This document shows positions 1-38,090 of a stretch of 38,090 bases of DNA, one piece after another (position 1 is the stretch's first letter; every line of letters starts with the position of its first letter). The notes below the pieces were generated by a model. That model was not told where the DNA came from. It made no database searches and saw only the letters and a program-made list of their open reading frames with translations. The position numbers were made by a program, and so were the translations under genes. Origin of the DNA: Candidatus Fermentibacterota bacterium. Lineage in GTDB: Bacteria > JAFGKV01. Where the stretch lies: contig JAFGKV010000225.1 of the NCBI GenBank assembly GCA_016928395.1, forward strand, positions 1 through 38,090, written 5' to 3'.

Positions 1-97
1 GTCGCGCCCCGCGTGGGCGCGTGGATTGAAACACACCATAGCAGGGTAGCTGAGGATGAAAGGAGGTCGCGCCCCGCGTGGGCGCGTGGATTTGTTC
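1..97 (+). CRISPR. Leader-distal end of a type I-C-like CRISPR array
   Basis: A 32-base repeat at 1-32 begins GTCGCGCCCCGCGTG and ends GTGGATTGAAAC, the form typical of type I-C arrays. It is followed by a 33-base spacer (33-65) and a second repeat from 66. The second copy matches the first exactly for 27 bases (66-92) and then diverges in its last five bases (TGTTC in place of GAAAC). A degenerate 3' end is what is usually seen at the leader-distal end of an array, so the leader and any cas genes should lie off the left edge. The repeat has an internal hairpin (CGCGCCC...GGGCGCG with one offset). Only one complete spacer is visible, so the array size is unknown. Confidence 0.88.
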
Positions 98-664
98 CTT
101 CTAGAGTCAAATCTTCAATCTACAATCATCTGTCCCGCGTCCTTGGCAGTGGCCCCCGTGGCCGGCTCTCTCCGCGCGGCCTGGATTCCCCGAACGCGTC
201 GGGCAATGACAGGGGAGCGAGTGGAGGCCGACCTGCCGTATGCCGTGTGCGCGCCATTGAGGGGGTCAGGTGAGCGACTAATGGACGTTACTGCAAGAAG
301 TGCCTCGCGGGGCGAAGGGGATGCCGAAGTCGAGGGCACTGTGCCACGAGGACCAGGATTGGACGCACCCGGAACCCTCAGAATGGAGGTGATCGCTCCT
401 ACCAAGCTGTCAAATCGAAACCGGCGACTCTGTCCAAGATGAAACCGGTGCTGACCGAGGCTGCCCGATCGATCCTCGACTCATGGCGTCCGTAATGCAC
501 GTTCTGCAGCAACGTCCCGTAGTTTGTAGTTCCCAGGCCCGTTTCCAGCCTCCGGGGCGAGGAAGCACGGCGCACGAAGAGTCTCGCGCGTGCTGACACG
601 AAGCTGCCTGATGATTGCGAGGGGTCCCCGACCGGGCACCCAAACGCCCCGGTCGCCACGCCTA
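98..664. other. Gene-free stretch after the CRISPR array
   Basis: I see no convincing gene here. Open frames on both strands are short, overlap one another and give arginine/proline/serine-rich translations with no recognisable motif. No tRNA, terminator-like hairpin with a T tract or insertion-sequence end was recognised. Confidence 0.5.
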
Positions 665-694
665 TTGACGCGATGGTACTAGAATAGTATCATC
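665..694 (+). promoter_or_regulatory. hicAB promoter with overlapping operator palindrome
   Basis: A -35 box TTGACG (665-670) and a -10 box TATCAT (688-693) are separated by 17 bases. An inverted repeat, GATGGTACTA (672-681) and TAGTATCATC (685-694), with a three-base centre and one mismatch, covers the spacer and the -10 box. HicB family antitoxins commonly repress their own promoter, so this is the likely operator. The predicted transcription start, about seven bases after the -10 box, falls on the A of the hicA start codon at 700, and no Shine-Dalgarno sequence precedes it. Confidence 0.6.
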
Positions 695-699
695 GTGTC

Positions 700-894
700 A
701 TGCCACCCAAGATCCGAGATCTCATTCGGGACCTGAAGACCGCCGGGTTCGTGGACCGAGGCGGGAAAGGAAGTCACCGCAACTTCACGCATCTCAGGAG
801 AGCGAAGGTCACCCTGAGCGGCAGACTCGGCGATGATGCGAAGCCCTACCAGGTGCGGGATGTGCGGAAGGCAATCGAGGAAGTGAAGGAATGA
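700..894 (+). CDS. hicA: HicA family mRNA interferase toxin
   Basis: This 64-residue protein has the length and layout of HicA toxins, small double-stranded-RNA-binding-fold ribonucleases that cleave mRNA. The N-terminal helix (KIRDLIRDLKTAGFV) is followed by the signature G-K-G-S-H-R with the catalytic histidine at H26, and a C-terminal GDDAKPYQVRDVRKAI helix. The ATG at 700 is the only reasonable start; it has no ribosome-binding site and seems to coincide with the transcription start. The stop overlaps the start of the next gene by four bases (ATGA), which implies translational coupling to the antitoxin. Toxin first, antitoxin second is the usual hicAB order. Identification is strong from motif and context. 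Confidence 0.9.
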   Translation: MPPKIRDLIRDLKTAGFVDRGGKGSHRNFTHLRRAKVTLSGRLGDDAKPYQVRDVRKAIEEVKE

Positions 895-1415
895 AACGGA
901 GCGACAGATACCTGAAGATCGTGGAGTGGTCGCCAGAGGACGAGTGCTATGTGGGCACCTGCCCGGGTTTGATGCTGGGCGGCGTACATGGAGACGACGA
1001 GGCCGCAGTGTACGCTGAGTTGTGCGACGTGGTCCGGGAGTGGATGCGCATCTACGAGGAAGATGGCGAGCCGCTGCCGGCTCCCACGGCAGGGAGGGAG
1101 TACTCGGGACGGTTCGTGCTCCGTGCCGGCCGCGAGCTGCACAAGGAATTGGCTACACGGGCAATGCGTCTAGGCGAGAGCCTGAACACTTACTGCGTGA
1201 AGGCGCTGGAGGCCAGGGTGCATGAAGCCCTAACTCCGCGTCGCGCGCGAGTCGTGAGGCATCGAAGCGTAGTTCCGCAGGGCGCTGGTGGTCGGGGGAC
1301 ACGTCTCGGGGACGTTGGTTCTGAAGTTACCGAACGAGACCCTGCAGGAGTGGAGCTGCAGGGGCGGTCTGGGCACGCAGGCAAGACGGAGACTTGCGCG
1401 CAACGAGATCGATGA
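891..1415 (+). CDS. hicB: HicB family antitoxin, with unusual C-terminal extension
   Basis: Residues 1-70 form the HicB RNase-H-like fold (ECYVGTCPGLMLGGVHGDD is the conserved core) and residues about 85-112 a ribbon-helix-helix DNA-binding segment (GRFVLRAGRELHKELATRAM, then SLNTYCVKALE). It should bind and neutralise HicA and repress the operon at the palindrome upstream. It overlaps hicA by four bases. The recognisable protein ends near residue 113; the remaining 60 residues are arginine/glycine-rich, resemble no HicB sequence I know, and look like read-through into intergenic DNA after loss of the native stop. Alternatively the extension is real in this lineage. Family call is firm, the C-terminal boundary is not. 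Confidence 0.85.
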   Translation: MKRSDRYLKIVEWSPEDECYVGTCPGLMLGGVHGDDEAAVYAELCDVVREWMRIYEEDGEPLPAPTAGREYSGRFVLRAGRELHKELATRAMRLGESLNTYCVKALEARVHEALTPRRARVVRHRSVVPQGAGGRGTRLGDVGSEVTERDPAGVELQGRSGHAGKTETCAQRDR

Positions 1416-1633
1416 GTGCGCGCCGATAGGTGCCGAAGGAGAATCTGAGCATGCGGGGTCAGCGTACCAGGGGACCGCAACGGGTTTCTTTCGACTTGTG
1501 ACACAAAGACTTCCTTTCGTACCGGCACACGCCCGTCTTCCAACACCCTCCCGGTCAGGGCTTCCGCGCTCGATGGCAACTCCCTCGAGATCTGACGTCG
1601 CCGGCGGCTTCCGGCCATGGACATCGGTGGTGG

Positions 1634-1689
1634 TTGACTGGGGATAGGCTGTAAGATATTCTATTACGGTACTTGGAGAGGAGGTCATT
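1634..1689 (+). promoter_or_regulatory. Promoter and ribosome-binding site of the RHH/PIN module
   Basis: TTGACT (1634-1639) and TATTCT (1657-1662) are separated by 17 bases and could be the -35 and -10 boxes. The -10 lies in an imperfect palindromic AT-rich stretch (GTAAGATATTCTATTAC, 1651-1667) that could be the antitoxin operator. A strong Shine-Dalgarno sequence, GGAGAGGAGG (1675-1684), precedes the ATG at 1690. Confidence 0.5.
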
Positions 1690-1908
1690 ATGAGAAGCAC
1701 AATCACCATCAGCATTCCTGAGGACGTGCGGGAGGAATTGGACCGTGTGGCCACTGCAGAAGGCGTTTCCCGCAGCGACATCGTCCGGGAGTCCGTTCGC
1801 GACTACCTCTTCGTCCGACAGTTCCGATCCCTCCGAACGCGCATGATGCCCAAGGCTGCACGAAGGGGTGTTCACACCGATCAGGATGTGTTTGACCGCG
1901 TGTCATGA
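1690..1908 (+). CDS. Ribbon-helix-helix (CopG/VapB-like) antitoxin
   Basis: This 72-residue protein starts with the ribbon-helix-helix pattern: beta strand STITISIPEDVREELDRVA, a turn, and a second helix VSRSDIVRESVRDYLF. Such proteins dimerise to bind DNA and use the C-terminal tail (here residues 46-72, basic then acidic) to block a partner toxin. It is preceded by a strong ribosome-binding site and its stop overlaps the start of the PIN-domain gene (ATGA at 1905-1908), so the two form a type II TA module. I cannot assign a precise antitoxin subfamily. Confidence 0.82.
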   Translation: MRSTITISIPEDVREELDRVATAEGVSRSDIVRESVRDYLFVRQFRSLRTRMMPKAARRGVHTDQDVFDRVS

Positions 1909-2318
1909 AGATCGTCCTGGACACCAACGTGCTGGTGGCGGCGTTCATCGCTCGCGGGACCTGCCACGAGGTATTGGAACACTGCATGGTCCACCACGAG
2001 GTGGTGGTCTCCACCCAGATACTCGACGAATTGCAGGAAGTCCTCATGCGCAAGTTCGACTACAGCCAGGCAGAGACGCACGCGGTAGTCGATCTGCTGC
2101 AGACGCGGGTCTTCTGTGTCACCCCGGCTCCCATGCCACTCCAAGTGTGCCGGGATCCTGATGACGATGTGATCCTGGCGACGGCTCTGTGCGGTAGATG
2201 TACGGTCATCGTGACGGGCGACACAGACCTGACCGACCTCGGCCGATACGAGGGCATCACCATCCTGACTCCGCGGGACTTCTGGGCGTTCGAGCAGGAG
2301 TTCGGGGGAACTTCGTGA
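1905..2318 (+). CDS. PIN-domain ribonuclease toxin (type II TA toxin)
   Basis: The 137-residue protein has the PIN-domain acidic pattern: KIVLDTNVLVAAF at the N terminus with D6, a glutamate in the STQILDELQEVL helix, DPDDDVILATAL near residue 86-97 and VTGDTDLTDLG near residue 104-114. These carboxylates bind Mg2+ for RNA cleavage. The sequence is closest in style to the group annotated as 'putative toxin-antitoxin system toxin component, PIN family' rather than classical VapC. It is coupled to the RHH antitoxin by a four-base overlap. All expected acidic residues are present, so the toxin looks intact. Confidence 0.87.
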   Translation: MKIVLDTNVLVAAFIARGTCHEVLEHCMVHHEVVVSTQILDELQEVLMRKFDYSQAETHAVVDLLQTRVFCVTPAPMPLQVCRDPDDDVILATALCGRCTVIVTGDTDLTDLGRYEGITILTPRDFWAFEQEFGGTS

Positions 2319-2490
2319 GCCGCGAGCGGGGGTAACAGCCTGATCCGAGAAGAGGGTGGTCTTCGCCTTGCGGAACAAGCAGAGCGGGGGCTGAGAGTGG
2401 GGTCGTGTAGTGCATTGTGGGATTCGAGGTACGGGGATGAAAATCGGATTGAGGCCGCAGTGAGGAGACGGGGGAGGGGACGCCGGTTCC
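2319..2490. other. Short intergenic stretch, no feature seen
   Basis: No gene or clear terminator is visible between the PIN-domain gene and the ATPase remnant. Confidence 0.4.
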
Positions 2491-2661
2491 GAACTGGAAA
2501 CGTCGTCGGATGAGGACCTTCGCCGCCTCGTACACGACAATGACGTGTTCGCACGTACTAGCCCCGAACACACGCTGCGTTTGGTGAAGGCCCTGCAGGC
2601 CAACGGCGAGGTTGTGGCCATGACGGGCGATGGTGTGAACGACGTCCCTGCGTTCGCGTAG
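2491..2661 (+). pseudogene. Remnant of a P-type cation-transporting ATPase
   Basis: Reading + from 2491 gives [20 protein letters not shown], then [20 protein letters not shown] and [14 protein letters not shown] before a TAG at 2659. This is the P-domain/hinge of a calcium- or cation-pumping P-type ATPase, including the invariant TGDGVND. A complete ATPase has about 900 residues; only about 55 remain, with no start codon and no downstream transmembrane region, so this is a fragment. Its 3' end runs directly into a fragment of an FG-GAP protein on the other strand. Recognition of the TGDGVND block is firm; the upstream boundary is uncertain. Confidence 0.82.
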
Positions 2662-3201
2662 AGCACAGTGTGGATATCGCCCCACTGCGCACTCGATATG
2701 GATATGGCCATATCCATATCCCCATCACCGTCGACGTCGCCGAAGCTCGCCACACCGATCTCAACACAGAGACACGCTGCGCTCCAGGCATAGCGGAGGG
2801 TCCGGAGAATCGCCGCAGGTCAGGAACAGCTCCGGACGACCATTGCCATTGAGATCCGTCACCGCCACAAACCAGCGTGTCGCCCATTCCTCCTCCGGTT
2901 CTGTCGGCACCTCAAGCTGGATGTCCCCCGACCACTCCAGCCTCCGTTCCCAGGCGTCGTCACCCGGCAGCCCCGTCCCGCGGTAGATCTCGACTTTACC
3001 ATCCTGGGTCGTGAACACCATGTCGTCGATGCCGTCGCCGTCGATGTCGCCCGCATCCACCGACCAGGCGCGATGGGTGTAGAGCCCCCCCATGGAGAAC
3101 ACCCGATCATCCCGCACCCAGTCAGACGCCGTGGGTTGAGCTGCAGCGCTGGCGGTCAAGAGCGACAGACCGACCACCATGATGCCGATTCGTTGCCACA
3201 T
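2653..3201 (-). pseudogene. Frameshifted and truncated secreted FG-GAP/VCBS repeat protein
   Basis: From an ATG at 3201, preceded by a good ribosome-binding site (AAGGAGG), the frame encodes a signal peptide (residues 1-21, ending ASAAAQ) and FG-GAP repeats with Ca2+-binding-like DIDGDGIDDMV and DLNGNGRPELF motifs. The frame closes at 2761. The repeats resume in another frame as ASFGDVDGDGDMDMAI, so a single frameshift lies near 2790-2810. The second part continues to about 2653 where it collides with the P-type ATPase remnant on the opposite strand and loses its C terminus. Intact members of this type are several hundred residues long and form beta-propellers. A sequencing error could explain the frameshift but not the truncation. 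Confidence 0.75.
2695..2720. repeat. Perfect 26-base palindrome inside the FG-GAP remnant
   Basis: The bases 2695-2720 read GATATGGATATGG then its exact reverse complement, with no spacer. It translates (minus strand) as part of a DMDMAIS stretch of an FG-GAP repeat, so codon usage alone could have produced it. Confidence 0.7.
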
Positions 3202-3240
3202 GACAACCTCCTTCCCAGCGGGAAGACCTGACCCGGTCCT

Positions 3241-5943
3241 TCAGCGCATCAGCACCACCCGCTGGGTTTGCTCTTGCCCGTTCCAGCACAACCGAAGAAC
3301 GTAGACGCCTTGTGGGAGCAGGGAGGCGCCGCGCACCGTGTTCCACTCCAGGCGATGTGAACCGGCAGCCAGGCGTCCGTGTGCCAGCACCGCACGTTCC
3401 CTTCCACTGAGATCGAAGACCGACAGGCGAACAGGCCCGGCTTCGGGGATCGTGAAGCTAACGCTCACCTTCCCGGCAGTCGGGTTCGGCGCGACGCCGG
3501 ACAGCGTGAATTCAGTTGGGTCGGGCGAAGGCCCGGAACCTGATGCCGGTCCCACGGGGAGGATCGTGCGCCAATCCAGCAGGTTGCCAAATATGGATGG
3601 GCATTGGAACCAGAGGACGGCGTCACCCGGCCTCCATCCGACGGTGGTGAACGTGCCCTGGTAGTCGCACCAACTGAGCTGTTGCAGCGGCACGTCCAGC
3701 GTGTCACCGCCGGGCGTGAGGATGGTGAGCAGCGGCGGGTAGGGAGAGTCACAGTGGGAGTTCCAGTAGACGTCGACATCGACCTGCGTCCCCGTGTCCG
3801 GTTCCGCCGGGGTGAGGGTGAAGGAGAGCGAACCCACATACTTCCGCTCCGCGAAGTAGTTCCGTGGCATGGGGTTGAGGAGCGATTGGGATGCATCCCG
3901 GTACGATTCGGTCCACACAGGTGGCGCTGGTGGAGCCGAACCGGTGAGGAGCCCTCGCCACGCTTCGTCGGTCATCCGCTCATCGTACGGCACCGTGAAC
4001 TCGTAGTAGGGAACGTGCACGCCGCGAGTAAGCACTATCACGTCCGCACGGCGAACTGCCACCAGCATCACCCATGGATAGCCGACGCCTTCTTCAAGGG
4101 CCTGGAAAGTGACAAGGTCCGTGTGCACATCGGCGATTACCGGGGTCTGCGCTATCTCCTCCCAGTCAGGTTCGCCGGGGTGAAGCCATTCCTCCTCCAC
4201 CGAGATGATGACCTGCAGACTGGCACCGATGGCACCCAGGAGCCCATCCTGCGCGGGAGAGAGCTGCCCATCCGTCAACTCAAGCAACGATATCTCCCGC
4301 AGGTCGCGGCACAACGCGCCGAGGCGCGCCAGCCTCTCCGCTTCCAGTGGGCCAAGTAACCCAAGACCGCTGAGCCCTGAATGGGTATACTCGGCCAACG
4401 CCGCAAGCCTCGCCCAGAGGTAAGGATTGGGCTCGACATAGTTAAGGAGGAGTGCCGCTCCGGGCGGAGCACATAGCGCGTATGACTGCTTCGCATACAG
4501 GATCGTGTCATGGCGCAGCTCTCCCCAGCTCATGAGCGACGTTGACAGCTCCCTATCCGACCAGGCGGGATTGGTCATGAACACCGGCCACCCTTCGCCT
4601 TTCTCGAAGAGGAGCGGCATGAGGGAGTAGAGCCAGTTGTAGTAGAGGTTCCCGGCCCATGTCGAGTCTGAGACCGATGCCATGTACTCCCGCATGGAGT
4701 CGAGCTGCGCTACGTACTGCGGATCGGTGAACTCGCCGTAGACCTCATCGAGAATCTCCCGGGCGCGATCGCAGCCTAAGGACGCCATGATGTCCAGTCC
4801 GCGAGGTGTGGTTCGCACGCAATGAGGGAAGACGACCTGCTCGAAAACGTAGGAGTCGGGGATGAATCGCTGCCCCATGAGACGCATCCCCAGGAATGAG
4901 GCATTGGCGATCTGCGGGCCGGCGAACTCCTCCCGTGCCTGGTCAATGAACTGGCCCAAGAGCACCACGTCTGCCAGATCGGCCACGCTCAGGTCCGCCA
5001 GGGGAGCCCCGTAGACCGTCTCAGCAAGGGTCTCATACTGCTGGGGCGTCACGTCATCCGACCGCCCCACGAAGAACACTGTCGGCCAGTAGATGGCGTG
5101 CCAGTCGGTTTGAGTCTGTGAATGCAGTGCCATATCCCTGGCCAAGAGGAGAGCCGAAAGGGTGTGGTCCCGAACGAATCCGTCGGGGAACTCCTCGTCC
5201 AGCATGAAGGCCATCCTCCCGTACCACATCATTGCTCGGAAGTAGGCTGCCAGGGTATCGTTGGTGGTGTAGTGGCCCCTCACCAGGTACTGGGAGTAGT
5301 CTTCGTCATAGCTGAACGAGGGAGACATCTGCATTCCGGCGTGCTCGTAGATGAGGTTCAGCTCCTGGCTCACAAGGTTCGTAACGGAAGCCGGAGCCTG
5401 GAACGTCGAATCCAAGAGGCTTGCAGCAACACAGTGGAATGCCAGAAGCCTGGTAGCCGCGGAGAGCTCCGCGGCTGAGGACGCCTCATCGTAGGTACCC
5501 AGCGCCGCGGCGACCAAAGTGGTGTTCATGGTCTTCAGCGTGTCGAACAGATTCGTCAGTTCCGCCTTCTTAAGGATCCAGTCGAACAGCACGTGATAGG
5601 CATGCAGGAATGCGTCGGTCGAGACGAACGTGGGGACCCCGGTTTCGCGGTTTTCGTTGTAGACGTCGTACACTTCGGCCCTGCCCGGTGCCGGGATCAC
5701 GATGAAGGAGTTGGCCGCCAGCAGGGCTTTCTCCTGCTCGGTCAGCGTGAACTGGTCGGCGTTGATCACATTGGAGAGGTCGGGCTCGATCTCCCACGGG
5801 GCGACATCGGGCGTTACGGTCACCGGAATGGGCACATAGGTCCCGAACGGATTGGTCATCGGTTCGGTGATGTCCGCCAGCATGTGATCCAGCGCCCACC
5901 CAGACGCGGCCAAAACGATGATGAGAACAACTGCCGCCTTCAT
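3241..5943 (-). CDS. Secreted DUF3160 protein with FlgD-like C-terminal sorting domain
   Basis: This 900-residue protein has an N-terminal signal peptide (residues 1-18) and, from about residue 70 to 690, the DUF3160 domain, recognisable from NSFIVIPAPGRAEVYDVY, the TDAFLHAYHVLFDWIL block and the long run of helical segments. DUF3160 has no established function. Residues about 725-800 look like a beta-sandwich, and 815-900 form an Ig-like C-terminal domain (SGVAPNPTAGKVSVSF, LSVFDLSGRERAVL, GVYVLRLCW) of the kind used for export and surface attachment in FCB bacteria. The ATG at 5943 has an AAGGAGG site nine bases upstream. It lies 27 bases after the next upstream gene's stop and probably belongs to a run of secreted-protein genes on this strand. 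Confidence 0.85.
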   Translation of the reverse strand: MKAAVVLIIVLAASGWALDHMLADITEPMTNPFGTYVPIPVTVTPDVAPWEIEPDLSNVINADQFTLTEQEKALLAANSFIVIPAPGRAEVYDVYNENRETGVPTFVSTDAFLHAYHVLFDWILKKAELTNLFDTLKTMNTTLVAAALGTYDEASSAAELSAATRLLAFHCVAASLLDSTFQAPASVTNLVSQELNLIYEHAGMQMSPSFSYDEDYSQYLVRGHYTTNDTLAAYFRAMMWYGRMAFMLDEEFPDGFVRDHTLSALLLARDMALHSQTQTDWHAIYWPTVFFVGRSDDVTPQQYETLAETVYGAPLADLSVADLADVVLLGQFIDQAREEFAGPQIANASFLGMRLMGQRFIPDSYVFEQVVFPHCVRTTPRGLDIMASLGCDRAREILDEVYGEFTDPQYVAQLDSMREYMASVSDSTWAGNLYYNWLYSLMPLLFEKGEGWPVFMTNPAWSDRELSTSLMSWGELRHDTILYAKQSYALCAPPGAALLLNYVEPNPYLWARLAALAEYTHSGLSGLGLLGPLEAERLARLGALCRDLREISLLELTDGQLSPAQDGLLGAIGASLQVIISVEEEWLHPGEPDWEEIAQTPVIADVHTDLVTFQALEEGVGYPWVMLVAVRRADVIVLTRGVHVPYYEFTVPYDERMTDEAWRGLLTGSAPPAPPVWTESYRDASQSLLNPMPRNYFAERKYVGSLSFTLTPAEPDTGTQVDVDVYWNSHCDSPYPPLLTILTPGGDTLDVPLQQLSWCDYQGTFTTVGWRPGDAVLWFQCPSIFGNLLDWRTILPVGPASGSGPSPDPTEFTLSGVAPNPTAGKVSVSFTIPEAGPVRLSVFDLSGRERAVLAHGRLAAGSHRLEWNTVRGASLLPQGVYVLRLCWNGQEQTQRVVLMR

Positions 5944-5969
5944 GACGCGCCTCCTTCTTGTGGAAATCT

Positions 5970-8426
5970 TTACCTGATCAGCACCACCCTGGCCGACGCC
6001 CTCGCATCGCCTGCCTCTGCCGAACAGACGTACGTCCCGCTGGGCACGCGAAGGCCGCGGTCGTCGAGACCGTCCCAGACGAGACGGTGCGTGCCTTCCG
6101 GCAGAGGTGATGCGGCTACGATCCGGACGCGTCGTCCACCAAGGTCGAAGACCGACACATTAACCGGGCTTGGCTCCGCCAGGAACAGCCCAAACGGCGT
6201 CATCCCCGTGCTCGGGCACGGACCAACCAATCTCAGTTGCAGGCCTGCCTTCCAAGCGGGCAGCACGGGGCACCCCAACCCGGTCGACCTCGCCAGCCTC
6301 AGCGTGCCGCCCGAACGGAAACAGATGCAAGGGGCATCGTTCCCATCCAAGGCGAGAGACGTATAGTCGCCCAATTCATCCAGATCCTGAACACGCCACC
6401 CCGACTCATCGCGTTGGGCGTACCGCACTCTATGGAAGACATGGTTCTCCGGCCACGATTCAACAACCTCTGTCCTGCAGTAGCCGACATGCGGATTGCC
6501 GTTGCTGTCCAGTGCAAGGGAGGCATAGCGCCCCATGGTCCAATCATCGTACGGGATGTCGACGGTCTCGAATGTCCATTCGCCGTTCGATTTGAGGGCA
6601 TACTCGAGGCGGCCGTTCACGGAGTAGGCAACATGCGGTTGATTCGAGGCATCGACGGCCAGCGAGGCAGCATCTATCGCTCCACTCGAGTCCACCAGTC
6701 CACTGATCCATCCGGAGTCGGTCAGGTGAGCATACATGAGCGCATCGGTGCGCTGCATCCCCTCTTGCGAGACGGTGTAGCTGTACACGACGGAGGGAAT
6801 GCCAGCGAGATCAAGGGCAATTGACGGGCAACTCTGGCCGCGCTGGTCGATCAGGGACACTTCCCATCCCAGTTCGGTGGAGTGTGCGTAGAAGATCCCT
6901 GACCCGTCGAGCCCTGTGCTGATTATGTGCGGCCTGTTCATGGTGTCGACGGCAAGGTCGCACGCACCCGCGAAACCGATCTCGCTGGTGGTCCAACCGC
7001 TGTCATCGCGCACGGAGTAGCAGAGATTGCCGGGTGGAGACCAGAACGACACATGTGCACGACCATCGCCATCCTCCGCCAGTGACGAGTGCTGGCCCAC
7101 CGACTGGTTGATCAGATGTCCCATCGCGACAGTTTCATATCGCCACGAGAACCCATCCCAGAATGCATAGTCAAGATCACCACGCTCATATCCCAGCGAC
7201 CTGCAGTAGCTGACATGAGGATTACCCTCCGGATCCATGGCGAGCGAGCAGTACTCGCCCACCCCGAGGCCCTCACTGTCTGCCACTTCGAGGATCCACC
7301 CCGCGGAGTCAGGACACGCGTATTCCAGCATGCTGTGGAAGTTGTAGCCATCATAGTAGGCATAGCTGTAGACAATGCGTGGTGCACCCAAGGGATCGAG
7401 GCCTATCGAAGTACTGTGATGCGAGAGGATATCCTGGGTCCAGCAGATGGTCACGATCTCCCACGTCGAACCGACCTTCGTTGCATACTTGTGCTGCTCG
7501 CTTGCCCCAAAGCTGATGTGCGGAGTGCCATCTTCCTCAAGCACAAGCGATGTGGCGCCTCCGCTTGACCCTTCCGCTCCCACTGTCTCTTTCACCCAGA
7601 CCGATCCATCCCAGGAAGCATACTTCAGATTGCGGTGAGCCCAGTCCCAGTAGCTGATCCGGGGATACCCCTGGCTGTCCAGCGCGATCGAGCAGTACTC
7701 ACCCACCCGGTCTGACTCGTCAACTGTGTCGACCCGCCATTCGACAGCTATGCGCCATGCGTGCTTTAGGCTCTGCGCCGTGCTGTCGAAGTAGGCAACA
7801 TGAGGCGTTCCGTCCGCATCGAGCGCGAGCGATGTGTAGAACTCGGCACCTTCAGAGCCCGGTACGGCTTGGATGGTCCATCCGGAGGCGGTGAGAGCCG
7901 CAAACTTGAGCTTGTCGCCGGTCACATCACAGTAGCTGATCCGAGGGAAACCCTGATTGTCGAGGGCTACGGAGGTGGCGCTCCCCACGTCGCCTGCGCT
8001 GTCCACGGCATGGATCGACCATTGCGCACCATCCCAGAATGCGTAGCGCAGATCGCCGTTCCGGGCATCGAAGTAGCTGACATGCAGGTGATCGCCTTGA
8101 TCGATCGTCACGGACGCGTATGCCCCGACCTCGGCACTCTGGTCAACGATCTCATCATGCCATCCGGTTCCATCGCGCCAGGAGTGGTACAGACGATCGC
8201 CACCATAGATGAGGTGGGCTCGCCCCTGGCTGTCAATCGCCACGCACCGGTCAGTCGTGAGTTCGAACTCCCTGGGCCAATCGATGGTCTCAACCGCCCA
8301 GCCAAGGTCCTGAGCGATCGACGGTCGCGGAAGAGCTGTGCCGAAGAGTGCCACAGCCGCGAATATCGCTCGGCCGAGAGCCAGCCACGTGGCTCTGGCA
8401 GTTCTTGCCGTTTCTGACCGTTTCAC
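5970..8426 (-). CDS. Secreted repeat (beta-propeller-like) protein, paralog 1
   Basis: An 818-residue protein starting at a GTG (8426) with an AAGGGGG element a few bases upstream. A signal peptide ends near AQDLG (residue 38-42). The body, residues about 45-730, is built of some 13-14 units of roughly 50 residues with the pattern (S)-ALDSQGxPxISYxD...LKYAxWDGxxW, which is likely to fold as beta-propeller blades. Residues 735-818 are a FlgD-like Ig domain (VSVFDLGGRRVRIVAASPLP, then WDGLDDRGLRVPSGTYVC). The usual PNPS motif at its start is PCPS here. The neighbouring gene at 8523 is a paralog with the same architecture and a near-identical C terminus. No ligand or enzyme activity can be inferred. 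Confidence 0.82.
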   Translation of the reverse strand: MKRSETARTARATWLALGRAIFAAVALFGTALPRPSIAQDLGWAVETIDWPREFELTTDRCVAIDSQGRAHLIYGGDRLYHSWRDGTGWHDEIVDQSAEVGAYASVTIDQGDHLHVSYFDARNGDLRYAFWDGAQWSIHAVDSAGDVGSATSVALDNQGFPRISYCDVTGDKLKFAALTASGWTIQAVPGSEGAEFYTSLALDADGTPHVAYFDSTAQSLKHAWRIAVEWRVDTVDESDRVGEYCSIALDSQGYPRISYWDWAHRNLKYASWDGSVWVKETVGAEGSSGGATSLVLEEDGTPHISFGASEQHKYATKVGSTWEIVTICWTQDILSHHSTSIGLDPLGAPRIVYSYAYYDGYNFHSMLEYACPDSAGWILEVADSEGLGVGEYCSLAMDPEGNPHVSYCRSLGYERGDLDYAFWDGFSWRYETVAMGHLINQSVGQHSSLAEDGDGRAHVSFWSPPGNLCYSVRDDSGWTTSEIGFAGACDLAVDTMNRPHIISTGLDGSGIFYAHSTELGWEVSLIDQRGQSCPSIALDLAGIPSVVYSYTVSQEGMQRTDALMYAHLTDSGWISGLVDSSGAIDAASLAVDASNQPHVAYSVNGRLEYALKSNGEWTFETVDIPYDDWTMGRYASLALDSNGNPHVGYCRTEVVESWPENHVFHRVRYAQRDESGWRVQDLDELGDYTSLALDGNDAPCICFRSGGTLRLARSTGLGCPVLPAWKAGLQLRLVGPCPSTGMTPFGLFLAEPSPVNVSVFDLGGRRVRIVAASPLPEGTHRLVWDGLDDRGLRVPSGTYVCSAEAGDARASARVVLIR

Positions 8427-8522
8427 CTCAGCCCCCTTTCATCGCCTGTGCCTCGACTCAGAGCACCTGGTAGGAACACTGAGCCAACAGTCAAGACGGC
8501 GCTCCCAGTGAACACCCATCCC

Positions 8523-10928
8523 CTACCTGATCAGCACCACTCGCGTCGACGCCCACGCACCTCCCGCCTCCGCCGAGCAGATGTAGGTGCCACTGGGCAC
8601 GCGAAGGCCGCGGTCATCGAGGCCGTCCCAGATGAGGCGGTGGGCGCCCTCGGGCAGAGGCGAGGCTGCCACGATCCGGACGCGCCGTCCGCCAAGGTCG
8701 AACACCGACACATTGACGGGGCTCGGCTTCGCCAGGAACAGCCCGAACGGCGTCACGCCCGTGCTCGGGCATGGCCCTTCGATGCGGAGGGTCAGATCGG
8801 AAACGTCCGGCGGTGTGCCATGCACCCAGAGGCCTTCGCCGGTAGAGAACGCGTACTTGAGGGAACGCGTGCCAGGGTCGTAGTAGCTGACGTGGCGATG
8901 GTCTTGACTGTCCAAGGCGAGCGAGCAGTACTCACCTGTTCCATACGAATCGTCAATGATGCCGATGTGCCAGGTCTCCCCATCCTTCCAGGCAAACCGC
9001 AGATCCTGTTCCCCTCCTTCCTGGGAGTAGCAGATGAGAGCGCGGCCCTGGCTGTCAATGACAAGGGAGGAGTATCTGCCGACATTCGGCCACGGATCGA
9101 CAGGCTCTATCTCCCAGCCCGCCCCACCGTCGTGGGCGTACCGCAGTCCATAGTCGAGGGAGTAGCTGATATGCGGCCTCCCGGACGCGTCGAGTGCAAT
9201 GGATGGCGTCGAGCGGTAGGCCATGCTGCTGTCGATTCGATCGATGCGCCACTCGGAATCCCGTCGGCATGCATGGAAGAGGTGGTAGCCGTCCTGATAG
9301 GCGAGGTGCGGATTGCCACTGGCGTCGAGTGCCATGGAGGGACACCATCCGGCACCAACGGTCGTAGTCGTCCAGCAATTGGCGCGCTTGACGGCATAGG
9401 CAACGTTCTCACACCAGCTCAGACGTGTCGAGTATGCGACATGTGGCGCCAGTCCCTGATCAACGGCAACTGCAGTCCGGCACTGATAGTATGTAGATCC
9501 AGTGATCGACCCCACTGCATCGATGGACCATCCTTCGCCATTGTTGCGGGCGAACCTTACGGTGCTGCCGGAGTGGTAGGCGATGGAGGGAAAACCGGCA
9601 GCATCAACGGTGAGCGATGCAGCGGTGCCCGCTGAACCCAAGGTGTCTACACACTCCACGATCCAGGTCACGCCATCCCAACGAGCGTACCGCAGATCGG
9701 CTCGGGACTTGTCGTAGTAGGCAATCGACGGCGCACCTTCAGGTGATGCGGCAATGGACGACCACCAGCCCGGATCGTCTTCGTGATCGACAAGCTGACT
9801 ACCCTGCCAATTGATTCCCTCCCGCTTCATGATCCGAATCTGACAACGTTGCGTGGAAGGGTCCTTTCGTACCCAGGCCACCCACGGAGCACCATTCCCA
9901 TCGACGTCGAACGACAGGCACTGAGCGAGCGCACTCACCGGTGCGCCTTCCTGGTGCCACCCGGCGCTATCTTTCCATATGTAGCGGAGAGCGGGCCCGC
10001 TCAAGTAGCACGCGTGCACGTGATCCTGGCCGTCAACATCGCACGAAAGCCCCCTGACGTGGCCGGCATTCTGAACCGCGGTCTCAATAGCCCAGTGAGA
10101 TCCATCGTTCCAGGCATGCATCACCGAATAGGTGGGATAGCCCAGGGCGCCAACCATGTGTGGGTGATTCGCCGAGTCGAGCCCCAGGGAGACGTAGTAG
10201 GCGTCACTCCAGTACTCCTGGACAACCCAGCCCGACTCGTTCTTGAAGGCGTACTTGTTCCCGTTGTATGCGATATGCGGTCGGTTACTGACATCAATGG
10301 CGAAGGACAGAGTTCGCGAGTACCAGCATGTCTCCGTTCCGACCTGCGCGATGTACCAACCGTCATAGGTGGTTCGGTACCCGTAGAGGAGTCGCGCCGT
10401 GCCATCCATGCTTCGATAGCAGACGTTGACTTGATTGAGGCTGTCGATCGCAATGCATGGCTTAGTCGCCGAGTAGCCATAGTCCAGAACCCGGGTCTGC
10501 CAGCCTGACGAAGTCTTCGTGCCGTAGCGGAGCTCGTGCGAACCGTAGCCGCCCGAACGAGCGGCCCCATAGAGGACATGTGGAACGCACAGAGAATCCA
10601 CCGCAAGGGCAGCCGCGCCTTTCGAGAACTCACTCCCGTCAACCAGTTCCGTGTGCCAGGCGATCCCATCGGACCAGGCATACCAGAGCTGCAGTCCCGC
10701 GTACCCCCCCGTGTGCCAGTAGATGACATGCGGGTGTCCCTCCCGGTCGGTGCGGAGACTGCGTTCGCCCATAGAGTCGAACCACTTCGGCCCATCCACG
10801 AAAGTGATCTCCCAATCCTGGGCGAAGCAGGGCAAGGAAGTCGCGAGAACGGCCGCGGACAAAGTGAGAGCTGCGAGACGCCAGAGAGAGCCATGCCCCT
10901 TGAGTGCGAGAAACCAAGTTCTGCTCAT
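8523..10928 (-). CDS. Secreted repeat (beta-propeller-like) protein, paralog 2
   Basis: About 801 residues from the ATG at 10928, chosen over the GTG three codons earlier because AGGGTGG lies six bases before it. A signal peptide (MSRTWFLALK... to PCFAQD) leads into repeats of the form (S)IALDASGRPHISYSxxYGLRYAHDGG spaced about 50 residues apart, and the final 82 residues are a FlgD-like Ig domain again with PCPS in place of PNPS. The C-terminal domain is almost the same as in the gene at 5970 while the repeats are clearly diverged. The two genes are 96 bases apart, same strand, and look like a tandem duplication. Likely exported to the cell surface or medium. Confidence 0.82.
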   Translation of the reverse strand: MSRTWFLALKGHGSLWRLAALTLSAAVLATSLPCFAQDWEITFVDGPKWFDSMGERSLRTDREGHPHVIYWHTGGYAGLQLWYAWSDGIAWHTELVDGSEFSKGAAALAVDSLCVPHVLYGAARSGGYGSHELRYGTKTSSGWQTRVLDYGYSATKPCIAIDSLNQVNVCYRSMDGTARLLYGYRTTYDGWYIAQVGTETCWYSRTLSFAIDVSNRPHIAYNGNKYAFKNESGWVVQEYWSDAYYVSLGLDSANHPHMVGALGYPTYSVMHAWNDGSHWAIETAVQNAGHVRGLSCDVDGQDHVHACYLSGPALRYIWKDSAGWHQEGAPVSALAQCLSFDVDGNGAPWVAWVRKDPSTQRCQIRIMKREGINWQGSQLVDHEDDPGWWSSIAASPEGAPSIAYYDKSRADLRYARWDGVTWIVECVDTLGSAGTAASLTVDAAGFPSIAYHSGSTVRFARNNGEGWSIDAVGSITGSTYYQCRTAVAVDQGLAPHVAYSTRLSWCENVAYAVKRANCWTTTTVGAGWCPSMALDASGNPHLAYQDGYHLFHACRRDSEWRIDRIDSSMAYRSTPSIALDASGRPHISYSLDYGLRYAHDGGAGWEIEPVDPWPNVGRYSSLVIDSQGRALICYSQEGGEQDLRFAWKDGETWHIGIIDDSYGTGEYCSLALDSQDHRHVSYYDPGTRSLKYAFSTGEGLWVHGTPPDVSDLTLRIEGPCPSTGVTPFGLFLAKPSPVNVSVFDLGGRRVRIVAASPLPEGAHRLIWDGLDDRGLRVPSGTYICSAEAGGAWASTRVVLIR

Positions 10929-11003
10929 CGATCCCACCCTGCTTTCCTGATGCTCAGTCGGGGACCGAGTGGGCCAGGGCCATGATTCACAGTGCGTCCC
11001 TCC

Positions 11004-11996
11004 CTATCGTGCCAAGATGCAGCGTGTGGTGAGGACTGCACGTGGCGTCGTGAGGCGGCAGACGTAGGTGCCGGAGGGGATGTCGGAGGCGTCCCACGTC
11101 ACGGTGTGTCTGCCAGCTGATTGGCGGCCTTCGAACAGGATCTTCACCAAGGCTCCGCGCGCATCATACACCGCGACCCGCACATCGGCCGGTGTAGGGA
11201 GCGCGTAGAGGAACGACGTCCCGCTCGCGAACGGATTGGGCTTCGTCGCCAACAGGTGGTACGCGGGTCCTTCCCACGGTTCGGCCCCCATCTCGCAGTC
11301 CAGGGCAATCGACATCTCCACCGTGGTGTCGGGCCAGATCTGCACAGAGGTCAGCTCGATCGGGCATTCTTCGGCTTGGACCGACATGTACTGCAGCCTC
11401 GCATAGTTGTGAATCCGAAACTCCCCCGTCTCGTCCGTCATGGCGAAGATCGGGTTCCCCATGATGTCATTGCCGTACACGACGCGCACCCCCTCCATCG
11501 GTGTTCCGAGGCTGTCGGTCACGATCCCGTGGATGTCCCCCATGGCGTTCAGCGAGTCGTTCGGTGCACCCATGGTCGGCGACGCATCGAGGTAGTAGAA
11601 CGTGAGACTCGTCGAGATCGAATACCCCGGTGGAGGTGAGGCGATGAACGCCCCTTCCACGGTTCCGAAAATCAGCTCGTCGACGGGTAGATTGGGAAAC
11701 CACTCCGGCTTCCAGATACGCAGGGTGTCACCCTGCGGGTCGATGCGCAGCGGCCGGAGGAGGTCGTCTTGGGTGACGACCAGGTAGTCCTCCAAGGGAA
11801 CATCGGGTCTGAACTCTGCTGTGTCCGACATGGTGGTGAGAAACCATGTCGAGAGCTCTTCCCACGGGGTCATCTCGAGCCGCCAGCCGATCACGTCGAA
11901 AGTGAGTTCGGAGAACACCTGCTCGACAACGGGATTGGCCACTGTCGGCCCGACCGCTCCAAGCAGGACTGCTGCACCACAGATCACCAATCTCAT
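11004..11996 (-). CDS. Secreted protein with carboxypeptidase-regulatory-like and FlgD-like domains
   Basis: Start taken as the ATG at 11996, which has AAGGAGG eight bases upstream and overlaps the preceding stop codon by one base (TGATG). The protein (330 residues) has a signal peptide (about 1-20), an N-terminal region without recognisable motif, a carboxypeptidase-regulatory-like beta-sandwich at about 150-230 (GDIHGIVTDSLGTPMEGVRV, TDETGEFRI) and a C-terminal Ig-like domain (TKPNPFASGTSFLYALP, VAVYDARGALVKIL, IPSGTYVCRL). Such modules are found in exported, often surface-anchored proteins. It is translationally coupled to the gene at 12592, suggesting that they act together. Confidence 0.75.
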   Translation of the reverse strand: MRLVICGAAVLLGAVGPTVANPVVEQVFSELTFDVIGWRLEMTPWEELSTWFLTTMSDTAEFRPDVPLEDYLVVTQDDLLRPLRIDPQGDTLRIWKPEWFPNLPVDELIFGTVEGAFIASPPPGYSISTSLTFYYLDASPTMGAPNDSLNAMGDIHGIVTDSLGTPMEGVRVVYGNDIMGNPIFAMTDETGEFRIHNYARLQYMSVQAEECPIELTSVQIWPDTTVEMSIALDCEMGAEPWEGPAYHLLATKPNPFASGTSFLYALPTPADVRVAVYDARGALVKILFEGRQSAGRHTVTWDASDIPSGTYVCRLTTPRAVLTTRCILAR

Positions 11997-12592
11997 CACT
12001 CCACCTCCTTCCAGACGATGTCAAGGTCACACACCGGCATGAACTGGCTCCGATGGATACGGTGTATCCGCCAGGCGGCGGCATGCTCCACTGAGTCTGG
12101 GGCAATTGAAATGTGTGTGAGCTCCAGACTCCGCGGGATGTGAATGAGGAAGTCGGCGGAACGTAGCGGCCGGCCCCACCTCTGCGTCGTAGTCAGGATG
12201 TAGCGGAGCATGCTTCGGGGTGTGCGTTGGACATAGGTCACGCGAAAGTCGAAGGAATCGGAACCGGCGATCCGCGCCGGGAACCGGATGCCTTCTGCGT
12301 TTCCGGCATACGAGATGGGAAGCCCTGTGGCGAGATCGGTCACAGCCACGCTGTCGGGATACGGCAGGCCGGGGCCGATCGCGAACGGATAGTACAGCAT
12401 CCGTCCACCGGAATCGCCATCGGAGACCAGGTGATAGTCGCCGATGATCGTGCACCGGTCACCGTGAATGGTGATGTCGATACGTTCGGAGCGGAACTCA
12501 AGTTGACCGGGTGCCGCGTGGCCCGGCGCGCAGACGAGGAGTCCTGCAACGAGGGCAGGCAAGGTGTAAGATCCGGCGCGGTGCAGTCTCAC
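11996..12592 (-). CDS. Secreted hypothetical protein
   Basis: A 198-residue protein with a GTG start at 12592 (GAGGTG lies nearby) and a signal peptide ending near GHAAPG (residue 27). The rest is beta-rich, with HGDRCTIIGDYHL and FRVTYVQRTPRSML as its most regular parts; I do not recognise a family, although the length and strand pattern recall the DUF4424-type outer-membrane-associated proteins only loosely. It overlaps the start of the next gene downstream by one base, so the two are probably one transcript. Function unknown. Confidence 0.65.
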   Translation of the reverse strand: MRLHRAGSYTLPALVAGLLVCAPGHAAPGQLEFRSERIDITIHGDRCTIIGDYHLVSDGDSGGRMLYYPFAIGPGLPYPDSVAVTDLATGLPISYAGNAEGIRFPARIAGSDSFDFRVTYVQRTPRSMLRYILTTTQRWGRPLRSADFLIHIPRSLELTHISIAPDSVEHAAAWRIHRIHRSQFMPVCDLDIVWKEVE

Positions 12593-13509
12593 GGGGCACC
12601 TCTAGGGGCCGTTACGATGCGTGGACTTGGCACACATCACCCCTTCCCTCCTCGAACCAACGGCAAGAGAAGACACGTTTCGTGGATCAAGATACGCGCG
12701 ACATCGCCGAAGTGCACCCGTAGGCAAGGGTTCCCCGGCGCGTGGGCAGCGAGAGTCTCTGGGAGCCGACGACAATACCCATAAACGACCCTGCTGCCCA
12801 CGCGCACCCGCGCGATGTCGCGCGGGCCTGCCGATGCTCACCTGCTCCCGACCCCTCCTGCGAAGCTGTCCAACTGCCGGACGGCTTCTTCTGCGGCACA
12901 CGTTGCTGACTGCTGACGATACCACGGTGCCCGGCCGCGTGCGTCCCTCCGGATAAACCGGAGAGAAACGCATACCCGGTGCGTCCAGGCGCCATGGTGG
13001 GATACAACACCTCGTCTCAGTCGACCTCATGCCCGCCTCCCGGTCTGAGAGTTAGGCCGGAGTTCGCCGGGGCAGGGGACGGGGCGCGTCGATCCAGCGA
13101 TCCACACGCCCCGTCCCGCAGCCTCCTCCCTCGCAGCGATGGCAAGGCGTGCGATCCGGCATGCGACCGAAGCCGCGCGGGCTTCTACTTGCACAGACCG
13201 TGCCGGAATCACGCAGGGCCACGAGACATCTTTGGGCGGCGCTCGCGGCCCCCGGGGGCCTGAGCCAAACCTCCACGGAGCCGAGGTGGGGCATACGCGG
13301 CACCGGCCCATGCAAATCGTGCACGCCCCGGCATGCAAAGCTTGCGCGGTGGAGAAGAAGGAACGGGAATCCGGTGGGTGAGGTTCGAAAGACCAGAAAA
13401 CCAAAGACCCGAGGGGGTGAACCGAAAGACGCGATGGATTCTTGGGTGGGATTACGGTGAACTCATACTCCGCTGTGTGTTCGCTCTCGCGCCGCCAAGG
13501 GGATCGAAT

Positions 13510-13680
13510 GTAGGGGCAGGGCTAGCCTCTTGCCCGCCCGCGGAGGCAAAGCTCCGCTTTCGCAGAGCAACCTTTGTGAACACATCTGTGGAACATGCGG
13601 AGGGCGACCAGAGGCGGTCGCCCCTACGACGGTTGGGGCGCACTATTTCCGTAGGGGCGAGACTCTGTACCCGCCCGTGA
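13510..13680. repeat. Cluster of GTAGGGGC / GGGCGACC hairpin repeats
   Basis: Three related hairpins lie here: GTAGGGGCAGGGCTAGCC...GCCCGCCCG (13510-13543), GGGCGACC...GGTCGCCC (13602-13623, perfect 8-base arms) and GTAGGGGCGAGACTCTGTAC plus CCGCCCG (13651-13680). Equivalent elements occur near 23288-23359 and 37368-37752. They are non-coding and behave like a mobile or recombinogenic intergenic repeat. Confidence 0.7.
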
Positions 13681-13747
13681 AAGCCACGACCTATCCAACC
13701 TTCGTCCGCCATTCATCGAATCATCCACCCGTCCAATCGGCCAACCC

Positions 13748-13832
13748 TCTACTCTCAACCTCGAAGAATCCGAGTGCACCCCGCGCCCTCTGAGGCCAGC
13801 CTGAACCCCTGAAACTGCGAGCGAACCGGCAG
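13748..13832 (+). repeat. Dispersed ~75-base repeat, copy 1 (CTCAGAGGCCCGACTGAACC type)
   Basis: The string TACTCTCAACCTCGAAGAA, then GAGTGCACCCCGCGCCCTC and TGAGGCCAGCCTGAACCC, matches copies at 20294-20368 and 37758-37833 at most positions. All three are intergenic and in the same orientation. Confidence 0.7.
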
Positions 13833-13839
13833 ACCAGCC

Positions 13840-14577
13840 CTAGTGCAGTGTGCCGCCTGCGGCGATCCCGAGGGAAGTTCCCGAGCCGATCACGCGAACC
13901 GAAACCGTCGGCCCGAGTAGCACATCCGCGACGCTGCCCGCCCACACGGCCACTACGCCGTAGCCCAGGAGACGCCGGATCTTGTGGGCTCGGTTGTAGT
14001 CATCATAGGCCGAGGAGATCTCGCCTCCCGTGGCACGCAGGTAGCGCGCATGGGTGTCGTCTTCCCACGTGGCCGCCGCAACCCATCCGGCCAACCCCGA
14101 TAAGCCGACCGCGGCGAAGGCCACTCCTCTGGTCTTGCGTCCCATGGTCCACTGGCCCCATCCCGGGACAAGCATGCTCCGAAACGCCGCGCCGGGGCGG
14201 CTGTCCTCCAGCACCAGGTAGACGGCCGCGGATTCGCCCTCGGCTTCCGCCCCGCTTAGAGCCCGCGCAGCCTCAAACTCGGAGAGGATCTTCGGCGACA
14301 CCTCGCGCGGATCCAGTTCGATGGACGGATCAAGGGAAAGCGCAACACCGAAGCTGGCCCGGGCTTTCGGGCGATCCCCCAATGCTGCCTGTCCGAATCC
14401 TTTCCACAGATGAAGCCCGGCCAGCTCGGGCAGGCTCAGCCCGATTGACTGGGCCAGCAACGAGTCCACCCGTCCGATCATCTGCTGATAGCGTCCAGAG
14501 TCGAAATCGTCGCGAAGCGGCGCCGGCATATCCGTCATGGAGAACACCGCACACGCCATGAGGGTGAGGATGACCAC
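13840..14577 (-). CDS. DUF5683-like membrane protein with N-terminal TPR-like region
   Basis: The 245-residue product starts with a GTG at 14577, two codons' width after the Kelch gene stop, and is the last gene of the operon. Residues 1-20 are hydrophobic (a signal or anchor). Residues 25-110 look helical and TPR-like (ELAGLHLWKGFGQAALGDRP). Residues 125-160 have the FRSMLVPGWGQWTMGRKTRG motif followed by a hydrophobic segment, as in DUF5683 envelope proteins (LxPGxGQxYxGK...). A second hydrophobic segment lies near 205-225. No enzyme motif. It is likely an inner-membrane partner of the kinase and activator encoded upstream. Confidence 0.65.
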   Translation of the reverse strand: MVILTLMACAVFSMTDMPAPLRDDFDSGRYQQMIGRVDSLLAQSIGLSLPELAGLHLWKGFGQAALGDRPKARASFGVALSLDPSIELDPREVSPKILSEFEAARALSGAEAEGESAAVYLVLEDSRPGAAFRSMLVPGWGQWTMGRKTRGVAFAAVGLSGLAGWVAAATWEDDTHARYLRATGGEISSAYDDYNRAHKIRRLLGYGVVAVWAGSVADVLLGPTVSVRVIGSGTSLGIAAGGTLH

Positions 14578-14580
14578 GAG

Positions 14581-15798
14581 CTACCGGATCCTCATGATGG
14601 GCCGTGCCACATGCCCATCCGCGTCGATGCTGACCATGTAGACACCGGTAGGCATGTCGGCGCCCGGACGGAATCGGGCGTAGGCCTCATGTGACATCCC
14701 CTCAGTGCGACAGACCATCCTGCCGTCCAGCGAATGGAGTGCGATGCTCCACCGTCCGGCGACTCTCAGGCTCGCGGAGATCTCGACCTCGTGCCTGAAC
14801 GGGTTCGGCCAGACGGAGAGCAGGAGTGGCGGGGGACCAACCGGCTCATGCGCGAGAGCATCCACCGTCTCCAGGTCCGCACGCTCACAGGTTCCCGTGG
14901 CCTCATACCCGACCGGGCCGGTCCCCCCGGCCGCCACCACGTATCCTCCGACAGTACCCCCCGCCATACGCGACCGTGCGACTCCCATGTTCTCCAGAGG
15001 CACCCACGCTCCGGTGATCGAGGACATCACCAGAACATCCCGGCTTGCTCCCTCAGTGCCCTCCCCTCCCATCAGGATCAAAGAAGACCCGAACTCGCAG
15101 GCCAAAGCGCTGCCCCGGGCGCTGGGAAGCCCTGGGCCTTCCACCCATGTTCTGTCAGAGAACACCTCGGTGGTCCGGAGCGGGCCGTGGAAGTAGCCGC
15201 CGGTGATGACTGGGCTGCCCATGACCCCGCCCGCCGCGGCGACGCTGCGGGCCTGACTCAGCGCCTGCTCCAAGGCAAACCCTGTGGCAGGCCCGTAACG
15301 ATAGACAGTGGCCAGAAACTCGCCGCTCGCATCCAGCCCGCCAACGACCAGGGCGGATCCTCCGTCCAGAACCACGGCGCACGCTCCCCGAAGGGCGACG
15401 GGCAGCGTGTCAGCGTGGACGACCCAGGTGCCCTCACCAGGCCGCCACGACCACACGGTAGCGGAGAGTGTATTGTCTGCAGTGCTGCCGCCGAAGAGGT
15501 AGATCCTTTGCCCGATGAGGGCGCAGGCCATGTCGGCCCGGGGCGCGGGAAGACCGGGAAAACCTCCAACCCACCTGTCCTCGGCCGGCAGGTAGGCCTC
15601 CACCACACTCTGGAGGCCCTGATCTCCGGTGCCTGATCCGCTGCGCACACGGCCTCCCATGACATAGAGCGTGTCGCCCTTGACGGCCGAAGCCGCATCC
15701 ATCCGTGGCGTAATCATCCTCGCGCACGGATGCCACGCCGTCGCGAAGAGCGGCCATGCCGGGAATGCCAGCACAAGAACGATCAGTGTACGTCGCAT
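14581..15798 (-). CDS. Secreted Kelch-repeat protein with FlgD-like C terminus
   Basis: This 405-residue protein starts at an ATG with GGAGGA seven bases upstream and has a signal peptide (about 1-20). Residues 30-310 contain Kelch repeats, each with a double glycine followed by an aromatic or tryptophan-bearing strand: DTLYVMGGRV, QRIYLFGGSTADNT, GSALVVGGLDASGEF, GSPVITGGYF, SSLILMGGEG, GYVVAAGGTG. Six units imply a six-bladed propeller, usually a protein- or glycan-binding module. The C-terminal 80 residues form a FlgD-like Ig domain (SVWPNPFRHEVEIS, MPTGVYMVSI). Gap to the kinase gene upstream is 32 bases, so it probably shares that transcript and may be the exported sensor or effector of the pathway. 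Confidence 0.82.
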   Translation of the reverse strand: MRRTLIVLVLAFPAWPLFATAWHPCARMITPRMDAASAVKGDTLYVMGGRVRSGSGTGDQGLQSVVEAYLPAEDRWVGGFPGLPAPRADMACALIGQRIYLFGGSTADNTLSATVWSWRPGEGTWVVHADTLPVALRGACAVVLDGGSALVVGGLDASGEFLATVYRYGPATGFALEQALSQARSVAAAGGVMGSPVITGGYFHGPLRTTEVFSDRTWVEGPGLPSARGSALACEFGSSLILMGGEGTEGASRDVLVMSSITGAWVPLENMGVARSRMAGGTVGGYVVAAGGTGPVGYEATGTCERADLETVDALAHEPVGPPPLLLSVWPNPFRHEVEISASLRVAGRWSIALHSLDGRMVCRTEGMSHEAYARFRPGADMPTGVYMVSIDADGHVARPIMRIR

Positions 15799-15830
15799 GA
15801 CGAGATCCTCCGTGTGGGCTCCATATGCAT

Positions 15831-17399
15831 CTACCGTTCCGGAGTCTTGCGTAGATCGATTTCGATGGAAATCGTATCGCCCGGGCCGAGGCGTACCCGT
15901 TCGGCCTGACTCGAAAAGAAGGGGTTCTCGGCCATCACTTCATGGGACCCCGGCCACAGCGCGATGGGTTCGGCCAGCGGAGTCGTTCCCACCGGCACGC
16001 CATCCACCTGCAAGGATGCCCATGGGTCGGTCAGCACGCGGAGAAACCCAAGGCTGTCTGCCAGCGACACGAAAAGCGATTCCCGGGCTCCGGGCGCCAG
16101 ATCCACAGCCGCGTGGACCTCGGGGAAGGTCAAGTGTCTCATGGTTATCTGGTACCGTCCCGCCGGCAAGGTCAGCGGATCGGTCAACGGTGTCGTGTCC
16201 CGTACCTCTCCGTCAATCATGATCTCGGCCCAGGGCACGGTAGCGATCCAGAGCGCGGCACGCGTGGGGTCTGCGGCCTCTGCAAGAGGTGGAATGCCTC
16301 TCGGGACCGGAGCAAAGACGGGTTCCGCCGGGATGAGGGTTGTGTTCCTCGAACGCTCTGAGACCTTTGCCGACGGAATCATGGATGATGAGTCGACCAC
16401 CGCCGCCGCAACTGGTGCTAGAGTGGGAGACGCGATCTGTGCGATGATCGTATCATGGGAACCGGCATTCGACCCTGGTCCGGCCGGGGCGAGTGACGCG
16501 GCGCGGCGGGGCATCCGCAGCACCGCCATCCCAACAAGTACACAGAGCACCGCCGCCCCACCGGCGACCCAGGCCCGAATCGGCCTCCGGTCAGCAGGCA
16601 CCACCGGGCCGGGCCCGCCCTGCAGGAGACCCCTGGCCTGGGCAACGCCCTCGGGTCTTTCCGACGGGTTTTTCTCCAAGAGTCCGGCGATGAATCGCCG
16701 TGCCTCCGATGGTGTGCCCGGCGGCAGGGACTTAACGGGATCAGCCTCCAGGAGCCCGTGTACGACCTCCTGGAATGTCTGACCAGGAAACGCCCGCCGC
16801 CCGGTCAATGCCTCGTACAAGGTCGCACCCAGGCTGAAGAGATCGGAGCGAAAATCGGTGGCGCCACCCCGGAGGGTCTCCGGATCAAGGTAGGCGGGAG
16901 TGCCGACCAGTGTGTCACTCTGGGTCGCCGCGGGGCTCTGTAGAAGACGGGCCAGGCCCAGGTCCGCCAGTTTCGGCCCCTTGTCGCTCAGCATGATGTT
17001 CGAGGGCTTGATGTCGCGATGAAGGATCCCTGCTTCATGCAGCGCTTCCAACCCGTCCAGCAGCGCCAGGGCCATTGGCTTCAGCTCGTCCCACGTCAGG
17101 GCACCCTCCCTGATTCGCTGTGCCAGGTCCGGGCCGCGCACGAACTCCGAGGCCAGGTAGAGCCTGTCTTCAGCTTCGCCGAAGTCCCAGACCTTGACCA
17201 CCGCGGGATGATCGATCCTGGCCAGGGCCTTTGCCTCCCGCTCGAACCTCCCCCGACGCTCGGGCCAGTTGAGCCCCCCCGCCACAAGTACCTTGAGGAA
17301 GACCTCCCGCTCCAGATGCACATGAACGGCGCGGTAGGAGAGGGCCTGCGCGCTTTCGCCGATGGGCGCGATGATCCTGTACGGGCCGATATCAGCCAT
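15831..17399 (-). CDS. Membrane Ser/Thr protein kinase with two PEGA domains
   Basis: Residues 7-265 form a Hanks-type kinase: K36 in FLKVL (ATP anchor), E55 in the C helix, H127-R128-D129 with K131 and N134 in HRDIKPSN, metal-binding D146 and a PE anchor in AYLDPE. The glycine loop is degenerate (IGESAQALSYRA) and DFG is DLG, but all catalytic residues are there. A single transmembrane helix (about 277-295) separates it from an extracytoplasmic part with two PEGA-like beta modules (TVPWAEIMIDGEVRDTTPL near 388 and TDPWASLQVDGVPVGTTPL near 457). PEGA modules commonly bind cell-wall or surface ligands. The ATG overlaps the sigma-54 activator stop by eight bases, so it is translationally coupled. 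The activator is an obvious candidate substrate or partner, which is an inference. Confidence 0.88.
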   Translation of the reverse strand: MADIGPYRIIAPIGESAQALSYRAVHVHLEREVFLKVLVAGGLNWPERRGRFEREAKALARIDHPAVVKVWDFGEAEDRLYLASEFVRGPDLAQRIREGALTWDELKPMALALLDGLEALHEAGILHRDIKPSNIMLSDKGPKLADLGLARLLQSPAATQSDTLVGTPAYLDPETLRGGATDFRSDLFSLGATLYEALTGRRAFPGQTFQEVVHGLLEADPVKSLPPGTPSEARRFIAGLLEKNPSERPEGVAQARGLLQGGPGPVVPADRRPIRAWVAGGAAVLCVLVGMAVLRMPRRAASLAPAGPGSNAGSHDTIIAQIASPTLAPVAAAVVDSSSMIPSAKVSERSRNTTLIPAEPVFAPVPRGIPPLAEAADPTRAALWIATVPWAEIMIDGEVRDTTPLTDPLTLPAGRYQITMRHLTFPEVHAAVDLAPGARESLFVSLADSLGFLRVLTDPWASLQVDGVPVGTTPLAEPIALWPGSHEVMAENPFFSSQAERVRLGPGDTISIEIDLRKTPER

Positions 17400-18882
17400 G
17401 CCATTCCTTCAGCTTGTACTGCAGCCAACGAAGGGAGACGCCGAGGGAATAGGCCGCCTGGGTACGATTGCCGCCCGTACGCTCAAGCCTCGCCAGCACG
17501 GTGCGTCTGATCACGTCTTCCAGGGGTTGAGCCTCTGCCTTGTCCGAAGGAGGCGGTGGGGTCCGGCAGACGCCGAGCTCCAGATGCTCGTCGGCTATCC
17601 ACTCACCGTCGCTCACCAGAACTGCCCGCTGAATCACGTTACGAAGCTGCCTGACATTCCCCGGCCACCCATAGTTCAACAGAGATTCCCTAGCTTCCGG
17701 TGCCAGCTCCTTGAATGGCACACCGGCCTCACGGCAGAAACGGCGCACGTAGCTCATGGCGATGAGCAGCACATCGTCGCCCCGCTCCCTGAGCGGGGGC
17801 AGCGCGATGGTAAACACGTTAAGACGGTAGAACAGGTCTTCGCGAAACCTTCCGGCGCGGAGTTCCTCACCGATGTTCTTGTTGGTGGCCGCGATGACGC
17901 GCACGTCGACCCTTACAAGCCGGGAATCGCCCACCGGCCTGAACTCGCCTTCCTCAATGACGCGCAGTAGCTTGGTCTGAGTCACGGGGGCCATGTCGGC
18001 TACCTCATCCAGGAAGAACGTGCCGCCGTGGGCCATCTCAAAGAGGCCTTTCCGATCGGCCACGGCGCCGGTGAACGATCCTCGCTTGTGGCCGAACAGC
18101 TCGCTCTCCAGGAGTGTCTCGGTCAGCGAGCCGCAGAACTGCACCACAAAGGGGCCCACGCTTCGCGGCCCCTGGGAGTGGAGGCTTCGGGCCACCAGCT
18201 CCTTGCCGGTGCCACTCTCGCCGAGGATCAAAACCGGTGCGTGGGTGGGGAGCGCGGTCTCCATGAGCCGGAATACCTGACGCATGGCTGGGCTTTCTCC
18301 AATGAGACCTTCATCAGCGACCCGGTCGCGCAGGGAGCGGTTCTCGGCAGCCAGGCATTCCACCACTCGCGCCCCGTCCAGTGCCACGGCGCCAAGGGTC
18401 GCGAGGGCTTCGAGGAACTCCAAGGCATCCCGATCAACCGATGCTTCGGCGCCGCGCCAGTCAAGGTAGAGGGCTCCCAGAATTCGATCGCGGACTCTCA
18501 TGGGCACACACGCGACGGATCTGATACCGTGGAGTACCACACTTTCTGCCGAATCAAACCGTGGATCCGACGACGTGTCGATCGTGAGCACCGAGTTGCC
18601 CTGATCCAGGGCCAGAAGTACCGCGGATCCGGAAATGGCCAGCAGGCTGTGAGTCGCCTCCCTGTGGAACCCTCCCGCCGTTTCCACGCGAACAGCGCCC
18701 TCGGCGAATCCACCGGCCTCCGGCTCTTCACGAAGCACCGCAAAACCGCGCTCCGCCTCCAGCATGGTGCACGCCGTCTGGACGAGAGCGCGTAGTAGTT
18801 CGCCAGGATGGTGGATACCGGCCAGTTCCTTGGCCAGTGCCCGAAGTGCTTCATACTTCTCGCGATCGCTTCTCCTCTTCAT
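17392..18882 (-). CDS. GAF-domain sigma-54-dependent transcriptional activator
   Basis: The 496-residue protein has an N-terminal GAF domain (about 20-170), an AAA+ domain (about 192-425) and a C-terminal Fis-type helix-turn-helix (about 465-496, GGNRTQAAYSLGVS). The Walker A is GESGTGKE (221-228), the sigma-54-contact loop is GSFTGA (268-273, S in place of the usual A), Walker B is FFLDE (289-293) and the arginine-rich ATP sensor regions FYRLNV and WPGNVRQL are present. It should use ATP to open sigma-54 promoters in response to whatever the GAF domain binds or to phosphorylation. There is no receiver domain, so a two-component kinase is unlikely to drive it; the adjacent Ser/Thr kinase might. 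It overlaps its neighbours on both sides (4 and 8 bases). Confidence 0.92.
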   Translation of the reverse strand: MKRRSDREKYEALRALAKELAGIHHPGELLRALVQTACTMLEAERGFAVLREEPEAGGFAEGAVRVETAGGFHREATHSLLAISGSAVLLALDQGNSVLTIDTSSDPRFDSAESVVLHGIRSVACVPMRVRDRILGALYLDWRGAEASVDRDALEFLEALATLGAVALDGARVVECLAAENRSLRDRVADEGLIGESPAMRQVFRLMETALPTHAPVLILGESGTGKELVARSLHSQGPRSVGPFVVQFCGSLTETLLESELFGHKRGSFTGAVADRKGLFEMAHGGTFFLDEVADMAPVTQTKLLRVIEEGEFRPVGDSRLVRVDVRVIAATNKNIGEELRAGRFREDLFYRLNVFTIALPPLRERGDDVLLIAMSYVRRFCREAGVPFKELAPEARESLLNYGWPGNVRQLRNVIQRAVLVSDGEWIADEHLELGVCRTPPPPSDKAEAQPLEDVIRRTVLARLERTGGNRTQAAYSLGVSLRWLQYKLKEWHG

Positions 18883-19904
18883 GGCACCACCTTGAACGCC
18901 GCTTCACGGGATCGGCCGCTGTTACCAAATGAATCGATGGTGTAGAGGGCCCAGTAGTATGTACCGACGCTCAAGGATGTACCCACCCGAGCCGAGTCGG
19001 TCAGCGCGGGGTAAAGCGGGCTTTCCCACGCCGTGGTCTGAACGCCGCTATCAATCCGGACCACGATGACCCGCAAGGCCGATGGATATGCCGGAACAGG
19101 GGGAACCCATTGAAGGAGGGGTGTTCTGCCTACTTCCTCCAGCCCCGTGGGTGATAGCAGCGTGGCGACCTCCCACACGACACGCACCAGGAGCTGTGTC
19201 TTCGGTGTTGACGTCGCCCCCTGCCCATCCATGGCCTGAAACAGAAACTCCTTGCCGACGAAATCCTCCGCATTGAACGGGAATCGGGTGGTCTCGTTCA
19301 GAATCGCGGAGAAGTTCCCCGGCACCGACCCCTGGTCCAATACCACCACGTCACTGCCGACGGTACACCACACGCTGTCGAGATCACCCATGCCATCGGG
19401 GTCATCGACTCGGGCGGTGAGGCTGATCCACTCCTCATACGAACCCGACGGCCACGTTTCCTCGTGGGCCGACGTCACGGATGCCTGAAAGATGACGGGC
19501 AGGGCGTTCAGGTAGAACTCGGCAGTGTTCCGCGAGGGGCCACTCGGAGGGACGACAAGGGTACAGGGAGCGAAAGCAGTTCCGGCCGTGACGACCACGA
19601 CCGACTCTGGCGGAAGGTAGAGCAGTGAGAAGGCGCCGCTGGAATCCGTGGAGTCGAGTATGCCGAAGCACGGTGCGGCCACCTGCACGCCCTCCAGGGG
19701 GCGATGGGGAGGAAACAGGCTCATCACGTGGCCGTACACGGGGGCGAATCTGCCCGACTGCGGGTCGAGAGGATTGTCGCGGGGGGCATCGCCCAGGCAG
19801 GAGCACATCGCGAGCATGATGAGCCACCACGGCCTCGGGATCCCCCGCTGTGGCCGCGGTACTCCGTACAGTGCTCCCTCTGTCGCTCTGAGAGTGTGGC
19901 CCAC
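18879..19904 (-). CDS. Putative lipoprotein, first gene of the kinase-activator operon
   Basis: The start is uncertain: an open frame reaches 20309, but the first part is proline/arginine-rich and covers intergenic repeats. I place it at the GTG at 19904, giving about 341 residues; a hydrophobic stretch WWLIMLAMCSC then supplies a lipoprotein signal peptide with the second cysteine as the likely acylation site, followed by DAPRDNPLDPQSG, a motif common after the lipid cysteine in FCB lipoproteins. Next come a carboxypeptidase-regulatory-like sandwich (VYGHVMSLFPPHRPLEGVQV) and a C-terminal FnIII-like region (LSPTGLEEVGRTPLLQW, VGTYYWALYTID). Its stop overlaps the activator ATG by four bases. 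It would be the surface-exposed member of the system. Confidence 0.62.
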   Translation of the reverse strand: MGHTLRATEGALYGVPRPQRGIPRPWWLIMLAMCSCLGDAPRDNPLDPQSGRFAPVYGHVMSLFPPHRPLEGVQVAAPCFGILDSTDSSGAFSLLYLPPESVVVVTAGTAFAPCTLVVPPSGPSRNTAEFYLNALPVIFQASVTSAHEETWPSGSYEEWISLTARVDDPDGMGDLDSVWCTVGSDVVVLDQGSVPGNFSAILNETTRFPFNAEDFVGKEFLFQAMDGQGATSTPKTQLLVRVVWEVATLLSPTGLEEVGRTPLLQWVPPVPAYPSALRVIVVRIDSGVQTTAWESPLYPALTDSARVGTSLSVGTYYWALYTIDSFGNSGRSREAAFKVVP

Positions 19905-20211
19905 TGCACTGCCCCGGTGCGTGCCTTGATGCAAGTGCCCGGCGTCTGCAATGCCGGGTGATGGTTGACACGAGAGAGAAACGCCCTGACGCGCGGGCGT
20001 CAACCCCCATCGCGGCGGTGGAGGTCGACGCACACCCAAAATCCGACGATCTCGGGCCGAGACCAAGCTGGTAGTCTGCAGCCGATGGCTGATAGATTCC
20101 TGCGCCGCGGGACCAGAGCTTGCCACTCGCGGATCGGTGAGACGATTCTTGGTGTTCTTCCCCTTGTTTGAGAGTCCGCCTTCAAAGGGCTGGAGGTGAA
20201 CCGCCCCAGGC

Positions 20212-20291
20212 TGTAGCCACGTCGCTCTGCGACGTGTCGCCCGGCGCAGAGCTTGGTCCAGCACCGCTGGATGCAGAGCGCCGGGGCTACA
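20212..20291 (+). repeat. Structured, cloverleaf-like dispersed element (TCCAGCACC family)
   Basis: The 80-base block can fold into nested stems: outer TGTAGCC (20212-20218) with GGCTACA (20285-20291); ACGTCGC-TCT-GCGACGT (20219-20235); CCGGCGC (20241-20247) with GCGCCGG (20278-20284); and, inside the last, TCCAGC-ACC-GCTGGA (20257-20271). The core TTGGTCCAGCACCGCTGGAT recurs near 26710-26820, 28463-28492 and 28931-28960. No function is known to me; it could be an RNA, a recombination target or an insertion element. Confidence 0.7.
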
Positions 20292-20293
20292 AC

Positions 20294-20368
20294 TCGGCGT
20301 ACTCTCCACCTCGAAAACTGAGTGCGCCCGCGCCCTCAGAGGCCCGACTGAACCCTGGATCCTGAAAC
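20294..20368 (+). repeat. Dispersed ~75-base repeat, copy 2
   Basis: Holds the shared strings TACTCTCCACCTCGAAAAC, GAGTGCGCCCGCGCCCTCAG and AGGCCCGACTGAACCCTG, as at 13748-13832 and 37758-37833. Confidence 0.75.
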
Positions 20369-20392
20369 CTTGTCTGAGAAGGAGACTGGCGC

Positions 20393-21106
20393 GTGGATGA
20401 TTGGACGCAACGTGATGTGCTGCTCATATTCGACCTCGACGGTACGCTCTTCCAGAGTGAGACCGTCACGGTACCCGCGGTGCGTCAATCCTTCCATGGC
20501 ATTGGCCTGGCTGCCCCGCCGGACACTGCCATTCATGACTTCTTCGGTCGTCCCCATGCTGATTTTCAGGTATGGCTCCGTTCCCTCATACCCTCCGCAC
20601 AGGCAGATACGCTCCTCGCATCGGTCGACCGCCGCGAACTCGAACTCGTGGGTTTAGAGGGGAGGCTCTACCCGGGAGTGCCGGAGATGCTCCTCACCCT
20701 GCGCGCCCGCGTGAACCGAATGGCCATCTGCACCAATGGAGAGCGTGAGTACGTGAATCGCGTCGTCGAAGCGCAGGATCTTGGGCGTTACTTCGATGTG
20801 CTCCGTCACCGTCAAACCGATACCGACACCAAGACCACCATGGTCAAGGAGCTGCTGGCCCGGTTCCGGCCTGAGGCCGCCGTCATGATCGGCGATCGGT
20901 GGGACGATGTGGCGTCGGCTCGCGGCAACGCGATTCTGTCGGTAGGCGCCGGCTACGGCTACGGGGGGACGAAGGAGCTGTTGGAGACTGACGCAATAGT
21001 CGAAACTCCCCACCAGTTGCCCGAGGTGATCGACCGGCTGCTCGGAGGTTCGGCATGGTCCACTACACAGGTATCTACGTCGCACAGGAAGGGAGTGAAT
21101 GGATGA
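20393..21106 (+). CDS. HAD-superfamily hydrolase (phosphoglycolate-phosphatase-like)
   Basis: The 237-residue protein starts at a GTG with AAGGAG eight bases before it. It carries HAD motif I (FDLDGT, nucleophile D14 and general acid D16), motif II (AICTNG), the motif III lysine in TKTTMVK and motif IV (MIGDRWDD). A helical C1 cap lies between motifs I and II, as in phosphoglycolate phosphatases and related enzymes. It probably hydrolyses a small phosphomonoester; the natural substrate is not evident. The last 15 residues (from about GGSAW) have no family counterpart and may extend beyond an ancestral stop. Its stop overlaps the start of the PhzF gene (ATGA), so the two are coupled. Confidence 0.85.
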   Translation: MDDWTQRDVLLIFDLDGTLFQSETVTVPAVRQSFHGIGLAAPPDTAIHDFFGRPHADFQVWLRSLIPSAQADTLLASVDRRELELVGLEGRLYPGVPEMLLTLRARVNRMAICTNGEREYVNRVVEAQDLGRYFDVLRHRQTDTDTKTTMVKELLARFRPEAAVMIGDRWDDVASARGNAILSVGAGYGYGGTKELLETDAIVETPHQLPEVIDRLLGGSAWSTTQVSTSHRKGVNG

Positions 21107-21894
21107 GTTGTAGGATCTTCCAGGTTGATGCATTCACCCGCGAGCCGTTCAAAGGGAATCCCGCGGGCGTCTGTCTGCTCGATGGCCCGCGAGATGATGA
21201 GTTCCTTCAGAATGTCGCCCGCGAGATGAACCTGTCGGAAACCGCCTTCCCTTTGGTAGAGGGAGAAGGTTTCCATCTGCGGTGGTTCACGCCGGCGGTC
21301 GAGGTGGAGCTGTGCGGACACGCCACGCTGGCAACCTCCCATGTCCTGTGGGAGGAAGGAATTGCGCCCCTGGAGGCGCCCATCCGTTACATCACGAAGA
21401 GCGGCGAGCTTCGTGCGACGTCTCGAGGGGGCGTGATCGAGCTGGACTTCCCCGCAAAGCCAGAGCAGGCGGTGGAGGCTCCTGAGAGCCTGATTCGAGC
21501 CATGGGTGTCATGCCGCGCTATGTCGGCCGCAACCAGTTCGACTACCTGTTCCTGCTCGACGACGAGCAGGCCGTGCGCCATGTCGAACCTGACTTCCAC
21601 CTCCTCCGGGGTGCAGGGGCCCGGGGAATCATGGTGACGGCGCCCTCTGACACCCCGGATTTTGATTTCGTCTCGCGCTTCTTCGCCCCGGGTGTCGGCA
21701 TCGATGAAGACCCTGTCACCGGCTCAGCGCATTGCTGCCTCGGCCCCTTCTGGGCGGCCCGCCTCGGCAAGACTGAACTGCGCGCCTACCAGGCATCAGC
21801 CAGAGGTGGTGAGCTTCTCGTCAGGGTTGAGGGAAACCGCGTTATCCTCGCCGGCCATGCCGTGACCGTACTGCGAGGGGAGCTGGTGGTGTAA
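21103..21894 (+). CDS. PhzF-family isomerase/epimerase
   Basis: Start taken as the ATG at 21103, which overlaps the HAD stop (ATGA) and has GAAGGGAGTG seven bases upstream; an earlier in-frame ATG at 21055 lies inside the HAD gene. The 263-residue protein has the PhzF hallmarks: QVDAFT and GNPAGVC near the N terminus, the catalytic glutamate E46 in MNLSETAF, FTPAVEVELCGHAT at about 65-78, and GIDEDPVTGSAHCCLGPFW near the C terminus. The fold is two diaminopimelate-epimerase-like halves and the catalytic glutamate acts as acid/base. The product made here is unknown; PhzF members include many with no link to phenazines. Confidence 0.9.
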   Translation: MSCRIFQVDAFTREPFKGNPAGVCLLDGPRDDEFLQNVAREMNLSETAFPLVEGEGFHLRWFTPAVEVELCGHATLATSHVLWEEGIAPLEAPIRYITKSGELRATSRGGVIELDFPAKPEQAVEAPESLIRAMGVMPRYVGRNQFDYLFLLDDEQAVRHVEPDFHLLRGAGARGIMVTAPSDTPDFDFVSRFFAPGVGIDEDPVTGSAHCCLGPFWAARLGKTELRAYQASARGGELLVRVEGNRVILAGHAVTVLRGELVV

Positions 21895-22259
21895 GACGAG
21901 CGGGCGGCAGTAGCCAGTCGGCAGTCGGCAGTAGGCAGTCGGCAGTCCGGCAGTAGCCAGTAAGCAGTAGGCAGTCGGCAGTCGGCGGTCAGGCCAGCCC
22001 CGCAAGCAGTCAGAAGGAGTCCGAAAGAGCTCGCGCGGAACCACTGCCGCAGAGCAGAGGAGGCGAAGGAGCCCAGACGTCACGACGGGGTGTCTGCCGC
22101 TGCAGACCTTCCCTCTCCTGGGGGAGAGGGTGAGGGTGAGGGCGTGGTTCCGCACCATTGGATGCGGGGATCAGTCGCGATCTGAATGGGCCTTTCCCTT
22201 TGCTCTACGGCGGCCACACCAACTCCCACGGGCGAGCATACTTCACACCAGGAGGTTCC
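21895..22259. repeat. Repeat-bearing intergenic region after the PhzF gene
   Basis: At 21905-21990 a purely repetitive tract is built of GGCAGTA/GGCAGTC-like heptamers (CAGTAGGCAGTCGGCAGTC). At 22111-22130 a perfect 8-base hairpin CCCTCTCC-TGGG-GGAGAGGG is followed by TGAGGGTGAGGG, a repeat type seen in many environmental genomes. No gene is present. Confidence 0.65.
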
Positions 22260-22727
22260 ATGGATCCGTGTGAACATGCAGTGGTGCTGTTTGATAGGGG
22301 ATTCAACTGCGCGGAGTCGGTGCTCAGCGCACTGTGCAGCGCGTCGGGTTGCGAAATCGAACACCTGCGCCGGCTGGCCACCCCCTTTGGTTCGGGCATC
22401 TCCAGGCGGGGAACGGTGTGCGGCTGTCTCTCGGGTGCCGCTATGGCCATCGGCCTGGTGGCGGGTCGTTCTGAGCCCTCTGACGTCGACGGGAAGGATC
22501 GTGCCTACGGCATGGTGGAGAGGCTCATGGAGCTGTTCGGTCGGCAGTTCGACAGCATCGAATGCCGCACTCTGACCGGCCTCGATTTTCACGACCCCGG
22601 GGCAGTAGAGCGCTTCAGAGCGGATGCCCGAGACCGCGTCTGCGTCCCCGCAATCCGGTTCACTGTGGAGCGCGCGCTCGAGGAGTTGCGGGGAGCCGGT
22701 GTCGCGCCGCGGAATCAGGTTGAGTAG
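22260..22727 (+). CDS. C_GCAxxG_C_C-family putative redox protein
   Basis: Start taken as the ATG at 22260, preceded by AGGAGG; an earlier in-frame start would add 34 residues with no similarity. The 155-residue product has the cysteine pattern of this family: C4, the FNCAESVLSALC segment at about 16-27, and GTVCGCLSGAAMAIGL at about 59-74. Family members are small proteins with conserved cysteines thought to bind a metal or serve in redox chemistry; the exact reaction is not established. The C-terminal half (from about residue 90) is helical, with another conserved cysteine in IECRTLTG. No operon partner is evident. Confidence 0.8.
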   Translation: MDPCEHAVVLFDRGFNCAESVLSALCSASGCEIEHLRRLATPFGSGISRRGTVCGCLSGAAMAIGLVAGRSEPSDVDGKDRAYGMVERLMELFGRQFDSIECRTLTGLDFHDPGAVERFRADARDRVCVPAIRFTVERALEELRGAGVAPRNQVE

Positions 22728-22780
22728 ATGTCTCCGGGTCGTCGAGCGAGATTGTCGCTATCCCGGCGAAGACCCCGCCC

Positions 22781-22915
22781 ATAAAGATCCTGGCCCTGGA
22801 ACGAGAGACGGCCGGCACTACGGCCGAGCGGTTCGTCCCGCACCTCAAGGCGGTTGCCCTTCGAGCGTGGGAGCTGCATCAGGCGGGTGTCATCCACGAA
22901 CAGCATCCCGTGCCG
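22781..22915 (+). pseudogene. Fragment of a small muconolactone-isomerase/YciI-like protein
   Basis: Reading + from 22781 gives IKILALERETAGTTAERF, then VPHLKAVALRAWELHQAGVI. This resembles the N terminus of a family of about 95-residue proteins that start MKILALEKE and continue to ...WELYQAGVIRELYFR. The start codon is ATA instead of ATG, and the homology stops at about 22903, just before the repeat array beginning at 22916, so the second half of the gene is missing. The family is assigned only from memory of its sequence pattern. Confidence 0.5.
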
Positions 22916-23210
22916 GTCATCGCGAGGACCCGCGACCGTCAGACGCGGGGACGTGGCGATCTCCTTCTTTGTCATCGCGAGAACCTGCGCCGCCAGGCGC
23001 GGGGACGTGGCGATCTCGGCAGGAGATTGCCGCGCTTCGCTCGCAATGACAGCATCCTGTGCCGGTCATCGCGAGAACCTGCGCCGTCAGGCGCGGGGAC
23101 GTGGCGATCTCCTTCTTTGTCATCGCGAGAACCTGCGCCGTCAGGCGCGGGGACGCGGCGATCTCCCCTGCGACCGGGATTGCTTCCTCCTCCGGCGGAC
23201 TCGCAATGAC
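22916..23210 (+). repeat. Tandem/interrupted GTCATCGCGAG repeats (four ~55-base units)
   Basis: Units start at 22916, 22971, 23065 and 23119. Each begins GTCATCGCGAGRACC, contains a GCGCCG(T/C)CAGGCGCGGGGACG segment, and ends GGCGATCTC. Between the second and third units, and after the fourth, a degraded reverse-orientation form (GAGATTGCCGCGCTTCGC, then TCGCAATGAC) is present. This resembles the GTCATTGCGAGCGAAGC-type dispersed repeats known from many environmental genomes. Confidence 0.8.
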
Positions 23211-23805
23211 ACGCGCACACCTACGGCATCCTTCATGGTATCAGCTATCGCTCGTCTGGCACTATTCTCATATCAGAATAGTGCCCCGGGCGACCAGAGC
23301 CGGTCACCCCTCAACCCAATGCCGTGCCCCTCGTAGGGGAGGACGACCCTCCCGCATCCAACGGTGCGGGACCAAGTGCCCTCCCGACCACATTGATCCT
23401 TGCTCCCTCGCTGCTCTTCCGCGAACTTGGCCTATGAGAAAGAGTGCGGTCTAGGGACGTAGATACAATGTCAAGTTACTTGATCGATCACCAGTTCCCA
23501 CAGGTCTCTCTGGATGGCCCGCCGAGGCCGGATCCGTCGATCAACCGAGGGCCGCTCGACGGACGTTGATTCCGCGGCGACCTCGTCCCCGCCGAAGCCT
23601 CCCTCGAATCCTGTGTGCCTTGAGAGCTGTTCCACACAACAGTCGTTGGGTGGGGTACTGATGGGCAGATCGCGAGCCGGAACTCATCTCGACACACGAT
23701 CTCGACCCTTCGGTCATTCGGCCATCTGGCAACCAGGTGCCGACACGAAAGGCGGGATCACCGCTCTGTCGGAATCGGGGGAGAAATCAGCCCGCGGGTG
23801 CGTGG
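23211..23805. other. Gene-free stretch with hairpins
   Basis: No gene is recognised. A perfect 11-base inverted repeat (GGCACTATTCT, six-base loop, AGAATAGTGCC) sits at 23258-23285, with no T tract after it. Hairpins of the GGGCGACC and GTAGGGG families follow at 23288-23359. Short frames between 23470 and 23800 are not supported by any motif. Confidence 0.5.
23258..23285. repeat. Perfect 11-base inverted repeat (stem-loop)
   Basis: GGCACTATTCT (23258-23268), loop CATATC, AGAATAGTGCC (23275-23285). It is not followed by a poly-T tract, so a rho-independent terminator is unlikely; a protein-binding site or an end of a small element is possible. Confidence 0.75.
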
Positions 23806-24123
23806 CTATCCGGCATGTGCGGCAGCAGTGTGCGGCCCGCGCCATGGTCTGATCTTTTCAAGAGCCGGGGCCAGTGCCTCCTCGACAACCTCAGTTTCGT
23901 ACGCAGCCTGGGCGCGCAACCAGTAGCCTTTCGACAGACCAAAGAACCGGCACAGCCGCAGGTCGGTATCTGCGGTAATCGCCCGTCTACCGGCCACGAT
24001 CTCACTGATCCGCTGGGCGGGCACGCCGATCTCCTTCGCCAGACGGTACTGCGAGAGCCCCATCGGCACGAGAAACTCCTCGCGCAGCAGTTCGCCGGGC
24101 GTGACCGGGCTGAGTCTTGTCAT
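23806..24123 (-). CDS. higA: HigA-family antitoxin (XRE helix-turn-helix)
   Basis: A 105-residue protein from the ATG at 24123; a TTG two codons upstream is less likely because the GAGGTG site would be only two bases away. Residues 1-80 match the HigA antitoxin layout: SPVTPGELLREEFL, the helix-turn-helix LSQYRLAKEIGVPAQRISEI and VAGRRAITADTDLRLCRFFG. The C terminus is alanine-rich. HigA binds its partner toxin and represses the operon. It lies 12 bases after the higB stop; toxin first is typical of higBA. Complete by length. Confidence 0.9.
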   Translation of the reverse strand: MTRLSPVTPGELLREEFLVPMGLSQYRLAKEIGVPAQRISEIVAGRRAITADTDLRLCRFFGLSKGYWLRAQAAYETEVVEEALAPALEKIRPWRGPHTAAAHAG

Positions 24124-24135
24124 AGCCAATTCACC

Positions 24136-24414
24136 TCAATGATAGTCAACGATCTCGACATCCTTCGCGCCTCCTCTCGACCAGCGAAAGCATACGCGAT
24201 ACTGGTCGTTCACGCGGATGCTGTGCTGCCCCGCACGATCACCCTTTAGTGCCTCCAGTCGATTGCCTGGCGGAACGCGAAGGTCATCCAGACACCCAGC
24301 AATCTGAAGTTGCCGCAGCTTCCGGCGGGCGACTGCTTCAATACTGACGAATCGCTTGACTCGCCTGCCTTCCGACAAAGCCTTGGTCTGTGCATCCTTG
24401 AATGATCGGATCAT
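24136..24414 (-). CDS. higB: HigB-family (RelE-like) mRNA interferase toxin
   Basis: A 92-residue protein with the RelE/HigB pattern: MIRSFKDAQTKALSEG at the N terminus, a helical centre (VARRKLRQLQIAG), DLRVPPGNRLEALKGDRAG with the basic residues that contact mRNA on the ribosome, and IRVNDQYRVCFRW before a C-terminal VEIVDYH. An open frame reaches further upstream, but the family starts at this methionine, and a near-consensus promoter ends just before it, so longer starts are unlikely. HigB cleaves mRNA during translation. Together with higA it makes a complete type II module. Confidence 0.92.
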   Translation of the reverse strand: MIRSFKDAQTKALSEGRRVKRFVSIEAVARRKLRQLQIAGCLDDLRVPPGNRLEALKGDRAGQHSIRVNDQYRVCFRWSRGGAKDVEIVDYH

Positions 24415-24420
24415 GAGCAC

Positions 24421-24449
24421 ATAGTAACGCCACGCGTGATTAGTGTCAA
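24421..24449 (-). promoter_or_regulatory. Near-consensus promoter of higBA
   Basis: On the minus strand TTGACA (24449-24444) and TACTAT (24426-24421) are separated by exactly 17 bases. The predicted transcription start, about seven bases after the -10 box, is position 24414, the first base of the higB ATG. No Shine-Dalgarno sequence is present, so the transcript looks leaderless. Confidence 0.75.
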
Positions 24450-24799
24450 GAAAGCCCGTTCCGGATTGCCATGACGGCATGCCGGCCGCACGCATGGATC
24501 GACTCACGGCTATCAGCTTTCGGCTGGTACGTCGGGCGCACCCCACCACGTACCACGTCCATTCCCTTCCAATCGGCCGAGGAGCTTCTTGCCCGTATCC
24601 CGGCTGAGCAGCCTGTCTCTCGCCGCACAGGTGGAAGGTCCTCAGCGATAGTGCGGAGAAGCGTTTCCCATTGACTACTGACTGCCGCGCGCGCCACATT
24701 CGCCCCTCACCCTCCAATGATGGACTCATTCCCGCGGTGTCCTCCCTGCGGTAGGGCGCACGCATTTCGGCATCGCGGGACAACGGGAAGGAGACTTCC
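24450..24799. other. Intergenic stretch between higBA and a secreted-protein gene
   Basis: No gene is seen. A 22-base string at 24497-24518 (starting GATCGACTCACGG, ending TATCAGCT) is identical to one at 28012-28033. A good ribosome-binding site (AAGGAGA) precedes the ATG at 24800. Confidence 0.5.
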
Positions 24800-26701
24800 A
24801 TGCGCGCGCGCTGTCTGGTACTCCTCGGTATGCTTTGCTGTCTTCTCGTCTTCTCGGCCTCTGCCGAGATCCCCCACCTCATCAACTATCAAGGCAAGGT
24901 AAGCGATTCGGGCGGAACCCCGGTGGCTGATGGCAGCTACTCCATGACCTTCTCGATCTACGATGTCGCCAGCGGTGGCACGTCGGCGTGGAGTAGTGGA
25001 GCGGTGAACGTCACCGTGAGCGGGGGTGTGTTCAGCGTGTTGCTGGGTGAGAGCCCGCAGCCTGCCCTGAGTCTGGATTTCTCCGCCGACTACTGGGTAG
25101 AGACCAGCATCGAGGGAGATCTGCAGAGTCCACGCGCCAGACTCGGTTCGGTGGGCTACGCCTACATGGCCAGCGGACTGGTGGCCGGCACCGAGATCGA
25201 AGGATCGGTGGATAGCGGGAACCTTGCGGTGATCAGCGGAACCAATACGTCGACGGAGAGCGCGGCGCGGGGCCTGTACGGCAGTGCTTCCGGTCCCACC
25301 GGAAGAGGCGTGGAAGGCTGGGCCACCTCCTCGACGGGCTACACGTTCGGGGGACGGTTCGAGAGCCAATCGGCGGATGGGCGAGGCGTGCTGGGCCATG
25401 CGTCGGCGACCACAGGCATGACCTACGGTGTACGGGGTACATGCAGTTCGACCGCCGGGACCGCGGTCTGCGGCAGAGCGCTGGCGACCGAGGGGACGAC
25501 GTATGGGGTATACGGAGAGACTGATTCAACCGACGGCTATGCCGGTTATTTCGCGGGCAAGGCACGGGTCACGGGAGACCTGACCGTTGATGGTTCTCTG
25601 AATGCCTCAGGGCTGGGCGACATCACGGCGGTGACCGCGGGGACGGGGCTGACCGGCGGGGGCACCAGCGGCGCGGTAACGCTGAACGTGGCAGTGCCCT
25701 TGTCGTTGAATGGGTCAAACGTCAACGCCATCGTGGCGGGGACGAACAGCGGTGCAGGGGCGGGGATCTCCGGAGTGCAGACCGCCACCACGGGCGAGCA
25801 CTATGGGGTCTATGGGCAATCGAACTCAGCGGCGGGATACGCGGGCTATTTCGCGGGCAATGCGCGGGTCACGGGGAACATGACGGTCGATGGCACCCTG
25901 AGCGCGCCTGGCGTGGGTGACATCACGGCAGTGACTGCCGGGACGGGACTCACCGGTGGAGGCACGAGCGGCGCGGTAACGCTGAACGTGGCAGTGCCCT
26001 TGTCGCTCACGGGATCGGTCAACGACGCCATTGTTGAGGGAAGCAATGCTTCGACGGGATCGGCATCCTATGGCCTTTTGGGGAGAAGTACCGCCGCATC
26101 AGGTGTGACCTGCGGGGTCTGTGGCACCAGCGCGTCGACCGTCGGCGTGGGCGTCTTCGGCGCAGCGACCGCCTCCACCGGCCCAACCTGGGGAGTGTAC
26201 GGTCGATCGTTCTCTCCTTCCGGCTACGGTGTGTACTACACAGGCGGTCTTGCGGGCACGGGCACCAAGAGCTGCGTAGTGAAGACGTCGCAGGGGCCGA
26301 CGCTCATGTACTGCCAGGAGAGCCCGGAGAACTGGTTCGAGGACTTCGGGGAGGGGCAACTCGTGGACGGGCACTGCCATGTCGAGCTGGATCCGCTGTT
26401 TCTGGAGACTGTGACGATCGATGCGGCGAATCCCATGAAGGTTTTTGTGCAGCTGGAAGATGAGGAGAGTGCGGGGCTCAAGATCCGCAGGGGCTTCACC
26501 GGCTTTGATGTTGAGCACGGCACGAGCAAGACTACCTTCTGGTACAGAGTAGTGGCCAAGCGTAGGGGTTTCGAACGGAAGCGGCTGGATTACTGCAAGG
26601 CCGCGGAGACTGACTCCTATCTCTATCCTGAGCTTCGGGAGAAAGAACTCCGTGACATGGAGGAGGAACTGGATCGAATAGATACCAAGGGAACCCACTA
26701 G
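24800..26701 (+). CDS. Secreted repeat protein (trimeric-fibre-like)
   Basis: A 633-residue protein with a signal peptide (1-23, ending SASAE) and a domain at about 24-120 opening with IPHLINYQGKVSDSGGTPVA, a start typical of exported proteins of uncultured FCB-type bacteria. Residues 140-490 consist of short repeats such as GVYGxTxSxxGYAGYFAG and the unit DITAVTAGTGLTGGGTSG (twice), like those in phage tail fibres and bacterial adhesin stalks. The two copies at 25501-25710 and 25801-26010 lie exactly 300 bases (100 residues) apart and share a long identical run. The last 140 residues have a non-repetitive domain with a helical, charged C terminus (RDMEEELDRIDTKGTH). There is no S74-type peptidase motif that I can see. 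No Ig-like sorting domain is present. Confidence 0.78.
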   Translation: MRARCLVLLGMLCCLLVFSASAEIPHLINYQGKVSDSGGTPVADGSYSMTFSIYDVASGGTSAWSSGAVNVTVSGGVFSVLLGESPQPALSLDFSADYWVETSIEGDLQSPRARLGSVGYAYMASGLVAGTEIEGSVDSGNLAVISGTNTSTESAARGLYGSASGPTGRGVEGWATSSTGYTFGGRFESQSADGRGVLGHASATTGMTYGVRGTCSSTAGTAVCGRALATEGTTYGVYGETDSTDGYAGYFAGKARVTGDLTVDGSLNASGLGDITAVTAGTGLTGGGTSGAVTLNVAVPLSLNGSNVNAIVAGTNSGAGAGISGVQTATTGEHYGVYGQSNSAAGYAGYFAGNARVTGNMTVDGTLSAPGVGDITAVTAGTGLTGGGTSGAVTLNVAVPLSLTGSVNDAIVEGSNASTGSASYGLLGRSTAASGVTCGVCGTSASTVGVGVFGAATASTGPTWGVYGRSFSPSGYGVYYTGGLAGTGTKSCVVKTSQGPTLMYCQESPENWFEDFGEGQLVDGHCHVELDPLFLETVTIDAANPMKVFVQLEDEESAGLKIRRGFTGFDVEHGTSKTTFWYRVVAKRRGFERKRLDYCKAAETDSYLYPELREKELRDMEEELDRIDTKGTH

Positions 26702-27033
26702 GGTCAGGCCCCCAGCATCCGGTGGTGCTGGACCACGCCCAGCATCCAACGGTTAGCGGCGTGGGGTATGATCCGTTGGTGGTCTTGGCAATCCGCCGCC
26801 TGTGGGTGCTGGACCAAGCTTTGACATGTGACAAATCTGCCATATGGTGCGAGCACACGGAACTATGCAAACCCAGGGCTTTCGTGCTCCTACCAGGCTC
26901 TCCGGACAGGTCGTAGGAGCCCCGGCGATGATGCGGTCACCAGGGGGTGACCCATCACCGAGGCGGCAGTCTTCCGTCGGCAGTAGGCAATCAGGCAGCG
27001 GAGACAGCAGGAAGCACGACATCCGAGAGACTG
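26702..27033. repeat. Repeat-rich intergenic region left of the MazEF-like pair
   Basis: Copies of the TCCAGCACC element (minus orientation) lie at 26710-26756 and 26807-26820. They are followed at 26816-26920 by a longer repeat containing TTTGACATGTGACAAATCTG and CAGGCTCTCCGGACAGG, also found in diverged form at 27903-28000. At 26965-27008 there is a GGCAGTAGGCA-type heptamer tract. No gene. Confidence 0.65.
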
Positions 27034-27372
27034 TCATCTGCCGATGATCTCATTCAGGCCGTCCACCAGGTGATCCAACTCTTCGGGAGTGATGCGTCCG
27101 ATTCGCTCGCCCAGGCGGTCAACCGATAAGGTGCGGATCTGGCTGATCTTCACCCATGACCGCTTCGGCATGCACGCGATATCCAGCTCTCGCGTCAGGG
27201 GGAATCCTGCGCGTTGCGGCTGACTGGTGATGGCCATTGCGATCACTGTGCCGGACCGCTCGTTGAAGACATCGTGGCTCAGCACGAGCACCGGCCTCAC
27301 ACCAGCCTGCTCACGTCCCCTGACTGGATTCAGATCAGCCCAGCGTATCTCACCCCTCAGTATGGGGGCCAT
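27034..27372 (-). CDS. mazF: MazF/PemK-family mRNA interferase toxin
   Basis: The 112-residue protein has the MazF/PemK pattern: [19 protein letters not shown] at residues 6-24, then [14 protein letters not shown] with the conserved arginine, the core [14 protein letters not shown] and the conserved [18 protein letters not shown] toward the C terminus. It should cleave single-stranded RNA at short sequence motifs. It overlaps the upstream antitoxin by 16 bases, so toxin synthesis is coupled. Length is normal and no key residue is missing. The specific subfamily (MazF versus PemK) is a guess. Confidence 0.92.
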
Positions 27373-27599
27373 TGGCCGATCTCCTCACCCATCCCTTCTT
27401 CAGCCAATGCCTGCTCAAAGGCGGGGTCGAGCTTCGAGCATTCCGAGGCTAATCGGCTTCGCTTCATCCGATCCAGCTTCTCCTGGACTGCCTGCTGGAT
27501 TGCCCTGCTCCGGTTGGGAAACACAGCCTCACGAACAAGCCTGTCGAGTTCAGTCAGTGTAGTCTCCTCGATCGTGACGGCGACCTTGGCGGTAGCCAT
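27357..27599 (-). CDS. Ribbon-helix-helix antitoxin of the MazF-like toxin
   Basis: An 80-residue protein with a strand and helix of the ribbon-helix-helix fold at residues 1-45 ([18 protein letters not shown], then [17 protein letters not shown]), followed by an acidic C-terminal tail ([17 protein letters not shown]) that probably wraps the toxin. It has the sequence style of CopG-type antitoxins paired with MazF, not of the AbrB-fold MazE. The ribosome-binding site AAGGAGG (27605-27611 region) precedes the ATG at 27599. Autoregulation at the palindromic AT-rich element just upstream is likely. Confidence 0.82.
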
Positions 27600-27623
27600 T
27601 GAATCCTCCTTGGTGAAAGTCAG

Positions 27624-27656
27624 TATGACGATATATCATACCACGAGGCTTGTCAA
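27624..27656 (-). promoter_or_regulatory. Promoter and operator-like palindrome of the MazF-like module
   Basis: On the minus strand, TTGACA (27656-27651) is followed by an AT-rich block with an inverted repeat TATGA...TCATA (27640-27624). A -10 box lies within this block (TATGAT or TATCGT, both imperfect). The palindrome between promoter and ribosome-binding site fits an RHH-repressor operator. Confidence 0.5.
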
Positions 27657-27689
27657 GCACGTCACACGTGGTGTCACCACTGGTTTCAT

Positions 27690-27890
27690 AGTGGACAGCA
27701 GCGGTAACAGTTTCGCGGAATCCGGAGGGAGTCAGGAGGAGTCGAAGGCGGGGATAGGGCAGGGTCGTAGAGGGCATGGTGCGGAGTGGAGTGGCCATGG
27801 AGGAGGAGGGTTGTGAAGAGCTGGATGGGGTCGCTGTGTTGGCGTTTGGCGGTGGTGAGGAGGGTGAGATTGGCGGCCAAGGCCTGAGTG
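27690..27890 (-). pseudogene. Possible decayed transposase C-terminal fragment (IS66-like)
   Basis: On the minus strand the frame reads LTQALAANLTLLTTAKRQHS then DPIQLFTTLLLHG, a pattern that recalls the C-terminal end of IS66-type transposases (TLLATCRRHEVDPQLYL...). It has no start, no upstream domain and no terminal inverted repeats, so if real it is a relic. This rests on a weak resemblance only. Confidence 0.3.
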
Positions 27891-27902
27891 AGCGGTGCGG
27901 GG

Positions 27903-28000
27903 GCAGGCCTTTACATGTGACGAATCTGATGTGTGGTGCGAGGCGGTGACAGTATGTGAGATAAGGACTTTTGGGCTCCCGGCGGGCTCTACGGACAGGC
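27903..28000 (+). repeat. Second, diverged copy of the GACATGTGACAAATCTG repeat
   Basis: CCTTTACATGTGACGAATCT, then TGTGTGGTGCGAG and GGGCTCTACGGACAGGC aligns with 26816-26920 in the same orientation. The two copies flank the MazF-like TA module. Confidence 0.65.
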
Positions 28001-28462
28001 GGGCGAAGTCGGATCGACTCACGGCTATCAGCTATCAGCTAGCAGCTATCGGCTGAGGGCTGGCATCAGGGTGAATCCCAACACTTACCGCCCCCGCCCG
28101 TACGAACCAGCCGAGGAGCTAGTGAAACGGGGACTAGGGTCAAGTCCTGCTTCTTGATGTGTAGGCGAGGGAGTCTACGTGGCGCGCGGCACGCTGGAGA
28201 GACCGCACCTTCATGAGAGAATCAGAGAACAGGTCACAGAATACGCAGAAGTATAGGCCTCTTCGGGCCCTGAAGGGCAACAGAGTCACCCAAGTCTCCC
28301 ACTCTCCCGCCCACCTCCCCGAGTGATTCCATGAGGTGCCGCCGTCGCAGGCATAGTCGCACGGCGCAAAGTCGTCTCATGCTGGAGGTCTCGCGCTCGA
28401 ATCCAGTCCGATGGTCCCTCCGCTGCGTGAACGGGCAACCGCACCTGTGTTCCTTATGTCGT

Positions 28463-28492
28463 GCTTGGTCCTGCACCGCTGGATGCTGGGGC
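28463..28492 (+). repeat. TCCAGCACC-family element
   Basis: GCTTGGTCCTGCACCGCTGG followed by ATGCTGGGGC matches the core of the structured element at 20212-20291 with one mismatch over 20 bases. Confidence 0.7.
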
Positions 28493-28930
28493 TTCGGGCT
28501 TCGGTTTTCCCGCGAAGCGGTCCTCTTGACGATCCAACAACTCACCCGTTCGTTCGTGTTGTCCTGTCTCGACACTCATCTTAACCTGGGGGCAGAGATG
28601 GACGCGAGCGGATCTCAGGCACATTCGTGGCAGTTGATCACACGTCCGTCGGCGCGGAGGGTTCCCACTCGATTCAGGGCGTTCACACCCCGCAACCCAA
28701 TACCTGAACTGAACCTCTCCTCGGCTGTCCCGGTGTCTTCAGATCTTCCGCTCTCGGACACAGAATCCGGGGGTCTGTGCGTGGGTGGCCGTCGGGCTCA
28801 GGCCTGGTCCGATCATGGTGTGTGCAGCCGTTCTCTGACCTCCAGAGCCCTGGGCTGTGGGGTCAGGTGTCAGGAGAGGCGTCGAAGCTGCTCAGCAGTC
28901 CGCACCAGGCAATAGGCAGTGGGACCCCGG

Positions 28931-28960
28931 CCCCAGCATCCAACGATGCTCGACCAACGG
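28931..28960 (-). repeat. TCCAGCACC-family element, inverted
   Basis: CCCCAGCATCCAACGATGCT then CGACCAACGG is the reverse complement of a TTGGTC(C/G)AGCA(C/T)CG(C/T)TGGATGCTGGGG core. Confidence 0.65.
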
Positions 28961-29201
28961 CGAACTGCGAGAGGGACGATCTCGGCAGAAGCCGCTTTCC
29001 GAGTGCGGCCACTGAGGGATCTGCCAAAGCGTGACTTCGAGGTGCTATGTGCCGGCTCTCTGACGAGCTGCATAACAGGCTGGCTTGCGCGGCCGGATTG
29101 CCGTGAGTACCCTCAAGAAGATCTTTAAAAGAACTCTTGCGGAATTTCATCCATGGTGTAGTATGGTCCCGTCAGCGATCAAACAGAGGAGGACAGCGAT
29201 C

Positions 29202-30551
29202 TTGGTTCCGAAGACTGACTGCGATCCGCGTGGCTGCTCAGCCGGATCAGGACTCGAACGCGAGGACCTTCCCCGTTTCGGCGGTCTCGATGGCCCAGTA
29301 CGCGCGGGATCCATTGCCGATCTGGGCCGCCGGATCGCGAAGGTTGCCGACGCGCTGCTAGGATCCCTGCCTCAGGTGCTCCAGTCGGCCGCGGGAAGCA
29401 GCACACGGCCATCGCGGCTTGTGCGCGAGCTTTCCCTTGACAAGTCGCTGGCCAGCCGCCTGGTCCGCAGCCTCCGCGCAGAATCCCCGCTGCAGCTTGC
29501 GCACCTCGCTCCATCCCCCATCGGTCTACGGATCGTTCTCGATGCCGCTGAGTCCAGGGGTGTAGACGCAACGCTCATCACCCGCGCCCGGGGCGCGGTG
29601 AGCGAGTTCGAGAATCTCCTGGAGGACATGCCCGGCGGGCGAAGTAGTCTTGATGCGCTCCTCTCCACCGCCGTCCCGGAAGTAAAGGAACGAACCGAGC
29701 TGAGCGCCAAGCAGACCGTCTATCGGGCGATGAAGCAGCTTCTGGGACTGCACTGCGAGACGAACACCACCGCGCTCATCCTGCAGCCGTCAGACTCAGA
29801 TCCGCGGTTCGCCGACGCCATCGATCTCCAGCAACGGCTGGGAATCTGCCACCTGCGGCCTCACACGCCAGTGGCGCTCCACTCCGCCACCTACGGGACC
29901 GAGGGAGGCGGAGAAGGCCCGCGAATGGAGACCATCCAGGGCGCCGTCCCGCAAAGGGGGGTGGAAACTTTCCTGCTTCCTGAGTTCTGCACCCAGCCTC
30001 TCCCGGCGATGTGCATGTACCACGAGGGTCCCCACACCATTCTCGCCCTCGACGAACGCAAGGTGCGGCTTCACTCGCCCATCACCATCACCACCGGGTT
30101 CATCGTGCGCAATGGGTTTCTGCGCCACGCGCAACCTGACGTGTGGGAGGAGTGGCGCTGCTACCTCCTGGCCTATCCGTCCAGAATGATGGTGCGTGAT
30201 CTGTACATTCGGGATGACCTCTACGTCGGATCGATGCCAGAGGTCCGGCTGGAGTTTCCCCTGCCCCCCGGCGCCAAGAGGATTCACTCCAAGGATCTTC
30301 CCACACGCCTGACGCAACTGGACCTGTCCGCCCCGGTGCAGCAGCTCGGGCGCGGCCTGTTCCAGGCCGCCATCGCGGGTGTTCCCAGGCACGCCCGGAT
30401 TCTTGCCTACGCCTTCGAGCAGGCGGGGTGGGACCCCGCTCGCTTTCGCGGGTATCGGTGTCGGATCCCCTATCCCGTTCCGATGATCTCGACGGGATGG
30501 TGGATTCCTCTGCCGCAAGAGCCCCGCCGCTCCACGCGGGCGGGCCCATGA
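29202..30551 (+). CDS. Protein of unknown function (N-terminal helical, possibly HTH)
   Basis: The frame is open from 29085, but the best start is a TTG at 29202, which has AGAGGAGGA eight bases before it, giving 449 residues. No named domain is recognised. Residues about 25-150 (SIADLGRRIAKVADALLG, PSRLVRELSLDKSLASRLVR) are helical and the second stretch looks like a helix-turn-helix recognition segment. Residues 150-449 look alpha/beta (TALILQPSDSDPRF, GVETFLLPEF, GSMPEVRLEFPLPP). The protein has no signal peptide or membrane helix and is presumably cytoplasmic. Similar proteins appear in planctomycetes and other uncultured bacteria as hypotheticals, from memory. It is flanked by repeats and no partner gene is close, which leaves the role open. 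Confidence 0.7.
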   Translation: MVPKTDCDPRGCSAGSGLEREDLPRFGGLDGPVRAGSIADLGRRIAKVADALLGSLPQVLQSAAGSSTRPSRLVRELSLDKSLASRLVRSLRAESPLQLAHLAPSPIGLRIVLDAAESRGVDATLITRARGAVSEFENLLEDMPGGRSSLDALLSTAVPEVKERTELSAKQTVYRAMKQLLGLHCETNTTALILQPSDSDPRFADAIDLQQRLGICHLRPHTPVALHSATYGTEGGGEGPRMETIQGAVPQRGVETFLLPEFCTQPLPAMCMYHEGPHTILALDERKVRLHSPITITTGFIVRNGFLRHAQPDVWEEWRCYLLAYPSRMMVRDLYIRDDLYVGSMPEVRLEFPLPPGAKRIHSKDLPTRLTQLDLSAPVQQLGRGLFQAAIAGVPRHARILAYAFEQAGWDPARFRGYRCRIPYPVPMISTGWWIPLPQEPRRSTRAGP

Positions 30552-30584
30552 GGGGAGCGCGGCTCACGGTGCGCCCCGTTTCAT
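30552..30584 (+). terminator. Weak terminator-like hairpin after the unknown gene
   Basis: GGGGAGCGC (30552-30560) can pair with GCGCCCC (30571-30577) around a 10-base loop, followed by GTTTC. The T tract is short, so its role as a terminator is doubtful. Confidence 0.3.
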
Positions 30585-30686
30585 GGTTATGGAGTCACTG
30601 AGTCGCGTGAGATCGTCCGGAGATAATGATCGCCGGGCTGGAGATAGAAGCGATCGGGTTCAACCATCTCTCAGGAGGTAGTGGCA

Positions 30687-32408
30687 ATGAAACGCGTCAC
30701 CGGAATCTGTTCAATCGGGCTGATCGTCCTGCTCGCGGCCGGGGTCAATCCCGCGGCCGCCCAGTGGCCTGATGATCCGGCGGTCAATCTCGCGATCGCC
30801 GACAATGGCTCGGGCGATCAGTCGGTGCCCAAGGTCGCCACCGAACAGGGCGGGGGCTGCTATGTCGGTTGGTATGACAACTCCCGTACGGGGAACTACG
30901 ACGTGTACCTGCAGCGGCTGGACGAGACCGGCACGGAGATGTGGCCCCACAACGGGATCTGCATCAGCAATCACCCGCAGAACAGCTGGCTCACCGATTG
31001 GGACCTGATCGCCGATTCCCAGGGCAACTGTATCCTGGCCTTCAACGACATCCGCGATGGGGCTGATTGGGACATCTTCGTCTACAAGATCGATTCAGAC
31101 GGGAACCAGCTCTGGGGCTCTGACGGGCAGGCGGTCTCAGCGGGCGATGCCCTCGATGAGGTGACTCCCTCCCTGGCCGAGGCCTCCGACGGAGACATCG
31201 TGGTCGCCTGGTGCCGGATGGAGGCGCCGGGAGCCATCAGAATGCAGCGTCTCGCGCCTGACGGCACGTGGCGTTTTCCCACCGGACCAATCTCGGTGGT
31301 CGTCGGCTCGGGCACCGCAGTCCCGGCGTTCCCGGACGTCATCCCCTCCCTCAACGGGGACGTGATCGTCTCCTACGTCCGCGACATCAGCTCCTACGCC
31401 AGCCCGCGGCACTTCCTGGCTCAGCGATTCTCCCCCGCGGGTGCGGCCGTCTGGGCGTCGACCGTGGGCATCATGGACGATACCTCCCTGCCCATGGGGT
31501 ATCAGCCCACCATCCAACCGGACGGTTTCGGTGGCTTGGTCACTGCGTGGCACCGCAGCCCTGGTTCGTATTTCAGCTCCCTGGTTCAACATGTCGATGC
31601 CCAGGGAGTCGAGCTCTGGGCCCATAACGGCATCCTCGTGTCCACCCAGGGCGCGCAGCACATCATTGATCCTGCGTACTGCTATGACCCCGCCGAAAGC
31701 CTGCTCTACGTGTTCTGGAACCAGCGCAACGCCAACCAGACCGCCTGGGGGATCTACGGGCAGAAGATGACCTCCGCTGGGGCGCGGGCGTGGACTGACC
31801 TAGGCCTGATGGTGCTCCCGGTCAACACCACCTACAAGTCGTTCCCTCGAGTGCTCCAATGCGGTTCCGACGCGATCCTATTCGTAGCCGAAGGGTCCTC
31901 GGTTGCGGCGCAACTCATCGGTCGGCGGATCACTCCGGCCGGATCCGATGCATGGCCGGCGCCAGTCACGGTCTCTTCCTACCCAAGTTCGAAGAGCCGG
32001 TTGCCGGTGACCATCAACGGGTCGGGCATGAGCGTGATCATCTGGGAGGATGAGCGCAGCGGAAATGCGGATGTCTATGGACAGAATCTCAATGCCGATG
32101 GGACGCTTGGCGTTGAGTCAACACTCCCTGCGCCGGTGATCACCAGCATCACTGCGGTTGGGGGCACGGTATATATCGTATGGAATCCTGTTCCCGGCGC
32201 ACTCTCGTACCAGATGCAGTCCTCGGTGAACCCCTATGCTGCCTTTGCGACCGACGAGACCGGAGTATTCGCCGATACGACCTGGTCGGCGCTTCCGAAT
32301 GGCGAGACGCGGTTCTACCGTGTGAGTGCGGTGGCGGATCCCGAGGTGAGCGATCCCTCCAACGTAGTCGGCTACGAGCAATTCACGGTGGAGGACGGAC
32401 CGAACTAG
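30687..32408 (+). CDS. Secreted repeat protein with C-terminal fibronectin type III domain
   Basis: Start taken as the ATG at 30687, eight bases after AGGAGG; a GTG two codons earlier is also in frame. The 573-residue product has a signal peptide (1-24, ending PAAAQ). Residues 30-470 hold repeats of about 50 residues with the recurring theme of variable strand, then 'DGT...W..NGI.VS' or 'DSQGNCILAFNDIRDGADWD' (as in bacterial surface beta-propellers). Residues about 470-573 form an FnIII-like domain (PAPVITSITAVGGTVYIVW, then GETRFYRVSAV). The C terminus has no Ig-like sorting domain. Likely a secreted or surface-bound protein of unknown ligand. Confidence 0.75.
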   Translation: MKRVTGICSIGLIVLLAAGVNPAAAQWPDDPAVNLAIADNGSGDQSVPKVATEQGGGCYVGWYDNSRTGNYDVYLQRLDETGTEMWPHNGICISNHPQNSWLTDWDLIADSQGNCILAFNDIRDGADWDIFVYKIDSDGNQLWGSDGQAVSAGDALDEVTPSLAEASDGDIVVAWCRMEAPGAIRMQRLAPDGTWRFPTGPISVVVGSGTAVPAFPDVIPSLNGDVIVSYVRDISSYASPRHFLAQRFSPAGAAVWASTVGIMDDTSLPMGYQPTIQPDGFGGLVTAWHRSPGSYFSSLVQHVDAQGVELWAHNGILVSTQGAQHIIDPAYCYDPAESLLYVFWNQRNANQTAWGIYGQKMTSAGARAWTDLGLMVLPVNTTYKSFPRVLQCGSDAILFVAEGSSVAAQLIGRRITPAGSDAWPAPVTVSSYPSSKSRLPVTINGSGMSVIIWEDERSGNADVYGQNLNADGTLGVESTLPAPVITSITAVGGTVYIVWNPVPGALSYQMQSSVNPYAAFATDETGVFADTTWSALPNGETRFYRVSAVADPEVSDPSNVVGYEQFTVEDGPN

Positions 32409-32622
32409 TCACACAGCAGGCGAGCGCCATGTGAACCCGGTCTGTGGCGCCCTGGTGGCGCTCTGGGTACGTTGGTAAGATGGCAAACTGCTGACTCAAC
32501 CGGAGATGCACAAAGCCCTTCCGCGGCGAAATGAGGCGCTGTGCGCGATCGCTGATGCGATCAAGAAGAGGGTGACGAAGGCATCCGCCCGCGCCGCATC
32601 GGTTGACGCAATCCACCCTCGC
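32409..32622. other. Short tract with unassigned coding-like fragment
   Basis: A plus-strand frame (LPRRNEALCAIADAIKKRVT at about 32518-32577) is long enough to look coding, but I cannot assign it; it has no start codon. It lies in the DNA that replaces the end of the truncated methyltransferase. Confidence 0.3.
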
Positions 32623-32964
32623 GAAGGCAGCACTGAAGCCACCGGGGATGCCTTCTAAGGCGTACGCATCGGCGATGCAGACCTCAACGTTGGCCAGGTG
32701 TCCACACCGCTCCCGTGTCATGGACACCAAGGCAGGGTCGGCATCGATGGCCAGAATCGAATGGGCAGTCTCGCCAACAGCCGCGGTCCAATAGCCTGTT
32801 CCGCACGCGATCTCCAGCACGCGATGCCCCTCGAATCGCTTCCGGTATCGCTCCTTGATCGGCTCACGCAACCTCTCCGCTTCGGGATCGAGATAGCCCG
32901 CGGTCTCATCGTACCAAGGCGCACGAGCCGCGTAGTACCGAGCCACGTCGTCACTCAACGACAC
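32623..32964 (-). pseudogene. Truncated SAM-dependent methyltransferase
   Basis: Starting at a GTG at 32964 (AGGAA seven bases upstream) the frame encodes a class I methyltransferase N terminus: DDVARYYAARAPWYDETAGY, the SAM-binding motif VLEIACGTGYWT, the acidic LAIDADPALV and a typical central DAYALEGIPGG. Resemblance stops at about 32623 (FSAAF), where the continuing frame becomes arginine-rich and unlike any methyltransferase. The post-motif substrate half is therefore missing and the gene is probably inactive. It follows the cyclase gene on the same strand with a 27-base gap, so the two once formed an operon. Confidence 0.7.
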
Positions 32965-32991
32965 TATCAATTCCTGCCACGTTCGATGGCG

Positions 32992-35900
32992 TCATCCCGG
33001 CGATCCCGATACTCGCTCCCACTCGCGCAAGAGCTCCCGATGAAGGGGCACTTTCTCAAGATAGGAGCGTTCCAGGTCGGTTCCTGAGAGGGTGTTCGCA
33101 CGCGCTCGAACCAGACCGACGGCTTGTTCCAGTAGCCCTTTAGCCCGTGGGTCGCCAACGGTGTTCAGCACTTTGCAGCACTCAAATCGGATTGAGAGTA
33201 CATCGGTCTCACCGGGGACACTCTTGGACGCGAGTTGACTCAGGGCCATCTCGGCGTGGCTCAGCGCCCCGGGGAAGTCACCCAGGGAGCACAGCGTCAC
33301 AGCGAGACCAGCGCGGATCCCCACACACTGAGACTCAAGGTCAGGCGTCGAGGCGCCTTCGAGTGCCTGTCCAAACGTCGCCGCTGCCTCCTCCAGTCGG
33401 CCCATCGCGAGTTTGGCGTGCCCCAGTTCTTGCAGCGCCAGGATCCGCTCGACAGGAAGCTCGATGCTTTCGGCGGCCTGGAGGGCTCGCCGACTGAGCT
33501 GCTCGGCCTGGTCAAGGTCAGCCGTGTTCATCGCAGCTCGTGCCAGCGACCGATATATGCTGGGGACGTTGCGCCGGAACCCGCTGGTGCGGCCCAGCGT
33601 GAGGGCCTCCTCCAGGAATGCCCCTCCCTCCTCGTATCTGCCGCACGTGATGGTCAAATCCCCAAGATTGGTCAAGGCAATACCGACACCTCGATCATCG
33701 CCCATGTGTCGATACAGCTCCACTGCGTTTCGGGCGCACGCCAAGGCAGCGCCCAAATCCCCAATCGCTTGGTTGACCACCATGAGATTGGAGACCGCCG
33801 CTGCTTCACCCTGACGGTGGCCGATCTCACGGCTGATCGTCAGGGAGCATTCGAACCGGTCCTTGGCACTCGTGAAATCTCCCCGCTGAAACGCAACCCC
33901 ACCCAGCATCTTGAGGGCGTTGGCTTCGCCGTGCCGCTCGCGGAGCTCTCGCTTGATGCGAAGGGCCTCTTCAAGCCATGCCTCTGCCTGGTCATAGCTG
34001 CCATTGTCGAGTGCGCACATGCCCACATTGAGCAGTGCCCCGCCCTCCCCACGGCGATCCCCGATCTCCCGGAACGTCTCCAGCGCCTGCACGAGCAAAT
34101 CGTTAGCACTGCTCGAGTCGCCCTGCGCCCGGGCACTTAGGGCGATGTTCGAAAGAAGGCCGCCCTCCATCCGCCCATCTGCCCTACGCCTCGCAATAGC
34201 GAGCGCGCGGGTTGACAAATCGATCGATTCACCGGCCCGACCGCGATCCCATGCAAGAAGCCCCAGACTCATGAGTATTCTCGCTTTCGCGTCCTCGGCC
34301 TTGTCCTGAGAGACCGACGGAACCTGCCCTGGAATACCGTTCTCACGTGACACCCATCCGCTCATGTTGCGCTCGACAGCGTCAAGCGCATCTCGCATGT
34401 GCTCCTCTGCCTCGTCATAGCGAGCCAGGAGCATGAGGCACCGACCCCAATGCAGAAGCCCGTCGGCTTGCTCCAGCGGATCCCCGGCCGTGCGGGCGTG
34501 CTCGAGTGCGACGCGGGCTGCGGCAACACCGCCCGCATAGTCGCCGGTGGCCTGAGAGTAGTCGGCCCTCCGATTAGCAGTCACTGCCAGCATGCGATCA
34601 TCTGATAGGGCAGTCGCCACCGTCTCCATTTCCACGAGGTCGGAAAGCTGGGCGTCGCGGGCACCTAAGAGATTGCGGGCTCTTTCCCGCGCCAGAAGAA
34701 TCTCGAAACGTCGTGCGGGGTCATTGGGAGAGAGGATATCGAGTGCTCGGCAGAAGAACACCACAGCCTCCGCATTCGCGAACCGAGCAATAGCCGATCG
34801 TCCCGCAGCAACGAAGCGATCAATGGCCTCCTCAGTCCTCCCGGCCAGAAGCAGGTGTTCGGCAACAATGGCAGCATACTCTTCCTCCCTATCGCCACAC
34901 CGCGCTGCAAGCCACTCCGCAGCTCGTGCGTGATAGCCGGGTCTCTCTCGCTTCAATACGCTTTCGTAGGCAACATCATGCAACAGGGCATGCTTGAAGA
35001 TGTACTGGGATGTCTCGGAAAAAGACGAGGGGTGCTGCTCGAACACCAGAAGTCTACCGCAGAGACTCCCGATGGCCTGTTCCAGAGATGCACACGACCC
35101 ATCGTCTCGCGGACTCACCAGAAACGAAATGGCATCACTCCAGAACACCCGACCAATGACCGCGGCACACTGGAGGATTCGTCGCTCGAGGGGTGTCAGC
35201 GCGTCGACCCGAGCCTGGAGAATGCCTATCAGGGTGGTCGGCACTCGCTCCAAGTCCTTGCATTGGACCATTGTGTCCCAGCCGGCGTCGCTTCGCCTGA
35301 GCCCACCACCTTCCATGAGCATTCGTACCAGTTCTTCGAGAAAGAGGGGATTGCCTTCAGCTCTCTCCGCAATCATATCGATCAGATACGAGGGGGCTTC
35401 CTCGGGTTCTTGCAGGAGCCCCTTCAAGAGCTGACGACTTCCTTCATCCGAGAGCGGCGCCAGCTCAACAATCGCCTGAGGATCGCCGTCCTCTCCCCAC
35501 GAGGGCCGATGCTCGAACAGACTCGGCCTGGCGGTGCTCACGATAAACACGGCGCCTCTGGCGGTCGCCATCACTCGCTCGACAAAAGACAGCGAACTCT
35601 CATCTGCCCAATGGAGGTCCTCGAGCAGGACTATTACCGGCTGCCGTCTCGCTTCCTCCGTGATGAACAGGCTCACGTCGCGGGTCGCCCGATCCCAGAT
35701 CTCCCGGGGATCGGAGGCCTGGCGGAGAGGAGAGGCTTCGTCACGGCCGAAGCCCAAGAGCTGCGCGATGAGCGCGACTCGTGCCGTGTACTCCCCCTCG
35801 TGTCCAAGCATCGATGACACCCCATGCGCGACTTTCTCCTGGGCGATGCGGCGGCTATCGCTCTCCCGAATGCCGAAACGGGACACCAGCAGATCGCGGA

Positions 35901-36927
35901 TGAGACCGTAGGGAGTGTGCATCGTGCGAAGCATCGCACGACCTCTGAACAAGGAATAAGCATCCGGATGCAGCTTGAGGGACGTATCGAACTCCTTGAT
36001 AAGGCGGGACTTCCCCACACCGGCATCTCCAACGACGGTAACGGCCTGCGGTCGTCCATTACGGATAGTTGAGTCGAGGGCGTGCTTCAGATACTGGAGC
36101 TCCTTGTCCCTTCCGATCATGGGTGGCATGATGTTGGTAAATCCCCTGTCAGAGCGCCAGAAGGCTTTCTCCCTGGTGCCAAGTACCAGATATCCCGGGA
36201 TCTCCTGTTCTTTGCCTTTGAGTGACAGCGAACCGGCAGGAGCCGCACTGAACAGATCCTCTACCTGACGGTACGTGTCCTGCGAGATCAGGATCTCGCC
36301 GACTGGACACATCTGCTGCAGGCGACTGGCGGTATTGACCGTGTCTCCGAACACCGAATGCCCCTCGATTCCCCCGTCGACGGCGGCTGATACCACCACC
36401 GGACCGGTGGTGATGCCGACGCGCATGGCAAGTGATACCCCATGGGACTGGCGCAGCTGCTCATTGAGCGAGATCAGCGTGTTCCGCATGGCCAAGGCCG
36501 CCATGATTGCGCGCTCAGGATCATCTTCGCGAGCGATTGGCACGCCGAACACCGCCATGACCGCATCGCCAATGAACTTCTCGACCACCCCGCCCTGGCA
36601 TGCAATGGCCTCCTGCCACCGCGAGAAGTAGGCGCCCATCACCGCGCTGACATCCTCCGGATCCCTGCCTTCGGCCAGCGAGGTGAACCCTTCCACGTCC
36701 GCGAAAAGCACGGTGACCTGCTTGCGCTGTTCCTCGATCCCCGATCCCTCGAACGACTTCAGTCGCTTCCTCAGGCCCGCCAGGGCCGCGCCAACTGCCG
36801 CATCACCCAACGTGTGGCGCTGCTGCTCCAAGGCATCCATCGCCTGCCTGATCTGCTCTCGTTCGTTCACCGGTTCCCTCACGGCCGCAGCTACCGGGGT
36901 GTGCGCGATGGCATACTGAGCCTGCAA
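32992..36927 (-). CDS. Class III cyclase / AAA ATPase / TPR regulator
   Basis: A 1311-residue protein. Residues about 65-250 form a class III adenylyl/guanylyl cyclase domain with metal-binding D77 (VTVLFADVEGFTSL) and D121 (EKFIGDAVMAVFG), substrate residue K117, D195 (VFGDTVNTASRL) and N198/R202, all present, so it should be active. Residues about 265-600 are an AAA_16-type ATPase with Walker A GDAGVGKS (300-307) and an ATPase-like helical bundle beyond. From about residue 690 to 1290 there are many TPR units (as in SLGLLAWDRGRAGESIDLST and AQGDSSSANDLLVQALETF). There is no membrane segment. The layout is that of cytoplasmic cyclase-ATPase-TPR signalling proteins; the input is unknown. The start at 36927 is the most upstream ATG-type codon and is not otherwise supported. 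Confidence 0.9.
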   Translation of the reverse strand: MQAQYAIAHTPVAAAVREPVNEREQIRQAMDALEQQRHTLGDAAVGAALAGLRKRLKSFEGSGIEEQRKQVTVLFADVEGFTSLAEGRDPEDVSAVMGAYFSRWQEAIACQGGVVEKFIGDAVMAVFGVPIAREDDPERAIMAALAMRNTLISLNEQLRQSHGVSLAMRVGITTGPVVVSAAVDGGIEGHSVFGDTVNTASRLQQMCPVGEILISQDTYRQVEDLFSAAPAGSLSLKGKEQEIPGYLVLGTREKAFWRSDRGFTNIMPPMIGRDKELQYLKHALDSTIRNGRPQAVTVVGDAGVGKSRLIKEFDTSLKLHPDAYSLFRGRAMLRTMHTPYGLIRDLLVSRFGIRESDSRRIAQEKVAHGVSSMLGHEGEYTARVALIAQLLGFGRDEASPLRQASDPREIWDRATRDVSLFITEEARRQPVIVLLEDLHWADESSLSFVERVMATARGAVFIVSTARPSLFEHRPSWGEDGDPQAIVELAPLSDEGSRQLLKGLLQEPEEAPSYLIDMIAERAEGNPLFLEELVRMLMEGGGLRRSDAGWDTMVQCKDLERVPTTLIGILQARVDALTPLERRILQCAAVIGRVFWSDAISFLVSPRDDGSCASLEQAIGSLCGRLLVFEQHPSSFSETSQYIFKHALLHDVAYESVLKRERPGYHARAAEWLAARCGDREEEYAAIVAEHLLLAGRTEEAIDRFVAAGRSAIARFANAEAVVFFCRALDILSPNDPARRFEILLARERARNLLGARDAQLSDLVEMETVATALSDDRMLAVTANRRADYSQATGDYAGGVAAARVALEHARTAGDPLEQADGLLHWGRCLMLLARYDEAEEHMRDALDAVERNMSGWVSRENGIPGQVPSVSQDKAEDAKARILMSLGLLAWDRGRAGESIDLSTRALAIARRRADGRMEGGLLSNIALSARAQGDSSSANDLLVQALETFREIGDRRGEGGALLNVGMCALDNGSYDQAEAWLEEALRIKRELRERHGEANALKMLGGVAFQRGDFTSAKDRFECSLTISREIGHRQGEAAAVSNLMVVNQAIGDLGAALACARNAVELYRHMGDDRGVGIALTNLGDLTITCGRYEEGGAFLEEALTLGRTSGFRRNVPSIYRSLARAAMNTADLDQAEQLSRRALQAAESIELPVERILALQELGHAKLAMGRLEEAAATFGQALEGASTPDLESQCVGIRAGLAVTLCSLGDFPGALSHAEMALSQLASKSVPGETDVLSIRFECCKVLNTVGDPRAKGLLEQAVGLVRARANTLSGTDLERSYLEKVPLHRELLREWERVSGSPG

Positions 36928-37421
36928 CCCCGTTGATCGCCCCGCAGCCTACGCGGCGAATTGGTCCGGCGCAAGTGCTCAGGGAGGTGGCGCGGGGGAG
37001 ATCACTGGAGCCCTTAGATGACGTGGAGCATCCCGAAAGACCTGGAGAGGCCAACGGTCTCGCGCAGGCGCCACGCCGCTGAGCTTGTCGTGGTCCCCGG
37101 GCTGATTTCGTAGTCTCTGGCCCGGTGTGGCGCCCCTTCCCCTGAAGTCGAGGGGGGGAGCCCCGCTTCGCTCGCAGCTTCTGGTCATGGGAGTTCTCAG
37201 TTATCAGTCCTCAGTAAGGCCTCTGGATGCGAGAGCACCCAGGTCTTTCGAGGTGGAGAGTACGGCCGGCCATCAGCTATCGGCTGTCCGCTATCGGCCA
37301 TCAGCTATCGGCTGTCAGCTGTCAGGCCCTCCCAGCGCTACGAAAAACCGTTGCCTCGCAGGCCTCCGTAGGGGAGGGCGGCTCTGCCCTCCCGTGCAAC
37401 GTGCTCGAAGCCCCAGCTCAT

Positions 37422-37752
37422 CGATACCGATACCGATACCGACCCCGAACCCCGACCCCCTCGGGAGACCAGGGGCGGTCGCCCCTACGGCTATTTGTTG
37501 ACCATCAGACACCCGTAGGGGCGGGACACTGTGCCCGCCCGCAACGACACCGTGCGCTCACCCCCAAGACGCATGATGTCGAAGCGCGCCCTCTGCCTCG
37601 GTAGCGAAGCCGCTCTCGAATGGGCCGCCGAGTCGATACCGACAGCGATACCGACCCCGGCCTCCGCCCCTCGGGCGACCAGGGCGGGTGCCCCTACGGC
37701 TAGTGGTTGACCATCAGACACCTGTGGGGGCGGGACACTGTGCCCGCCCGCC
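37422..37752. repeat. Tandem duplication of about 210 bases with two hairpins in each copy
   Basis: The segment at 37422-37545 is repeated at 37632-37752 with an offset of about 209-211. Each copy begins with CGATACCGA triplet-like tracts, then holds GGG(A/C)GACC...GGTCGCCC-like and GTAGGGGCGGGACACTGTGC-like hairpins, joined by GTTGACCATCAGACACC. Confidence 0.75.
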
Positions 37753-37757
37753 CAGTA

Positions 37758-37833
37758 TGCCGTACTCTCAACGCGGAGAAGCCTGAGTGCCCCGCGCCTT
37801 CAGAGGCCCGACTGAACCCTGAACCCTGGAGAC
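37758..37833 (+). repeat. Dispersed ~75-base repeat, copy 3
   Basis: Contains CGTACTCTCAACGCGGAGAA, then CTGAGTGCCCCGCGCC and CAGAGGCCCGACTGAACCC, as at 13748-13832 and 20294-20368. It is followed by GCAGTCGGTTGTCGGCTGG heptamer-like sequence. Confidence 0.75.
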
Positions 37834-38090
37834 TGCGAGCGGAGCGAAGCGGCAGTCGGTTGTCGGCTGGCAGAGAGCTGATAGCAGAAAGCAGAGAGCT
37901 TGCCGCACAGCGGCTACGTGCCCACACCACAGCGCAGATTCTCGTTCGGCAACCTCGGAATCGGCGCCCGTGACTCCCCGCAACTCGACATTTTACCAAC
38001 GTCCCTAGCCCGCTCCTGGATCCACGACGAATCGCCTCTGTCACACAGCACTGCGTTGTTCTATCCGCAACTTCCGTGCCCCGCGCGAGA

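Follow-up and report, generated by a model that had tools for sequence, protein, structure and literature searches.

The closest described systems touch the locus analysed here on three sides. IclR and MarR regulators resemble the family described below in their N-terminal helix-turn-helix (HTH) region, which is predicted in our proteins and gives weak matches, and in the palindromes upstream of their own gene; they differ in that the matches of our family all fall below the curated cut-off, in that its predicted N-terminal domain has no wing strands, and in that its C-terminal domain is a predicted beta fold like the N domain of M1 aminopeptidases, the IclR effector domain not being found. 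The N-terminal domains of M1 aminopeptidases and of ribophorin I (Ost1) resemble the predicted fold of residues about 170-440 of our protein at 5-9% identity. M1 aminopeptidases have a zinc-binding HExxH catalytic domain, whereas our protein has no catalytic domain and carries the M1-like part joined to an N-terminal helical domain. Proteins of the HAF-repeat (TIGR02913) and PEP-CTERM types, finally, are frequent neighbours and presumed targets of the family, and not relatives of the regulator. Within the whole stretch of 38,090 nucleotides that was analysed (hereafter the window), the gene at 29202-30551 probably encodes a one-component transcription regulator: an HTH dimer would bind a palindrome upstream and control its own gene and, in many relatives, adjacent genes for secreted proteins, with an all-beta domain as sensor. 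The features on which this reading draws are the following.

29122..29132, + strand: candidate operator, palindrome TCTTT-A-AAAGA; the only TCTYYNRRAGA match in the 38,090 nt
29137..29164, + strand: weak promoter-like pair, TTGCGG (29137-29142), 16 nt, TAGTAT (29159-29164); 7/12 matches
29186..29192, + strand: ribosome-binding site GAGGAGG, read in the sequence ahead of TTG 29202
29202..30551, + strand: putative regulator gene, 449 aa, TTG start; homologues align
29409..29474, + strand: predicted helix-turn-helix, residues 70-91; model helices 70-77 and 81-91, weak HTH_IclR matches in relatives
within 29409..29474, + strand: predicted recognition helix LDKSLASRLVR, from the model
29748..30515, + strand: predicted all-beta C-terminal domain, residues 183-438, M1-aminopeptidase-N-domain-like by structure comparison of the model
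30687..32408, + strand: secreted repeat protein gene, possible target; signal-like N terminus MKRVTGICSIGLIVLLAAGVNPAAAQ by eye

The frame of 449 codons at 29202-30551 (+) is open throughout and ends in a TGA stop. The TTG start with a strong ribosome-binding site that the first-pass annotation had chosen is borne out by GAGGAGG at 29186-29192. An alternative upstream TTG at 29085 would lengthen the frame; the start at 29202 is preferred because the palindrome would fall within the added stretch and because alignments of homologues to the window protein begin only at about residue 37-68. The gene is present in a single copy in its own genome, and no copy was found in two further genomes of the same phylum. 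Four other genomes among the 386 searched hold homologues of 24-37% identity over 373-406 residues (G339, G327 with two copies, G105 and G242), so that the gene is conserved; a weak match of 72 residues in G260 (E 0.007) was dropped.

Several other features of the window were recorded in passing. Two copies of GTCGCGCCCCGCGTGGGCGCGTGGATT, 65 nt apart, lie at the contig edge (1-97), the second with a diverged end; they look like the tail end of a CRISPR array. The repeats mentioned at first pass are probably the inverted elements that lie between genes at 20246-28957, around CCAGCATCC...TGGACCAA (pairs I1 and I2). The minus strand encodes secreted proteins with FlgD-Ig C-terminal domains, one of them with BNR repeats (5970-12020), and, at 32992-36927, a protein of 1311 residues that combines TPRs with an AAA ATPase domain and a nucleotide cyclase domain of class III. 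A 254-nt repeat occurs at 5971-6224 and 8524-8777, the copies being 85% identical.

The protein had been described as unrecognised and without any known domain, and it indeed matches no family in five libraries (Pfam, NCBIfam, PADLOC, PHROGs and PDB sequences), nor did a PDB profile search with the whole family give a match. Full-length homologues of 21-37% identity nevertheless occur in other phyla, including Burkholderiales and Planctomycetota. Profile searches added G386 and a fragment in G387, which with G339 make three of the five genomes of that phylum, and two copies in G412, which with G327 make two of 47 genomes. Three further candidates were dropped as chance or partial matches: G387 (an end fragment), G320 (E 1e-3, the frame SelB-like by eye) and G832 (E 7e-4). 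A scan of named genomes reduced 37 pattern matches to 13 loci, in an unclassified NIOZ bacterium, Ideonella, Pelomonas, a Vitreoscilla MAG, other Burkholderiales and two Planctomycetota; L113 is the same locus as L036 and was therefore excluded from counts. When whole groups were sampled, 37 of 392 Planctomycetota genomes gave matches (up to four per genome, where four candidates per genome were scored), against two of 399 in the order of Ideonella, one being the query genome itself and the other match weak. Planctomycetota thus carry the family fairly often, whereas its other members are scattered. Among the matches listed from an open-access paper library there was no description of such regulators, and this family of bacterial gene switches is apparently undescribed so far.

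The first-pass annotation had also proposed a two-part layout, of which one half stands. In the full-length model (pLDDT 81.4), behind a low-confidence N terminus (residues 1-36), residues 35-181 form eight helices, as expected of the helical N-terminal part; the label alpha/beta for the C-terminal half is wrong, since residues 183-436 are nearly all strand, the exceptions being a 12-residue helix at 397-408 and a turn at 254-257. Modelled alone, the N domain reached a pLDDT of 95.5 and again placed helices 70-77 and 81-91 (window numbering) at the spacing of a helix-turn-helix. The evidence for an HTH thus consists of two rightly spaced helices in a high-confidence model, yet without a clear structural match: structural searches with the N domain found no clear fold match, which shows nothing on its newness, and its PDB profile matches were unconvincing (E 0.1 or worse). 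HTH_IclR (PF09339) matched weakly in 6 of 21 members and MarR_2 (PF12802) in four of 21. When members were examined singly, HTH_IclR appeared in five of ten, every match below the cut-off; the best relative scores were 18.1 against the Pfam gathering score of 22 bits for HTH_IclR and 15.7 against 27 for MarR_2, and neither the window protein nor any of the ten members had an HTH domain above gathering score. Six full-length members gave no Pfam match at E up to 1, and no IclR effector domain was found.

For the C-terminal domain, VIA comparison of residues about 170-440 gave Z 11.6 to Ost1 (7oci_A; rmsd 4.1, 189 aligned) and about 9.3-9.6 to the N-terminal domains of M1 aminopeptidases, where the Z background is usually 7-8 and the likeness (Z up to 11.6) is without sequence support. 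Foldseek likewise ranked M1 aminopeptidases first, with a best E of 1.2e-3 and none at 0.001 or better, and returned nothing at E 0.001 from viral structures. Such likeness to M1 and Ost1 domains by itself indicates no function; the window protein has no peptidase match in Pfam, and its HEGPH string is not conserved in aligned relatives. The profile and structure searches suggested at first pass matched no well-described family and gave an M1-N-domain-like fold at the C terminus.

The candidate operator lies 80 nt ahead of the regulator start. Its pattern, TCTYYNRRAGA, was widened from the Burkholderiales site (in whose operons the palindrome TTCTC-3-GAGAA adjoins the promoter) after reading 230 nt upstream of 21 loci. 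Across 22 loci (324,704 nt) it has 16 matches, against a first-order Markov expectation of 2.6 in all (range 0-8) and a single match, not upstream, for the reversed pattern. All but one of the 16 lie no more than 320 nt upstream of a family operon, which makes 14 of 21 loci positive; the operon starts were set by us, that of L024 after its site was seen. Positive are seven source loci (L025-L028, L030, L033 and L034) together with the window, L010, L024, L031, L032, L036 (where a second site follows at 16 nt) and L038; when the pattern was written, no site had gone unread except those of L024 and L031, and later L115. This last locus, which has the T variant found in the window (ATTCTTTCAAAGAAT), is the only one of 29 held-out Planctomycetota loci (L114-L142) with the pattern upstream, L142 having a match elsewhere; in L009 a degenerate palindrome can be seen by eye. 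The promoter-like pair beside the window palindrome is weak: random positions score at least 7/12 in 9.8% of cases and 8 in 1.7%, and a stricter consensus scan of 28900-30800 found no promoter. At seven loci including the window (pairs scoring at least 7/12) the -35-like hexamer starts exactly +10 from the palindrome centre, against +7 in L036 and +11 in L032; L024 has TTGACA-17-TACACT, and five loci have no recognisable promoter. To judge by this placement, a dimer seated just upstream of the -35 element would suit an activator or a repressor.

Genome-wide counts were made for WTCTCYNRGAGAW, which has 44 sites in 12 genomes (0-10 per genome, against 0-4 for the reversed control); in seven of the 12, one site stands at the family operon. 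Among the 32 sites inspected, 22 are inside called genes and one belongs to the L033 operon, while four of the nine other intergenic sites precede, by 104-199 nt, a gene whose product begins signal-like, a hint at a wider regulon that is suggestive only. The window's own genome has ten such sites (control 4), and none of the four inspected is at the regulator gene, whose site is the T variant. Separately, a TTCTCTGGGAGAA site was observed in G434 (L061:1501-1513), followed after about 60 nt by a gene which reads by eye as cyclic-nucleotide-binding. 

Inspection of neighbours in homologous loci, also suggested at first pass, revealed a conserved setting of secreted-protein genes. In 12 of 22 loci the family gene is immediately preceded, on its own strand, by a HAF-type gene (a remnant in L029), as scored with a profile built from six seeds that are all among its 12 positives. 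Six of seven HAF-type neighbours compared with NCBIfam match the HAF repeat (TIGR02913), two of them just below the cut-off; the neighbour in L024 has no such match, but clusters by BLAST with the other HAF-type neighbours, and that of L032 carries a PEP-CTERM signal. TIGR02913 matches occur in only six of 14 member genomes and not in the window's own genome. Secreted proteins of about 250 residues are encoded at L024:5638-6393, L009:7272-8027 (-) and L008:4267-4986 (-); in L024 and L009 they head the family operon, and the L008 upstream neighbour has a similar C-terminal end, W..IKALYR, so that W..IKALY(R) may be a tail motif. Home-made, unvalidated gene calls and a signal-peptide rule of the same kind were applied to 68 Planctomycetota loci. 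Of the upstream neighbours, 34 of 45 that diverge from the family gene and 2 of 6 on its strand have a signal-like N terminus; downstream, the figures are 10 of 21 for the same strand and 5 of 19 for convergent genes (37 further neighbours had their start cut off, and eight places had no neighbour). Nine Planctomycetota neighbours, among the matches listed, have a PEP-CTERM-like tail by eye; of ten compared with NCBIfam, three give PEP-CTERM-type matches that stay under the cut-off, and in one a dockerin domain exceeds it.

Whether this setting extends to the window bears on the first alternative, namely that the window protein regulates its own gene only and that the downstream secreted gene is unrelated. 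The extended window site, TCTTTAAAAGAACTCTTG, is the sole exact match of TCTYYNRRAGAACTCTTG in its genome, and the gene at 30687-32408 has no TCTYYNRRAGA site of its own, both of which favour such a restricted role; against it, the downstream gene follows the regulator after 135 nt in the same orientation, its product is a secreted repeat protein (with weak, below-cut-off beta-propeller matches), and relatives are linked to secreted genes. We regard own-gene control alone as a real possibility, although the less likely one.

A regulatory role draws evidence from the relation between recognition helix and palindrome. Members with a DKS(L/I)AS[RK] helix have TCTYYNRRAGA upstream in 15 of 20 cases, and those with [DN]KV[LF]xSR have GTTTC-3-GAAAC in 8 of 8 (8 of 9 under a looser rule that counts L149, whose helix reads NRVIASR and which has no site). 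GTTTC arms recur with spacing 1 in six of seven HRKLxWQ members and with spacing 2 in all three DKALAWR members, which are 79-91% identical. Among 90 members at 89 loci, neither TCTYYNRRAGA nor GTTTC-3-GAAAC was found in any member outside its own class, and after dereplication at 70% identity (79 members) the own site remained in 11 of 16 DKS and 8 of 8 KV members. These counts refer to upstream windows of 400 nt, or 1,500-2,600 nt, set by us, for the 12 loci with a HAF neighbour; in the wider windows the backward control of TCTYYNRRAGA had one match, and elsewhere than upstream there were two matches for TCTYYNRRAGA and none for GTTTC-3-GAAAC. The GTTTC sites are post hoc, since they were noticed after the held-out loci had proved mostly without TCTYYNRRAGA. 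Counted over 68 Planctomycetota loci, all 18 matches of GTTTC-n-GAAAC (n 1-3) fall in the 20,207 nt of upstream sequence and none in the remaining 222,570 nt; spacings 0 and 4-6 and reversed-arm controls gave none. A further 39 loci (L143-L181) contained one positive (L165) and one miss (L146) of the HRKLxWQ class, but none of the strict KV type. On a FastTree tree rooted at its midpoint the helix classes form clades (support 0.90-1.0), that of DKS including L008, which has no site, so the match of helix and palindrome is partly shared descent, and the Fisher values of 3e-13 and 1e-11 for the association ignore kinship. The palindromes are nevertheless kept at a median protein identity of 34% (DKS) and 51% (KV), and on the simplest reading of these sequences the palindrome is recognised by the helix. 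Further palindromes, each common to two or three loci, may belong to other helix classes (ATTTC-2-GAAAT, TTCCC-2-GGGAA and GTTCT-1-AGAAC, in the upstream regions of L168, L171, L131, L147, L164, L179 and L181).

The same evidence weighs on a second alternative, in which the palindromes are read by some other regulator and the family protein is a co-transcribed passenger, for instance a chaperone or processing factor for secreted proteins. In its favour, a gene for a secreted protein often precedes the family gene, an M1-like beta domain could bind peptides and the HTH match is weak; yet palindromes also stand ahead of family genes without a HAF neighbour (the window, L010, L031, L036 and L038), and their sequence and spacing track the family's own recognition helix, so that we consider a passenger role unlikely. 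That the protein belongs to a defence or toxin-antitoxin system, a role floated at first pass, is highly improbable and finds no support: a PemK/MazF-type toxin gene does lie about 1.8 kb upstream (27034-27372) and the family is patchily distributed, but the window protein matched no PADLOC family with the threshold at E 10, and neither it nor the protein of L026 had a relative in phage and plasmid records or in two scans of viral contigs.

The regulatory role, which had been named beside defence as a possibility, is now the best-supported reading, given the helix-palindrome match and the sites upstream of family genes. Counting against a regulator are the weak HTH match, the absence of a site from five of 20 DKS-type members, the weak window promoter and near-matches of the extended window site in G002, a genome without a homologue (19 with at most two mismatches, the control having 9; a single exact one among the 19 falls within a coding frame). 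What can be read directly in the loci is the family, its palindromes and their position, their match with helix type and the secreted neighbours; DNA binding itself, dimerisation, the sign of regulation, a ligand and control of the window's downstream gene are inferred. In the proposed mechanism, the N-terminal helix-turn-helix would bind TCTTT-A-AAAGA as a dimer just upstream of its own gene, and the regulator bound at this promoter would control its own transcription; in many relatives its control may extend to neighbouring genes whose secreted products are beta-rich or of surface type. A ligand or partner is probably sensed by the all-beta C-terminal domain with its M1-N-domain-like fold. 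A more speculative extension, which we hold only tentatively, is a code in which DKS pairs with TTCTC/3, DKV with GTTTC/3, DKA with GTTTC/2 and HRK with GTTTC/1, within a new regulator family whose M1-N-type cytoplasmic sensor tunes surface-protein genes, perhaps by sensing peptides or unexported chains of the secreted neighbour.

The novel aspect is a probably autoregulating, putative helix-turn-helix regulator with an unusual effector domain. What was an orphan protein can now be tested as a regulator family for which operators are predicted and likely targets and candidate specificity residues are at hand. An architecture of HTH plus beta domain, without family in the libraries searched, is linked to the putative control of secreted proteins of the HAF-repeat and PEP-CTERM types. 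The way in which half-site spacing follows helix class would offer a ready test of the co-evolution of recognition helix and operator.
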